A stretch of 64,000 nt of DNA from NCBI RefSeq assembly GCF_000026985.1, contig NC_017390.1:2819889-2883888 (forward strand), read 5' to 3'. The first letter of the stretch is position 1. Every line of letters begins with the position of its first letter. A program made the translations under genes and the position numbers. The notes beneath the pieces are model-generated. The model saw only the letters and a program-made list of their open reading frames with translations. It was not told the origin of the DNA and ran no database searches. Shown one piece after another: positions 1 to 64,000 of this stretch. Origin of the DNA: Erwinia pyrifoliae DSM 12163. GTDB taxonomy: Bacteria > Pseudomonadota > Gammaproteobacteria > Enterobacterales > Enterobacteriaceae.

Positions 1-75
1 TCCTGTCTGGTGGTACGCGATGAAGGCGTTAAGGGTGAGGCTATAGACGGGGAAGCGGTGCGAGTCGGTTATTAG
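1..75 (+). CDS. C-terminal end of an unrecognised protein (cut by window start)
   Basis: The first frame is open from base 1 to a TAG at 73-75 and would encode the last 24 residues of a protein, ending in VRVGY. The fragment is too short to identify. It reads like coding sequence, being rich in Glu, Gly and Val codons with no stop, but chance cannot be excluded. It lies on the same strand as the STM2901/DUF1493 pair and probably belongs to the same integrated element. Confidence 0.3.
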   Translation, partial: SCLVVRDEGVKGEAIDGEAVRVGY

Positions 76-237
76 CCTTATGTTCCACATTGTTTTACAG
101 TTCGCTAACGGGCTTTAGGACTTACTCTGATGGTACTCAGTCAGGTTCTTGCATAAGGTCAGTACTGTAGAACTGCCGCTTAACCTTCGGGGTAAAGTAA
201 TCTACGAAATGGCAATTTCAATAACAGGGAATGATGA

Positions 238-693
238 ATGGACACAGTAGAAGAACTTAACGGAACGTATTTTTTTAACGGGCTTAGTAAGCTTAGCTCA
301 GAGGAGTTTCTTTTCTGGGTAATGGTAGATGAGATGCTCAAGCAATTGGGCGTACAAGACGTAATTGGTGTCGCGTCAATAATTCTGGGAAACAACATTA
401 TCGGCATTCCCGGAAAACCCATAACTGCTACGCCCGGCACTTCACCAGCTTCGCTTTATTTTCGCAAACATTTGAGCTACAAATTTCGTACCAGAGTCCT
501 GCCAACTCTTACCAAAAAATCATTTTCTATGAGAGGCATAAAGATTTTCTGGGTTAACAACTTAGGTTCATTCGCTGGCAGAGCAGTACCTGTTCTTGGA
601 TGGGTAGTTCTGGCTGTGGATGTCACGATGATTAGTTATCATACGGTTAACAGGTACAACACCATCGCACGCCCGGAGGATAAAATCTGGTGA
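238..693 (+). CDS. STM2901-family protein
   Basis: A 151-residue protein that resembles the STM2901 family of short enterobacterial proteins by its N-terminus (MDTVEELNGTYFF), a central Thr/Gly-rich hydrophobic stretch, and the C-terminal block GRAVPVLGWVVLAVD, which could be a membrane-associated helix. No catalytic motif is visible and no function has been established for the family as far as I know. The start is the ATG at 238, with an AGGGA-type ribosome site just upstream. Its TGA stop overlaps the GTG start of the following DUF1493 gene, so the two are probably translated together. The pair sits beside integrase remnants and argU, which suggests cargo of a mobile element. The family assignment rests on remembered sequence similarity. 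Confidence 0.7.
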   Translation: MDTVEELNGTYFFNGLSKLSSEEFLFWVMVDEMLKQLGVQDVIGVASIILGNNIIGIPGKPITATPGTSPASLYFRKHLSYKFRTRVLPTLTKKSFSMRGIKIFWVNNLGSFAGRAVPVLGWVVLAVDVTMISYHTVNRYNTIARPEDKIW

Positions 694-1007
694 AGAGCGA
701 TAGCAATGAGCAACTCCGGGAATACATTCTTGAACATCTACCAAAAGTGACAACCCTGTTTAAACAAGTCGTCATTTCTGATGATGAGCCGTTACAGGAA
801 ACTTTCGAAAGTGAAGACCTGGCGGCACTGGTAGAAGATTTATCGGTTGAGATTAATGTCAATTGCGAAAATTTCAATATGCTCAGGTATTTCCCGTGGA
901 AAACGAAATCAGTTTTTAACAGGGACCCCGATAATTCCAGCAAAGCACCTTTAACACTCAAAATGTTTATTGAGTCAGCTAAAGCAGGATACTGGCTTTA
1001 TGACTAA
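690..1007 (+). CDS. DUF1493 family protein
   Basis: A 105-residue acidic protein ending in PLTLKMFIESAKAGYWLYD, the conserved C-terminal signature of DUF1493 proteins of enterobacteria. The middle of the chain contains the typical VEDLSVEINV / ENFN pattern. It starts at GTG 690, overlapping the stop of the upstream STM2901-family gene (GTGA), with GGAGGA at 675-680 as the ribosome site. The biochemical role is unknown; members are often found next to STM2901-family genes, which is the case here. It is probably cargo of the decayed element at argU. No promoter of its own is apparent. Confidence 0.75.
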   Translation: MKSDSNEQLREYILEHLPKVTTLFKQVVISDDEPLQETFESEDLAALVEDLSVEINVNCENFNMLRYFPWKTKSVFNRDPDNSSKAPLTLKMFIESAKAGYWLYD

Positions 1008-1206
1008 ATGAAAATATACCGAAAAAATATATTAACATTGTATTTCAGTAAGTTACAAAAACATAGCGCACTATATAACCTGAAAACAGAAAAAACCGGG
1101 TTAGCGTTAATTTCATATTCAGGCGGCGGTACTGACGGCGGGAAGCCCTGAACGTTTAACCTGCCCCCACCGCGCACCAGCAGTGCGAACCACTGCCGAC
1201 ATTCTG

Positions 1207-1530
1207 CTACAAATCCAGCCCCAATCCCTTAGCCGCCGCGCCCACCCTAATCCTACCCGCATCATTACGACCTGGGAAAACGTACTTACCCCGCCCGGTT
1301 AGCTGGTGGGTTGCTTCAAGTAACGATTTAGCCTGGCTGGAAATGGGTACTATGTGGGGGCGGCGCATCTTCATACGTTCGGCGGGGATCTGCCAGATAC
1401 CCTTATCAAAATCGATATCAGGCCATTCAGAGGCGCGGAGTTCGATAGTCCTTAACCCGGTAATCATCAGTAGCCGGGTAGCGTAGCGGGTGATCATGCT
1501 GCCGCTGTAGTTGCTCAGGTCATTAAGGAA
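1207..1530 (-). pseudogene. Remnant of a P4-type tyrosine integrase
   Basis: Read on the minus strand, about 105 codons match the middle of P4-family phage integrases: the start of the catalytic domain with the first active-site arginine in TGLRTIEL, followed by IPAERMKMRRPHIVPIS and YVFPGRND, where the normal protein runs on to the HxxR and Tyr motifs. Those C-terminal motifs are missing: the sequence diverges after GRND and stops at 1207. The N-terminal DNA-binding domains are missing too. An ATG at 1497 lies inside the homologous region, which begins near 1530 ([11 protein letters not shown]), so it is not a true start. The fragment cannot be a working recombinase. Confidence 0.8.
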
Positions 1531-2205
1531 TGGGGGTGGATAAAGACGGCTCCTGTAATAAAAACCAAAAAGCTGGTGAGCAAAAGGATTCGCTGGCTTA
1601 CCCGAGAGGAGGCAAACAGGCTACTGGAATGCTGTTCTGAAAGCATACGCCCAGTTGTCACTTTTGCACTTGTAACCGGGTTGCGCAGATCCAACATACT
1701 CGACCTTGAGTGGAACCAGATTGACCTGCAGCGAAAAGTGGCCTGGATAAATCCAGAGAATGCAAAGGCAGGCAAGGCTATTGGCGTAGCCCTGAATGAT
1801 ACAGCGTGCCGGGTTCTGCGGGGGCAGATAGGGAGGCATTCTCGCTGGGTGTTTGTTCACACTAAAGCATCCACGCGATCTGATGGTACAAAAACAGAAG
1901 CTGTCAGAAAAATGAGAAAAGATGATAACAGCGCATGGCGTGGCAGTCTTAAACGAGCCGGAATCACTGATTTCAGATTTCATGATCTTCGGCATACGTG
2001 GGCAAGCTGGCTGATACAGTCCGGCGTTCCACTGTCAGCGCTGCAGGAAATGGGTGGATGGGAAAGCATAGAAATGGTTCGCCGATATGCTCATCTTGCA
2101 CCGAACCACTTAACCGAACATGCGTGCAAAATTGACGCGCTTTTAAGTGTTAGCGACACAAAAACGACACAAGGTGTAAATCAGGCTGGTTTAAGAATCG
2201 GGTAA
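1516..2205 (+). pseudogene. N-terminally truncated phage tyrosine integrase
   Basis: The catalytic half of a phage integrase: Arg box [13 protein letters not shown], the beta-hairpin lysine in [19 protein letters not shown] (His-x-x-Arg), GGW, and the nucleophile region [11 protein letters not shown]. All catalytic residues are present. What is missing is the N-terminal core-binding part: integrase-like sequence ([12 protein letters not shown]) already runs in frame from about 1520, upstream of the GTG at 1576 and with no ATG. Its 5' side abuts the opposite-strand P4-type fragment. The stop lies 15 bp from the 3' end of argU, the usual position of an integrase relative to its tRNA attachment site. 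It is probably inactive for integration because the arm and core-binding domains are lost. Confidence 0.8.
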
Positions 2206-2220
2206 CTCATTGATTTTAAT

Positions 2221-2297
2221 TGGTACGCCCTACAGGATTCGAACCTGTGACCTACGGCTTAGAAGGCCGGTGCTCTATCCAACTGAGCTAAGGGCGC
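2221..2297 (-). tRNA. argU: tRNA-Arg (anticodon TCT)
   Basis: The minus strand folds into a 77-nt cloverleaf with encoded CCA: acceptor GCGCCCT, D-arm GCTC/GAGC, anticodon loop CTTCTAA (anticodon TCT, decoding AGA), T-arm ACAGG-TTCGAAT-CCTGT. The position beside folD and an integrase matches argU of E. coli, the attachment site of the DLP12 prophage. Two pairs between the 5' and 3' halves are imperfect: position 1-72 is G-U rather than G-C, and 27-43 is C-U. This fits a 3' half supplied by an integrated element. It is the tRNA for rare AGA codons and is expected to be functional. Confidence 0.95.
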
Positions 2298-2477
2298 ATA
2301 GTGAATGCGTCGGATTATACGGCCAGCATCTGCTGAGTCAACGATTTTACTGCCGCAAGGCATTCAATGCCGAAGTTATGAACAATATCCTGCCAATCTG
2401 TGCCTGACAGCGCGGTCCGCTTCTGACAAAATAGGCGCAATTCCCGATTTACTTAACACAGATGGATCCCCTCTCTG

Positions 2478-3344
2478 ATGGTAGCAAAAATTATTGATGG
2501 TAAAACGATTGCGCAGCAGGTGCGCAATGAAGTTGCCGGGTTAGTTCAGCAGCGTCTGGCTGCCGGAAAGCGAGCGCCAGGTCTGGCCGTAGTGCTGGTT
2601 GGTGAAAACCCGGCTTCACAGATATATGTCGGCAGTAAACGTCGTGCCTGTGAAGAGGTTGGATTCCTTTCGCGCTCGTACGATCTGCCCGCCAGCACCA
2701 GCGAAGCGCAGCTGCTGGATCTGATTAGCGAGCTGAATGATGACGCAGACATTGACGGTATCCTGGTGCAGCTGCCGCTGCCTGCCGGTATCGACAATAC
2801 CAAAGTACTTGAGCATATCTCCCCCGCCAAGGATGTCGACGGCTTCCATCCTTATAATGTAGGCCGCCTGTGCCAGCGCGCACCGACGCTGCGCCCGTGC
2901 ACGCCACGCGGCATCGTTACGCTGCTGGAGCGTTATCAGATTGATACTTTCGGCCTGAACGCCGTGGTGGTGGGTGCCTCCAATATCGTTGGCCGCCCGA
3001 TGAGCATGGAACTATTGCTCGCCGGTTGTACCACCACCGTGACTCATCGCTTCACCAAAAACCTGCGTCAGCACATTGAAAATGCCGATCTGCTGGTGGT
3101 TGCCGTTGGCAAGCCCGGCTTTATTCCCGGCGAATGGATTAAGCCTGGCGCCATCGTGATTGATGTCGGTATCAACCGTCTGGAAAGCGGCAAAGTGGTC
3201 GGCGATGTCGATTTTGACCAGGCCTCAACGCGTGCGGCCTGGATTACCCCAGTACCGGGCGGCGTAGGTCCGATGACCGTTGCCACACTGATCCAGAACA
3301 CCCTGCAAGCCTGTGAAAGCAACGACGATGGAGTATCAGCATAA
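2478..3344 (+). CDS. folD: Bifunctional methylenetetrahydrofolate dehydrogenase / cyclohydrolase FolD
   Basis: Interconverts 5,10-methylene-THF and 10-formyl-THF in the cytoplasm (NADP-dependent dehydrogenase plus cyclohydrolase), supplying formyl groups for purines and initiator tRNA. The 288-residue chain is the usual length. Visible signatures are [13 protein letters not shown] around residues 50-62 with the catalytic lysine, [13 protein letters not shown] at about 121-133, the nucleotide-binding [10 protein letters not shown] at about 167-176, and the C-terminal [12 protein letters not shown]. The start is the ATG at 2478. It overlaps ybcJ by one base (TAATG), forming a folD-ybcJ unit as in E. 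coli. Confidence 0.98.
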
Positions 3345-3556
3345 TGGCAACTTTCTCTCTGGGCGATCATCCTCATGTTGATCTCTGTGACCTGATGAAG
3401 CTGGAAGGCTGGGTAGAAAGCGGCGCAATGGCAAAATCGGTTATCGCTGAAGGCCATGTGACGGTTAACGGCACGGTGGAAACCCGCAAGCGCTGCAAAA
3501 TTGTCGCCGGTCAGAAGGTGGTTTTCGACGGCAACAGCGTGACCGTGACCGCCTGA
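3344..3556 (+). CDS. ybcJ: S4-domain RNA-binding protein YbcJ
   Basis: A 70-residue protein consisting almost entirely of an S4 RNA-binding fold: LCDLMKLEGWVESGAMAKSVIAEGHVTVNG is the helix-turn-strand core, followed by the basic ETRKRCKI segment. Its ATG overlaps the folD stop, so it is translationally coupled to folD. Its E. coli counterpart is known as a small RNA-binding protein of uncertain target. A good intrinsic terminator follows within 25 bp. Confidence 0.93.
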   Translation: MATFSLGDHPHVDLCDLMKLEGWVESGAMAKSVIAEGHVTVNGTVETRKRCKIVAGQKVVFDGNSVTVTA

Positions 3557-3578
3557 TTCAATCTGTCTTTCACGCAGG

Positions 3579-3604
3579 GCTGTCCTTTTGGGCAGCTTTT
3601 TTTA
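3579..3604 (+). terminator. Intrinsic terminator of folD-ybcJ
   Basis: A 7-bp stem GCTGTCC / GGGCAGC with a TTTT loop is followed directly by eight T residues, 22 bp after the ybcJ stop. Confidence 0.9.
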
Positions 3605-3674
3605 TGCCTGCAAGCATACCCAGCGCTTATCTCTTAATCATCTGATTCCGCGTCCCCGTCTATACTGTAGTGGC

Positions 3675-3688
3675 TTGATGTATATCAA
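3675..3688 (+). promoter_or_regulatory. FNR box upstream of adhP
   Basis: TTGAT-GTAT-ATCAA is a perfect match to the FNR consensus TTGATnnnnATCAA, centred about 69 bp before the adhP ATG. Two -10-like elements are possible. TATACT at 3661-3666 would put the box over the start site (repression). TATACA at 3721-3726 would put it near -50 (activation). The sequence does not decide between them. Confidence 0.75.
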
Positions 3689-3750
3689 TATATAGCTGAC
3701 CGCTGGCGCTAAGCTGATGTTATACACCTTATAAACTGAAGAGGTTCACG

Positions 3751-4767
3751 ATGAAAGCTGCTGTCGTCACTCACGATCATCAGGTTGATGTGGTAGAGAA
3801 AACCCTCCGCGCGCTGCAGCATGGCGAAGCCCTGCTCACTATGGAGTGTTGCGGGGTCTGTCACACCGACCTGCACGTCAAAAACGGAGATTTCGGCGAT
3901 AAAACCGGCGTTATCCTTGGGCACGAAGGGATTGGCGTAGTCAAATCTGTCGGTCCGGGCGTGACCTCCCTCAAGCCCGGCGACCGTGCCAGCGTGGCGT
4001 GGTTTTTCAAAGGCTGCGGCCATTGTGAATACTGCAACAGCGGCAATGAAACCCTGTGCCGAGAGGTGATCAACGCCGGTTATACCGCCGATGGCGGCAT
4101 GGCCGAAGAGTGTATCGTGGTGGCGGATTATGCCGTTAAGGTGCCTGACGGTCTCGATCCTGCGGTCGCCAGCAGCATTACCTGCGCCGGTGTCACTACC
4201 TACAAGGCGGTGAAAATCTCCGGTATTTCTCCCGGAAAATGGCTGGTTGTCTATGGCCTTGGCGGTCTGGGCAATCTGGCGCTGCAGTACGCAAAAAATG
4301 TGTTTAATGCCAAAGTCATCGCCGTTGACGTCAGCGATGCCCAGCTGAAATTTGCCGAAGAGATGGGGGCCGATATGGTGATCAACTCGCGTAATGAAGA
4401 CGCGGCACGGCTGATCCAGCAACGCACGGGGGGCGCACATGCTGCCGTGGTAACAGCCGTTGCCAAAGCGGCGTTTAATTCTGCGGTGGATGCGATGCGC
4501 GCAGGTGGCCGTATTGTGGCAGTGGGCCTGCCGCCGGAATCGATGAGCCTGAATATCCCGCGTCTGGTGCTGGACGGCATCCAGGTCGTCGGCTCGCTGG
4601 TCGGCACGCGTGAAGATTTAGCTGAAGCTTTCCAGTTCGCGGCTGAAGGCAAAGTTGTACCCAAAGTCACTCGCCGCCCGCTGCAGGACATCAACGCGAT
4701 CTTCCATGAAATGGAAAGCGGAAAAATCGTTGGCCGCATGGTGATTGATTTTAACAGTACCCATTAA
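3751..4767 (+). CDS. adhP: Zinc-dependent alcohol dehydrogenase AdhP
   Basis: NAD-dependent, zinc-containing medium-chain alcohol dehydrogenase of 338 residues (ethanol/propanol oxidation or acetaldehyde reduction). Catalytic-zinc ligands are visible in CGVCHTDLH (about residues 34-42) and GHEGIG (about 56-61). The structural zinc site is [16 protein letters not shown] (about 89-104) with four cysteines, and the Rossmann motif is GLGGLG at about 170-175. The start ATG at 3751 follows GAAGAGG. The gene stands alone between the folD-ybcJ terminator and a terminator shared with cysS. An FNR box upstream suggests oxygen-dependent control, in keeping with a fermentative enzyme. Confidence 0.95.
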
Positions 4768-4802
4768 CCCTGCGTCGCGCTGCGCAGATTAAGGTCGCAA
4801 TG

Positions 4803-4832
4803 AAAAAAAGCCCTGAAAATTCAGGGCTTTTT
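4803..4832. terminator. Bidirectional terminator between adhP and cysS
   Basis: A 10-bp perfect stem AAGCCCTGAA / TTCAGGGCTT with an AA loop has an A-run on its left and a T-run on its right, so it can stop transcription from both convergent genes. Confidence 0.9.
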
Positions 4833-4848
4833 ATATTCTCACTTCAAC

Positions 4849-6237
4849 TTATTTGCGGCGCCAGCGGGTACCACCGGCACCGTCCTCCAGCACAATGCCC
4901 ATCTCGTTCAGACGGTCACGCGCCACGTCGGCCTGCGCCCAGTTTTTCTCTTTACGCGCATCGATACGCATCTGGATTAGCGCTTCGATCTGCGCCACTT
5001 CTTCATCATTGATATTGACACCGCTTTGCAGGAACTGCTGCGGATCCTGCTCCAGCAGGCCAAGCACGCCGCCCAACACGCGCAGGCGCGCCGCCAGGCC
5101 ATCCGCTGCCGCCGGATCTTCCCCCTTCATGCGGTTGACTTCTCGCGCTAAATCAAACAGCGCCGAATAGGCTTCCGGGGTATTGAAGTCGTCATCCATC
5201 GCCTCGCGAAAGCGCGCCTCAAACTCTTCGCCGCCGGCCGGAGTGGCGCGGGTATCGGTGTTACGCAGCGCAATATACAGGCGCTCCAGCGCCGAACGCG
5301 CCTGGTTGAGGTTATCTTCGCCGTAGTTTAGCTGGCTGCGATAGTGGCCGGACATCAGGAAGTAGCGCACCGTCTCCGCATCGTAGTGCTGCAGCACATC
5401 GCGCACGGTAAAGAAGTTGTTCAGCGATTTCGACATTTTTTCACGGTCAATCATCACCATGCCGGAGTGCATCCAGTAGTTCACATACGGGCCATCATGA
5501 GCACAGGTGGACTGGGCGATCTCATTCTCGTGGTGTGGGAACATCAGGTCAGAACCGCCGCCGTGAATATCGAAGTGCTCACTCAGCTGTTTGCAGTTCA
5601 TTGCCGAACACTCAATATGCCAGCCCGGACGGCCGTTGCCCCACGGGGAAGCCCAGCCAGGTTCATCTGCTTTGGACATCTTCCACAGCACAAAGTCCAT
5701 CGGGTTACGCTTCACATCGGCAGCCACCTCAACGCGAGCGCCGGCCTGAAGCTGATCCAGATCCTGACGCGACAACGAACCGTATTGCGGATCGCTGTCA
5801 ACGGAGAACATCACATCGCCATTGCTGGCAACATAAGCATGCTCACGGGTAATCAGCTTCTCGACCAGTTCGATAATCTCTGCAATATGGCGCGTGGCGC
5901 GTGGCTCCAGATCCGGCGGCAGAATGTTCAGCGCGGCGAAGTCTTTATGCATTTCGTCGATCATGCGATTGGTCAACCGCTCGATAGATTCGCCGTTTTC
6001 GTTCGCGCGTTTGATGATTTTGTCATCTATATCGGTGATGTTACGCACATATTTCAGCTGATAACCACTGTAACGCAGATAACGCGCCACAACATCAAAA
6101 GCGGCAAAGGTTCTGCCGTGGCCGATATGACACAGGTCGTAAACGGTAATGCCACACACGTACATGCCGATGTTACCGGCATGTATGGGTTTAAATTCCT
6201 CTTTTTGACGACTCAGGGTGTTGTAAATCTTTAGCAT
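4849..6237 (-). CDS. cysS: Cysteinyl-tRNA synthetase
   Basis: Charges tRNA-Cys with cysteine; essential, cytoplasmic. The 462-residue length fits the family. The class I signature is GHIGHGRTF at about residues 36-44, and KMSKS lies at about 266-270 ([11 protein letters not shown]). Zinc-binding residues are visible as C28 ([10 protein letters not shown]), C209 (WHIECSAM) and the HHENE segment. The start ATG at 6237 is the family's N-terminus ([10 protein letters not shown]). It is divergent from ppiB across 239 bp and convergent with adhP. Confidence 0.98.
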
Positions 6238-6476
6238 TGAGACATTCCGTTTTAAGCGTGTGCGGGGTTAACGATAATTTAGTGTGTATAATATTCTGAC
6301 GTATTTTTCCGTGCAGCGCTACGCAAAGCAAAGTTATCCCCCAGCCCCGCTTTGCAGCGTTGCTGACGAGCCGTCACAATTTGTGGTATAAAAGCCGTCT
6401 GCCGCCAGGGGCAGATTATTTGTCTGCACTTCCTGCGCCCACTGTTAAATACTTCAAACCCTGACAGGATGAGAAA
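6238..6476. promoter_or_regulatory. Divergent cysS / ppiB promoter region
   Basis: Non-coding spacer between divergent genes. A TATAAA at 6387-6392 is a plausible -10 for ppiB. An AT-rich TATAATAT stretch at 6287-6294 could serve cysS on the opposite strand. No clear -35 elements or operators are recognisable. Confidence 0.4.
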
Positions 6477-6971
6477 ATGGTTACTTTCCAGACTAATCAT
6501 GGCGATATCGTCATCAAAACTTTTGATGATAAAGCCCCGGCTACCGTAAAAAACTTCCTTGAGTACTGCCGCGAAGGCTTTTACGACAACACCATCTTTC
6601 ACCGTGTGATCAACGGTTTTATGATCCAGGGCGGTGGTTTTGAGCCAGGCATGAAGCAGAAAGACACCAAAGACGAGATCCGTAACGAAGCCAGCAACGG
6701 CCTGAAAAATACCAAAGGCACCCTGGCAATGGCGCGCACTCAGGCTCCACACTCTGCCACTGCCCAGTTCTTTATCAACGTGGCAGACAACGACTTCCTG
6801 AACTTCCGTGACGAAAGCCTGCAGGGCTGGGGCTACTGCGTGTTCGCTGAAGTGGTTGAAGGAATGGACGTGGTTGAGAAAATCAAAGCCGTCTCTACCG
6901 GCCGCAGCGGCATGCACCAGGATGTGCCGAAAGATGACGTGATCATTCAGAAAGTGACCGTCAGCGAATAA
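6477..6971 (+). CDS. ppiB: Peptidyl-prolyl cis-trans isomerase B (cyclophilin)
   Basis: Cytoplasmic cyclophilin that catalyses proline isomerisation during folding. It has 164 residues, the E. coli PpiB length. Core cyclophilin motifs are [14 protein letters not shown] (residues about 41-54, with the catalytic Arg), [23 protein letters not shown] (about 82-104) and [16 protein letters not shown]. There is no signal peptide, distinguishing it from periplasmic PpiA. The start ATG at 6477 has AGGATG-AGAAA upstream. It overlaps lpxH by one base (TAATG), as in E. coli. Confidence 0.97.
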
Positions 6972-7687
6972 TGCCGCACACGCTGTTTATCGCAGATCTC
7001 CATCTGTGTCGTGAAGAACCGGCAATCACTGCCGGTTTTCTGCAATTTTTGCACCATCAAGCACAGCACGCTGATGCGCTGTATATTCTTGGTGACCTGT
7101 TTGAAGCCTGGATTGGTGACGACGATCCCAATCCGCTGCACGCGCAGATCGCCCACGCGCTGCGTCAGCTCAGCATCCCCTGCTACTTTATTCACGGTAA
7201 TCGCGACTTTCTGTTGGGCAAGCGCTTTGCCCGCTCGGCCGCAATGACGCTGCTGCCGGAAGAACAGGTGCTGGAACTGTACGGCAAGCGCCTGCTTGTC
7301 ATGCACGGCGACACGCTGTGCACTGACGATAGCGGTTACCAACGGTTTCGTCAGAAGGTGCAGCAGCGCTGGCTGCAAAAGCTGTTCCTCGCCCTGCCGC
7401 TGTTGATACGCCAGCGTATCGCGTTAAAAATGCGTGACGGTAGCAAACAGGCTAACAGCAGTAAGGATATGGCGATTATGGACGTTAATCAGCAGGCGGT
7501 GATCAAAACAATGTGTCGCCACAATACCCCGCTGTTAATCCACGGCCATACGCATCGTCCGGCGGTACACCCGCTTGAAATCAACGGCCAGCCGGCGCAG
7601 CGTCTGGTATTGGGAGCCTGGCACCAGCAAGGCTCCATGATCCGGGTCAGCAGTGACGAGATCAGGCTGATTTCCTTCCCGTTCTGA
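6971..7687 (+). CDS. lpxH: UDP-2,3-diacylglucosamine pyrophosphatase LpxH
   Basis: Hydrolyses UDP-2,3-diacylglucosamine to lipid X in lipid A synthesis, at the inner face of the cytoplasmic membrane. It has 238 residues with the metallophosphoesterase metal ligands in order: DLHLC (D8, H10), [11 protein letters not shown] (D41), GNRDFLLG (N79), MHGDTLC (H114) and IHGHTHRP near residues 192-199. It is translationally coupled to ppiB through overlapping stop and start. The next gene, purE, has its own regulated promoter. Confidence 0.97.
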
Positions 7688-7712
7688 AGCGTAACTGGCG
7701 CGGTTTCGCGCT

Positions 7713-7750
7713 ACGCAACCGTTTTCCTTGCCGCACAGTCATGATATTCT
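7713..7750 (+). promoter_or_regulatory. PurR operator and promoter of purEK
   Basis: ACGCAACCGTTTTCCT at 7713-7728 is a good match to the PurR operator consensus (ACGCAAACGTTTGCGT) and to the site known before E. coli purE. It overlaps the expected -35 region of a promoter whose -10 is TATTCT at 7745-7750. Repression by PurR with hypoxanthine or guanine is expected. Confidence 0.85.
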
Positions 7751-7825
7751 CTCTGCCCTTCCCACCCGGTAGCCAGTCTCTGCGCTGCCACGGTGACGTT
7801 TTACAATCACAGGAGTCAGACCCGC

Positions 7826-8335
7826 ATGTCATCCAACGCCGCACCGGCCCGCATTGCTATTGTTATGGGTTCAAAAAGTGACTGGGCCACCATGCAATTT
7901 GCTGCGGAAGTCCTCACCAGTCTGGACATTCCGTTTCACTGTGAAGTGGTGTCCGCCCACCGCACGCCAGACAAGCTGTTCAGCTTTGCCGAAAGTGCCA
8001 CGGATAACGGGTATCAGGTGATTATTGCCGGGGCAGGCGGCGCGGCGCATCTGCCGGGTATGCTGGCAGCGAAAACGCGGGTGCCGGTACTCGGCGTGCC
8101 GGTACAGAGCGCCGCGCTAAGCGGGGTAGACAGCCTGTATTCCATCGTCCAAATGCCGCGCGGCATTCCGGTAGGCACGCTGGCGATTGGTAAAGCCGGG
8201 GCAGCCAACGCCGCCCTGCTGGCGGCGCAGATCCTCGCGCTGCACGACAGCGGCCTGGCGCTGCGCCTGGCGGACTGGCGACAGGCGCAGACTGACGAGG
8301 TGCTGAACCATCCGGACCCCCGGGAGGAAGCATGA
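7826..8335 (+). CDS. purE: N5-carboxyaminoimidazole ribonucleotide mutase PurE
   Basis: Converts N5-CAIR to CAIR in purine biosynthesis. The chosen start, ATG 7826 ([19 protein letters not shown]), gives 169 residues, the E. coli length, with AGGAG at 7811-7815 as ribosome site; upstream in-frame codons do not match the family. Signatures are VMGSKSDW (about 13-20), SAHRTPD (about 43-49), [11 protein letters not shown] (about 71-81) and GVPVQS. It overlaps purK (ATGA), forming the purEK operon. Confidence 0.97.
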
Positions 8336-9399
8336 AACCGGTCTGCATTTTAGGTAACGGTCAGCTCGGGCGCATGCTGCGCCAGGCCGGGGAGCCGCTG
8401 GGGATCGCCGTTTATCCGGTCGGCCTTGACGCCGAGCCGCAGACGCTGCCGATGGCGCAAAGCGTCATCACCGCCGAAATCGAGCGCTGGCCGGAAACCG
8501 CGTTGACGCGCGAGCTTGCCGATCATCGCGCCTTTGTTAATCGCGATATTTTCCCGCTGCTGGCGGATCGCCTGACGCAGAAACAGCTGCTTGACCGGCT
8601 TGGCCTGGCAACGGCACCCTGGCAGCTCTTATCCGCTGCCGACCAGTGGGCGCAGGTGTTCACTACCCTCGGCGAACTGGCAATCGTTAAACGCCGTACC
8701 GGCGGCTACGACGGGCGTGGCCAGTGGCGTCTGCGCGCCAGCGAAACCGCTACGCTGCCCGGCGAATGCTACGGCGAATGTATCGTCGAACGGGGCATCA
8801 ACTTCTCGGGTGAAATGTCGCTGGTGGGCGCGCGCGGCCACGACGGCAGCACGGTGTTCTACCCGCTGACCCATAACCTGCATCAGGACGGCATACTGCG
8901 TACCAGCGTGATGCTGCCAGACGTCGATGCGCAGCACCAGCAGCAGGCGGAACGCATGCTGTCGGCGATTATGCATGAGCTGAACTACGTTGGCGTGATG
9001 GCGATGGAGTGCTTCGTGGTGCCGGAAGGTCTGCTGATCAATGAGCTGGCTCCGAGGGTGCATAACAGTGGTCACTGGACGCAGAACGGCGCGTCCATCA
9101 GCCAGTTTGAACTGCATCTGCGCGCCATTCTCGATCTGCCGCTGCCCACCCCGGTGGTCAATACCCCGGCAGTGATGGTCAACCTGATCGGCACCGACAT
9201 CAATACCGCGTGGCTCAGGGAGCCGCTGGTGCATTTGCATTGGTACGACAAAGAGGTGCGCGCCGGGCGTAAGGTCGGCCACCTGAATCTGGCAGACGCC
9301 AGCCCGCTGGCACTTGGCACCGCGCTCAATGCGCTGGTGCCAATGCTGCCTGCGGAATATGCCAGCGGTATTGCCTGGGCCGTGGATAAACTTGCTTAA
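8332..9399 (+). CDS. purK: N5-carboxyaminoimidazole ribonucleotide synthase PurK
   Basis: ATP-grasp enzyme making N5-CAIR from AIR, ATP and bicarbonate, supplying PurE. The 355-residue length is normal. It has the N-terminal Rossmann-like [11 protein letters not shown] (4-14), ATP-grasp [13 protein letters not shown] (about 121-133), and the metal-binding [14 protein letters not shown] block near 236-249. The start overlaps the purE stop. Nothing unusual is seen. Confidence 0.97.
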
Positions 9400-9461
9400 G
9401 CCAGCAATACGGCGGGCTGAAAGTGATAAGTTCAGGCCCGCCGCTTCACATCGCCCCGCCG

Positions 9462-11891
9462 TCAGCCCGCCTCATATCCCCGGAACAGCGCCCTGCCCTT
9501 CAGCAGACGCAAGCCCAGCCAGCCGCCGCACAGCGATAGCAGCAGCGCACCGGTTAACGGCAGCGCCAGCCACAGCATAAAGTCCGGCTGCCAAGGGAAG
9601 TCAAACACCTTGCGCTGTAATCCCCACAGCGCCACTTCAGCCCCGATGGTCGCCGCCGCGCCCGATACCACGCCAAGCAGTGCAAACTCGCACCACAGCG
9701 TGGCACGCAGCAACTTCTTGCTGGCACCCAGCGTACGGTACACCACCAGCTCCTGCCGCCGCTGGCGCATCCCGACCTGGATTTGTGCCAGCAACAGCAG
9801 CACGCCGCAGACAGTCACCAGTACCACCATGATCTCCAGCGCCTGACTCACCTGCGCCAGCACCTGGCCTATCTGACGCAAAATCGTGCCGATATCCAGC
9901 AGGCTTAAGGTCGGAAACTGGCGGTTAAGCTGCGCCAGCAGCGCGTTATCGTCATTGACGCGGAAGCTGGTCAGCCAGGTCTGCGGCTGGTTATCGAGCG
10001 CGCCAGGCGGGAAAATAATGAAGAAGTTTGGCCTGAGGCTCTCCCAGTCCACCCTACGCAGACTGCTAATTTTAGCGCTGAACTGCTGGGTATCTCCGGT
10101 AAAAGTCAGACTATCACCCAGTTTTACCCCCAGCCGCTCGGCCAGCCCCTGCTCGATCGAGACTTCCCCTTTTTGCGGCGGCCAGCTGCCTGCGGTCAGC
10201 GGATTGTGCTGCGGCAACGCTTTAAGCCAGGTCAGATTCAATTCACGGTTGAGTGATTCATCCTGTGCCGGATCTGCCGGCTGCTGATTAATAGCGGTCA
10301 GGCGCGCACGCACCACCGGATAGAAGGTTTCCGGCTGCACCTGATGCTGTTGCAGGAATGACGTCACCTGCGGCACCTGCCGTGCGGTGATATTTAGCAG
10401 GAAGTAGTTCGGGCTGTCCGGCGGCAGCTGCTGCTGCCACCTGTCCAGCAAATCGCCGCGCATCACCAGCAGCAGCGCCAGCAGCATAAACGACAGCGAA
10501 AATGCCGCCAGCTGGCTAAGGGTGGTCCACGGCTGGCGCAGCAGGCGGTTGACCGCCAGGCGAAATGCCAGGTTGCGCAGCGTCAGACGCCGCAGCAGCA
10601 ACAGTCCGCCCCAGCCGATTGCCCCCAGCAGCAACGACAGCAGCACAATGCCAGCCACCAGCGCCCACAGCAGCTTGCTTCCTCCCACCAGCAGCGCCAG
10701 CAGGCCGATCACCACCAGCAGCATGGCCGGCAGATAAAACTTCAGCGGCCAGATATTCACCACCGCGTCACGGCGCAATACGCGCAGCGGCTGAGTGGCC
10801 AGCAGCAGGCGATACGGCCGCAGCCCGACCAGCAGTGAAATCGTCAATAAGGATCCCAGCGCCCACAGCCACGGCCAGCCGCTGGCGGCCGGTAGTTCCC
10901 CCGGCAAAACCGGGCGCAGCAGGGACAACAGCAAGGTTTCAAAACCCAGGCCAATGGCGCTACCGACCAGCCCTGCCAGCAGAAGCACCGCCAGCCACTG
11001 GCCAACGATCAGCTTTTGCAAGGCGCGGCGATTCGCGCCAAGCGTTTTCAACACCGCCACCAGATCGTATCGGCTGCGGCAATAGTGGTTCATCGCCACC
11101 GTCACGGCGGCAATCGCCAGCATCAGCGTCAGCAGGGCCGACAGCAGCAGGAACTGCTGGGCGCGCTGCATCGATTTACCCAGCGCGTCCCCGGAGTTTT
11201 CGACGCTGATCCAGCGTTGTTCCGGGGTAAGGCGTGATTCAATGTAGCTGTCATATCGTGCCAGCTGCGCCGGGCTGCCGGAGAATTTATAGCGCCAGGT
11301 CACCCGGCTTCCGGGCTGGACAGCGCCGGTTTTTTCCACATCGGCCAGGTTCATCAGCAGGCGCGGCGCGGTCTGGAACGGGTTAAAGCCCGCATCCGGC
11401 TCCTGAATCACTGCTCCGCTGATACGCAGCGTGGTATCACCCACTTCGAGGTTTTCCCCGGCTTTACGGTCGATCAGTTCAAGCAGGCGCGGCGCGGCCA
11501 GCACCGCGCCCGCTGCCGGTTTTAGCCCGGCTGGGGCGGTGGTCAGCTGGCCGTACATCGGGTAGAGACTGTCCACCGCCTTCACCGAGGCCAGCTGCGG
11601 CGTATCACCGGCAAAAGTCATGGTCATAAACGTTAGCTGCCGTCCGATTTGCAGCCCTTCGGCTCGCGCCTGTTCCAGCCATTGCGGCTGCACCTCGTGT
11701 GCGCTGCTTAAGGTGCGGTCACCGGCCATAAAGTCACGGCTTTGCTGCGTCAGCCCTTTTTCCATGCGGTCGCTGAGCGAGCCGAGCGCCAGCACGCAGG
11801 CCACCGCCAGCGTCAGCGCCAGCCAGACGATCAGCAGCGAGGGGGATTTCCACTCGCGCCAGAACCAGCGCCAGATCATGCTTCCTCCCAC
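9462..11891 (-). CDS. ybbP: ABC transporter permease YbbP (FtsX-like)
   Basis: An 809-residue MacB/FtsX-type permease with an N-terminal membrane segment (LLIVWLALTLAVACVLALG), a large periplasmic domain, a central cluster of membrane helices around 260-500, a second periplasmic domain and three C-terminal helices ending LLLSLCGGWLGLRLL. It pairs with the ATPase YbbA, whose gene overlaps its start by 16 bp. Substrate is unknown; the E. coli pair lies next to the thioesterase tesA, and a role in moving lipophilic or acyl compounds across the envelope is an inference only. E. coli YbbP is of similar length. Confidence 0.93.
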   Translation of the reverse strand: MGGSMIWRWFWREWKSPSLLIVWLALTLAVACVLALGSLSDRMEKGLTQQSRDFMAGDRTLSSAHEVQPQWLEQARAEGLQIGRQLTFMTMTFAGDTPQLASVKAVDSLYPMYGQLTTAPAGLKPAAGAVLAAPRLLELIDRKAGENLEVGDTTLRISGAVIQEPDAGFNPFQTAPRLLMNLADVEKTGAVQPGSRVTWRYKFSGSPAQLARYDSYIESRLTPEQRWISVENSGDALGKSMQRAQQFLLLSALLTLMLAIAAVTVAMNHYCRSRYDLVAVLKTLGANRRALQKLIVGQWLAVLLLAGLVGSAIGLGFETLLLSLLRPVLPGELPAASGWPWLWALGSLLTISLLVGLRPYRLLLATQPLRVLRRDAVVNIWPLKFYLPAMLLVVIGLLALLVGGSKLLWALVAGIVLLSLLLGAIGWGGLLLLRRLTLRNLAFRLAVNRLLRQPWTTLSQLAAFSLSFMLLALLLVMRGDLLDRWQQQLPPDSPNYFLLNITARQVPQVTSFLQQHQVQPETFYPVVRARLTAINQQPADPAQDESLNRELNLTWLKALPQHNPLTAGSWPPQKGEVSIEQGLAERLGVKLGDSLTFTGDTQQFSAKISSLRRVDWESLRPNFFIIFPPGALDNQPQTWLTSFRVNDDNALLAQLNRQFPTLSLLDIGTILRQIGQVLAQVSQALEIMVVLVTVCGVLLLLAQIQVGMRQRRQELVVYRTLGASKKLLRATLWCEFALLGVVSGAAATIGAEVALWGLQRKVFDFPWQPDFMLWLALPLTGALLLSLCGGWLGLRLLKGRALFRGYEAG

Positions 11892-12562
11892 AGCTTGCCG
11901 TCACGCAGACGCAAACGCCGGTCACAGCGTGCGGCCAGCTGTTCATCATGGGTAACGAGGATCAGGGTGGTGGCGTGATCGCGGTTCATGCTGAACAGCA
12001 GATCGACGATACGATCGCCGGTTTTGCGGTCCAGATTGCCGGTGGGCTCATCGGCAAACAGCAGCGCCGGGCGGCCGTTAAAGGCGCGGGCCAGCGCCAC
12101 GCGCTGCTGTTCACCGCCGGAAAGCTGGGCGGGCAGATGGCCGAGGCGCTCGCCCAGCCCAAGCTGGCCCAGCAGCGCAGCCGCCTGTTCACGACTCTGC
12201 CTGTCGCTCTCACCGCGCAGCAACGCCGGGAGCTGCACGTTCTCCTGGGCGTTGAGCGTTGGCACCAGCATAAACGACTGGAAGACGAAGCCGACATTCT
12301 GCGCCCGCAGCTCTGCGCGCTGCTCCTCATTCATCTGATGCAGCGGCTGGCCGAGCATCATCACTTCTCCCGCACTGCCGTCATCCAGTCCGGCCAGAAT
12401 CCCCAGCAGGGTTGACTTGCCCGATCCCGACTCGCCGATCAGGGCAAGGGTTTCAGCCGGTTTGACAACCAGCTCAACTCCGGTAAGGATAGATAGCTGA
12501 TGCTCCCCCTGACCGACGGACTTACTAAGATGATGAACTTCAAGAATGTTTTCCGCTGGCAT
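11876..12562 (-). CDS. ybbA: ABC transporter ATP-binding protein YbbA
   Basis: LolD/MacB-type ATPase of 228 residues: Walker [10 protein letters not shown] (about 43-51), Q-loop VFQSFML, signature LSGGEQQR (about 146-153), Walker [10 protein letters not shown] and the switch His in VTHDEQL. The start [12 protein letters not shown] matches the E. coli protein exactly at the N-terminus. Its 5' end overlaps the 5' end of the divergent tesA gene by about 33 bp, an arrangement also found in E. coli. It energises the YbbP permease. Confidence 0.95.
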
Positions 12563-13183
12563 TACCCGTTCCTGTTTTTAGTGGCTTTTATGACGCTGCG
12601 TGCGGCGGCGGCAGATACGCTGCTGGTGCTGGGCGACAGCCTGAGCGCCGGTTACCGCATGTCCGCCAGTGCCGCATGGCCCGCGTTACTCAATGAGAAA
12701 TGGCAAAAATCCCCTGCTATCATTAACGGTAGCATAAGCGGCGATACTACGGCACAGGGACTGGCCCGACTTCCGGCGCTGCTGAAACAACATCAGCCGC
12801 GCTGGGTACTGATTGAGCTGGGGGGTAACGATGGGTTGCGTGGTTTCCCTCCGCAGCAGGTCGAGCAGGATTTGAATCAGGCCATTGCTCAAATCCAGGC
12901 GGCAAAGGCGCAGCCGCTGCTGATGCAGGTGCGGCTACCGGCCAACTACGGCAAGCGCTACACCGATTCATTTGCCGCCATCTATCCCAGACTGGCCAGT
13001 CAGCATGCGATCCCGCTGGTGCCGTTCTTTATGGAACAGGTCTACCTGAAGCCGGAATGGATGCAGGATGACGGCATTCACCCTAATCCGGTGGCCCAGC
13101 CTTTTATTGCCGATTTGATGGCAAAACAGCTGGCTTTCTTAGTTAAGCATCAGGCATCGGATAGCGTGGGGAATGATGGGTAA
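12530..13183 (+). CDS. tesA: Multifunctional acyl-CoA thioesterase I / protease I / lysophospholipase L1
   Basis: Periplasmic GDSL-family esterase of about 217 residues. The signal peptide [28 protein letters not shown] is followed by GDSLSAGY with the nucleophile serine, SGDTTAQG and GGNDGLRG (oxyanion-hole residues), and DGIHPN with the catalytic Asp and His. Start ATG 12530 (or 12533) is chosen from the E. coli N-terminus; an earlier in-frame start at 12500 lies deep in ybbA and would spoil the signal peptide. The first 33 bp overlap the divergent ybbA. Confidence 0.95.
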   Translation: MMNFKNVFRWHYPFLFLVAFMTLRAAAADTLLVLGDSLSAGYRMSASAAWPALLNEKWQKSPAIINGSISGDTTAQGLARLPALLKQHQPRWVLIELGGNDGLRGFPPQQVEQDLNQAIAQIQAAKAQPLLMQVRLPANYGKRYTDSFAAIYPRLASQHAIPLVPFFMEQVYLKPEWMQDDGIHPNPVAQPFIADLMAKQLAFLVKHQASDSVGNDG

Positions 13184-13290
13184 TGAAATAGAGCACAAGA
13201 CGTTGCCCCACTCTGACAAATAGCACATAAAAACCAGATTAGTTCTCAGTCCATTGCGATGAACCAGGTTTATTAAGAGCACAAAAAGTT

Positions 13291-14064
13291 ATGCAAAAAA
13301 GTATCGTGATCACCGGCTGTTCCAGCGGGATTGGCCTGGTCGCAGCTAACGACCTGCTGCGCCGTGGCTACCATGTGATCGCCGGCTGCCGTAAACCCCA
13401 GGACGTGGAGCGGATGAACCAGCTGGGGTTCAGCGGTGTGCTGCTGGATCTTGATGATGCCGCCAGCGTTGCGCACGCGGCAGATGACATCCTCACGCTA
13501 TGCGATGGCTGCCTGTCTGGCCTGTTTAACAACGGGGGATTCGGGCTGTATGGCCCGCTGCAATCGATATCACGTCAGCAGCTGGAACAGCAGTTTGCCA
13601 CCAACCTGTTTGGCACCCACCAGCTTACCATGCTGTTACTGCCTGCCCTGCTGGCTTCGGGCAATGGGCGCATCGTCAATACCAGTTCGGTGATGGGGCT
13701 GATCTCCACGCCGAAACGCGGTGCCTACGCCGCCAGCAAATACGCGCTGGAAGCCTGGTCTGACGCGTTACGCATGGAGCTGCACGGCAGCGGGGTGCGC
13801 GTCAGCCTGATTGAGCCAGGGCCAATCAGCACCCGCTTCAGCAATAATGTTCAGCAGGCGCAGCAGGACAGGCCGGTGAAGAACCCGGGCATTGCCGCAC
13901 GCTTTACCCTGCCGCCGGAAGCAATTTTGCCCAGGCTGCACCATGCGCTGGAGAGCCAGCATCCGCGCCTGCGCTATCCTGTGACCTTGGTCACATATGG
14001 CATCAGCCTGTTACGCCGTTTGCTGCCAGGCTGGATAATGGATCGTATTTTACGCCAGAATTAA
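13291..14064 (+). CDS. ybbO: Short-chain dehydrogenase/reductase YbbO
   Basis: NAD(P)-dependent classical SDR of 257 residues. It has the cofactor motif TGCSSGIG (8-15), NNGGFG in place of the usual NNAG (about 80-85), and the catalytic Ser (NTSSVMG, about 130-136) with YAASK (Tyr and Lys, about 149-153). The C-terminal LLRRLLPGWIMDRIL is characteristic of YbbO. The E. coli enzyme reduces aldehydes with NADPH. It lies between tesA and ybbN on the same strand with its own ribosome site. Confidence 0.92.
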   Translation: MQKSIVITGCSSGIGLVAANDLLRRGYHVIAGCRKPQDVERMNQLGFSGVLLDLDDAASVAHAADDILTLCDGCLSGLFNNGGFGLYGPLQSISRQQLEQQFATNLFGTHQLTMLLLPALLASGNGRIVNTSSVMGLISTPKRGAYAASKYALEAWSDALRMELHGSGVRVSLIEPGPISTRFSNNVQQAQQDRPVKNPGIAARFTLPPEAILPRLHHALESQHPRLRYPVTLVTYGISLLRRLLPGWIMDRILRQN

Positions 14065-14133
14065 GCGCCGAGCCTTGAAGCGCTACCTGCCGCCCCAATA
14101 CAGTACTAAACTTACGTAAAAAGAGACGAATTG

Positions 14134-14991
14134 ATGTCATCACAAGCGCAGATTGTCGAGATTAATGAAACTAACCTGCACCAGACGCTGGAACAGTCGA
14201 TGCAGGTTCCCGTGCTGTTCTATTTCTGGTCAGAGCGCAGCCAGCATTGCCAGCAGCTGACGCCGCTGCTGGATCGTCTGGCGCAGGAGTACGCCGGTCA
14301 GTTTGTTCTGGCAAGGCTGGATTGTGATGCCGAACCGGCCGTGGCACAGCAGTTTGGTCTGCGTTCGATCCCAACCGTTTATCTGTTCCAGAACGGTCAG
14401 CCGGTGGACGGCTTCCAGGGGCCGCAGCCGGAAGAAGCGGTGCGCGCCCTGCTGGAAAAAGTGCTGCCGAAGGAAGAAGAGCTGAAGGCGCAGCAGGCCA
14501 TGCAGCTGATGGACGAAAATAAACTGATTGAAGCCCTGCCGCTGCTGAAAGACGCCTGGGCGCTGAGCAAACAGCGCAGCGATATCGGTTTTCTGCTGGC
14601 TGAGGTTTTAATTGGCCTGAACCGCAGTGAAGAGGCCGAGGCGGTGCTTAACGTGGTGCCGTTGCAGGATCAGGACACGCGTTATCAGGGGCTGGTGGCA
14701 CAGATTGACCTGCTGAAACAGGCGGCAGACACCCCGGAAATTCAGCAGCTGCAGCAGCAAATTGGGGCTGAACCTGATAATGCCGAACTGGCAACCCAGC
14801 TGGCTCTGCAATTTCATCAGGTCGGGCGTAATGAAGAAGCGCTGGAGCTGCTGTTCAGCCACCTGAAGCAAGACCTCACTGCTGCCGATGGTCAGGCGCG
14901 CAAAATGCTGCAGGAGATCCTAGCCGCGCTCGGTACCGGAGATGCGCTGGCAGCCAAATATCGCCGTCAGCTCTATTCCCTGCTCTACTGA
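14134..14991 (+). CDS. ybbN: Chaperedoxin CnoX (YbbN)
   Basis: Thioredoxin-fold plus TPR-like co-chaperone that protects substrates and hands them to GroEL or DnaK under oxidative (hypochlorite) stress. The 285-residue chain starts at ATG 14134 with AAGAGA upstream. In the thioredoxin domain (1-110) the usual CxxC is SQHC (S36 to C39), so there is no disulfide reductase activity, as in E. coli. The second half is four helical hairpins with [16 protein letters not shown] and [19 protein letters not shown] repeats. Cys64 (LDCDAE) corresponds to the conserved redox cysteine. Confidence 0.95.
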
Positions 14992-15122
14992 CAGCGGAAT
15001 ATGCACGAAAGGGTCTGCTGAGATCTATCGGGGCGAACCGCCGTTCAGGTTCGTCCGTCAACGCGGCCGTGAGGGAAAGCGACCGCTCCCGTACGTTAAA
15101 TAACAATTTGGAGGTTATTTCT

Positions 15123-16037
15123 ATGCTGACTGTTATCCCCGTCATTATCGTGCTGGCTCTGATTATCGTCTGGTCAGGGATCAAAATTGTGCCTCAGGGT
15201 TTTCAGTGGACGGTGGAACGATTTGGCCGCTACACCACCACCCTGCAGCCGGGTCTGAACCTGGTGGTACCGTTTATGGACCGCGTCGGCCGCAAAATTA
15301 ACATGATGGAGCAGGTGCTGGATATCCCTTCCCAGGAGATTATCTCCAAGGATAACGCCAGCGTCACCATCGATGCCGTATGCTTTATTCAGGTGGTCGA
15401 CCCGGCGCGAGCCGCCTATGAAGTCAGTAATCTGCAACAGGCAATCATTAACCTCACCATGACCAATATGCGTACCGTCCTGGGGTCGATGGAGCTGGAC
15501 GAAATGCTGTCACAGCGTGATAACATCAATACCCGCCTGTTGCAGATCCTCGATGAAGCCACCAACCCCTGGGGCATCAAAATCACCCGAATTGAGATCC
15601 GTGACGTGCGCCCACCGGCGGAACTGATCGCCTCAATGAACGCGCAGATGAAGGCTGAGCGAACTAAACGGGCCGATATTCTTGAGGCCGAAGGCGTGCG
15701 CCAGGCAGCCATTCTGCGTGCCGAAGGCGATAAACAGTCGCAGATCCTGAAAGCAGAAGGCGAACGTCAGTCGGCGTTCCTTGCCGCTGAAGCGCGAGAA
15801 CGTAGTGCGGAGGCAGAAGCCCAGGCGACCAAAATGGTCTCTGAAGCGATTGCCGCTGGCGATATTCAGGCCATTAACTACTTCGTGGCGCAAAAATATA
15901 CCGATGCGCTGCAGCATATTGGCTCTTCCACCAACAGCAAAGTGGTGATGATGCCGCTGGAGGCCAGCAGTCTGCTTGGATCGATTGCCGGCATCGGCGA
16001 ACTGTTAGGTGAAAGCAAACTGGAGCGTAAACGCTAA
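15123..16037 (+). CDS. qmcA: SPFH/stomatin-like membrane protein QmcA
   Basis: A 304-residue SPFH (band 7) protein with one N-terminal membrane anchor ([17 protein letters not shown]), an SPFH domain (about 25-200, including [16 protein letters not shown]) and an Ala/Glu-rich coiled-coil stalk with repeated [20 protein letters not shown] segments. It forms membrane-associated oligomers; in E. coli it interacts genetically with FtsH/HtpX quality control. The start ATG 15123 is preceded by GGAGG at 15110-15114. It overlaps ybbJ by one base (TAATG), the usual stomatin-NfeD operon pairing. Confidence 0.95.
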
Positions 16038-16489
16038 TGTTTGACCCGCTGTTAGCAAATCCGTGGTGGTTATGGCTGACGCTCGGCGGTCTGCTGCTGG
16101 CAGCTGAAATGCTCGGCGCCAGCGGCTATCTGCTGTGGAGCGGCATCGCCGCCGTGTTGGTCAGCCTGCTGGTGTGGCTGGTGCCCTTGCCGTGGGAGTG
16201 GCAGGGGCTGAGCTTTGCCATACTGACTATTCTTGCCGCGCTGTGGTGGTATCGCTGGCTGAAAAGTCGCCAGCAGCGCCATCCGCCCTCCACGCTTAAC
16301 CAACGCGGCCAGCAGCTGATTGGCCGCCAGCTAACGCTGGATGCCGCGCTGGTAAATGGTTTCGGCCATGTCCGGATCGGTGACGGTAACTGGCGCGTGC
16401 AGGCCGATGAAGATCTGCCGGCAGGCACGCAGATTACCGTGGTGGCGGTAGAAGGGATCACGCTGCGCGTGGTGGCGCGCAGCGTTTAA
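16037..16489 (+). CDS. ybbJ: NfeD-like membrane protein YbbJ
   Basis: A 150-residue partner of QmcA: three hydrophobic segments in the first 75 residues ([47 protein letters not shown]), then a C-terminal OB-fold domain ([29 protein letters not shown]). Such NfeD proteins accompany SPFH proteins in an operon, and the start overlaps the qmcA stop. Its 3' end overlaps the convergent cueR stop by four bases, with no room for a separate terminator. Confidence 0.93.
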
Positions 16490-16896
16490 CCGCCCTTACT
16501 ATCGTGACAGCAGCTGGCCAGATGATTAATGATCGGGCAATCAGCACCGTCATCGCCAGGGCAGCTGGCGGCCAGTTCGAGCAGCTTCTGCCGCATCAGC
16601 TGTAGCTCGTTAATATGTAACGCGATCTCCGCCGCTTTCTTTAGCGTGCGCGCTTTCACATCAGCGCTATGGCGCGCCGGGTCATTGAACAAACTGACCA
16701 TTTCCCGGCACTGTTGCAGATTAAAACCCACCTGGCGCGACTGGCGCAGCAGCGTCAGCTCCTCCAGGTGCTTCGCACTGTAGCTGCGATAGCCGTTTTC
16801 CATGCGCAACGGCGGCGTCACCAGCCCTTTCTCTTCATAAAAGCGGATTGCTTTGCAGGTCAGTCCGGTCTTTTTTGCCACGTCGCTGATGTTCAT
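16486..16896 (-). CDS. cueR: Copper-responsive MerR-family activator CueR
   Basis: Cytoplasmic Cu(I) sensor of 136 residues. It has the N-terminal winged helix-turn-helix ([25 protein letters not shown]), the dimerisation helix, and a metal-binding loop with C112 and C120 ([10 protein letters not shown]), the two thiolates that bind Cu(I) in E. coli CueR. An extra C-terminal CCHDSKGG tail matches the CueR family. It is divergent from copA, whose promoter it activates by DNA distortion. Confidence 0.97.
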
Positions 16897-16905
16897 GGTT
16901 TCCCC

Positions 16906-16936
16906 TTGACCTTCCCCTTAATGGAAGGTTTAACCT
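16906..16936 (+). promoter_or_regulatory. CueR-controlled copA promoter
   Basis: -35 TTGACC (16906-16911) and -10 TAACCT (16931-16936) are separated by 19 bp, the overlong spacer typical of MerR-family targets. The spacer holds the dyad ACCTTCC-n7-GGAAGGT (16909-16929), essentially that of E. coli PcopA. CueR-Cu(I) is expected to activate it. Confidence 0.93.
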
Positions 16937-16991
16937 CCATAAGTAATGTAAAAATCGCGCCGGGTCAAACCGGATCACCAGGAGAGATAAT

Positions 16992-19499
16992 ATGTCGCAA
17001 GTCACCCTACTGACGCTGGACGGATTGTCATGCGGACACTGCGTAAAACGGGTAAAAGAGGCGCTGGAACAGCGCGCCGACGTGGAGCAGGCAGAGGTCA
17101 GCATCGCTGAAGCACGCGTGAGCGGAAGCGCCAGCGCCGGGGCGCTGATCGCCACGGTTGCCGGAGCGGGCTATCACGCCAGCCTGGCTGAAACACCCGC
17201 GCGCCCAAAGGCTGACCCGCTGACAGACTCAGATATTCAGCCGGAAGCGCTGACAGCGGCCACCAGCGAGCTTCCGGCGCAACAAAGTGAAAGCGTCCAG
17301 TTACTGATTGAGGGTATGAACTGCGCCAGCTGCGTGAGCCGCGTTCAGAATGCGTTGCAAAATGTCCCCGGCGTCAGTCAGGCACGGGTCAACCTTGCAC
17401 TGCACAGCGCGCTGGTGCTGGGCTGCGCGTTACCCGGCGCATTAATCGAAGCGGTCAGCCGCGCCGGATATGGCGCGGAAATCGTTGAAGATGAGACGGA
17501 AAGGCGCGAAAAACAGCAGCAAAGCGCGCAGGCGGCGGTAACACGTTTCCGCTGGCAAGCAACGCTGGCGTTAGCGCTGGGTGTTCCACTCATGGTTTGG
17601 GGGATGGGCGGTGGCAATATGATGCTTACCGCAGCCAATCGCGGCGGCTGGCTGGTGGCAGGCGTTCTGACCCTGCTGGTGATGATTGTTGCCGGCGGCC
17701 ATTTCTATCGCAGCGCCTGGAACAGCCTGTTAAATCGCAGTGCCACGATGGATACGCTGGTAGCGCTGGGTACCGCCGCCGCCTGGCTCTACTCCATCAC
17801 GGTGAATCTCTGGCCTGAGCTGTTCCCGATGGCGGCACGCCATCTCTATTATGAAGCCAGCGTGATGATTATCGGCCTGATCAATCTTGGCCATATGCTT
17901 GAGCAGCGCGCTCGTCAGCGCTCATCGCAGGCGCTGGAAAAACTGCTGGATCTCACCCCGCCCACCGCACGCGTGGTCACTGAAGGTGGCGAACAGCTTA
18001 GGCCACTCAGCGAGGTACAGCTGGGGATGACGCTACGCGTGATGACCGGCGATCGTGTGCCGGTAGACGGTACTATCGTGCAGGGAGAGGCCTGGCTGGA
18101 TGAAGCAATGCTCACCGGTGAAGCCATCCCGCAGCTGAAATCGCCGGGCGATACCCTGCATGCCGGAACCGTGTTGCAGGACGGTAGTGTCCTGTTGCGT
18201 GCCGGGGCCGTCGGCAAAAACACCACCCTGGCGCGCATCATTCAGCTGGTGCGTCAGGCTCAGAACAGCAAGCCGGAAATCGGCCAGCTGGCGGATAAAA
18301 TCTCTGCGGTATTTGTCCCGGTAGTGATGGCGGTCGCGCTACTGAGCGCTGCCGTCTGGTTTCTGTTCGGCCCGGCACCTCAGCTGGTTTACACCCTGGT
18401 GGTGGCCACTACCGTACTGATTATTGCCTGCCCCTGTGCGCTGGGCCTCGCCACACCGATGTCAATTATTGCCGGCGTTGGGCGTGCCGCCGAGTTCGGC
18501 GTGCTGGTGCGTGATGCCGATGCGCTGCAACGCGCCAGCACGCTGGACACGCTGGTTTTTGATAAAACCGGGACGCTGACCGAAGGCACGCCGCGCGTGG
18601 TCGAGGTTGTGCTGTTTAACCAGGCCGATCGCCAGACGGTGCTGCAACAGGCGGCTGCTCTGGAACAGGGCGCCAGTCATCCGCTGGCGCGCGCCATCGT
18701 CGCCCATGCCGGGCTGGCCACGCTGCCGGACGTTGAGCAGTTTCGTACCCTGGCGGGAAAGGGCGTGAGCGGCGTTCTCGACGGTCGCGCTCTGCTGCTG
18801 GGTAACGCAGCGCTGATGGCGCAGCAGCAGATTGCCACCGATGCCGTCTCAACGCAGATGTCACAGCTGGCAGCAAAGGGTGCCACTCCGGTACTGCTGG
18901 CGGCGGATGGCAAGATCGTCGCCCTGTTTGCCATTCGCGATGCGCTGCGCAAGGGGAGCGTGAGCGCGTTGCAACGCCTGCATCAGCGGGGTTATCGCTT
19001 GGTGATGCTGACCGGTGACAATGAAATAACCGCCAGTGCCATTGCTCGCGAGGCGGGAATCGACCGCGTGATTGCCGGGGTGTTGCCTGATGGTAAAGCC
19101 GCAGCCATTAGCGCCCTGCAACGGCAGGGGCAACGGGTAGCCATGATTGGCGACGGGATCAATGATGCTCCGGCGCTGGCACAGGCGGATGTGGGGATTG
19201 CCATGGGCGGCGGCAGCGATGTGGCGATTGAAACGGCGGCGATGACGCTGATGCGCCAGGATCTCAATGCCCTGGTGGATGGGTTAGCCATCGCCAAGGC
19301 CACGCTGCGCAATATGAAACAGAATCTGCTGGGCGCGTTTATCTACAATGCCTGCGGTATTCCGCTTGCTGCCGGCGTGCTGTATCCGCTAACCGGAACG
19401 CTGCTCAGCCCGGTCGTCGCCGGGGCAGCGATGGCGCTGTCCTCAATAACCGTGGTGAGCAATGCCAATCGCCTGATCCGCTATCGCCCACCGAAGTGA
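16992..19499 (+). CDS. copA: Cu(I)-exporting P1B-type ATPase CopA
   Basis: Inner-membrane copper exporter of 835 residues. It has two N-terminal heavy-metal domains with GLSCGHC (11-17) and GMNCASC (108-114), then eight membrane helices with the transport motif CPC ([10 protein letters not shown]) in helix 6. The actuator loop has LTGEAIP, the phosphorylation site is D524 in DKTGTLTEG, and the nucleotide domain has the SHPLA His and GDGINDAP. The start ATG 16992 follows GGAGAG. A -1 slippery site at codons 72-73 would also give a short copper chaperone (see separate entry). The gene is regulated by the CueR site upstream. Confidence 0.98.
17204..17215 (+). other. Programmed -1 frameshift site in copA (CopA(Z) product)
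   Basis: In the copA frame the sequence reads C-CCA-AAG at 17204-17210, a classical X-XXY-YYZ slippery heptamer at Pro72-Lys73. After a -1 slip the next codon is GGC and then TGA at 17213-17215. The product would be a 74-residue protein containing only the first heavy-metal domain. The same heptamer at the same place, with a stop two codons on, makes the CopA(Z) copper chaperone in E. coli. I did not fold the downstream pseudoknot. Confidence 0.85.
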
Positions 19500-19578
19500 C
19501 CGACGGCTCTGCGTTATTCCTGTCGGCCAGCCACCGTTCGCGTTAGCATAAGGGCAATAAGCGGAAAAGGGGAAGCAT

Positions 19579-20382
19579 ATGAGGACACTGATTTACAGGC
19601 TGCAGGTGCTGTGGCGGAGGCTACGCGCGGCAAGCTATCGTTACCCGGCTGTGGACATCACCCTGGGGCCGCGTCAGCTTCATCTGGTGGGCAGTATTCA
19701 TATGGGGACGGGTAATATGATGCTGCTCCCGGCGCTACTGTTGGATCGGTTACAGCGCGCCGATGCGCTTATCGTTGAAGCGGATATCTCCGCTGGCGCT
19801 TCCCCCCTTAACAGAAGTGAAGAGTGCGCGCCGCTGGCGCAACGGCTGCCGGAGCAGCAGCTGCAACAGCTGCAACGCCTCTGTGAAGAGCTGGGCATCG
19901 ATCCTCTGCGGGTTGATACCTTGCCCGCCTGGCAGATTGCGCTAACGCTGCAGGCGCAGCAGGCGCAGCGGCTCGGGCTACGTGCCGACTGCGGTATTGA
20001 CTTACAACTGCTGCAGGCCGCACATGCGCGGTCGATAAAGGTTGTCGAACTGGAGGGGGCCGAGGCCCAGCTGGCGCTGCTGCAATCCCTGGCGGATAAC
20101 GGCCTTGCGCTGCTGGAAGACACGCTAAAATACTGGCACACCAATGCCCGCCTGCTGCAAACGATGGTGAGCTGGTGGCTGGAAGCCCCACCGGGCAGCG
20201 GGAGGAAACTTGAGTTGCCCGGCACGTTCAGCAGCGGCCTGAATGATTTGCTGATGACCCAGCGTAACCTGCACTGGTGCCGCTTTCTTCAGCAGCTGCC
20301 GCCGGGCCGATACGTGGTCGCCGTTGGCGCACTGCATCTTTATGGCGAGGGGAACCTCCCCGGCCTGCTGAGCGGCGGCTAA
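19579..20382 (+). CDS. ybaP: TraB/GumN-family protein YbaP
   Basis: A 267-residue protein with TraB/GumN signatures: VGSIHMGTGNM near residues 34-44 (the GxxH motif), ADALIVEADIS (about 58-68), a central helical region, and the C-terminal VVAVGALHLYGEGNLPGLL with the second conserved His. The family resembles Tiki-type metalloproteases, but activity in bacteria is unproven. There is no clear signal peptide. It follows copA by 79 bp on the same strand. Confidence 0.88.
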   Translation: MRTLIYRLQVLWRRLRAASYRYPAVDITLGPRQLHLVGSIHMGTGNMMLLPALLLDRLQRADALIVEADISAGASPLNRSEECAPLAQRLPEQQLQQLQRLCEELGIDPLRVDTLPAWQIALTLQAQQAQRLGLRADCGIDLQLLQAAHARSIKVVELEGAEAQLALLQSLADNGLALLEDTLKYWHTNARLLQTMVSWWLEAPPGSGRKLELPGTFSSGLNDLLMTQRNLHWCRFLQQLPPGRYVVAVGALHLYGEGNLPGLLSGG

Positions 20383-20561
20383 AAAAAAAGGCCAATATCG
20401 CTATCGGCCATCAAATAAGGACATCATTATGATTTTAGTTATCGTTTCAGCGGTTAGCCGAAACGGGAGCCGATTGTCGCTTAAAGCGACATCATTCACC
20501 AGCGTTTTTATTCATCAATCGTTGATACTGTTAAGCGGCACATAACGGAAGGCCTGTACTT

Positions 20562-21044
20562 ATGACACCTGCGGTAAAACTCCTTGAAAAACAGAAGGTC
20601 GCCTTTACACTGCACGCCTACGAGCATGACAGCAACGAAACCCATTTCGGCGACGAAGCGGTGCGCAAGTTAAATCTTGATGCCGCCCAGGTGTATAAAA
20701 CCCTGCTAGTGGCGCTGAATGGTGATAACAAAACCCTGGCCGTCGCGCTGACTCCGGTAGACGCGCAGCTGGACTTAAAGCAGGTGGCTAAAGTGCTGGC
20801 GGCCAAAAAAGTGGAGATGGCCAACCCGCAGTTTGCTCAGCGCAGCAGCGGTTATCTGCTGGGTGGCATCAGCCCCATCGGCCAGAAGAAGCGCCTGCCG
20901 ACGGTGATCGATGCTGGCGCGCAGCAGTTTGCCACCATTTACGTGTCAGGCGGCCGACGTGGGCTGGATATCGGGCTGGCACCGCAGGATCTGGCACAGC
21001 TGCTCAGCGCCCGCTTTGCCGATATCGCCATAGCCAAAAAATAA
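20562..21044 (+). CDS. ybaK: Cys-tRNA(Pro) deacylase YbaK
   Basis: Trans-editing enzyme of 160 residues that hydrolyses cysteine mis-attached to tRNA-Pro. The YbaK/ProRS editing fold is seen in [21 protein letters not shown], the essential lysine region QVYKTLLV (K46), and [17 protein letters not shown] with the conserved GxxPxG loop. It starts at ATG 20562. The 180 bp before it carry only an imperfect hairpin at about 20391-20410. Confidence 0.96.
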
Positions 21045-21102
21045 TTCGGTCTGCTGTGCAAAAATGCAACGGCAGATCGAAGTGGGAAAGGGATAAGGGC
21101 GA

Positions 21103-21969
21103 TTAATCAGGACGCTGGGCTATAAGCCGATCGATCATCCACTGTCCCGCCGGGCCGGGCGGTGAACACCTTGAGCTAATCACATCAACCTGAATATGTT
21201 GCGGCCAGCCCGCCACCGGCAGTTCGCGCAGCAGTTGATGACCAAACTGCGCGGTAAGCCAGCGCGGTAAGATACTCCAGCCGAACCCCTGTTCCGCCAT
21301 CTCCAGTAATAGCGGATATGACGGCGCCAGCCACACCTTCCCGGCGGGTGCCGGCGTTTGCTCAACCCAGGTGTTTAACCGCAGCTGGCGGAGCTGGCTC
21401 AGTTCTGCTTCGCTGACCTGCTGCTGGTGCGCCAGCGGATGATCCTGATGCAGATAAATGGCCATTTGCGCCTTTACCTGCAGGTGCTGTACGTTGATGT
21501 CCGGCGGGTAGTGATGCTGCGCACGCAATACGCCGATATGCGCCCGGCCACTTTGCAGCAAATCGATCACATCTTCATCTTCCGCAATCATGCACTCAAA
21601 CTCAATATCAGGATAACGACTGGCAAAACGTTGCAGCAGCAATGCATGGTGGTCAGCCTGCCAGAAGTCGGTGATCGCCAGCCGCAGACAGGGTTCCACC
21701 TCACCTGCCAGGCGCACTGCCAGCCTGTCCAGCTGCGCCGAGGCGCTCAGGATCTCTTTCACCTGCGCCAGCGCCCGTTGACCGTTTTCAGTCAGTACCG
21801 GGGTACGGGCGGTGCGGTCGAACAGGGTGAAACCCAGATCGCTTTCAAGATTCGCCACGGCGGTACTGATGGTTGACTGGCTTTTGCGCAGCGCGCGCGC
21901 CGCTGCGGAGAACGAGCCGCTTTCCACAGTCTGTACAAAAGCTTGCAGAGATTCCGGTGAATAACGCAC
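21103..21969 (-). CDS. LysR-family transcriptional regulator
   Basis: A 288-residue LysR regulator: N-terminal winged helix (LQAFVQTVESGSFSAAARALRKSQSTISTAVANLESDLG, residues 9-47) and a periplasmic-binding-like effector domain from about 90. It is divergently transcribed from the PACE efflux gene with 89 bp between them, the standard arrangement for a LysR regulator and its target, so it probably controls that pump. The inducer cannot be predicted. Confidence 0.9.
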   Translation of the reverse strand: MRYSPESLQAFVQTVESGSFSAAARALRKSQSTISTAVANLESDLGFTLFDRTARTPVLTENGQRALAQVKEILSASAQLDRLAVRLAGEVEPCLRLAITDFWQADHHALLLQRFASRYPDIEFECMIAEDEDVIDLLQSGRAHIGVLRAQHHYPPDINVQHLQVKAQMAIYLHQDHPLAHQQQVSEAELSQLRQLRLNTWVEQTPAPAGKVWLAPSYPLLLEMAEQGFGWSILPRWLTAQFGHQLLRELPVAGWPQHIQVDVISSRCSPPGPAGQWMIDRLIAQRPD

Positions 21970-22058
21970 TTATATATCGCTTTTATCGATGGATAGTCAT
22001 TTCATCTTAGCAAATAAAGCGGTGAAAATAGCGCGATGAAAATAACAAGGAGGGCTAT

Positions 22059-22508
22059 ATGTCTGGCCGTACGCTAAAAGAACGTTTTTATCATGCTGCA
22101 GGCTTTGAATTACTGGCTATTCTGCTGGTGTCACCGCTGGCTGCCTGGGCAATGGGTAAACCCCTGTTTCAGATGGGCTTGCTGGCGATCGTGCTGTCGA
22201 CGGTAGCGATGATATGGAACATGGTTTACAACGCTGGCTTTGACCGGCTGTGGCCGCGCGGCAAGGTACAGCGCGGACTGAAGTTGCGCATACTGCACGC
22301 ACTGGGTTTTGAGGGCGGCTTTATCGCTATCGGCCTGCCGATTGCGGCCTCGATGCTGGGTATCACTTTGCGGCAGGCATTCCTGATTGAAGTCGCTTTC
22401 TTCCTGTTCTTCCTGCCGTATACGGTGGTTTATAACTGGTTGTATGACAAAGTCCGCGAACGGATCCTGAGATCACCCCGGCGGCAGGCGCAGAATAAAC
22501 CGATTTAG
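22059..22508 (+). CDS. PACE-family multidrug/biocide efflux transporter
   Basis: A 149-residue inner-membrane protein made of two tandem bacterial transmembrane pairs, four helices in all. Each repeat has the family pattern: RFYHAAGFELLAILLVSPLAAW with MIWNMVYNAGFD, then RILHALGFEGGFIAIGLPIAA with PYTVVYNWLYD. This matches the proteobacterial antimicrobial compound efflux (AceI-like) family. A conserved acidic residue in helix 1 (E18, GFELLA) is present. The relatives export chlorhexidine or short diamines. Control by the divergent LysR gene is likely. Confidence 0.9.
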   Translation: MSGRTLKERFYHAAGFELLAILLVSPLAAWAMGKPLFQMGLLAIVLSTVAMIWNMVYNAGFDRLWPRGKVQRGLKLRILHALGFEGGFIAIGLPIAASMLGITLRQAFLIEVAFFLFFLPYTVVYNWLYDKVRERILRSPRRQAQNKPI

Positions 22509-22629
22509 TGGCGGACAAAGCCGCTGAACGCCCGGCACCCCGGCTCTGTCTGTTTATTCAGGGCGGCTCCCTTATTGGCGGGCCGCCCCTCCTGCTATCG
22601 ATACATCCTGACAGGGATCTTGCCGGTTG

Positions 22630-24333
22630 CTAAGGCCGGGTCACCGATGCGTTATCGCCCGCTGCTGCCTTTGCTGCCGTATTAAGATACACAATTTCTT
22701 TGCCAGGCTGATAGTTTGCCGCGTTGAGAGGAGAATGGCTCTGAATATATTGTTTCAGGACTTCAGCATCGACAAAACCGGTATTAACGTAGCCCGGTCG
22801 CTTATCCACCGGCGGATAGCCGTCACCACCGGTGGCGTTAAAACTCAGCATCGCCATACGGTAGGTTTTATCCGCTAACAGCGGCTTGCCGTTAATTTTG
22901 ATATGACTGACCCCGGAACCGTCGGCAACCAGGCTGACGCCGGAAAACTGCGCATATGCACCGGAATCCACCTGCTTATTGGCGACGACCGCAAGGTACT
23001 TTTCAATTTCGCTGCCTGTCATATCAACCCGGGTCACGGTATTACCAAATGGCTGCACCTTCAGCACATCTTTATAGGTGATGCTACCCGCTTCAATCGA
23101 ATCACGCACCCCACCGCCGCTCATTAGCGCAAAGTCGGCGTGCGTGCGCTCTGTCAGGCCAGCCAGGATCAGGCGTGCCATATTGGTTTGCACAAAACGC
23201 ACTTTACTACGGTCGCCTTCAAGGTGAGCGTTGACGCTGCCAATTTTGACACCAAGCTGCGCTTCACCCTTCTTCTGGAATGGCGTCAGTAGTTTTTGTA
23301 CCCCTGGGTTTTTGGCAATTTCAGCCGTGTAGTTCACCCAGCGGGTGTTGCCGTCAGCATCCTTAACCTGATGCTTCAGATTGATCGGCACCAGCTGATA
23401 GTTAACCAGCGTCAGCGTGCCATTACGGAAAGTGAAGTCGGCACGGCCAATATATTTGCCCCACTCATGAGCCTGCACGATCCAGGTACCATTCTGACGA
23501 TCCGGCGTACAGGGGCTGCCCGGCACATAATCCACCTGTTTCAGATTTTCTTTGGCCATGCATACCGGATCCTGCGAATGTCCACCGACGATCATATCCA
23601 GGTAGCCTGCTGGCAGTGCGCGCGCCATTTCTACGTCGCCCGGCGCGTTAGAACCGTGCTGGCCGTTGTCGTAGTGACCCATATGCGTTGCGGCAATGAT
23701 CACGTCCGGTTTTTCGTTTTTACGCAGCTCTTCGACCACCGTTTTGGCTTCTGTCGCTGGTTTACGGAACTGGATATCGTCAAAATATTCCGGATTGCCG
23801 ATCCTGGCCGTATCATCGGTCGTCAGGCCGATGACGGCAACTTTCAGGCCCATGCGGTTGAAAAGTGCATAAGGCTGGAACAGACGTTTGCCGGTGCTTT
23901 TCTGATAGATATTGGCCGAGAGTAGAGGGAACTTCGCCCATTTCTGCTGCTGGCGCAGTACCGAAAGCGGGTTATCAAACTCATGATTGCCAATCGCCAT
24001 CGCATCGTAGCCAATCATATTCATTGCGCGAAAATCCGGTTCAGCATCCTGCAAATCGGACTCCGGCACGCCGGTATTGATGTCCCCTCCGGAGAGGATC
24101 AGCGTTGCGCCGCCATGAGTCTGCACCTCGGTACGGATCTGATCCATCATGGTTTTCTGCGCGGCCAGGCCATATTCATCATGCACGTTAGGCCAGAAAC
24201 GGCCGTGGTGGTCGTTGGTATGCAGCACGGTAAATTTGTAGGTCCGGTCTTTTTGCCACGCCTGTGCCATCAACGGCGTGCTGCATAACGCAACCGCCAG
24301 AACTCCGACAAGACTTCTTTTGAACATTGCCAC
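22630..24333 (-). CDS. ushA: UDP-sugar hydrolase / 5'-nucleotidase UshA
   Basis: Periplasmic enzyme degrading UDP-glucose and nucleotides for salvage. It has 567 residues with a signal peptide (FKRSLVGVLAVALCSTPLMAQA). Metallophosphoesterase motifs are LHTNDHHGRFW (D and H ligands), GGDINTG, AIGNHEFDNP, ATHMGHYD and GGHSQDP. The C-terminal nucleotide-binding domain has MSGGGVRDSIEAG and FNATGGDGYPP. It is slightly longer than E. coli UshA because of a C-terminal extension (AAKAAAGDNASVTRP). An ATG two codons later (24327) is an alternative start. It is divergent from fsr. Confidence 0.96.
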   Translation of the reverse strand: MAMFKRSLVGVLAVALCSTPLMAQAWQKDRTYKFTVLHTNDHHGRFWPNVHDEYGLAAQKTMMDQIRTEVQTHGGATLILSGGDINTGVPESDLQDAEPDFRAMNMIGYDAMAIGNHEFDNPLSVLRQQQKWAKFPLLSANIYQKSTGKRLFQPYALFNRMGLKVAVIGLTTDDTARIGNPEYFDDIQFRKPATEAKTVVEELRKNEKPDVIIAATHMGHYDNGQHGSNAPGDVEMARALPAGYLDMIVGGHSQDPVCMAKENLKQVDYVPGSPCTPDRQNGTWIVQAHEWGKYIGRADFTFRNGTLTLVNYQLVPINLKHQVKDADGNTRWVNYTAEIAKNPGVQKLLTPFQKKGEAQLGVKIGSVNAHLEGDRSKVRFVQTNMARLILAGLTERTHADFALMSGGGVRDSIEAGSITYKDVLKVQPFGNTVTRVDMTGSEIEKYLAVVANKQVDSGAYAQFSGVSLVADGSGVSHIKINGKPLLADKTYRMAMLSFNATGGDGYPPVDKRPGYVNTGFVDAEVLKQYIQSHSPLNAANYQPGKEIVYLNTAAKAAAGDNASVTRP

Positions 24334-24500
24334 TCGCTTCTCCTTGTTAAATCCCCGAAAGGTGAAAATGATTTGTTTTTATGACGTCCGGCTGATTATG
24401 CAGCAGGAATGCTACTAAAAGGTCATCGCTCTGTCTTATATTGTTGCAAATTGGCGAGTGACAGGCACTCAACAACCCTAACTTGATGACAGGAACGATA

Positions 24501-25700
24501 ATGACAGGCGTCCATACTCCCCTTCCGCCAGAGATACCGGTTAAGCGTACCTCTTTTGGCGTACTCAGTGCGATAAGCGTTGCCCATTTGCTCAACGATA
24601 TGATTCAGGCGCTCATTCTGGCGATCTACCCCCTGCTACGGGAAGATTTTTCACTCAGCTTTGTGCAGATTGGTTTGATCACCCTGACTTATCAACTGAC
24701 TGCTTCACTGCTTCAGCCGCTGATTGGTCATTTTACCGATAAACATCCGCAGCCGTGGTCGCTGCCTGTCGGGATGGGCTTTACACTCTGCGGCGTGATA
24801 CTGCTGGCGCTGGCCAGTCATTATACGATGATTTTACTGGCGGCAGCGCTGGTCGGTAGCGGCTCCTCGGTGTTTCACCCGGAATCCTCGCGGGTGGCTC
24901 GTATGGCCTCCGGCGGGCGTCATGGCCTGGCGCAATCGCTGTTTCAGGTCGGCGGTAATCTTGGTACTTCGCTTGGCCCGCTGCTGGCGGCGCTGATTAT
25001 TGCCCCATACGGTCGAGGCAACCTTGGCTGGTTCTCGCTGGCGGCCCTGCTGGCTATTGTGGTATTGCTGCAGATTGGTCGCTGGTATCAGACGCAGCAT
25101 GTAGCCGCCAAACCCCCTGCTTCCGCAGCCATCCATGCGTTACCACGCCGTCAGGTGGCGTACGCGATGGCCATTCTGCTGGTGCTGGTGTTCTCCAAAT
25201 ACTTTTATCTCACCAGTCTGAGCAGCTTCTATACCTTCTACTTAATGCATAAATTCGGCCTTTCGATACAGAATGCGCAGTTACATCTGTTTGTCTTTCT
25301 GTTTGCCGTAGCGGCAGGGACAATCGTTGGCGGCCCGGTAGGCGACAAAATCGGCCGTAAGCGCGTGATTTGGGCATCCATTCTCGGCGTGGCTCCTTTT
25401 ACCCTGCTGCTGCCTTATGCCAACTTAGAGTGGACCGGAGTCCTGTCGGTGGTGATTGGCCTGGTACTGGCTTCGGCTTTTTCCGCCATTCTGGTCTATG
25501 CCCAGGAACTGATGCCTGGTCGTATTGGCATGGTTTCCGGTCTTTTTTTCGGTTTTTCATTCGGCATGGGCGGGCTGGGTGCCGCCTTACTCGGCGTGGT
25601 GGCCGATCGCCACAGCATTGAGCTGGTCTATCAAATCTGCGCTTACCTGCCTTTACTCGGAATCCTCGCAGCTTTCCTGCCTGATAACCGCCATAAATAG
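24501..25700 (+). CDS. fsr: MFS transporter Fsr (fosmidomycin resistance protein)
   Basis: Inner-membrane major-facilitator drug exporter of 399 residues from ATG 24501, which has AGGA at 24491-24494 at good distance; earlier starts at 24483/24486 are possible. Hydrophobic segments number about twelve. Conserved Fsr blocks are HLLNDMIQALILAIYPLL, GSGSSVFHPESSRVARMASGGRHGLAQS (near residue 110-137) and the MFS loop GGPVGDKIGRKRVI. It confers fosmidomycin efflux in E. coli. The order ushA-fsr-ybaL is ancestral. Confidence 0.95.
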   Translation: MTGVHTPLPPEIPVKRTSFGVLSAISVAHLLNDMIQALILAIYPLLREDFSLSFVQIGLITLTYQLTASLLQPLIGHFTDKHPQPWSLPVGMGFTLCGVILLALASHYTMILLAAALVGSGSSVFHPESSRVARMASGGRHGLAQSLFQVGGNLGTSLGPLLAALIIAPYGRGNLGWFSLAALLAIVVLLQIGRWYQTQHVAAKPPASAAIHALPRRQVAYAMAILLVLVFSKYFYLTSLSSFYTFYLMHKFGLSIQNAQLHLFVFLFAVAAGTIVGGPVGDKIGRKRVIWASILGVAPFTLLLPYANLEWTGVLSVVIGLVLASAFSAILVYAQELMPGRIGMVSGLFFGFSFGMGGLGAALLGVVADRHSIELVYQICAYLPLLGILAAFLPDNRHK

Positions 25701-25823
25701 CCCTTCCACGCTGCTATTGACTGTAATTAGCAGCGCACAGTTCACCCGCGACGTCTGGCTCTCCAGCTGATAAGTGGGAAAAAGCACACTCTTCGACGAA
25801 CTTATCTGAATAAATGATGTTTT

Positions 25824-25848
25824 TTGTCATTATCACCCATAATGACAA
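25824..25848. repeat. Perfect inverted repeat upstream of ybaL
   Basis: TTGTCATTAT-CACCC-ATAATGACAA: a 10-bp perfect dyad with a 5-bp spacer in the fsr-ybaL intergenic region, 140 bp before the ybaL start. It is flanked by a T-run on the left and G/C on the right, so it is not a classical terminator for the plus strand. It could be an operator or part of an mRNA leader. Confidence 0.75.
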
Positions 25849-25988
25849 GCGCGAGCTGGCAATATGCCATACACTTAAAAACTACGTTCAGAACCATTTA
25901 CGCTCCGTATAACTCGGGTAGCAGGAAAACGGCAGACTCTCCTTGAGTAACCCGATGAATAGCGAGTGTGCAAATAAAGGAGACAGGC

Positions 25989-27674
25989 ATGCACCACACC
26001 ACCCCGCTTATCACCACCATTGTGGGAGGCCTGGTACTCGCCTTCCTGTTTGGTATGCTGGCCAACCGCCTGCGCATCTCTCCTTTAGTCGGCTATCTGC
26101 TGGCCGGCGTGCTGGCCGGGCCTTTTACACCGGGTTTTGTCGCCGATACTAATCTGGCACCGGAACTGGCCGAGCTGGGTGTGATCCTGCTGATGTTCGG
26201 GGTTGGTCTGCACTTCTCATTGAAAGACCTGATGGCAGTCAAGTCGATCGCTATTCCCGGTGCGGTGGTGCAAATCGCCGCCGCCACCCTGCTGGGAATG
26301 GGGCTGTCGTGGGCGATGGGATGGCCAACGATGACCGGCCTGGTGTTTGGTCTTTGTCTTTCAACCGCCAGTACCGTGGTGTTACTGCGCGCGTTGGAAG
26401 AGCGACAGTTAATAGACAGTAAACGCGGACAGATCGCTATCGGCTGGCTGATTGTTGAAGATCTGGTGATGGTGCTGGCGCTGGTGCTGCTGCCTGCCGT
26501 TGCCGGACTGTTTGAAGAGGGTAATGCCAGCGTCACGATGGTGCTGTTCGACCTGCTGATCACCATCGGCAAAGTGGTGGCGTTTATGGTGCTGATGATG
26601 GTGGTGGGGCGACGCGTGGTGCCTTGGATACTCGCGCGTAGCGCTGCAACCGGCTCCCGCGAGCTGTTTACCCTGTCGGTGCTGGCTCTGGCGTTGGGCA
26701 TTGCCTTTGGCGCGGTGGAGTTCTTTGATGTCTCCTTTGCCCTTGGCGCTTTCTTCGCCGGAATGGTGCTCAACGAGTCAGAGCTGAGCCACCGTGCCGC
26801 ACACGATACGCTCCCGCTGCGGGATGCCTTCGCGGTGCTGTTCTTTGTCTCGGTGGGGATGCTGTTTGACCCAATGATCCTTGTCCAGCAGCCGCTGGCG
26901 GTGCTGGGCGCGCTGTCGATTATCGTTTTCGGCAAATCACTGGTTGCGCTACTTCTGGTGCGCTTGTGTGGTCACTCCAGGCGCACGGCCCTGACCATCT
27001 CGGTGAGTCTGGCGCAGATTGGTGAATTTGCTTTTATTCTCGCCGGGCTGGGCATATCGCTCAACCTGCTGCCAGAAAGTGGTCGTAATCTGGTGCTGGC
27101 AGGTGCCATTCTGTCGATTATGCTTAATCCCATCCTGTTTTCCCTGTTGGAGCGCTATCTGCTCAAAACGGAAAATCTTGAAGAGCAAACGTCAACAGTG
27201 GCGGATGAAGACGAGAAGCAAATCCCTGTCGATCTCTGTCATCACGCGATTATTGTTGGCTTCGGCCGCGTAGGCAGCCTGCTGGGCAGCCAGCTGATGG
27301 CGGCCGACATTCCTGTCGTGGTGGTGGAGAACAGCCGTGCGCGGGTTGAAGCTTTACGTGAACGGGGGATCACGGCGGTGCTGGGCAACGCGGCGCGCGG
27401 CGATATTATGGATCTGGCACGTCTTGACTGCGCCCGTTGGTTGCTGCTGACCATTCCTAATGGCTACGAATCTGGTGAGATCGTTACCGCCGCACGAGAA
27501 AAACGCCCCAAAATAGAGATTATCGCCCGCGCCCACTATGACGACGAGGTTATATATATTGAGGAGCGCGGTGCCGATCGGGTGGTTATGGGCGAACGCG
27601 AGATCGCCAATAGCATGCTGAATATTATATTGCTGCCGCTGAAGGACGAAAAACCGGCCGCGCGCCCGATTTAA
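25989..27674 (+). CDS. ybaL: Cation:proton antiporter YbaL (CPA2/KefB-like)
   Basis: A 561-residue inner-membrane protein: about twelve helices of the CPA2 fold (residues 1-390; SPLVGYLLAGVLAGPFTPGFV, GVGLHFSLKDLM, CLSTASTVVLLRALEER, LGAFFAGMVLNESELSHRA), then a cytoplasmic TrkA-N domain with the Rossmann motif GFGRVGSLLG (about 420-429). The start ATG 25989 (MHHTTPLITTIVGG) has AAAGGAGA upstream and agrees with E. coli YbaL. The ion specificity is unproven; potassium/proton exchange is inferred from KefBC. Confidence 0.95.
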   Translation: MHHTTPLITTIVGGLVLAFLFGMLANRLRISPLVGYLLAGVLAGPFTPGFVADTNLAPELAELGVILLMFGVGLHFSLKDLMAVKSIAIPGAVVQIAAATLLGMGLSWAMGWPTMTGLVFGLCLSTASTVVLLRALEERQLIDSKRGQIAIGWLIVEDLVMVLALVLLPAVAGLFEEGNASVTMVLFDLLITIGKVVAFMVLMMVVGRRVVPWILARSAATGSRELFTLSVLALALGIAFGAVEFFDVSFALGAFFAGMVLNESELSHRAAHDTLPLRDAFAVLFFVSVGMLFDPMILVQQPLAVLGALSIIVFGKSLVALLLVRLCGHSRRTALTISVSLAQIGEFAFILAGLGISLNLLPESGRNLVLAGAILSIMLNPILFSLLERYLLKTENLEEQTSTVADEDEKQIPVDLCHHAIIVGFGRVGSLLGSQLMAADIPVVVVENSRARVEALRERGITAVLGNAARGDIMDLARLDCARWLLLTIPNGYESGEIVTAAREKRPKIEIIARAHYDDEVIYIEERGADRVVMGEREIANSMLNIILLPLKDEKPAARPI

Positions 27675-27868
27675 CGTCACGGGGTGCGGTTGAGGGGGCT
27701 GCATGGTAAGCCGGTCTGGCCCTCGATAAATATCGGTTAAGAGTTAATGGAAGCAGCTGGCTATTTGCGCCCCCCGGCCTTTCATTGCGGCATCAGCAAG
27801 TTCTTATTTGATGAAATGGATCTTACTTTGAACGTCATGATTTTGTTTAACGCCCTTGAAAAAATACG

Positions 27869-28411
27869 TTAATCCAACGGCAACAAACTTCTACACTGAA
27901 CAGAATGTAAATTCGGGCGCCTGGTGCCGATTGTTTTTTGCTTTTCTGCTTCTACCGCATGAATTCTTTGCTTCAGTTCATTTCTGAACCTATCAATCGA
28001 ATATTTCTTTTGTATCGTGCTTTTTGTTTCTGCACCTGAATACGATTGACTTGCGCACAACACAAGATACTGAGTCGGGGCATGTCCTTGATTACAATCC
28101 ATTTTATCAAGCCAGCTCAACACGTTAGCTGAAGGATCAGAAGCTATTGATAATAAAAATATATCTTTAAGAATTACCGTTTTCTTTTCTAAGACTTTAC
28201 TGCCACTATTCAGCAGAATACGATATACGTGACTTATTTGATCGGAAATTTCATGCGGTTGTGATTTCTCCTCTGAATTCTTCACATTATTCAGACAGCT
28301 TAGCAGATTGGAAAACGTGACCTTCCCTTTTCGCGTTGAATCACTGCTTAGTTTATTAATCAGATCATGACAACTTGGTGAAAGTCGCCAATATTCCGTA
28401 ATACCCCTCAT
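27869..28411 (-). CDS. Unrecognised protein (orphan, A/T-rich gene)
   Basis: A 180-residue hypothetical protein with a strong ribosome site (AAGGAGC, ending 5 bp before ATG 28411). It is polar and basic, Ser/Lys-rich in the first half, with a predicted helix rich in Lys and Glu near the end (FRNELKQRIHAVEAEKQK). There is no signal peptide, membrane helix or motif I recognise. It is visibly A/T-richer than ybaL and gsk on either side, and E. coli has nothing here, which suggests acquisition by transfer. A secreted effector or a regulator are both conceivable, with no evidence for either. Confidence 0.6.
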   Translation of the reverse strand: MRGITEYWRLSPSCHDLINKLSSDSTRKGKVTFSNLLSCLNNVKNSEEKSQPHEISDQISHVYRILLNSGSKVLEKKTVILKDIFLLSIASDPSANVLSWLDKMDCNQGHAPTQYLVLCASQSYSGAETKSTIQKKYSIDRFRNELKQRIHAVEAEKQKTIGTRRPNLHSVQCRSLLPLD

Positions 28412-28638
28412 AACAGCTCCTTTTTACGATACGGTGTGGTTCCACCAGTAAGAAACTTATGCTAAATAAATTAAAGTCGGTATCAAAGCCAGAAAACGAC
28501 TTTATTTGACGCCAGCCGTATTGAGATAAAAGCCAGCAACTTCAACGTGGGAAGTTCAGATATGCGAAAGTAGCTAACCGTCGTCTTTGCAGGGGGGAGT
28601 ACAGGAGGCTATCTGTTTCCTGTACACAGAGATGCGGC

Positions 28639-29943
28639 TTAGCGTTCCCAGTACGACTCTTCCAGACTGTCTTCCCGCTCAGGCAAACCACGCGTAAGAC
28701 GTGGGGAGTGCTGGTTAAGCACCTGATAACTTACGCGGTTGGCGTATTTACATACCTGCGCCAGTGACGAATAGGTCAGATAGCTGCGTGCGTGTTTACT
28801 GGAGTTAGGTACGTTAGTACGGTGGAAATTATTCGCTGAGATATCATGCAGCAGCGCCGCCAACGCACCATCGCCAGCTCCGTTGGTGTTCATGATTTTT
28901 TCCGGCCCGCCCATATATGGGGCAATGTGGGAAAAAATCCGCAACGGCTGGCTACAGTCCTGATAGCGCATTGCGCGACTGAATTCATACTGGTTAAATT
29001 CAGGGATCGCCCCCGGTAAGAGCGGATGCTGGGTGGCACGTTTACCAGAATCTTCAGTAAATGCGGCCATATACAGCCCGTTCGGACCAGCAGTACACAG
29101 TACCAGGTCGACCCAGTCGAGGGTCATGTTCGCCGCCTGAAGCGGATCGCGTTCGCCGGTCAGCTCAAAAGCTTCATCCTCATTCATCGCCACCACGGAA
29201 ACGTGATCGCGGATGAAATCACGCCAGAACTGCGGATTATCCGCAATCACATATTTGGTACCCAGCGTCAGTACCACCGGCACGTTATACTTTTTCGCCC
29301 ATTCAATCGCCTGCATGGTGGCGAGCGGCATCGGCTCCCCAGGGTTGCAACGCAGCAGATAAGAGGTCAGTACCAGCGCTGAAGCGCCGGCAATCACCTC
29401 TTCGGGAATGCTCTGCGGCCGCAGCTGATTCATCATGCCCGGGTTGATAGCAAAGGTGCGTTCACCGTTTTCATTAATCAGCGTAAAACAACGACCGATA
29501 GCCCCATCAACTCCCTGCAAATAGTTCAGGTCAGTGCGACTGGAGGTATTGCACAGATAGCGGTAAGCGTAGCCGCCAATCTGCACGTTGTTACACATCA
29601 CACCGAGTAGCACCGAGCGGTCATCCGCCAGCACCGAGTAGTTATGCAGGGTGTTACCAATGGTGCCGCCGGCAAACTGGTGGCCGATCAGCTTACCGCG
29701 CTGCAGTTCGCCGTACAGCGCTTCGGCAACATCATCTGCAATGACCAGCGAATGGCCGATACTTAGCCCGTAACGGCTGACAAATTCGTCATCCACTTTT
29801 GCTTCAATATCGACCAGGATCTGATCGATACCGACGATCCAGCTTCTGGCGGCCTCGTTTTCGGGCTGTACAGGTTGCAGCAGCGGATCGCGCTCGCTGA
29901 CGGGAAAGTAATGTTTGGATTTACGTTGACCGGGGAATTTCAT
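28639..29943 (-). CDS. gsk: Inosine-guanosine kinase
   Basis: Phosphorylates guanosine and inosine in purine salvage. It has 434 residues from ATG 29943 (MKFPGQRKSKHYFPV), matching E. coli Gsk; the in-frame stretch upstream does not belong to the protein. It is a PfkB/ribokinase-family enzyme: HQFAGGTIGNTLHNYSVL near the N-terminus and the catalytic NTNGAGDGALAALLHD near 350. The C-terminus ends SLEESYWER. In E. coli aes lies between gsk and hemH; here they are adjacent. Confidence 0.97.
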   Translation of the reverse strand: MKFPGQRKSKHYFPVSERDPLLQPVQPENEAARSWIVGIDQILVDIEAKVDDEFVSRYGLSIGHSLVIADDVAEALYGELQRGKLIGHQFAGGTIGNTLHNYSVLADDRSVLLGVMCNNVQIGGYAYRYLCNTSSRTDLNYLQGVDGAIGRCFTLINENGERTFAINPGMMNQLRPQSIPEEVIAGASALVLTSYLLRCNPGEPMPLATMQAIEWAKKYNVPVVLTLGTKYVIADNPQFWRDFIRDHVSVVAMNEDEAFELTGERDPLQAANMTLDWVDLVLCTAGPNGLYMAAFTEDSGKRATQHPLLPGAIPEFNQYEFSRAMRYQDCSQPLRIFSHIAPYMGGPEKIMNTNGAGDGALAALLHDISANNFHRTNVPNSSKHARSYLTYSSLAQVCKYANRVSYQVLNQHSPRLTRGLPEREDSLEESYWER

Positions 29944-30032
29944 AATTGCGGATTGCTGGCAGGGAAACAGGGCGCAATGATAACACAATTGCGCCCGATG
30001 AGGACTCCCCAGACGGGAGCTGCCCCGAATGC

Positions 30033-30992
30033 TTAGCGGTACTGATTCACCAGCTCAAGCATCATGGTGATATGGGCTTCGTCATCGTTCAGCGCCGGTA
30101 TGTATTCAAAGCGCGTGCCGCCCGCATGCAGGAAGATTTCCCGGTTCTCTCCGTTGATTTCTTCCAGGGTTTCCAGGCAGTCAGCGGCGAAACCGGGGCT
30201 CATAATCTGTACATGCTTTACGCCCTTAGCGGGCAGCGCCTTCATGGTTTCATCCGTGTAAGGCATCAGCCAGGGTTCACGGCCAAAGCGCGACTGGAAA
30301 GTCAGCATCGCTTCGTCGCTGCCAAGCCCCAGAGACGCTTTCAATGCGTCAAAGGTTTCGTAGCAGCGCTGCGGATAATCGTCGCCTTCGTTAGCAAAAC
30401 GCTGTGGAATGCCGTGGAATGACGTCACTAACAGATCCGGCTTGCCGTGCTGCGCAAATGAACGCTCTACTGAAGCTTTCAATGCGGCAATGTACGCCGG
30501 ATGTTGTGCATAGTCGCGAATAAAATGGACTGACGGCAGGCTACGGTAACCGGCAAATACCTCGGTAATACCATCCCATACCGCCGCAACGGTGGAACAG
30601 GAAAATTGCGGATAAAGCGGCAGTACAATAAGCCGGGTGACACCTTCTGCCATCAGGCTGTCGATGGCACTCTTAAGGCTTGGGTTACCGTAGCTCATGC
30701 CCAGCGCCACAGGCATGTCCAGCCTTGCTGCCAGGGCGCTGCGCTGCCGCTGGCTATAAACCATCAGCGGTGACCCCTCATCCATCCACACCGAAGCGTA
30801 CAGTTTTGATACGCGCGGTGAGCGGATAGGCAGAATACCGAAATTCAGCAGCGGCCACCATAGCCAGCGTGGCGCATCAACCACGCGCTTGTCGCTGAGG
30901 AACTGCTTCAGATAACGTTTTACCGCTGGGGTGGTTGGGGCATCAGGCGTGCCTAAATTCACCAGCAGCACGCCAGGTTTATCTTGCCTCAT
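30033..30992 (-). CDS. hemH: Ferrochelatase
   Basis: Inserts Fe(II) into protoporphyrin IX, the last step of heme synthesis, in the cytoplasm at the membrane. It has 319 residues, the normal size. Signatures are [12 protein letters not shown] (9-20), GMSYGNPSL, the catalytic His in [10 protein letters not shown] (about 186-195), and the C-terminal [13 protein letters not shown] with the conserved Glu residues. It lies between gsk and adk on the same strand as both. Confidence 0.97.
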
Positions 30993-31109
30993 TGCTATTC
31001 CTTGATTTAGTGACAGGGTCAGTGATGTAAACCTGACCTATTTTAGCGGAAAAAGGCGGGAGTGGAACCGATTGGTGCAATTGAGCCAGGAGGAGCCTGG
31101 CTCACAGCT

Positions 31110-34020
<2,911 letters not shown>

Positions 34021-34072
34021 CTCAACTCCGCAAGACGTAATCCGCAGATTACGCCACGATTTTCGTGCAACC

Positions 34073-34855
<783 letters not shown>

Positions 34856-34979
34856 TCAGTTGATTCAGGCTGTTCGCTACCAGTACATTCCCCGGAACCT
34901 GTGCCAGACTAGTGAATTTTGACTGGACTTAAAAATGATATAAACAGACACTTAATGTGAGTTTTTCTAACAAGGTACT

Positions 34980-35858
34980 ATGATGTCTAACCTTCCTTCA
35001 CTGCGCGCGTTACACTATTTCCATCAGGCTGCATTGCGACAAAGTTTTAGCCGGGCGGCACAATCGCTGAACGTAACGCACAGTGCCGTTAGTCATCAAA
35101 TCAAACAGTTAGAAGAGTGGCTGGGAAAACCTTTATTCCTGCGGATTAAGGGGCGAGTGCAATTAACGGCCGACGGTGAGCGCCTTAAAGCCTGCTGTAT
35201 GCAAAGCTTTCGCAGCATTGAAGTGACCTGTGACAAAATTCGCGCGTGCGACCTTCATAGCCTGACAATATCGTGCGCCCCAAGTTTTCTGGCGCAATGG
35301 CTTATCCCGCGTATCAACCGCTTCACGTCACGCCATAGCGAAATCGCCCTGACTTTCCAGACCCACGTTGATCTGGAGCGGGTGCGTAGTGAGCATACCG
35401 ATATACTGATCGTCAGCCAGCAGCAGCCCGTACAGAAGGACATTGCCGCCACGCTGATTACCGTCGACTATATTGGCCCGGTATGTTCCCCAGCGTTCAG
35501 TAGCCGCTTTAGCTACGAGACCGATTTTTCTACCTTACCGCTGCTGCATGCCGATACCAAACTCAATGCCTGGTCCGAATGGGCAAAAAAAACCGGAGCG
35601 CGCGGTGATTTTTGGGCTGGAAATCATTTCGACAATCTCACTCTGGCGATTCAGGCGGCGCGTAACGGCATGGGGATTATTATGACGCCGCAGATCCTGG
35701 TGAAAAAAGAGATCTTCGACGGTTCACTGATTGCACCACTGGGTTTTGCCGAGGTAGATCGCGCTACCTGGATGATGATAAAAGCGTCACGTAAAGCAGA
35801 TAAGGGGATTAAATTATTTCGCAGCTGGCTATTAGATGAAGCTTCGATGGTGGGGTAA
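34980..35858 (+). CDS. ycfR: LysR-family regulator (GcvA type), probable regulator of the 6-thioguanine operon
   Basis: A 292-residue LysR protein of the GcvA subgroup: LPSLRALHYFHQAALRQSFSRAAQSLNVTHSAVSHQIKQLEEWLG is the DNA-binding domain, followed by RIKGRVQLTADGE. It is divergent from ycfA with about 200 bp between, so the shared intergenic region probably holds its binding site; I could not fix one by eye. A LysR-type regulator of 6-thioguanine synthesis has been described in E. amylovora as YcfR, hence the symbol. ATG 34980 and 34983 are equivalent starts. Its 3' end faces the ATPase cassette across a long hairpin. Confidence 0.75.
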   Translation: MMSNLPSLRALHYFHQAALRQSFSRAAQSLNVTHSAVSHQIKQLEEWLGKPLFLRIKGRVQLTADGERLKACCMQSFRSIEVTCDKIRACDLHSLTISCAPSFLAQWLIPRINRFTSRHSEIALTFQTHVDLERVRSEHTDILIVSQQQPVQKDIAATLITVDYIGPVCSPAFSSRFSYETDFSTLPLLHADTKLNAWSEWAKKTGARGDFWAGNHFDNLTLAIQAARNGMGIIMTPQILVKKEIFDGSLIAPLGFAEVDRATWMMIKASRKADKGIKLFRSWLLDEASMVG

Positions 35859-35880
35859 CAAGGGCAGCGCACAAAACTGT

Positions 35881-35932
35881 CAACGACATCAGGGATATTT
35901 TACGGCCAAATGAATATCCGCAGATGTCGTTG
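35881..35932. repeat. Long imperfect hairpin between ycfR and the ATPase cassette
   Basis: Outer arms CAACGACATC (35881-35890) and GATGTCGTTG (35923-35932) are perfectly complementary. Inner arms GGATATT (35893-35899) and AATATCC (35913-35919) are too, with 2-3 nt bulges and a 13-nt loop. It lies between convergent genes and may act as a terminator for either, though no T-run follows on either strand. Confidence 0.7.
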
Positions 35933-35972
35933 CAACAGGCACGTCGAACTGAATGAACTGGCCCGACGGAAA

Positions 35973-37484
35973 TTACTGTTTATTGGGTTTTACCCCGCCC
36001 TTGCGCCCTAAACCAAAACCGACTCGGTAAAGATCGGGCATATCGATACGCTCATCGGCACGTTCTTCAAAAACACCGATACGCAACAGGTCCTGCTTAA
36101 TACCCGGCCAGCCTTTTTCCACATGCTGTGGCGGAAGCCGGTTATTACCCGCATCCTGTGGCCCATTGGGGAAAGCATCATGCCATCTTTGTAAGACGTA
36201 GGAAAAATCAACAGGTACCGTTAAGCCCCCCAGCGGATCAAAAAATACCCTGACCCAGGGATAGTCTTCCGCCAGCTCGCCCACACGAATTCCTGAAGCC
36301 TCCTGAACTCCGCGCTTGACGCTTTCATAATGCAAAGGATAGGGATGGTCCTGATATTTGTCGCGGGAATCCTCGGCTGCCTGACGAATTGCGGCGAGAA
36401 ACGAGCGTGGTGAGGTGCGGCCATTGCCATCAGCAAGATGACTTACTGCCCAAATATAGGGCACGCCACGGCGCCTGTCTTTTCCCATCCACGGGCCAGC
36501 CAGCGCTGAAAATAACGCTCTTTGTGCTTCGGTCTCGCGCTTGATTTCGTCATGTGGTAAATAAAGACCATTGGCTTCAATGACACTTTTGCCAACAGAA
36601 TGTTGATATAAGCCCCGTAAAACATCGCCAGCATTACCTTTAGCATTCAACAGGTACTGCCACAGCAAACCGTGCAGGTCGTTAAGCGCCCATGAAAGCT
36701 CTGCTTTTGTCGCCAGCAATTTCGATGCATCAGGAAAATCAGTCACCGTCCTCTCCAGCTGATCTTCGCGTAAGAACACCTTAGCCGACAGGCGCGGATA
36801 AGGTTTCAGCCATAACACGACGCGCAGTAAGTCCCGTACCATGCTATCCATCAATGACCAGTCGGTACTGAGGCGATCCAGTGCGTCAAAGAGAATTAAA
36901 AAATGCTGGTTTTTTACCACCGCCTGCTGACTGGCATCAGCCATAAACTGCGCAACACGCTCGGGGTTCTGCTCAATCCAGCTGACTTTTTCCTGCCACG
37001 TTTTCTTATCGTTAAATAAGTTATGTTGCAATAATTTTGCAATACCTAAGACAACGATCGTGCGCCAGATAACATAAGGCGTGAAACGGGACGACAGTTG
37101 CTTAAAAGTATCCGCATCAGGATAGTCCTGATTATTGGGCCGCTCGGAAAAACCGATATGAATTTCCGCAGAATCCAGTTCAGGTATATTTGAGCCGATA
37201 ACCTTACGCAACTGAGGATCGGCCAAGGCAGCGGTCCATACCGATTTACCCACTCCACGGCTGCCAACCACCAGCACGCATTCTGGCCGCAGCGCCTTTA
37301 AATGCGCCGGAGGGACATATAAATTCTCCAGTGCAGGCGCGGAACCGCTGTAGGAGGTATCGGCGGGCAAAGCCTCATATATTGCGCGACGAATGCTATC
37401 TGCTTTACACCTCTTCTGATGTCTCCACGATATTGATCGCCTGACTGGTCCCGTCGATAAGCTCGCCGAAGACAAGGGAAACAT
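35973..37484 (-). CDS. P-loop ATPase of the KGGVGR cassette (STAND/AAA-like), function unknown
   Basis: Up to 503 residues. Walker A is GSRGVGKS (residues 74-81 counted from ATG 37484) and Walker B is FLILFDALDRL (about 195-204), the D-x-x-DR form seen in NTPases of the STAND/Sll1717 kind. A long C-terminal half follows without recognisable motifs and with no membrane helices. The start is unclear: ATG 37484 lies 80 bp inside the upstream ATPase gene, the region resembling the family begins near ADSIRRAIYEALPAD, and there only ATT (37394) or TTG (37370) are available. It is translated with the ParA-like gene; together they probably form a two-ATPase complex, which is inference. Confidence 0.75.
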   Translation of the reverse strand: MFPLSSASLSTGPVRRSISWRHQKRCKADSIRRAIYEALPADTSYSGSAPALENLYVPPAHLKALRPECVLVVGSRGVGKSVWTAALADPQLRKVIGSNIPELDSAEIHIGFSERPNNQDYPDADTFKQLSSRFTPYVIWRTIVVLGIAKLLQHNLFNDKKTWQEKVSWIEQNPERVAQFMADASQQAVVKNQHFLILFDALDRLSTDWSLMDSMVRDLLRVVLWLKPYPRLSAKVFLREDQLERTVTDFPDASKLLATKAELSWALNDLHGLLWQYLLNAKGNAGDVLRGLYQHSVGKSVIEANGLYLPHDEIKRETEAQRALFSALAGPWMGKDRRRGVPYIWAVSHLADGNGRTSPRSFLAAIRQAAEDSRDKYQDHPYPLHYESVKRGVQEASGIRVGELAEDYPWVRVFFDPLGGLTVPVDFSYVLQRWHDAFPNGPQDAGNNRLPPQHVEKGWPGIKQDLLRIGVFEERADERIDMPDLYRVGFGLGRKGGVKPNKQ

Positions 37485-38709
37485 TCCTGGCGTCGACTAC
37501 GGTTAAACGAGAATGCAGGGAGGTTATTGCTGAAAAACCCAGATTCCAGCGTATTACCCATGGATAATGCGGGGCAAGAACATCGCTCATGGCAAAATTA
37601 AAGCGATCTTTAAGATCGCCGGGCTGTATTTCATCGTATAGCGGATTAAACAGATTCCAGGCGCGTTCGCGCATACCGGAAAAATAAGCTTCGCGGCGCT
37701 CATCGTCCGGTACCATTGCGCCAACAATCTGTAAACGCTCGCGTATTTCGGTGGCTTTACCTAAACGTTGCCAATACTCGAACAATACACGATAGCCAGA
37801 CCATGTCTGTTCTCCATCTACCGTAAATAATAAGATGAGACTTGCACCTAAATCGCTCACGCAGCTTGCTGCTATTTCATCAATGCCGGAACGGGAATCA
37901 ATAAAGATAACATCCGGTTTTATCTTTTCTTCCAGATCGGATATCAACCGGTTTAGCCGTTGCGACCAGCTTTCACGCTGGCCATGGTTACCCACTTTCG
38001 GCATCCAGACACGACCCAGCTTGGCGATATATTCGCCGGGATCTTTACCGTGAGCAGGGACGACGTAAATTTCACCGTCATGAGAGAGAGAGCTGGTTGC
38101 CAGCATGTTATCGACAATACGGCTGCCATTATCCACCAGGTCTTCGACCATCCAGTCAACAATGCCACTGGCTGGGCGTTTTTCCTCCGGCAGTAGGGAG
38201 GTTGACAGGCCAGGAGACTCAAGATCGAGGTCAAGCACCAGCACTTTTTTGCCTTCCTGAGCCAGCGCCCAGGCAGAGGCCGCCATCGCCGTGGATCGCC
38301 CCACGCCGCCTTTTATAGAGAAAAAGACAATGCGCCTGGCACCGTGGGTGACAGGTTTTATCAGATCCCAACGGCCTTCCGTGGGCAGACGGTCGACAAC
38401 CCAAACATTATCCGTGCCTGATAGTAAAAAGTGCGGGGCATTCTGGCAGACCGCTGCCACATCCGGCTCATAGAGAACCGCAGCCTTAGCAGGAAAGGAA
38501 TGTGGGGAGAGCCGTTGTTCCATCTGCTGTGCAATCTGATTAATGAGATCAAACTGCTGCGGATTTTCGCGCGCAGTCTCGGGCGCAATTAAACGAACTT
38601 TACCATTCAGGTCACGATTGACGGCGATGGGGCCAATCTCTGAGACAGCCTGAGCATGGGGGGCAAAAATGCTCTCCAGGCCAGTTAAAATTTGATCAAA
38701 GATAATCAT
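37405..38709 (-). CDS. ParA/MinD-like ATPase with variant Walker A (KGGVGR)
   Basis: A 434-residue protein. An N-terminal domain of about 120 residues, unrecognised, precedes a ParA/MinD-type ATPase core: FFSIKGGVGRSTAMAASAWALA (Walker A 133-140), VLVLDLDLESPGLS (switch I Asp) and DVIFIDSRSGIDEIA (Walker B region). The signature lysine K133 is kept, but the second, nucleotide-binding lysine is Arg, as in the annotated KGGVGR-variant group. Its ATG overlaps the stop of the upstream small gene (ATGA), and its end overlaps the downstream ATPase gene. This is not chromosome-partitioning context: there is no ParB. A defence or stress-response role is possible but unproven. Confidence 0.85.
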   Translation of the reverse strand: MIIFDQILTGLESIFAPHAQAVSEIGPIAVNRDLNGKVRLIAPETARENPQQFDLINQIAQQMEQRLSPHSFPAKAAVLYEPDVAAVCQNAPHFLLSGTDNVWVVDRLPTEGRWDLIKPVTHGARRIVFFSIKGGVGRSTAMAASAWALAQEGKKVLVLDLDLESPGLSTSLLPEEKRPASGIVDWMVEDLVDNGSRIVDNMLATSSLSHDGEIYVVPAHGKDPGEYIAKLGRVWMPKVGNHGQRESWSQRLNRLISDLEEKIKPDVIFIDSRSGIDEIAASCVSDLGASLILLFTVDGEQTWSGYRVLFEYWQRLGKATEIRERLQIVGAMVPDDERREAYFSGMRERAWNLFNPLYDEIQPGDLKDRFNFAMSDVLAPHYPWVIRWNLGFSAITSLHSRLTVVDARNVSLVFGELIDGTSQAINIVETSEEV

Positions 38710-39128
38710 ATTGGTATCGCACCGTCGAGTTGAGCCTGTTTGAGGATATCTTTCGCCATCTTAGCGCCCTTTCTGTGATTCTCCGCTACCTGCTGGCTAA
38801 ACGCCGATTGATGATCGTAACGCTGAGATGCCCGCCAGTCATCGAATGGATTCACCGGGTCTAATGCGTAAGCCCCTGCGGGATGACAGTTCCCCTGGTA
38901 GGTTTGATAACGCTGCCAGATGCGGTCAATATGCTTTTGGTCATCACGCTCTTGAGGCATATTTCTTACAGTATTGAAGGGAATGCCAAAGGCTAACATC
39001 AGGTATTTCAACGCACTTTCTGCCGAGAAACCATAAAGATGATCGGCATTGGCCCAGCGCCCTCTACTGAATAATAGTTCGGCATCATCCTAATGCCGCT
39101 GGCAAGAATCTGCAAAATCACAGCTCAT
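38706..39128 (-). pseudogene. Small first gene of the KGGVGR cassette, interrupted by an amber codon
   Basis: A frame of 140 codons runs from ATG 39128 (MSCDFADSCQRH) to a TGA at 38706-38708, broken by TAG at 39090-39092, codon 13. After the stop the frame continues with DDAELLFSRGRWANADHLYGFSAESALK, which looks like the intact body of a known family that accompanies KGGVGR ATPases and should start a few residues earlier; a Trp (TGG) to TAG change would explain it. The HLYGFSAESALK helix is reminiscent of HEPN-type helices, without a clear RNase motif. A restart at TTG 39011 would give only 101 residues and lose this block. Automatic callers would report just that piece. Confidence 0.75.
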
Positions 39129-39284
39129 CTTTAGACACTCATTTAACAGAATTTACACGCATAAACGGTTCTTACTCTGCAGGCAATTGATTTTACCTAC
39201 AAAAGCGGTATGCAAATTGACGTGATGATATTAAACAGGAAGACGGGGAGAGTGCAAAGCAGGAATAAAGGAAAAATGGATTAA

Positions 39285-39317
39285 TGACTCACCGGGAGAA
39301 TTTCTGCCGGTGAGTCA
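39285..39317 (-). terminator. Hairpin downstream of htpG
   Basis: An 11-bp perfect stem TGACTCACCGG / CCGGTGAGTCA with an 11-nt loop starts 29 bp after the htpG stop. On the minus strand it is followed by TTAATCCATTTTT, an interrupted T-run. Confidence 0.75.
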
Positions 39318-39345
39318 ACAGCTCTGTTACAGAATACTGTGCGGA

Positions 39346-41220
39346 TTATCCCAGCAGCAGCTGGTTCATCCGGCGGATAAACTGATTCGGATCTTCCAGC
39401 GTGCCTTTTTCGGCAAACAGCGCCTGATCCAGCAGCAGTTCGATCCACTCGGCAAAGCGTGCTTCATCCTGGGTGTCGACAGCGCGCTTCACTAACGCAT
39501 GCTCAGGATTCAGCTCAAACAGATATTTCACCTCCGGCACATCCTGGCCCGCAGCGGCAAACAGTTTTGCCATCTGGGTCGTCATTTCGTTAGCTTCGGT
39601 GGTAACGATTGCCGGCGTATCGGTCAGGCGGTGCGTCAAACGCACTTCTTTCACTCGCTCGCCCAGCAGGGTTTTTACCCGCTCAACAAAAGGCTCCAGC
39701 GCTTTCCCGGCTTCTTTCTGCTCTTCGGTTTCTTCGTCCGCCAGCTTGCTTAGCGCGTCGTCCGCCTTGCTGACCGACTGGAATGATTTTCCGTCGAACT
39801 CGGTGAGATAGCTCATCATCCATTCGTCAATGCGGTCTGAAAGCAGCAGAACCTCGATGCCTTTCTTGCGGAACAGCTCCAGATGCGGGCTGCTTTTCGC
39901 GGCAGCGTAGCTATCGGCAGTGATGTAATAAATCTTCTCCTGCCCTTCCACCATGCGGCTGACATAATCTTCCAGCGATACGGTCTGCGCCGCCCCTTCG
40001 AAGCTGGTAGAGGCAAAACGCAACAGTTTGGCGATGGTTTCGGCATTGCTGCTGTCTTCTGCCGGGCCTTCCTTCAGCACCAGACCGAACTGCTGCCAGA
40101 ATTTCTGGTATTTCTCTTCATCATCCTTCGCCACTCTCTCCAGCATCTGCAGTGAACGCTTGGTCAGCGCCCCGCGCAGCGTCTGGGTAATACGGCTGTC
40201 CTGCAGGAGTTCACGCGACACGTTGAGCGGCAGATCGTTAGAGTCAATCAGTCCTTTGACGAAGCGCAGATAGTTCGGCATAAACTGTTCGGCATCGTCC
40301 ATGATAAACACGCGCTGCACGTACAGTTTCAGACCATGTTTGTGATCGCGGTTCCACATGTCCCACGGTGCCTGGGCCGGTATATACAGCAGGCTGGTGT
40401 ACTCCTGCTTACCTTCTACCCGGTTGTGGCTCCAGGTAAGCGGGTCGGTAAAATCGTGGGCAACGTGTTTATAAAACTCTTTGTATTCGTCTTCGCTGAT
40501 ATCAGACTTATTACGCGTCCACAGCGCCTGCGCTTTGTTGATCTTTTCCCAGGTGGTGGTGTCATCTTCTTCGTTATGGGTTTCGATCTCCACCGGCAAG
40601 GCAATATGGTCAGAGTATTTACTGATGACGCTGCGAACGCGCCACGCATCGAGGAATTCATCTTCACCTTCGCGCAGATGCAGGGTGATTTCGGTCCCGC
40701 GATCGCTTTTCTCAATGTCGGCAATGGTGTAATCGCCTTCACCGGCAGATTGCCAGAATACCCCTTCATCGGCAGCAGCCCCCGCAGCACGGGTACGCAC
40801 GGAAACGTTATCCGCAACGATAAACGCCGAATAGAAACCCACGCCGAACTGGCCGATGAGCTGGCTGTCTTTGGCCTGGTCAGATCCCAGTGATTCAAGG
40901 AAGGATTTAGTCCCGGACTTGGCAATGGTGCCCAGGTTTTCAATGACTTCGTCGCGACGCATCCCGATACCGTTATCGCTGAGCGTCAGGGTACGTTTTT
41001 CCTTGTCGACCGCCACCCGCACGCGCAAGTCGCCATCCCCTTCGTACAGTTCCGGGGTAGATAACGCCTTGAAGCGCAGCTTATCAGCGGCATCGGAGGC
41101 GTTTGAGATCAGTTCGCGCAGGAAGATTTCTTTGTTTGAATAGAGCGAGTGGATCATCAGGTGCAGAAGCTGTTTTACCTCTGACTGGAAGCCGCGTGTC
41201 TCTTGTCCTTTCATGGTCAT
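39346..41220 (-). CDS. htpG: Hsp90-family chaperone HtpG
   Basis: Cytoplasmic ATP-dependent chaperone of 624 residues, the E. coli length. GHKL ATPase motifs are [15 protein letters not shown] (Glu/Asn, about 33-47), DNGIGM (about 80-85), and [12 protein letters not shown] (about 123-134). The middle domain has [11 protein letters not shown]. The C-terminal dimerisation domain ends [11 protein letters not shown]. The start [15 protein letters not shown] matches the family apart from the first residues. A textbook sigma32 promoter lies upstream, so it is heat-inducible. Confidence 0.98.
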
Positions 41221-41260
41221 TGCTACCTCAATGAAAACAGGTTGATGAACGTTGAGGTAA

Positions 41261-41288
41261 AGATGGGGATGTAAAAATGGATTTCAAG
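41261..41288 (-). promoter_or_regulatory. Sigma32 (heat-shock) promoter of htpG
   Basis: On the minus strand, CTTGAAA (41288-41282), 13 bp, then CCCCATCT (41268-41261). This matches the RpoH consensus CTTGAAA / CCCCATnT, about 40 bp before the htpG ATG. A hairpin GGCACGAA / TTCGTGCC at 41291-41309 sits just upstream, between recR and this promoter. Confidence 0.92.
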
Positions 41289-41319
41289 ACGGCACGAAGA
41301 GTTCGTGCCATTTAGTTGC

Positions 41320-41925
41320 TCAGAATTTGAACTTCTGACGTCCGGCCAGTGAGTGCGACAGCGTGGTGCCATCGACCATTTCCAGTTCACCGCCCACCGG
41401 AACACCATGAGCAATGCGGCTGGCGTCCACGCCGTACTGTTCGCACAGGCTGGCGATGTAGTTAGCGGTCGCCTCACCTTCCACCGTCGGATTAGTGGCG
41501 AGGATCACTTCCTGAATCGATTCTTTTTCCAGCCGCTGCTCCAGCCGGTCGAGGCCTATGTCATCTGGCCCGATACCATCCAACGGCGACAGATGCCCCA
41601 TCAGTACAAAGTAACGGCCAGCGAACTGCCCGGTTTGCTCGATGGCGTGGATATCTGCCGGGCTTTCCACTACGCATATCAGCCCATTCTGCTGACGCCG
41701 TGGATTGGCGCAAATAGTGCAAATATCCTGTTCAGTGAAGGTACGGCAGTCGGCACAGTGCCCGATTTCCGACATCGCTCGCGTCAACGCCTGGGCCAGG
41801 CGCATCCCGCCGCTGCGATCGCGTTGTAACAGCTGAAAAGCCATGCGTTGAGCAGACTTAGGCCCAACGCCCGGCAGGCAACGCAGCGACTCCATTAATG
41901 TTTCGAGGAGTGGGCTGGTTTGCAT
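41320..41925 (-). CDS. recR: Recombination mediator RecR
   Basis: Part of RecFOR, loading RecA on gapped DNA. It has 201 residues: helix-hairpin-helix [17 protein letters not shown] (about 14-30), a four-cysteine zinc finger [16 protein letters not shown] (about 57-72), and a Toprim domain with VVESPADI and [14 protein letters not shown]. Its start overlaps the ybaB stop (TGATG), giving the dnaX-ybaB-recR operon typical of enterobacteria. Confidence 0.97.
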
Positions 41926-42254
41926 CAGAACGGCATCTTGAAGCCAGGTGGCAGAGACATTCCGTTTGATACCGTTGCCATTTTTTCTTTCTGTGCTTCA
42001 GCAATACGGCGAGCCGCATCATTGAAAGCCGCCGCCACCAAATCTTCCAGCATATCTTTGTCGTCTTCCAGCAGGCTTGGATCAACCTCTACCCGGCGAC
42101 AGCTGTGTGAGCCATTAATCGTGACCTTCACCAAACCGGCCCCGGACTCGCCGGTAACTTCCATCGCGGCGATCTCTTCCTGCACCTGCGCCATTTTATC
42201 CTGCATTTGCTGGGCCTGTTTCATCAGGTTACCCAATCCGGCTTTACCAAACAT
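41925..42254 (-). CDS. ybaB: Nucleoid-associated protein YbaB/EbfC
   Basis: A 109-residue DNA-binding dimer-forming protein (tweezer fold): [29 protein letters not shown] forms the first long helix, [26 protein letters not shown] the sheet, and [15 protein letters not shown] the second helix. It lies between dnaX and recR on the same transcript, which fits its suspected role in nucleoid or repair processes. Confidence 0.97.
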
Positions 42255-42309
42255 ACGTTTTCTCTCTTTAGCTCAGGCCACATCAACTCTGTCAGAGCGA
42301 TGCGGCGGT

Positions 42310-44241
42310 TTAAACAGGTCGGATACTTTCTTCGTCTACTTCAGCATCGAAAAACCGGCACAGCGTCTGAATATGCGTATCCGTTATAATCGACTGACGC
42401 GCCTGCGCCAGCTTCTCTTGGTAAATCTTTTGCCGCCACTCCAGTGGCGTTAGCTCTGCCGGATTATCATCCTCAATCACGGTTAATTCAATAGGGCGTC
42501 CGGCTGCCTCATTCAGGGCTTCATTCAGCACTTTTTGCGCTGAAGGGGAATTAAGATGACGCTGAGCCGAACGTAAATGCAGACAGATGCCGCTGTCGGT
42601 GGTCTCTTTCCACGCATTTAACGCCAGCTGTTGCACCAGTTTCGGCAGGGTGAGCGCAGCGATTTCAGCCGCCCAGGCATCGCGTTCCAGCGATTCTGCC
42701 ACCAGCTTAACGACCAGCTCAGGGTGCTTTTCGTACTCCAGCGCATTGCGCAACGCTTTGGGCGTTGCGCGCGGTTCCGTTTTGACTTCCTTAGGGTTTT
42801 GCGCTTTCCAACGATAGGCTTCTTGTTTTAACGGAGCCGCTTCGCCAGCGGTCTGTTGCTGACGCTGCTGCCCGCGCTCGCTGAACGCAGCGAGGCGATC
42901 CAGTACCGAACTTGCCGGCCGCGCATTCTGCGCTGCCGGCTCACTCTTTTTTGGCTTGCTCGCCCCCTGATGGCGCATTAACTGCGTTCGCGCCTGCAGG
43001 AGCTGGCTGGTGGCGTCCGGTAGCCCTTGAGACGTTGGCACCTGCGGTGCCGACGCGGCCGCCGCTTCGCTGCGCGTTTCACTCTGAGTAGATGCCTGCG
43101 CTGGCAAAGCAGCGGGCGTCATCGCCGGGCGAGCTAGCGGTTCGGCAATCACCGCCTTAGGATGGAAAGCCAGCGCGCGCAGTAGCGTCATTTCAACGCC
43201 CATACGGCGATCCGGCGCGAAAGATAGCTCTTTGCGCCCCATCAGCAACGTCTGGTAATAGAGTTGCACATCAGCGGGAGGCAGCACCCGGGCCAGTTCG
43301 CGCAGCCGCTGGGCGACAGCGGCCATGTCATCACTCAGCGCAGAAGGCAGCAGCTGGATCATCGCCACGCGATGCAGCAACGCGAGCATTTCTACCAGCA
43401 GGGCTTCCCACTCGACCCCGCGCGTGGCGGCCTGATTGAGCAGCGCCATCACCTGCGCCCCGTCGGCGTGAACCAGCGCTTCAATCAGCGCCAGCGGCTG
43501 TTCATCATCAAGCATACCGAGCATATCGTTGACGGTGGCAGCAGTGACCTGCCCCTGCCCCATCGCGATCGCCTGATCGGTAAGACTCAATGCATCACGC
43601 ATGCTGCCATCTGCCGCGCGAGCCAGCAGCTGAAGAGCGCGGGTTTCAGCGCCGATATTCTCGGCGTGAAGAACATGCGCCAACTGACCACGGATTTGTT
43701 CCTGATCCAACGCTTTAAGATGAAATTGCAGACAGCGTGACAAAATGGTGACCGGCAGCTTCTGCGGATCCGTGGTGGCCAACAGAAACTTAACGTGTTC
43801 CGGCGGTTCTTCAAGGGTTTTCAACAGCGCATTAAAACTGTGACGCGACAGCATATGCACTTCGTCGATCAGATAGACCTTAAAACGACCGCGCGCCGGG
43901 GCATATTGGACGTTATCCAGGAGATCGCGGGTGTCTTCCACCTTAGTGCGTGAAGCGGCATCGATTTCAATCAGATCGACAAAGCGGCCCTGTTCAATCT
44001 CGCGGCAATTATCGCACTGCCCACAGGGAGTGGCAGTGATACCGGTTTCGCAGTTAAGCCCCTTCGCCAGCAGGCGGGCGATGGTGGTTTTCCCGACGCC
44101 ACGGGTGCCGGAAAACAGATAAGCGTGATGGATACGGCCAAGGGACAAACCATTAGCCAGCGCGGTCAGCACATGTTGCTGTCCGACAACATCGGTAAAC
44201 GCTTGTGGACGCCACTTGCGGGCCAGTACCTGATAGCTCAT
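42310..44241 (-). CDS. dnaX: DNA polymerase III subunits tau and gamma
   Basis: Clamp-loader ATPase. The full frame gives tau, 643 residues: Walker A GTRGVGKTT (about 45-53), a zinc site with four cysteines (C64 to C79: CETGITATPCGQCDNC), Walker B VYLIDEVHM, SRC arginine finger motif (ILSRCLQF), then a Pro/Ala/Gln-rich linker and the tau-specific C-terminus binding DnaB and the polymerase. A programmed -1 frameshift at codons 431-432 gives gamma, about 433 residues (separate entry). It heads the dnaX-ybaB-recR operon. Confidence 0.97.
   Translation of the reverse strand: MSYQVLARKWRPQAFTDVVGQQHVLTALANGLSLGRIHHAYLFSGTRGVGKTTIARLLAKGLNCETGITATPCGQCDNCREIEQGRFVDLIEIDAASRTKVEDTRDLLDNVQYAPARGRFKVYLIDEVHMLSRHSFNALLKTLEEPPEHVKFLLATTDPQKLPVTILSRCLQFHLKALDQEQIRGQLAHVLHAENIGAETRALQLLARAADGSMRDALSLTDQAIAMGQGQVTAATVNDMLGMLDDEQPLALIEALVHADGAQVMALLNQAATRGVEWEALLVEMLALLHRVAMIQLLPSALSDDMAAVAQRLRELARVLPPADVQLYYQTLLMGRKELSFAPDRRMGVEMTLLRALAFHPKAVIAEPLARPAMTPAALPAQASTQSETRSEAAAASAPQVPTSQGLPDATSQLLQARTQLMRHQGASKPKKSEPAAQNARPASSVLDRLAAFSERGQQRQQQTAGEAAPLKQEAYRWKAQNPKEVKTEPRATPKALRNALEYEKHPELVVKLVAESLERDAWAAEIAALTLPKLVQQLALNAWKETTDSGICLHLRSAQRHLNSPSAQKVLNEALNEAAGRPIELTVIEDDNPAELTPLEWRQKIYQEKLAQARQSIITDTHIQTLCRFFDAEVDEESIRPV
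42915..42968 (-). other. Programmed -1 frameshift signal in dnaX (gamma subunit)
   Basis: On the minus strand three known elements are all present. A Shine-Dalgarno-like AGGGGG at 42968-42963 lies 10 nt before the slippery A-AAA-AAG (42952-42946), which is in the right frame (Pro430, Lys431, Lys432). Just downstream is a hairpin with arms CCGGC...GCCGG and GCGC...GCGC around an AGAAT loop (42939-42915). After a -1 slip the codons are GAG then TGA at 42943-42941, so gamma ends with Glu433. This is the E. coli mechanism. Confidence 0.95.
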
Positions 44242-44469
44242 TAAGACTTCATCATCGAGTGGAATAAATTGTATTAGGGTTGTGGTAAACCCGGCCTGGC
44301 AACTATAACAGTTTATCGCCGTTGTCGTCTTATCGCTGTCACTTTATCACGCCCATGGCTTCGGTTCGCTGGCACAAGTCCGCCATGTTGACAGGGAAGA
44401 GAGAGAAGGATGAAAACAACAGCGGGAAAGCGAAAAAGGGCGGGCCAAGCCAGACTGACCCCATCCCGG

Positions 44470-45021
44470 TCAGTGACCCGGGAAGTTCACCAGGCTATAG
44501 CTTTCAATGCCCAGTGCTTTCAGGCGCGCTTCGCCGCTCAGGTCAAACAGGTTGATAATGAATGCCGCATCCTTGACGCTGCCGCCCGCACGGCGGATCA
44601 GCTTCGCGGTCGCTTCAATGGTACCGCCGGTTGCCAGCAAATCATCCACTACCAGTACCACGTCACCCGGCTGAATCGCATCGCAATGCAGCTCCAGCGT
44701 ATCGGTGCCGTACTCCAGCTCATAATCTTCAGCAAAGGTTTTACGTGGCAGTTTGCCCGGTTTACGCACGGGTACAAAGCCGACTCCCAGCCCCAGAGCG
44801 ACAGGTGCGCCAAACAGAAAACCACGCGCCTCAGTACCCACTACCTTAGTGATACCTGCATGACGATAGCGTTCTACTAACAGTTTAATGCTCAGCGCAA
44901 ACGCTTTCGGGTCTTCCAGCAGGCTGGTGACATCACGGAAGAGGATGCCCGGTTTAGGATAATCCGGGATGCTTTGGATACTGTTTTTTAGAAATTCAAG
45001 CTGCTGCGCAGTCGCGGTCAT
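44470..45021 (-). CDS. apt: Adenine phosphoribosyltransferase
   Basis: Salvages adenine to AMP with PRPP. It has 183 residues, the E. coli length. The PRPP-binding motif is [17 protein letters not shown] (about 123-139). The family's N-terminal block is [19 protein letters not shown], and [28 protein letters not shown] forms the adenine pocket and flexible loop. It lies upstream of dnaX on the same strand, separated by 228 bp that hold the dnaX promoter region. Confidence 0.97.
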
Positions 45022-45175
45022 AATCTTGTGCCTGGTAAAAACAAATCTGACTCACGCAGCCTCATTACACGCGGCAATCATTGCTGCGTGAAATTCAAAC
45101 ATCGGGGGGAAGCCGCGCACGAAAACGACCAAATCTATGCAAAGCGCCGGGCAATTGCAACCGTATTCAGCAAAA

Positions 45176-45553
45176 TCAGGGTTTTTCTTGTCCTGTATCA
45201 TGCACCGGTAGCCGGATTATAAAAACGATCAGCAGGATGAGGATTGCCAGTAACACGAGCCGGAGCCAAAAAATATTGACCATCCACAGCGACAAAGCAA
45301 AGGTGAGTAAAATAAACACGATTACCTTGCCCTTAACACCCGGCGGCATGGCGTGGTGGTGCTGCCAGTAGCGCAGATAGCGCCCAAACATCGAACGATG
45401 CAACAGCCACTGGTGAAAGCGCGGCGAAGATCGGGCAAAGCACCACGCGGCCAGCAGCAAAAAAGGCGTGGTGGGCAACAGTGGCAGGATAACGCCAATA
45501 GTGGCTAATATCACGGCTAACCAACCCAGAGTCATCAGGATGTAACGTTGCAT
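45176..45553 (-). CDS. ybaN: DUF454 inner-membrane protein YbaN
   Basis: A 125-residue membrane protein with hydrophobic segments at about 8-28 (MTLGWLAVILATIGVILPLLP), about 80-95 and about 98-115. The DUF454 signature is the stretch from LPTTPFLLLAAWCFARSSPRF to the small W-H-H-A-M-P-P-G-V-K motif. Function is unknown. It is divergent from priC, 60 bp apart, as in E. coli. Confidence 0.92.
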   Translation of the reverse strand: MQRYILMTLGWLAVILATIGVILPLLPTTPFLLLAAWCFARSSPRFHQWLLHRSMFGRYLRYWQHHHAMPPGVKGKVIVFILLTFALSLWMVNIFWLRLVLLAILILLIVFIIRLPVHDTGQEKP

Positions 45554-45613
45554 GGGAAGCCCGCATAATCAGAGTTAAATTCAGGTTATCATACCGGGAT
45601 TAACGCCGGGGAA

Positions 45614-46156
45614 ATGCCAATGAAGAGCACAGTTTTATTGCAACAACTGGAAATCCAGCTTGAAAAGCTGGCGCAAGCCGTGGAGCCTCATGCCAATAAG
45701 CGGACGACACAGGCACGCTTCGACCATCAGTTATTTCATTGCCATACCACACGACTTGGCGATTATTTGCTTGAAGTACGTCAAACGCTGGCACAGTTAG
45801 CGCAAAGCGTGCGTGATAACCGCACCGAAAGCGTGGCGTGGATGGCCGAACGGGTGGTTTTACAGATGAGCGCGCTACAGCGTGAAATCGCAACGCAAAA
45901 AATGCGCAGCAGCGAGCAACGTCCGGCACCAGTCAAAGAAAATTTGTACGAGAAGCTGGCGGCACATCAGGACTTTGAGCGCCGCCTGCGCGCCATGATC
46001 GGCGATCGTGAAAGCCTGTTGGCGCAGCAGGAGACGCTGATCCAGCAGCAACACTTACAACGCGAGCTGGCGGCGCTGGAAGGACGTTTGCAGCGTTGTC
46101 TGCAGGCTGTGAAACGGATTGAGCGCGCCATTGAAAACCGTGAACGTGGATTATAA
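45614..46156 (+). CDS. priC: Primosomal replication protein N'' (PriC)
   Basis: A 180-residue helical protein for replication restart, loading DnaB at stalled forks together with SSB. It matches the PriC family by LLQQLEIQLEKLAQ at the N-terminus, the central ARFDHQLF, and the conserved HQDFERRLRAMIGDRE block near 125-140. ATG 45620 (MKSTVLL) is an equally good start. The gene is followed directly by two copies of a palindromic repeat. Confidence 0.92.
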   Translation: MPMKSTVLLQQLEIQLEKLAQAVEPHANKRTTQARFDHQLFHCHTTRLGDYLLEVRQTLAQLAQSVRDNRTESVAWMAERVVLQMSALQREIATQKMRSSEQRPAPVKENLYEKLAAHQDFERRLRAMIGDRESLLAQQETLIQQQHLQRELAALEGRLQRCLQAVKRIERAIENRERGL

Positions 46157-46166
46157 TATAATCGAA

Positions 46167-46273
46167 ATAATTCGAGTTGCAGGAAGACGGCAAGCGGGTG
46201 AATCCCGATGAGCTGACTACAGTCAGTGATTCAGGTGAACACGCGTAGCCAACGCTCCTGCAGCTTGAAGTAT
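46167..46273. repeat. 107-bp palindromic intergenic repeat, copy 1
   Basis: It begins ATAATTCGAGTTGCAGG and ends with the imperfect inverse CCTGCAGCTTGAAGTAT. Inside is a small perfect dyad, CTGACT-AC-AGTCAG. It differs from copy 2 at only four positions. Such elements are scattered between genes of many enterobacteria; it carries no gene and looks like a MITE-type element rather than ERIC. Confidence 0.9.
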
Positions 46274-46289
46274 GACGGATCTACCCTAA

Positions 46290-46396
46290 ATAATTCGCGT
46301 TGCAGGAAGGCGGCAAGCGGGTGAATCCCGATGAGCTGACTACAGTCAGTGATTCGGGTGAACACGCGTAGCCAACGCACCTGCAGCTTGAAGTAT
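46290..46396. repeat. 107-bp palindromic intergenic repeat, copy 2
   Basis: Second copy in direct orientation, 123 bp after the first, with the same ends (ATAATTCGCGTTGCAGG ... CCTGCAGCTTGAAGTAT). The 16 bp between copies are unrelated. Two copies in tandem could arise by local duplication. The array fills the priC to glsB-like interval. Confidence 0.9.
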
Positions 46397-46436
46397 GACG
46401 GGTATAAGCCTTTTATGACTGGAGCAGCAATAATAT

Positions 46437-46682
46437 ATGGGTCTGCTTACCTGGATTGTCATCGGCCTGCTGGTGGGTTTTGTGGCCTGGAGCCTGTTCC
46501 CCGCTCGGGCCAGCGGGCTGGTCAGCTCGCTGGTGCTTGCCGCCGTCGGTGCGTTGATCGGCGGATATATCAGTAGCTACTTCGATTACGGTTCTCTCAC
46601 CGCTTTTAACTCGCACGCCCTGCTGCTGGCGCTGGCCGGAGCGCTAATCATGGCCGGCGTGGGTAAAATTCTGCGCATTTAA
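46437..46682 (+). CDS. GlsB/YeaQ/YmgE-family stress membrane protein
   Basis: An 81-residue, almost wholly hydrophobic protein with three membrane helices: LLTWIVIGLLVGFVAWSLFP, GLVSSLVLAAVGALIGGYIS and LLLALAGALIMAGVGKIL. The Gly-rich pattern G-x-L-x-x-x-x-x-G-A-x-x-G-G-Y fits the transglycosylase-associated (YeaQ/YmgE) family. Function is unknown, with links to envelope and stationary-phase stress. E. coli has mscK and rsmS here, not this gene. Confidence 0.85.
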   Translation: MGLLTWIVIGLLVGFVAWSLFPARASGLVSSLVLAAVGALIGGYISSYFDYGSLTAFNSHALLLALAGALIMAGVGKILRI

Positions 46683-46720
46683 AACTTCAGCTTATGCTGT
46701 ACATCTGATAAGGAAACCCT

Positions 46721-46870
46721 ATGTCGCTGGAAAATGCGCCAGAAGAAGTTAAGCTAGCCGTTGATTTGATTATGTTGCTTGAGGAAAATGAGGTTGCTCC
46801 GGCAACCGTACTGGCGGCACTGGCTATTGTACAACGAGATTTTGAACAAAAAGTCATTGCACTGGCGTAA
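46721..46870 (+). CDS. rsmS: Pleiotropic regulatory protein RsmS (YbaM)
   Basis: A 49-residue protein ([25 protein letters not shown]...) of the DUF2496/YbaM family, with AAGGAAA before ATG 46721. The E. coli protein has the same first 17 residues apart from single changes. In Pectobacterium, RsmS influences secondary metabolism and plant virulence. It is short enough to be missed by automatic callers. It is convergent with acrR, eight bases apart; mscK, which separates the two in E. coli, is absent. Confidence 0.93.
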
Positions 46871-46877
46871 TTCGCCA

Positions 46878-47516
46878 TCAGGTCGGTTTGCGCAGAGTGA
46901 CGCTGTAGTTCAACATATCAATTAAGGTCGCCACCAGCTGAGGCGCATCTTCAGCCAGGTCAAAGCTTTCCGGCATAAAAAGCCAGTTTTCCATGATGCC
47001 GCTAACATAGCCGCGCATCACCACCGCAGCGCGCCGGGTATCCAGATTTTCAGGAAGTTGCTTTGCTGCAATACACTCGGTCAGCACCTCTTCTATCTTT
47101 TCATAACATTCCAGGTAGAGGTTTTGCTGCATCAGTTGCAGGGTGGTCATTTCACCCACGAACTCACATTTATGGTAAATGATTTCCATAAGCGCACGTC
47201 TTCTCGGGTCGGTGGCAGTCGCTTCAAACACATACAGAAGCATTGCACGCATCACGGAGAGTGGATCAGCCGGGTATTTTGATTGATACTCAAGTTCCCG
47301 GGTCGTCAAACCGGATTCGGACTGGGTCCAGATTTCATTGAGCAAATCGGTTTTATTTTTGAAATGCCAATAAATCGCCCCTCGCGTCACGCCTGCGCCT
47401 GCGGCAATGTCCGCCAGTGACGTTTTAGCAACGCCATGTTCAGAAAAACGCTTGATAGCCGCATCTATGATGTGATTGCGCGTTTCCTGCGCTTGTTGTT
47501 TGGTATTTCGTGCCAT
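46878..47516 (-). CDS. acrR: TetR-family repressor AcrR
   Basis: A 212-residue repressor of acrAB. The N-terminal helix-turn-helix is [44 protein letters not shown], followed by a helical ligand-binding domain. Bile acids, dyes and drugs are typical inducers. It is divergent from acrA, with the AcrR operator in the 141 bp between. Nothing suggests inactivation. Confidence 0.95.
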
Positions 47517-47544
47517 GGCGGTATGATTGACAACGCTTCAGACT

Positions 47545-47568
47545 TACATACATTTGCGAATGTATGTA
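47545..47568. promoter_or_regulatory. AcrR operator between acrR and acrAB
   Basis: A 24-bp near-perfect palindrome, TACATACATTT / GCGAATGTATGTA in two halves, differing by one base from the AcrR operator known in E. coli. It should control both acrR and acrAB. Confidence 0.93.
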
Positions 47569-47657
47569 CCATAGCACGACTAAAATTTAAACGCAGCAAT
47601 GGGTTTGTGGGTTTGTAATCCATTGAACAATCGATATCGGACATTCGAGGTTTATTT

Positions 47658-48851
47658 ATGAACAAAAACAGAGGGCTAACGCCTCTGGCGGCCGTTCTGA
47701 TGCTTTCAGGGAGCTTAGCGCTGACTGCGTGTGATAACAAAGATTCGCAGCAGACTGGACAACAGCAGGCACCAGAAGTAGGCATCACAACGTTAAAAAG
47801 CGCCCCGCTTAAAATTACTACCGATCTGCCAGGTCGTACCTCGTCGTTCCGAGTCGCAGAAGTTCGCCCACAGGTTTCAGGCATTATCTTGAAACGCAAC
47901 TTCGTTGAGGGTAGCGATATCAAGGCTGGTGAGTCTCTATATCAAATCGATCCGGCGACCTATCAGGCCGCATACGATAGCGCTAAAGGCGATCTGGCAC
48001 AGGCACAGGCTAATGCGCAAATTGCTGCAACAACCGTAAAACGCTATAAACCCCTGATGGGGACTCAGTACATCAGCCAGCAGGACTACGACACGGCTGT
48101 CGCCACCCAGAGCCAGACGGCAGCGGCCGTTGTGGCGGCACGGGCAGCGGTAGAGTCAGCTCATATTAATCTTGCCTATACCAAAGTCACCTCGCCGATC
48201 GATGGGCGCATTGGTAAATCTTCCGTGACCGAAGGGGCGTTGGTCACCAGCGCACAAACGACCGCGCTGGCAAGCGTACAGCAGCTGGATCCAATCTATG
48301 TTGACGTGACGCAGCCCAGTGAAGACTTTATGCGCCTGCGTGAAGAGCTGGCTTCCGGTAAGTTGCAGCAGACCAACGGAAAAGCGGAAGTTAAACTGCT
48401 TTTGCAAAATGGGAGTGAATACGCCCAAAGTGGAACATTAGAATTCTCTGATGTTACCGTTGATGAGACCACCGGCTCCATCACTCTGCGCGCCATTTTC
48501 CCTAACCCGGATCATAACTTGCTGCCGGGCATGTTTGTCCGTGCACGTCTGGATGAAGGCACCAACCCGAACGCGCTGTTAGTCTCTCAGCAAGGCGTAA
48601 CGCGCACGCCAACTGGCCAGGCAACTGCCATGGTGGTCGGCCCGGATAACAAGGTTGAATCACGTAATCTGACCGCCGATCGGGCTGTAGGTGATAAGTG
48701 GCTGGTCACTGAAGGTCTTAACGCCGGCGACCGCGTTATTATTACCGGTCTGCAGCGGGTGAAACCCGGTGCAACGGTGACACCACAGGAAGTGAGCGAC
48801 GATAGCGCCAACGCAACGACCCAGGCGCAATCTGAAAAACCGAAGTCTTAA
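47658..48851 (+). CDS. acrA: Multidrug efflux periplasmic adaptor AcrA
   Basis: A 397-residue lipoprotein adaptor: signal peptide with lipobox LALTAC (Cys25), lipoyl domain halves, a long alpha-hairpin (AAYDSAKGDLAQAQANAQ ... [22 protein letters not shown]), beta-barrel and membrane-proximal domains. It bridges AcrB to TolC. It lies 16 bp upstream of acrB in one operon. In Erwinia, AcrAB protects against plant phytoalexins and contributes to virulence (known for E. amylovora). Confidence 0.97.
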   Translation: MNKNRGLTPLAAVLMLSGSLALTACDNKDSQQTGQQQAPEVGITTLKSAPLKITTDLPGRTSSFRVAEVRPQVSGIILKRNFVEGSDIKAGESLYQIDPATYQAAYDSAKGDLAQAQANAQIAATTVKRYKPLMGTQYISQQDYDTAVATQSQTAAAVVAARAAVESAHINLAYTKVTSPIDGRIGKSSVTEGALVTSAQTTALASVQQLDPIYVDVTQPSEDFMRLREELASGKLQQTNGKAEVKLLLQNGSEYAQSGTLEFSDVTVDETTGSITLRAIFPNPDHNLLPGMFVRARLDEGTNPNALLVSQQGVTRTPTGQATAMVVGPDNKVESRNLTADRAVGDKWLVTEGLNAGDRVIITGLQRVKPGATVTPQEVSDDSANATTQAQSEKPKS

Positions 48852-48867
48852 CAGGAGCCGCTGATAC

Positions 48868-51800
48868 ATGGCTAAGTTTTTTATCGATCGCCCTATCTTC
48901 GCCTGGGTTATCGCCATCATTATTATGTTGGCGGGTACGCTGTCGATCCTGAAACTGCCGATTGAGCAATATCCTAACGTTGCTCCGCCGGCAATTGAGA
49001 TCACGGCTACCTACCCGGGTGCCGATGCGAAAACGCTGCAGGACTCCGTCACGCAGGTTATCGAACAAAACATGAATGGCATCGACGGCCTGATGTATAT
49101 GGGTTCCAGCAGTGACTCGTCAGGTACGCTGCAGCTTACCCTGACATTCGAGTCCGGTACTGATGCCGATATCGCTCAGGTTCAGGTGCAGAACAAGCTG
49201 CAGCTGGCAACGCCGCTGCTGCCGCAAGAAGTCCAACAACAGGGGATCCGCGTACAGAAATCCTCCAGCAGCTTCCTGATGGTCGCCGGTTTCATTAACG
49301 ACAGCGGCACCATGACGCAGAACGATATCTCCGACTATGTTGGCTCTAATATCAAAGATCCGATCAGTCGTGTTTCCGGCGTGGGTGATACTCAGCTGTT
49401 CGGGGCGCAATATGCGATGCGTATCTGGATGGACCCGCACAAACTGAACAACTACCAGCTTACCCCGGTAGACGTTATCAGTGCGATTAACACGCAAAAC
49501 GCCCAGGTCGCGGCTGGCCAACTCGGTGGTTCACCGCCGGTTAAAGGCCAACAGTTGAATGCATCGATCATCGCGCAGACTCGTCTGACGTCGACGGAAG
49601 AGTTTGGGAAAATCCTGCTGAAAGTGAATGCTGACGGTTCACGCGTGCGCCTGAGTGACGTGGCGCATATTGAGCTGGGCGGTGAGAATTATGAGGTGAT
49701 TGCTCGCTATAATGGGCAACCTGCTTCAGGTTTGGGTATCAAGCTGGCAACCGGAGCAAACGCACTGGACACCGCAGCGGCAGTGAAAGCGGAGCTGGGT
49801 AAACTGGAGCCGTTCTTCCCTTCAGGGCTGAAAGTGGTTTACCCGTATGACACCACGCCATTCGTTAAAATTTCAATTAATGAAGTGGTTAAAACGCTCG
49901 TTGAAGCTATCGTGCTGGTATTCCTGGTGATGTATCTGTTCCTGCAGAACTTCCGCGCCACCCTGATCCCAACGATCGCGGTGCCGGTAGTATTGCTGGG
50001 TACTTTCGCCATAATCAGTGCCTTCGGGTATTCAATCAATACCCTGACGATGTTCGGGATGGTGCTGGCTATCGGCCTGCTGGTCGATGACGCCATCGTA
50101 GTGGTGGAAAACGTCGAGCGTGTCATGGCCGAAGAGGGCCTGCCGCCGAAAGAAGCCACGCGCAAATCAATGGATCAGATCCAGGGCGCGCTGGTCGGCA
50201 TCGCTCTGGTGCTGTCAGCGGTATTTATCCCGATGGCCTTCTTCGGTGGCTCTACCGGCGTTATCTACCGCCAGTTCTCGATTACCATCGTTTCGGCGAT
50301 GGTGCTGTCGGTCATTGTTGCACTGATTCTGACCCCGGCACTTTGTGCCACCATGCTGAAGCCAGTTAACAAAGGCGATCACGGCAAAACCACCGGCTTC
50401 TTCGGCTGGTTTAACCGACTGTTTGACAAGAGCACCCATCACTATACCGACAGTGTCGGCCACATTGTGCGCAGCACGGGCCGTTATCTGGTGATCTATC
50501 TGCTGATTGTGGTGGGTATGGCATTCCTGTTCCTGCGTCTGCCAACCGCCTTCCTGCCGGAGGAGGACCAGGGGGTATTCCTGACCATGGCGCAGCTGCC
50601 TGCTGGCGCAACCCAGGAACGTACCCAGAAAGTGCTGGACCAGGTAACGGATTACTACCTGAATAAAGAAAAAGCGAACGTTAACTCGGTATTTACCGTT
50701 AACGGCTTTGGCTTTGCCGGGCGCGGGCAAAATACCGGGCTGGCTTTTGTCAGCCTGAAGCCCTGGGATGAACGTTCCGGTGCAGCTAACAAAGTTCCGG
50801 CCATTACCGGGCGGGCAATGGGCGCACTTTCGGCGATCAAAGATGCGATGGTGATCCCGTTCAACCTGCCGGCTATTGTTGAACTTGGAACCGCCACCGG
50901 TTTTGACTTCCAGCTTATCGATCAGGGTGGCCTGGGCCATGAAAAACTCACTGCGGCACGCAACCAGCTGTTGGGCATGATTGCCCAGCATTCAGATACG
51001 CTGGTTGGTGTGCGTCCAAACGGTCTGGAAGATACCCCACAGTACAAACTGACCATCGACCAGGAAAAAGCACAGGCGTTGGGGGTATCGCTGTCTGATA
51101 TCAACACGACGCTCGCTGCTGCCTGGGGTGGTTCATACGTCAATGACTTCATTGACCGTGGCCGTGTGAAGAAAGTGTACGTGATGGGTGGTGCTCCTTA
51201 CCGCATGCTGCCAGATGACATTGGTAACTGGTATGTTCGCGCTACCAACGGGGAAATGGTGTCGTTTAACGCCTTTGCTTCCGCGCAGTGGGTTTACGGT
51301 TCACCACGTCTGGAACGCTATAACGGTCTGCCTTCGATGGAATTGCTGGGCCAGCCGGCGGCAGGCAAAAGCTCCGGTGAAGCGATGGACCTGATGCAAG
51401 AGCTGGCGTCTAAGTTGCCAACCGGTATCGGCTATGACTGGACCGGCATGTCTTACCAGGAACGACTATCGGGTAATCAGGCTCCGGCACTGTATGCCAT
51501 TTCATTGATTGTAGTGTTCCTGTGTCTGGCTGCGCTGTACGAGAGCTGGTCTATACCCTTTGCCGTTATGCTGGTAGTACCGCTTGGGGTTATCGGCGCA
51601 TTAATTTTCACCACTCTGCGTGGGCTGAGTAATGATGCCTACTTTGTGGTAGGGCTGCTAACCACCATCGGGCTATCGGCGAAAAACGCCATCCTGATTG
51701 TTGAGTTTGCCAAAGACCTGATGGAGAAAGAAGGAAAAGGTCTGGTTGAGGCAACGCTGGAAGCGGTGCGTATGCGTTTACGCCCAATCCTGATGACCTC

Positions 51801-52008
51801 ACTGGCGTTTATCCTCGGCGTTCTGCCGTTAGCAATCAGCAGCGGTGCCGGTTCCGGCGCCCAGAACGCCGTAGGTACTGGCGTAATGGGCGGCATGGTC
51901 ACCGCAACCGTGCTGGCAATATTCTTTGTACCGGTGTTCTTTGTGGTCGTGCGCCGCCGCTTCAGTAAAAACAAAGAAGATATTGAACATAGCCACCCTG
52001 TGGATTAA
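48868..52008 (+). CDS. acrB: RND multidrug efflux pump AcrB
   Basis: A 1046-residue inner-membrane proton-driven drug exporter. N-terminal [23 protein letters not shown] forms helix 1. The relay aspartates sit in [22 protein letters not shown] (helix 4, DD pair near 407-408), with the matching Lys in [23 protein letters not shown] (near 940). Two large periplasmic loops form the porter and docking domains. It is almost the E. coli length, and a terminator follows directly. Confidence 0.98.
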
Positions 52009-52037
52009 CACTTAACCACAGCTGTTGTGAGGAAGTA

Positions 52038-52074
52038 AGAGGCCGCCGGGATAACTGTGCTGCCTCTTTTTTTT
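52038..52074 (+). terminator. Terminator of acrAB
   Basis: Stem AGAGGC / GCCTCT with an 18-nt loop containing further G/C pairing, followed by eight T residues, 30 bp after the acrB stop. Confidence 0.85.
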
Positions 52075-52130
52075 GCCTTAAATATAGCCTTTAAGTGGTT
52101 GCAATTCAGGAAACGTCGGCGCATAATTTA

Positions 52131-52145
52131 TGTTATATTATAACA
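52131..52145. promoter_or_regulatory. Zur box controlling rpmE2-rpmJ2
   Basis: TGTTATA-T-TATAACA is a perfect 15-bp palindrome matching the core of the E. coli Zur consensus (ATGTTATAnTATAACAT). It lies 17 bp before the rpmE2 start, so zinc-bound Zur would block transcription when zinc is plentiful. Confidence 0.92.
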
Positions 52146-52162
52146 TATCATTTGAGGTAATA

Positions 52163-52423
52163 ATGAAACCGAAAATTCATCCTGTTTACCGCAAGGTTGT
52201 GTTCCATGACACAACGGCCGATGCTTATTTTGTTGTAGGTTCCACCATTAAAACTGACCGAACCATCCAGCATGAAGGTGAAGATATGCCCTATGTGCCG
52301 TTGGATGTTTCCTCCGCTTCACACGTTTACTATACCGGCAAGCAAAAAGATTTTGCCAAAGAAGGCAGCGCTGCGCGCTTCAATCAGAGATTCGGCAGTT
52401 TTCTTGGCGCAATGAAAAAATAA
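52163..52423 (+). CDS. rpmE2: Zinc-independent ribosomal protein L31 type B
   Basis: An 86-residue L31 paralogue ([20 protein letters not shown]) that lacks the CxxC zinc ribbon of normal L31. It takes over in ribosomes under zinc starvation, releasing the zinc held by the regular protein. The start ATG 52163 has TGAGG upstream. A Zur box precedes it and rpmJ2 follows 10 bp downstream; the pair corresponds to E. coli ykgM-ykgO. Confidence 0.96.
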
Positions 52424-52433
52424 GGGGAATATG

Positions 52434-52580
52434 ATGCAGGTTCTCAGCTCGCTGGCATCGGCCAAAAAACGCCATAAGGATTGCAAAGTCGTTCGCCGTC
52501 ACGGCCGCATATTTGTGATTTGCAAAAGCAACCCGCGCTTCAAAGCCGTACAGGGCAGAGGTGGCAAGAAGAAGCGCTGA
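52434..52580 (+). CDS. rpmJ2: Zinc-independent ribosomal protein L36 type B
   Basis: A 48-residue L36 paralogue: [17 protein letters not shown], then [19 protein letters not shown] and a Lys/Arg tail. It has only two cysteines (C17 and C30), not the four-ligand set of zinc-bound L36. The start is ATG 52434, the second of two adjacent ATGs, with AAGGGGA upstream. It is too short for many gene callers. It is co-transcribed with rpmE2 under Zur. Confidence 0.95.
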
Positions 52581-52628
52581 CAGTGACTGTCGCGGCGCAC
52601 AGAATAGTGCCACCCGGATTCAAATCAA

Positions 52629-52653
52629 GGACAGCGCCAGCTGTCCTTTTTTT
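52629..52653 (+). terminator. Terminator of rpmE2-rpmJ2
   Basis: Perfect 7-bp stem GGACAGC / GCTGTCC with loop GCCA, followed by seven T residues. Confidence 0.93.
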
Positions 52654-53036
52654 CCTCCAACGGGTGCTGTGGCGCGGTTTATAGATGCTGGCGACTCGTG
52701 TCTCTCAGTCAGCCACTGCATGGCCAGAAACCCACGTCCCCCGTGGTACGGAAAAAGTCTTTCTCAGTTCCCGAGCACTGCGGTAGTCAGCGACTTGACG
52801 GCGTGGAAGCAATCAAAAATGAAATGTATCTATTTATTACACACAACTTCTCTTTCGACATCCGCCTATATATAAATAAAACTCAACCACCCTCTTATAC
52901 CTGTATGACGGCAATGCAGACAGGGGAATATTTGACCACTTAGTCATTGTGATAGGCTATACTGCAATTGACTGGTCGCCTGTTTAACGATTTCTGGCAA
53001 CTATCCTGGGTAAAAAAATATCTCCGCGAGGAAAAA
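52654..53036. other. Non-coding stretch between rpmJ2 and the next gene
   Basis: No convincing gene: the open frames here lack ribosome sites and any recognisable similarity. The last 120 bp are A/T-rich and include a possible promoter for the following gene, TTGACC (52932-52937) and TATACT (52958-52963), but the spacing of 20 bp is long. I see no repeats, and the remainder is unexplained. Confidence 0.5.
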
Positions 53037-53390
53037 ATGCTCAAAACTTTACCAGTAAAGTACAGCCAAACTGAAGCTAACCCACTTGAATTAATGTCAG
53101 AAATCCAACAGTTAATTCCAAAAATAGAGACTGACCTGGTCGGTTCCCTTGATTGGTATTCACCTGATGCGCGATATGTTCCCGATGCTATCAGAATGAT
53201 TTCCCTGGAACATTTGGGACAATCGCGTTATAAAATGAACTACAGTTTTTGCTGGAACTTGTTCAATGCCTGTCTGGATATTGATGCGAACGAAACAATC
53301 AAGCAGTCGGTCAATTTTAGTTACCGTCCAAACGAACTGATTTTTGACTTTGTTGATAACCATCGCCAAATGATGTCAGACGAACTGTAA
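53037..53390 (+). CDS. Unrecognised small protein upstream of tomB-hha
   Basis: A 117-residue protein from ATG 53037 with GAGGAAAAA before it. It is acidic, with a helix-forming start (NPLELMSEIQQLIPKIE), a conserved-looking aromatic middle (LVGSLDWYSPDARYVPD, YKMNYSFCWNLFNACLDID) and a beta-rich end (SVNFSYRPNELIFDF). There is no signal peptide or membrane segment. It does not resemble a family I know. It is separated from tomB by about 145 bp on the same strand and may be regulated independently. E. coli has no gene between acrB and tomB. Confidence 0.6.
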   Translation: MLKTLPVKYSQTEANPLELMSEIQQLIPKIETDLVGSLDWYSPDARYVPDAIRMISLEHLGQSRYKMNYSFCWNLFNACLDIDANETIKQSVNFSYRPNELIFDFVDNHRQMMSDEL

Positions 53391-53536
53391 TATTTAGTCA
53401 TCACCCATACAGATAATTCATACCAGGTTATATTTGTACAGATGTTCATAGTCGCGTCGTAATTATCAATTCCAGGCTCACTGAGTTTACAAGTGCGGCT
53501 TAATGACATGTTTCGCGAGCTATGGAGGGAAAAATG

Positions 53537-53917
53537 ATGGACGAATACTCACCGAAAAGGCATGATATTGCGCAGCTGAAATTCTTATGTGAAAACCTGT
53601 ATGATGAAAGTCTGGCTACGTTAGGCGACAGCCACCATGGCTGGGTTAACGACCCCACCTCAACGAGCAATCTACAGCTTAACGACCTGATAGAGCACAT
53701 TGCAGCATTCACTATGAATTACAAAATCAAGCATATCGAAGACTGCGATTTGATAAGTCAGATTGATGAGTATCTGGACGACACCTTTATGCTTTTCAGC
53801 AATTATGGCGTCAATACTCATGACTTACAACGCTGGCAAAAATCAGCGAAGCGATTGTTTAACATTTTTGCTAAAGAATGCCTAATGAGCCAGGTTCAAT
53901 CCAGCCATTCATTTTAG
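53537..53917 (+). CDS. tomB: Hha antitoxin / biofilm modulator TomB
   Basis: A 126-residue protein beginning [24 protein letters not shown], the TomB (YbaJ) signature, with [11 protein letters not shown] and [16 protein letters not shown] further on. TomB oxidises or counters Hha, and the pair acts as a toxin-antitoxin-like module influencing biofilm and virulence genes. The start is ATG 53537, second of two adjacent ATGs; GGAGGG at 53524-53529 precedes it. hha follows 29 bp downstream. Confidence 0.95.
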
Positions 53918-53946
53918 CAGCCCATAACTCTTTCTACGGTTTAATA

Positions 53947-54165
53947 ATGACTGACAAACTTCTTACGAAAACTGACTACCTGATGCGCCTCAGACGTTGT
54001 CGTTCAATCGACACCCTGGAACGCGTGATTGAAAAGAACAAGTATGAATTATCTGATGATGAACTGGCTGTATTTTATTCAGCCGCCGATCACCGTCTTG
54101 CCGAACTAACCATGAATAAGCTGTACGACAAAGTACCGGTTGCCGTCTGGAAGTTTGTCCGTTAA
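53947..54165 (+). CDS. hha: Haemolysin expression-modulating protein Hha
   Basis: A 72-residue H-NS partner: [54 protein letters not shown] and so on is nearly the E. coli and YmoA sequence. It lacks its own DNA-binding motif and modulates H-NS silencing of horizontally acquired genes. It is co-transcribed with tomB, upstream of it. The start is ATG 53947; the in-frame region before it is not part of the protein. Confidence 0.97.
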
Positions 54166-54225
54166 AAATGTAAAAGGTTTTGAGAAGCAGAATTAAGAAA
54201 GCGAATAGCTGGCTAAGGCAGAATT

Positions 54226-54339
54226 GGGTGGGGGCCCTGCCAGCTACATCCCGGCACACGCGTCATCTGTTACGGCTGCTTCCTTCCGGACCTGACCGAG
54301 TTCACAAATTAGCGTTGCGGGAGAACCAACAGGGCCCCC
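54226..54339 (-). ncRNA. ffs: 4.5S RNA of the signal recognition particle
   Basis: A 114-nt RNA on the minus strand. The 5' end GGGGGCCCTG and 3' end GGCAGGGCCCCCACCC pair to close a long hairpin. The apex contains GGTCAGGTCCGGAAGGAAGCAGC, the Ffh-binding domain with GGAA tetraloop. The length equals E. coli ffs. It sits between hha and atl, as ffs lies beside ybaZ in E. coli. Confidence 0.98.
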
Positions 54340-54463
54340 ATTGAGTGCTCAGAATAATCAGAGCGAAAGCATTATCAATGATGCCCTTACCAATTGCAAG
54401 CCACCTCCTGATGACCGTTGTTTTCTTGCTCAATTTGCAGCTTTTTTCCCGGCCTGGAGCATC

Positions 54464-54781
54464 ATGAGTTCGGAATCTGACAACTTCACACAACGAATCT
54501 GGCATATCATCGCCGCCATTCCTTTTGGATCGGTGACAACATACGGTGACGTAGCCCTGCTGGCCGGTTCACCCCGCGCCGCCCGCCAGGTCGGTGGTGT
54601 ACTGAAGCGGTTGCCTGCAGGCAGCAAACTGCCCTGGCACCGGGTGATAAATCGTAAAGGGGAAATCGCATTGGCCGGAGATGATTTTGCCCGGCAGCGT
54701 CAGGCGCTGTTAAGCGAAGACATAGAAGTTTCTCTGGAAGGTAAAATTTGTCTGCAGCGCTACCGCTGGCAACGCCTGTAA
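54464..54781 (+). CDS. atl: Alkyltransferase-like protein Atl (YbaZ)
   Basis: A 105-residue DNA-binding protein of the O6-alkylguanine transferase fold that recognises O6-alkylated guanine but cannot repair it, because the active cysteine is replaced: LPWHRV stands where transferases have PCHRV. Other motifs are TTYGDVALLAGSPRAARQVGGVLKR. It recruits nucleotide-excision repair. Start ATG 54464 (MSSESDNFTQRIW) has GGAG upstream; a TTG at 54341 would run into the ffs promoter region. Confidence 0.95.
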   Translation: MSSESDNFTQRIWHIIAAIPFGSVTTYGDVALLAGSPRAARQVGGVLKRLPAGSKLPWHRVINRKGEIALAGDDFARQRQALLSEDIEVSLEGKICLQRYRWQRL

Positions 54782-54803
54782 CGCCCCTTGCGGGGCGCTG
54801 TCG

Positions 54804-55361
54804 TTAGAGCGATGTCGGAGCCGGCACGCTGGATGATGGGGTAACCTGAGTAGGTGACGTTAAAGGTACAGTACTCGCCGTTCCACTATGAGTTGGTATG
54901 GCGACTGAAGGAACCGGAACCAGCGTCAAGTCCTGCCGTGTGCCGCCGCTGGTAACAGCCTGCTTCACCGTATCGGTAATAAACAGCAACTTGCCATCAA
55001 CCGTCACTGCCGCACTCAACAAAATGCGCGCATTTGGCTTAATATCTGCGGGTTCAAATGGCAGGACAAAGCGGAAAGGTGCCTGTGCTCCTTCGGTGCG
55101 TACCACCCGCTGCGCCAGAATTTTAGACGGCGCATCAGCCAATGAGGCATCAGAGAGGGTGACCGTCAGTACCGCGTTGGGGGGGAGAGCGATTTTCTGA
55201 CGGATCCATACCGTACCGCTAACATTAGGCATTCTCAGCGTCGATGACTGCCCGGCGACCTGAGATCCCAGTGTAGGAGTTGGCACATTTGTGCTTTTAT
55301 CGGCACAACCCGAAATTGCAACGGCCAGCGCTGCGCTACTTAATACTTGCCAGATTTTCAT
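54804..55361 (-). CDS. ybaY: YbaY-family lipoprotein
   Basis: A 185-residue putative outer-membrane lipoprotein: signal with lipobox AISGC (Cys19), then the YbaY domain with VSGTVWIRQKIALPPNAVLTVTLSDASLADAPSKILAQ and PFRFVLPFEPADIKPNARILLSAAV, ending in a Ser/Thr/Pro-rich tail. Its function is unknown in E. coli, with stress-related expression reported. It is convergent with atl; a short GC-rich hairpin CGCCCC/GGGGCG at 54782-54797 separates them. Confidence 0.93.
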   Translation of the reverse strand: MKIWQVLSSAALAVAISGCADKSTNVPTPTLGSQVAGQSSTLRMPNVSGTVWIRQKIALPPNAVLTVTLSDASLADAPSKILAQRVVRTEGAQAPFRFVLPFEPADIKPNARILLSAAVTVDGKLLFITDTVKQAVTSGGTRQDLTLVPVPSVAIPTHSGTASTVPLTSPTQVTPSSSVPAPTSL

Positions 55362-55583
55362 TAATCATTTCTCCTTAACTCAGTGCTACGGCAAAACATT
55401 GCCACTGATTGGCCAATTTTTACTACTTTGGTGGATTTAATACTGGCACAAGTTGCTGATTTTTTCCTGTATGTGGCTATTTTCATGTGCAGGCCGTCTT
55501 AGAAAAGCTCATACGACCCGTTATTGACGTTGGCTGGTCGGATCTCGCAAACTGCAGTAGTAAAAAATATTGAGGAACCGGGT

Positions 55584-56444
55584 ATGAGTCAGGCATTGCA
55601 TAATCTGTTAAACCTGCTGGATCTGGAAAAGCTGGAAGAGGGTCTGTTTCGCGCACAAAGTGAAAATCTTGGTCTGCGACAGGTTTTCGGCGGCCAGGTG
55701 GTAGGCCAGGCGCTGTACGCCGCCAAACAAACGGTGCCGCAGGATCGCGTCACCCATTCATTTCACAGCTATTTTTTGCGTCCGGGCGACAGCCAGAAAA
55801 CCATTATCTATGATGTGGAAAATTTGCGTGACGGGCAAAGCTTCAGCGCCCGCCGCGTAAAGGCAGTGCAAAATGGTCAGCCGATCTTTTACATGACCGC
55901 TTCATTCCAGGGCCATGAGAGTGGTTTTGAGCACCAAAAAACGATGCCCAAGGTGCCCGAGCCTGATGCACTGCCATCCGAGTCTGATATGACCCGCCAG
56001 ATGGTGCAGTTTATTCCTGAAAAAGCCCGTAAAAAGTTTTTAGCCGAGAGACCGTTCGAAATCCGCCCGGTTGAATTCCATAACCCGTTGCAAGGCCACG
56101 TCAGTGAGCCGGTGCGCTATAGTTGGATACGCGCGAACGGCACCCTGCCCTCCGACAAACGTATTCATCAATATTTGCTGGGCTATGCTTCAGATTACAA
56201 TCTTCTCCCTGTCGCGCTGCAACCACACGGTAAGGGTTTTCTGGAGCCAGGCATGCAGGTTGCCACCATCGACCATTCGATGTGGTTCCACCGTCCGTTC
56301 GATCTCAATGAATGGCTGCTGTACAGCGTAGAAAGCACCTCCGCCTCCGGCGCCCGAGGCTTTGTGCGCGGTGAGTTCTACAATCAGCAGGGCAGCCTGG
56401 TGGCTTCTACCGTACAGGAAGGCGTCATACGTCAAAACTCATAA
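55584..56444 (+). CDS. tesB: Acyl-CoA thioesterase II
   Basis: A 286-residue double hot-dog thioesterase of broad chain-length specificity. The start ATG 55584 ([27 protein letters not shown]) has GAGGAA upstream and fits E. coli. Conserved blocks are [35 protein letters not shown] (catalytic Asp in the second half) and [19 protein letters not shown]. It is convergent with amtB, with a shared terminator. Confidence 0.96.
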
Positions 56445-56463
56445 CACCCTGGTGGCATAAAAA

Positions 56464-56487
56464 AAGCGGGCCTTGAATGGCCCGCTT
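56464..56487. terminator. Bidirectional terminator between tesB and amtB
   Basis: Perfect 9-bp stem AAGCGGGCC / GGCCCGCTT with loop TTGAAT, an A-run on the left (T-run for the minus strand) and AACTTTT on the right. Confidence 0.9.
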
Positions 56488-56518
56488 AACTTTTGGCTTC
56501 GGCTTTTCATGCCAAACA

Positions 56519-57805
56519 TTAATTGTTATAAGCATTCTCGCCGTGGCTGTTAACATCCAGACCTTCGCGCTCCTGCTCTTCCGGAACACGCAGACCAACA
56601 GCCATATCCGCCACTTTGAAGCCGACGAAAGCGACCACTGCAGTCCAGACGATGGTCAGACCAACACTGAACAGTTGTACCCAAACCTGATGGCCCATAG
56701 TCACCCCCTCGGCATAGCCCACTCCACCCAATGAAGAAGACGCGAAGACACCGGTCAGGATGCAACCAACAATCCCGCATACGCCATGCACGCCGAACAC
56801 ATCACAAGGGTCATCAACACGCAGCCATTTTTTCAAGGTGGTTACCCCCCACAGGCCGGCCAGTCCGCCGATCGCTCCGATAATTAACGCACCACCAACA
56901 CCTACGTACCCACAAGCAGGAGTTATGGCAACCAGGCCGGCGATAGCACCGGAGCTGACGCCCAGCAGTGAGGGCTTACCGCGTAGCGCCCATTCGCCGA
57001 AGGTCCAGCTTAGCATCGCACCAGCGGTCGCGATCACCGTATTGAGGAAGGCAAGAGCCGCAATTTGATTGGCTGCGCTGGCCGAGCCGGCGTTAAAGCC
57101 AAACCAGCCAAAGTAAAGGATCGCCGTTCCGGTAAACACCATCGGCAGATTATGCGGTTTAAGGGCTTCTTTACCGAAACCGGCACGTTTACCCACCAGA
57201 TAAGCTCCGACCAGCCCCGCAACGGCGGCGTTAATATGAACCACCGTCCCCCCGGCAAAGTCCAGCGCACCGTCCTGAGCGAGGAAACCGCCGGCCCACA
57301 CCATATGAGCAATTGGCAGGTAGGCAAATGTCAACCAGATAACCACGAAAATCAGCACCGCAGAAAAACGGATGCGTTCAGCGATAGCGCCAACAATTAA
57401 ACCAACGGTGATACAAGCAAAGGACGCCTGGAAAGCGATATGAATATACTGATAAAAAGACCCCATCAGTGCACCAGGCGCGATATTTTTCAGCATCGCC
57501 CAGTTAAAGCTGCCAAAGAATGCGTTGCCCTCGCTGAATGCCAGAGAATAACCGTAGACCATCCACAATACGCAAACCAGGGCGAAAGTCATGGCAACCT
57601 GAGTCAGCATTGACAGCACGTTTTTCGCACGAATTAAACCGCCATAAAATAGTGCAATGCCGGGAATGGTCATAAAAAGCACCAGGGCAGTACAGATCAT
57701 CATAAAAGCATTATCAGCTTTGTCGGCGACTGCGGGTGCAGCAGCCATTGCCAGCGACGGTAAAAAAGTGGCCCCGGCGAGGCAGAAGGTAGCAATTTTT
57801 TTCAT
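56519..57805 (-). CDS. amtB: Ammonium channel AmtB
   Basis: A 428-residue inner-membrane ammonia/ammonium transporter. Signal peptide MKKIATFCLAGATFLPSLAMAA, eleven membrane helices, twin pore histidines in GGTVVHINAAVAGL and DVFGVHGVCG, and the Phe gate region. The C-terminus VPEEQEREGLDVNSHGENAYNN binds GlnK. Start ATG 57805; an upstream ATG (57820) is a less likely start. It is the second gene of glnK-amtB. Confidence 0.97.
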   Translation of the reverse strand: MKKIATFCLAGATFLPSLAMAAAPAVADKADNAFMMICTALVLFMTIPGIALFYGGLIRAKNVLSMLTQVAMTFALVCVLWMVYGYSLAFSEGNAFFGSFNWAMLKNIAPGALMGSFYQYIHIAFQASFACITVGLIVGAIAERIRFSAVLIFVVIWLTFAYLPIAHMVWAGGFLAQDGALDFAGGTVVHINAAVAGLVGAYLVGKRAGFGKEALKPHNLPMVFTGTAILYFGWFGFNAGSASAANQIAALAFLNTVIATAGAMLSWTFGEWALRGKPSLLGVSSGAIAGLVAITPACGYVGVGGALIIGAIGGLAGLWGVTTLKKWLRVDDPCDVFGVHGVCGIVGCILTGVFASSSLGGVGYAEGVTMGHQVWVQLFSVGLTIVWTAVVAFVGFKVADMAVGLRVPEEQEREGLDVNSHGENAYNN

Positions 57806-57842
57806 TTTATCCCATCCCATCTATTCTATTCTTAGCCCCGGA

Positions 57843-58181
57843 TTACAGTGCTGCTTCATCAGTTTCACCGGTACGAATGCGGATGACCCGCTGCAGCTCT
57901 GCAACGAAAATCTTCCCGTCACCTATTTTTCCGGTGTAGGCCGCTTTGCTGATGACATCCACAACTTCATCCAACTGGTCTTCCGCAATAGCGATGTCAA
58001 TTTTTACTTTTGGCAGGAAGTTCACGCTGTATTCCGCACCGCGATACAGCTCCGCATGCCCTTTCTGACGGCCAAAGCCTTTAACTTCAGTGACGGTGAG
58101 TCCCTGAATGCCGATAGACGACAGCGCTTCACGCACGTCTTCCAGTTTAAACGGTTTGATTACCACGGTAACCAGCTTCAT
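57843..58181 (-). CDS. glnK: PII-family nitrogen regulator GlnK
   Basis: A 112-residue PII protein that senses 2-oxoglutarate and glutamine status and plugs AmtB when nitrogen is ample. The T-loop GRQKGHAELYRGAEYSVNFLPK carries Tyr51, the uridylylation site. The C-terminus GDGKIFVAELQRVIRIRTGE is the PII signature. Upstream are sigma54 and NtrC elements, so it is nitrogen-starvation induced with amtB. Confidence 0.98.
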   Translation of the reverse strand: MKLVTVVIKPFKLEDVREALSSIGIQGLTVTEVKGFGRQKGHAELYRGAEYSVNFLPKVKIDIAIAEDQLDEVVDVISKAAYTGKIGDGKIFVAELQRVIRIRTGETDEAAL

Positions 58182-58231
58182 ACGATCCCCCAGGATTAAA
58201 ATATGGCTGTCTCAGCAACACCTGTCTATTA

Positions 58232-58247
58232 AGCAAAGGCTGTGCCA
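58232..58247 (-). promoter_or_regulatory. Sigma54 promoter of glnK-amtB
   Basis: On the minus strand, TGGCAC-AGCCT-TTGCT matches the RpoN consensus TGGCAC-n5-TTGCa, with GG and GC correctly spaced, about 50 bp before the glnK ATG. Confidence 0.9.
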
Positions 58248-58353
58248 CAGTTGAATAACTGAAGATTTCATATGATGAGTCAATGTCGGGCTGATACCTG
58301 GCTGAGACTGCATTTGAACGAAAAGAGAGAAGCAGAAAAAGAAGAAAAAATAA

Positions 58354-58370
58354 CGCACCAACATGGTGCG
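58354..58370. promoter_or_regulatory. NtrC (GlnG) enhancer site upstream of glnK
   Basis: CGCACCA-ACA-TGGTGCG is a perfect 17-bp dyad, one base per arm off the NtrC consensus TGCACCA-n3-TGGTGCA. It lies roughly 120-140 bp upstream of the sigma54 promoter, normal for an enhancer. It is close to the 3' end of mdlB. Confidence 0.85.
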
Positions 58371-58459
58371 CCATGCATTAAGTCAGTGCATTTTTTCTCA
58401 CCGTCGGCCATTTTCTCGCCTGAATTTGGTGCAGCACAGCGATTGTCTCTTCCGGACTC

Positions 58460-60214
58460 TTATGACACGGCAAGCTGCGCGCCAGCCAGCTGCAACTGAT
58501 ACATCTGCCAGTAGCGTCCGCGTGCCGCCAATAGCTGCTGATGACTGCCGCGTTCAACCACCCGTCCGCGATGCAGCACCAGGATGGTATCCGCTTCGGT
58601 GATCGTCGATAGTCGATGGGCGATGACGACCAGCGTAGTCCGCTGACGTACCGCACGCAGGGCTTGCTGGACCGTCTGCTCGGTACCGGAGTCGATATTT
58701 GCCGTGGCTTCATCAAGGATAAGTATTTCAGGCGTCGAGACCAGCACTCGGGCCAGTGCTAACAGCTGCTTCTGCCCGACGGAAAGAGAATTACCCTGCT
58801 CCCCCAATCGGGTATGAATACCTTCAGGCATAGAGCGCGCAAGCGCCGCCAGCTGCACCTTCTCCAGAACATCCCAAACCACTTCCTCACTTATCTCTCT
58901 TCCCAAAGTGATATTGGCGAAGAACGTATCAGCTAATACCACCGGATCCTGCTGAACCATCGCCACGCTGTTGCGTAGTGCGGCATGGCTGAGTGAGGGC
59001 AATGGTCGATTATCAAGCAGGATCTCGCCGTCGCTCAACGGGTAGTAGCCCATCAGCAGGCTGGCAAGCGTGCTTTTACCGCTGCCGGTGTGCCCTACCA
59101 GCGCAACAAAATGGCGCGGCGGCACCGACAAATTGATATCCGTCAGCACCGGGCGACTGGCGCGATAAGCAAACGTCAGGTCGCGAATGTCGATGCTGCC
59201 ACTACTGAGCGGCTGGATATCTTTACCATAAGGCTGGCGGGGCGCATCCATCAGCTCGAAAATGCGCTCACCGGCTACCACGGCCTGTTGCAGCATCGAT
59301 TGCTGGGTGGTCAGTTCGATCAGAGGCTCGTTGAGCCGGCCGAGATAGCTGATAAAAGCGTAGAGCACGCCGACTTCAATGCTTCCCACAGATGAAAAAC
59401 CATAAAGCATCATCAGCCCGCAGAGTATCAGCGCGGAAAACAGGCTGAGCAGCGGCCGCAGCAGGAAACCATCCAGGCGTAACGTCTGCATGCGCGCCAG
59501 ATAGTGCGAGCGGCTGGCCTCGCCCATACGTTCGCCAAAACGGGCCTGCTGACGAAACTGTTGGATCACGCTCATGCCGCTAATCACTTCGTTAAAACCA
59601 TTATTGATTTCTGCCAGGTAACTGCGCACCCGGCGCACAACAGGCGTGCTGTAACGCTGATAGATCAGCATCACGGTCAGCACCGCCGGAAAAATGGCCA
59701 CCGCCACCAGTGCCATGCGCCAGTCCAGACTAAACATTGCCACCAGCATCGCACCGACCAGCGCAGCACTGCGCAGTACGGTAGCCACCACGGTGACATA
59801 CAGATCGCGCACCACTTCTGTATCATTGGTCACCCGCGAGATAATTTGCCCGACCGGCTGAGTATCGAATGCGCTTAACGGTTGGCGCAAAGCGGCATCC
59901 ATAACATCGGTGCGTAAACGCTGTACCACGCCAACTGCGGCCTGGTTGAACCGCAGTGCCTGCCAGTAATGGAGTAAAGCGGCCAGCAGCTGTAGCAACA
60001 GGTAGCTGGTTACCAGCCCTGCCGCCAGCCCAAAAGGCATACGGTGTTTCGCCACCAACTGGTCAATAAAATAACCGATCAGCACCGGTCCAAGCACTTC
60101 TGCCGCTGCGGCAATCCACAACATTAATACGGCCAGGCCAAGGGATTTCCGCCAGGGTGCACCGTAGGAAAGCAGCCGCTTGATCGTCGGCCATAGCCGA
60201 GTAGTATTAGCCAT
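58460..60214 (-). CDS. mdlB: ABC exporter subunit MdlB
   Basis: A 584-residue half-transporter: six-helix membrane domain (residues 1-310) and ATPase with Walker [10 protein letters not shown] (about 372-380), signature LSVGQKQL, Walker [10 protein letters not shown] and switch AHRLST. LSVGQ in place of LSGGQ is the normal form of MdlB. It acts with MdlA as a heterodimer (multidrug or lipid-type exporter; substrate unknown). Its start overlaps mdlA by 8 bp. Confidence 0.94.
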
Positions 60215-61976
60215 GTGTCACTCCCTGTACGATGTCATCTTCATCTAACGCCGCTTCCAGCTGCTGATAGCGATACATTTCACGATACCAGCCTTCCATG
60301 GCGAGCAGCTGTTCATGATCACCACGCTGGGCAACGGCACCATACTGCAATACCAGAATTTCACTGGCCTCGGCCAATGCAGATAGACGATGTGCGCTGA
60401 TGATCACCGTGCGCCCTTCTCCCCAGCGCCGCAAATTTTGCAGAATTTGGTGTTCAGTACGAGCGTCCACCGCAGACAGGGCATCATCCAGCAGCAGAAT
60501 TTCAGTATTCAGCAGCAGCGCACGCGCGATGGAAATACGCTGTTTTTGCCCGCCGGAAAGCATCACCCCGCGTTCGCCTACCTCCGTCTCGTACCCTTGC
60601 GGCAAGCGCAGTATATCCTCGTGCACGTTGGCCAGTTGCGCCGCATGCTCAATCTCGCTCTGCGTGGCAGCAGGACGACCTAAGGCAATATTTTTTGCCA
60701 CGCTGTCAGAGAACAGGAACGGGGTTTGGCTGACTACCGCCAACCTGCTGCGCCAGGCGTCAAGACGCAACTGTGGCAGTGGGATTGCATGAAAACGAAT
60801 GCCCCCCTGTTCAATATCAAAATGGCGCTGGATCAGGCTGAGTAGCGTACTTTTGCCCGAGCCGGTGGAGCCACACAGCCCCAGCATTTGCCCGGGTTTG
60901 ATATTCACATTGAGGTTACGTAGCACAGGCTGCTGCACGCCAGGATAACAAAACTCCCGGATAGCAATTTGCAGCATCCCACGCCCTTCCGGCAGCGACT
61001 TATTACCATCGGCGACCACCGGCGCTTCGGACAGCAGCGAGCGGATACGGCTCCAGGCGGCGCTACCGCGTTCAACAATATTCAGCATCCACGCCAGCGC
61101 CAGCATTGGCCAGATCATCAAACCGAGATACATAACAAAACTGGTTAGCTGCCCAAGCGTCATCGAACCATGCCAGACCATCCAACTCCCCCCACCGACA
61201 GCCAACAGGTTTGACAGAGCGATGGCGATGTAGATGGTGGGATCGAAACGTGCATCAATGCGCGCCACACGCAGGTTTTTTTCCCCGGTATCCTGAGCAA
61301 TGGCTGCGAACTGGCCCGACTGATGGTTCTCTAAACCAAATGCCTTGATCATGCGGATACTGCTCAGACTTTCCTGGGTTTGATCGTTTAATGAGGAGAA
61401 GGCGGCCTGTGCGCTTTTAAAACGATGATGTAGCTGGTCGCCGTAATGTTTGATCACCATCGCCATGATCGGCATCGGCAGCAGGGCCAGCAGGGAGAGC
61501 TGCCAGCTAATTTGGCTGCTCATCACCACCAGCACCACCATGCCCATTACCAGTGAGTCCACCAGCGTCAGGACGCCTTCTCCGGCTGCAAAGACGACCC
61601 GGTCAACGTCATTGGTGGCTCTGGCAATCAGATCGCCAGTGCGGTGCCGCAAATAAAATTCAGGGTGCTGACGGCTTAGCTGGCGGTAAAAATCTTCACG
61701 CAGTTCAACCGCCAAATGGTAAGAGGCACCAAATAGCAGTATGCGCCAGACATAGCGCAGTAAATAGACGATTATCGCGGTGATTATCATTGCGCCAATC
61801 CACATTATCAGCTGCCCGGTGCTCATGACCCCATGGCTGACGCCGTCAACGATTTTGCCTACAACATAAGGTGGCAATAGCTGAAGTACAGCAATGACAA
61901 TCAGCAGCAGCACCGCACCGAGATATCGGCGCCATTCTCGCAAGAAAAACCAGCTCAGTTGGCTAAAAAGTCGCAA
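60207..61976 (-). CDS. mdlA: ABC exporter subunit MdlA
   Basis: A 589-residue partner of MdlB with the same organisation: six membrane helices, Walker [10 protein letters not shown] (about 361-369), signature LSGGQKQR, Walker [14 protein letters not shown] and AHRLSALAE. In the pair one site is unusual: MdlA has Asp-Asp at the Walker B end (DDALS) where the catalytic Glu is expected, as in many heterodimeric exporters. It lies 46 bp from decR and reads in the same direction. Confidence 0.94.
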
Positions 61977-62022
61977 TTGAACATCCTGATTATTGGCCGG
62001 ATTAAGTTAGCGGCAGTCCCTG

Positions 62023-62496
62023 TCAGGGGCCAACCGGTAAAGCGGTAGTGTATTTTATCTCTTCCATGGCAAAGCTCGAGGTCACATCAAGTAAGCCGGG
62101 AACGCTGTTTACCAGCGTTTTATAGAAGCCATCATAGCTTTTCATATCGGTTACCTGTACCCGCAACAAATAATCATATTCTCCCGCCATGCGATAAAAA
62201 CCCATCACTTCCGGCATCGCCTGGACCACACTGACAAACTGATGGTACCAGTCACTGCTGTGCTGACGAGTTTTGATTAACACAAAGGCCGTGAGATCCA
62301 GACCGAGCTTTTCACCATTCAACAGCGCTACCCGGCCGCGAATATAGCCCTCATCCTCCAGCCTTTTCAAGCGCTTCCAACACGGCGTTGTTGTCAGGTT
62401 TACGGCATCCGCCAGCACCTGCAGTGACAAGGTACAATCCTGCTGAAGCAGGTTCAAAAGCATACGGTCTTTTTTATCCAGCGCTGTTTGTAGCAA
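62023..62496 (-). CDS. decR: Lrp/AsnC-family regulator DecR (YbaO)
   Basis: A 157-residue Lrp-type regulator: N-terminal helix-turn-helix ([45 protein letters not shown]) and C-terminal RAM domain ([22 protein letters not shown]). E. coli DecR senses cysteine and activates cysteine detoxification (yhaOM). It is divergent from an EamA transporter here, whereas E. coli has cof at this position. A role in controlling the transporter is likely but inferred. Confidence 0.92.
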
Positions 62497-62600
62497 AATT
62501 TTCTCCCTAATATGATAAAAGCAGCAATATTATAGCAACCTTTTCTCCCGGCATTTCGTTAATCTGCTGCTTTCCTCTTTTACATTCAGGGATGACCGGG

Positions 62601-63527
62601 ATGAACAACAAAATTTATCGTAACATTTTGATCATTGGACTATTCACTGCCGTTTCCCTTACCTGGGGAACCACCTGGATGGCGATGAAAATTGCCGTGG
62701 CCAGCGTGCCGCCAATTTTCGCTACCGGGCTGCGCTTTCTTTGTGCCGCGCCGCTGCTGTTATTGTTGGCACGTTATAAAAAAGCCCCTCTGCTATTCCC
62801 CGCTGGTCAACGCGGCTTCCAGCTGTGCGTCACGCTTTTCTATTTTGCAATCCCGTTCACCCTGATGATTTACGGCGAACGCTATACCTCCTCCAGCCTG
62901 GCCGCCATTATTTTTGCCACAATGCCTGCGGCCGTTCTTGCGGCATCACTGTTATTTTTACGAGAAAAAACAACGTTGCAACAGCTGCTTGGCCTTGGCA
63001 TCAGTACCGGCGCACTGGGCACCATACTGTGGCATGAAACGCAGTCCAGCGCAGAAAGTCAGCTGCTGGGAATTCTGGCACTGGTCGCGGCAGTGCTAAT
63101 CCATGCAGTCATGTATGTACAGTGCAAAAAACGCTGTGCGGGTATCTCGGTACTGAGCTACAACGCGCTACCCTGCATGGGTGCCGGGATACTTCTGACG
63201 CTTGTCGGCCTCAGTGAATCACCTGATTACCAGGCTTTTACGCCACAGGCGCTGCTGGCGATAGCTTATCTTGGGGTGATCGCCGGGGTGGGTGGTATTC
63301 TGGCCTACTTTGCGCTGCAGCAAACGGCCAAACCCTTCCAGGCATCGCTGGTATTTCTGGTGTTTCCTCTAATTGCCGTGACGCTGGAAAGCAAATTGAA
63401 CGGCGTTAGCATCAGCCTCCAGTCGCTGATCCTGTTACTGCCATTCCTGCTGGGAATTATGCTGACGCTATATCGTGGAGCTTGCCAACCTGCTATAGCC
63501 AGAGCGGAACGGGCCAGTAATCGTTAA
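62601..63527 (+). CDS. EamA/DMT-family transporter, probable amino-acid exporter
   Basis: A 308-residue membrane protein with ten helices in two EamA repeats: NILIIGLFTAVSLTWGTTWMAMKIA at the N-terminus and ALLAIAYLGVIAGVGGILAYFALQQTAKPFQASLVFLVFPLIAV in the second repeat. ATG 62601 is preferred because AGGG lies 9-12 bp before it; ATG 62592 is also possible. It is divergent from decR across about 100 bp, suggesting control by the Lrp-type regulator and export of an amino acid such as cysteine, which is inference. Confidence 0.88.
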   Translation: MNNKIYRNILIIGLFTAVSLTWGTTWMAMKIAVASVPPIFATGLRFLCAAPLLLLLARYKKAPLLFPAGQRGFQLCVTLFYFAIPFTLMIYGERYTSSSLAAIIFATMPAAVLAASLLFLREKTTLQQLLGLGISTGALGTILWHETQSSAESQLLGILALVAAVLIHAVMYVQCKKRCAGISVLSYNALPCMGAGILLTLVGLSESPDYQAFTPQALLAIAYLGVIAGVGGILAYFALQQTAKPFQASLVFLVFPLIAVTLESKLNGVSISLQSLILLLPFLLGIMLTLYRGACQPAIARAERASNR

Positions 63528-63605
63528 GCAACACTAAGACCGGGGATACCTTTATTTGCCGCCAGGCATTACCATAGCCCCGTGAGATAATCGGGGAAAC
63601 AAAAT

Positions 63606-64000
63606 ATGAAGCGTGCAGTGGTTGTATTTAGCGGTGGGCAGGACTCCACAACCTGTTTGATTCAGGCCTTACAACAGTATGACGAGGTGCACTGCGTCAC
63701 CTTTGACTACGGCCAGCGCCACCGCGCTGAAATAGAAGTTGCCCAACAGCTGTCAACGTCGTTGGGTGTTCGGGCGCACAAAGTGCTCGATGTCACCATG
63801 CTTAACGAACTGGCCGTCAGCAGCCTGACGCGTGATAACATACCAGTTCCGGCTTATAATCCCGCAGCCAGTGGCCTGCCCAGCACCTTTGTCCCTGGCC
63901 GCAACATCGTGTTTTTCACCTTCGCCTCAATTTATGCTTATCAGATTGAAGCAGAAGCGATCGTTACCGGTGCCTGTGAAACTGACTTCTCCGGTTACCC
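63606..64000 (+). CDS. queC: 7-cyano-7-deazaguanine synthase QueC (3' end beyond window)
   Basis: The first 131 codons of Que[23 protein letters not shown] has the PP-loop SGGQDS, followed by [14 protein letters not shown] and [22 protein letters not shown], all conserved in the family. It makes preQ0 for queuosine tRNA modification. The start ATG 63606 follows GGGGAAA. The reading frame is open to the window edge, so only the end is missing. Confidence 0.97.

What the first reader, a model, noticed from the sequence alone, without database searches (positions are those of the whole stretch)
35973..39128. Uncharacterised three-gene cassette: small protein, KGGVGR ParA-like ATPase, P-loop ATPase
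Three overlapping, co-directional genes were inserted as a block between adk and htpG, beside another acquired cluster. The ParA-like protein keeps the signature Lys but has Arg for the second Walker A Lys (KGGVGRS). The partner has a D-x-x-DR Walker B like STAND NTPases, and the first gene has a HEPN-like helix. There is no ParB or partition site. This is the layout of a sensor-effector or defence module, but I know of no described function.
Basis: partly seen in the sequence, partly recalled or inferred. Interest (0 to 1): 0.75.

Follow-up and report, generated by a model that had tools for sequence, protein, structure and literature searches.

The report
Disarmed HEPN phage-alarm cassette
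This three-gene cassette is likely a mobile anti-phage alarm, in which a protein with a predicted RNA-cutting fold would be released by two ATPases; relatives of it sit inside BREX-type and restriction operons of other bacteria, but in this genome its first gene is cut short by a stop codon.

Summary
The three genes are real: A 38706-39011 (shortened), B 37405-38709, C 35973-37484, all on the minus strand. They match PADLOC's candidate system PDC-M28A/B/C; my searches found no paper on it. In 84 related loci the order A-B-C is nearly constant. A relative of A folds, by prediction, as a HEPN domain. B is a ParA/MinD-type ATPase with Arg for the P-loop Lys in all motifs read. C is predicted to be an ORC/STAND-like AAA+ ATPase.

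The strongest evidence for defence is nesting. A-B-C lies inside BREX type 2 operons (3 plasmids), between methylase and helicase of DUF499 BREX-related operons (11 of 84 loci, plus one more), and between hsdS and hsdM of one type I R-M operon. C is also fused to metallophosphatase-NACHT proteins, and B to C. This is the PrrC layout built from other parts. Most copies, however, stand alone.

In this genome (Erwinia pyrifoliae by its plasmid) A has an in-frame stop, and the nearest relative keeps only a scar. No phage test exists; defence is inferred.

The parts
38706..39011 (-). gene A remnant: 101-aa ORF from an internal TTG, the C-terminal part of a HEPN-fold protein of about 138-140 aa (PDC-M28A)
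   Evidence: (PDLC04558, E 4.2e-25, profile positions 40-137 of 138)
39012..39128 (-). 5' part of gene A from its likely original ATG (39126-39128), interrupted by an in-frame stop at 39090-39092
   Evidence: translation shows the stop; intact relatives
37405..38709 (-). gene B: N-terminal domain of about 120 aa of unknown fold, then a KGGVGR ParA/MinD-type ATPase (PDC-M28B, NF047398)
   Evidence: (E 4.9e-175)
35973..37484 (-). gene C: ORC/STAND-like AAA+ ATPase by predicted fold (PDC-M28C); the profile match begins at residue 27, so the start may lie downstream of the ATG at 37484
   Evidence: (E 2.2e-201)
35865..39344 (.). stretch present here; relatives G009, G011, G017 and G034 have only 86-105 bases in its place between the LysR-side and htpG-side flanks

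Best explanation
The cassette is a mobile A-B-C module, likely anti-phage, in which A, predicted to be a HEPN-fold protein and likely an RNase effector, would be held in check by B (a KGGVGR ParA-type ATPase) and C (a predicted ORC/STAND-like AAA+ ATPase) until infection, or the disabling of a partner restriction system, releases it; in this genome A is interrupted by a stop codon. Shown by calls: the gene order, the motifs, the family matches, the nesting in other defence operons, the B-C fusions and the broken A. Predicted: the folds of A and C. Inferred: the RNase activity, the release by B and C, the trigger and the phage protection. By layout it works like PrrC, a HEPN RNase governed by an NTPase and encoded inside a restriction operon, but with different NTPases in separate proteins. 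In this species the system is probably disarmed.
Against: No experiment. The canonical HEPN motif Rx4-6H is absent at its usual place (R103 followed by H at +5 to +7 in 11 of 104; a similar string at R24 in helix 2 occurs in 75 of 99, but its H is often Q or Y), so A may not be an RNase. A's best VIA Z, 12.7, lies under the tool's caution line of about 13 for helical bundles, and Foldseek alone gives no E under 0.001. In the 20-locus phylum sample, 180 of 182 neighbour proteins picked gave few PADLOC matches (PtuA, ATPase_I-A, PDC-S47, PDC-M26A, PDC-S14, and mad2/mad3/mad8 and RtcR-type ones; only 25 of 44 families are listed for one half; no control set), and none of these 20 loci matched the BREX or BREX-related parts searched. 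No relative in 50,697 phage records. Nested copies are a minority, so dependence on a host system is not general.
Confidence: 0.6

Rival explanations
1. A toxin-antitoxin pair at heart: A is a HEPN toxin, B its ParA/Soj-type antitoxin, with C added; the module keeps itself and its plasmid, and defence is secondary. The 2013 HEPN survey proposed just this for another HEPN family (MAE_18760) beside a ParA/Soj ATPase.
For: A-B overlap; plasmids, with an integrase or tyrosine recombinase as nearest annotated gene upstream of the A position in H2, H3, H4, H9 and H12 (in H9 the A position was not matched by the A profile); HEPN-ParA dyad proposal in PMC3710099 (passages). A is the gene broken here while B and C stay open.
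Against: C is about as constant as B, a simple pair needs no AAA+ sensor, and pure addiction does not explain nesting in three kinds of methylation-based defence operon.
Confidence: 0.2
2. An accessory subunit set of the modification system itself: in nested loci A-B-C helps the methylase, helicase or BrxC-type ATPase to read or restrict DNA, and A only binds nucleic acid or nucleotide.
For: Nesting next to methylase genes; Foldseek's first hits for C are BrxC (9zll, E 4.6e-7, but TM-score 0.33); non-canonical HEPN residues; some HEPN domains lacking the motif are thought to bind RNA only (PMC3710099 abstract).
Against: Most copies show no such host: 71 of 84 loci without BREX-related parts, some of them on short contigs, and 0 of 20 in the phylum sample. 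The present genome has no DUF499 or DUF1156 methylase match.
Confidence: 0.15
3. A partition or positioning module of a mobile element, as the ParA-like gene suggests.
For: B matches ParA/MinD families over its P-loop; plasmid carriage.
Against: Arg in place of the catalytic P-loop Lys in all 44 motifs and nine; no ParB gene annotated next to the module in the plasmid loci viewed (PLSDB's gene table is incomplete); L200 carries separate ParB and AAA genes about 2 kb away; frequent chromosomal and defence-operon settings.
Confidence: 0.03

Closest known systems
PADLOC candidate PDC-M28 (A, B, C)
   Same: All three genes and their order; strong profile matches; the two BREX-nested copies tested match it too.
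   Different: PADLOC lists it only as a candidate; a full-text search for PDC-M28 found no paper, and the PADLOC server paper does not hold the word PDC.
PrrC within the PrrI type Ic R-M locus
   Same: A HEPN protein governed by an NTPase and encoded inside a restriction-modification operon (L222), probably as a second line of defence (PMC3710099 passages).
   Different: PrrC is one protein with an ABC ATPase; here HEPN, a SIMIBI-type ATPase and an ORC/STAND-like AAA+ ATPase are three proteins, and the hosts include BREX-2 and DUF499 systems.
HEPN (MAE_18760 family) + ParA/Soj gene pair
   Same: HEPN gene next to a ParA/Soj-type ATPase, proposed as a toxin-antitoxin pair (PMC3710099 passages).
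   Different: A's only widely recurring Pfam match is HEPN_AbiV, weak, B is the KGGVGR variant, and a third gene C is fixed. MAE_18760 itself was not compared here.
AbiV (Lactococcus abortive infection)
   Different: The one score shown is below Pfam's cut-off (18.1 against 27.1 bits); no partner genes are given for AbiV in that paper's table passage.
BREX type 2 and DUF499 BREX-related (BR) type 2 / Hma systems
   Same: A-B-C nests inside their operons; Foldseek's first hits for C are BrxC, at TM-score 0.33.
   Different: A-B-C has no methylase, helicase or PglZ of its own. The BREX survey PMC12839542 (passages and part 1 of 2 of section 35) lists HEPN backup effectors; its main text does not hold the words ParA, SIMIBI, MinD, KAP or AbiV.
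DS-8 (metallophosphatase + NACHT, phage-tested)
   Same: C is naturally fused to a metallophosphatase-NACHT protein in 5 loci.
   Different: DS-8 is one protein, described without A, B or C (PMC13092281 passages); sequence kinship of the two was not compared.

Membership tests
PDC-M28 (PADLOC candidate) | three adjacent genes matching M28A, M28B and M28C | tested here: met
   E 4.2e-25, 4.9e-175, 2.2e-201; A over profile positions 40-137 only because it is truncated
HEPN superfamily | HEPN helical fold | tested here: met
HEPN superfamily | canonical RNase motif Rx4-6H between helices 3 and 4 | tested here: not met
   R103 present in all 104 sequences with a residue there, but H at +5 to +7 in 11 of 104
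AbiV/AF0298-type HEPN | R kept, H of the motif lost, alternative conserved H before the motif | tested here: met
   H66 in 66 of 69 core sequences and 28 of 39 further rows (5 gaps); E37 in 69 of 69; description from PMC3710099
AbiV | HEPN_AbiV profile above Pfam's cut-off | tested here: inconclusive
   26 of 69 match, best E 5e-4; only member 1's score is shown, 18.1 bits against a cut-off of 27.1
ParA partition ATPase | deviant Walker A with both lysines (KGGxxK[ST]) | tested here: not met
   R138 invariant in 30 of 30; R in all 44 motifs and all 9
ParA partition ATPase | adjacent ParB gene | tested here: not met
   none annotated next to the module in 19 plasmid loci (the gene table is incomplete); in L200 a separate ParB/AAA pair lies about 2 kb away
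ParA partition ATPase | parS-type centromere | not tested
   no site search was made
STAND NTPase | Walker A and D-x-x-D-R type Walker B | tested here: met
   G77, G79, K80, D200 and D203 invariant in 61 sequences; R204 in 90% or more
STAND NTPase | STAND fold as against ORC/Cdc6 | tested here: inconclusive
BREX / BREX-related system | own methylase, helicase, BrxC/DUF499 ATPase or PglZ | tested here: not met
   none of the three genes matched such a family; they occur as an insert in such operons
PrrC | HEPN domain fused to an ABC ATPase | tested here: not met
   separate proteins, no ABC ATPase family among the matches listed
PrrC | encoded within a type I R-M operon | tested here: met
   L222 hsdR-hsdS-A-B-C-hsdM; met in this locus only, not in the window
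toxin-antitoxin / abortive infection | A toxic alone and neutralised by B or C; phage protection | not testable with these tools
   needs expression and phage assays

The most novel reading that the evidence does not exclude
A-B-C is a portable guard, a three-protein counterpart of PrrC, that plugs into methylation-based defence operons of three kinds (BREX-2, DUF499 BREX-related, type I R-M). C, for which Foldseek's first hit is BrxC itself, serves as a decoy for the large ATPases that phages attack; when a phage disables the host system, C and the slow KGGVGR switch B release the HEPN protein A, which shuts the cell down.
Probability: 0.2. Interest if true: 0.8.

Novelty: new variant of a known kind. 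Interest (0 to 1): 0.6.

Why it matters
It would give the widely distributed 'KGGVGR-motif variant ATPase' family, so far named only by its motif, a place in immunity, and would show that HEPN backup effectors controlled by paired ATPases are slotted into BREX and restriction operons as ready-made modules. A recent BREX survey lists standalone HEPN genes among backup effectors; this identifies one such module with a fixed three-gene make-up that can be tested with and without its host system. The Erwinia copy looks like a natural case of such an alarm being switched off in one species and deleted in its sister.

Tried and rejected
Partition module: rejected (Arg for the P-loop Lys, no ParB annotated next to it). 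Core metabolic gene set: rejected (patchy distribution). General defence-island enrichment: a PADLOC scan of 180 neighbour proteins from 20 loci of the phylum sample gave few matches (of 182 proteins picked I left out two long frames that overlap C); I made no random-neighbourhood control, so I claim no enrichment. PDB sequence profiles for A and C found nothing convincing. The Uma2 match in B's N-terminus was dropped: 1 of 30 members. BrxC, first in Foldseek for C, is not among the 50 rows listed by VIA. Megablast of the region against E. coli genomes and tblastn of B against phages found nothing. The 84 loci were collected with DNA patterns for SIKGGVGRS/SIKGGVGR and DLESPGLS, so the Arg is partly built into that set; the plasmid, phylum and class loci were not chosen by the motif. 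The tree is FastTree on 117 rows, three pairs of them the same contig under two ids, with long branches; it needs 9 label changes for BREX-related nesting (7 forced by well-supported branches; shuffled mean 12.5, 1 of 500 shuffles as low), which may be gains or losses. BREX-2 nesting needs 2.
Full report
What is in the window. Three minus-strand frames at 35973-39128 match PADLOC's candidate system PDC-M28: C (35973-37484, E 2.2e-201), B (37405-38709, E 4.9e-175) and A (38706-39011, E 4.2e-25, profile positions 40-137 of 138 only). B also passes NCBIfam NF047398, 'KGGVGR-motif variant AAA ATPase' (200.4 bits, cut-off 90); C is below the cut-off of the Sll1717 P-loop family (59.4 against 75). 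A full-text search for PDC-M28 found no paper, and the only paper with the string KGGVGR is, by its title, about mushroom lectins.

Gene A is broken. From the ATG at 39126-39128 the frame meets a stop at 39090-39092. The remaining 101-aa ORF starts in the second helix and lacks ten of the sixteen columns that are invariant in the alignment of intact relatives. The protein database holds this 101-aa form (3 member sequences, 7 contigs; 100% identity) and one 140-aa relative at 77% identity. Intact copies exist elsewhere: 71 of 80 A ORFs could be given a start before the conserved motif.

History. None of 35 same-genus relatives has a full-length B (best E 9.5e-9, P-loop only), and of 394 genomes drawn from the order only the own one has C at E <= 1e-40. 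Between the flanks, relatives G009, G011, G017 and G034 have 105, 87, 94 and 86 unaligned bases. In G005 it is 2,029 bases with transposase-like frames (the transposase reading is by eye). In the nearest relative, G016 (htpG 99% identical), the left flank runs to window position 35888 and then continues at 39066, so about 60 bases of the start of gene A are retained. I read this as a deletion scar; the stop codon of the window is not in that remnant. The neighbouring cluster (31848-35858) aligns in five of six relatives and in part in G009, so it is older than the cassette.

The module elsewhere. An alignment of 30 B proteins found 80 loci in named genomes (the best 80 of 171) and 4 in viral contigs. 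With the window's proteins as queries, B is found in 84 of 84, A in 80 and C in 78, in the order A-B-C on one strand; the six loci without C end 9-1142 bases after B. A profile found A in two of the four loci without it, L107 and L108. Some relatives are degraded too (split or partial B or C in L042, L063 and L090; an A-B remnant in L218). 72 of 80 A ORFs end in ATGA, the overlap with B. Hosts span Pseudomonadota, Chlorobiota, Chloroflexota, Thermodesulfobacteriota, Myxococcota, Nitrospirota, Verrucomicrobiota, Synergistota and Campylobacterota, many of them metagenome bins. Of 398 genomes drawn from the phylum 19 have C at E <= 1e-40, and of 369 from the class 8, own genome included; none of 14 control genomes has.

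Nesting in defence operons. (a) BREX type 2 on plasmids, by the annotation in PLSDB: in Thiodictyon two pglX genes, small genes, A-B-C, a 'phage resistance protein' and pglZ (that protein is 68% identical over 813 residues to the DUF6079 protein of the next case); in Sphaerotilus pglX-A-B-C-DUF6079-pglZ; in Streptomyces pglW-A-B-C-pglX. A, B and C are confirmed there by profile. These are 3 of 19 plasmid loci viewed, of 21 found (H7 and H17 not viewed). (b) DUF499 BREX-related type 2: PADLOC names DUF499, DUF3780, DUF1156 methylase and PLD helicase in L043, with DarG there and DarT in L040 as further passengers. Such parts flank 13 of 84 loci; in 11 (L029, L040, L043, L045, L053, L056, L059, L061, L070, L095, L098) methylase lies upstream of A and helicase downstream of C, while L048 and L080 keep only remnants. 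(c) Type I R-M: L222 reads hsdR-hsdS-A-B-C-hsdM, the host genes named by Pfam and A-B-C by profile; L100 has type I-like parts starting 85 bases after C, and L082 and L199 have an hsdR-like gene nearby. (d) None of the 20 phylum-sample loci matched the BREX and BREX-related parts searched, and 180 of their neighbour proteins gave few PADLOC matches, so most copies stand alone.

Fusions. B and C are one frame in L151 (930 aa), L199 (892 aa) and L200 (929 aa). In L143, L145, L153, L154 and L144 (four genomes, two loci in one of them) C runs on without a stop into a tail that Pfam reads as metallophosphatase and NACHT in the four tested; the fifth, L144, is 57% identical to the L143 tail. In L154 neither A nor B was found. 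DS-8, a metallophosphatase-NACHT protein, protects E. coli from phage and needs both domains (PMC13092281, passages).

How it most likely works. The 2013 survey describes PrrC: a HEPN RNase with an ABC ATPase, encoded among hsdMSR genes, kept inactive by the R-M enzyme and released when phage T4 inhibits that enzyme (PMC3710099, passages). The present module has the same ingredients in other forms: a HEPN protein, two NTPases and, in part of its copies, a place in modification-based operons. I infer that C senses, B times and A acts. The RNase step, the trigger and the protection are untested; stand-alone copies suggest that the module can also act alone. In the window's genome A is truncated, so the module is probably silent, although B and C are open.

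Where it stands. PADLOC already lists the three genes as a candidate, so the cassette is not new as a set. New here, as far as the searches named go (seen as listings), are the HEPN fold of A, the ORC/BrxC-like fold of C, the nesting in three kinds of defence operon, the fusions and the decay in Erwinia. The BREX survey PMC12839542 was read in passages and in part 1 of 2 of its section 35; its supplements were not open to me and may list some of these loci.

Noticed in passing
window 31848-34822 and 34980-35858: A permease (EamA-like by eye), DUF6024 protein, NUDIX protein, PP-loop-like protein (by eye) and LysR regulator next to the cassette. It resembles the Erwinia 6-thioguanine gene cluster (recalled, from no call); it aligns in five of six relatives and only in part in G009.
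   Followed up: partly
L207 (own genome C3:3076000-3094000), about 519-12761: The same genome carries a BREX-like operon about 220 kb away: PglZ matches PF08665 (E 5.4e-76), with frames of 1214, 1283, 867 and 694 aa in a row, which looks like type 1 by order and size. It is not nested with A-B-C.
   Followed up: partly
L092:8268-11430 (-): Pseudomonas lopnurensis has a second, divergent A-B-C on the opposite strand about 1.5 kb from the first.
   Followed up: no
L040, L043, L053, L061: DarT/DarG sit inside the same DUF499 operons, so these operons collect several effectors.
   Followed up: partly
L198, L202, L203, L204: A separate KGGVGR group on plasmids: a 613-624-aa B-like protein, no C found; in three of the four the gene just upstream is annotated as an MqsA-family antitoxin.
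   Followed up: no
L190 (relative G005), between LysR gene and htpG: A 2,029-base insert with transposase-like frames (by eye) at the same site as the cassette, so this junction may be prone to insertion.
   Followed up: partly
L105, L106 (viral contigs): A-B-C in full length on two near-identical viral contigs, possibly prophages.
   Followed up: no
L217:2372-3712: A Schlafen/AlbA_2 protein lies just upstream of the DUF499-type methylase in the operon that holds A-B-C.
   Followed up: no
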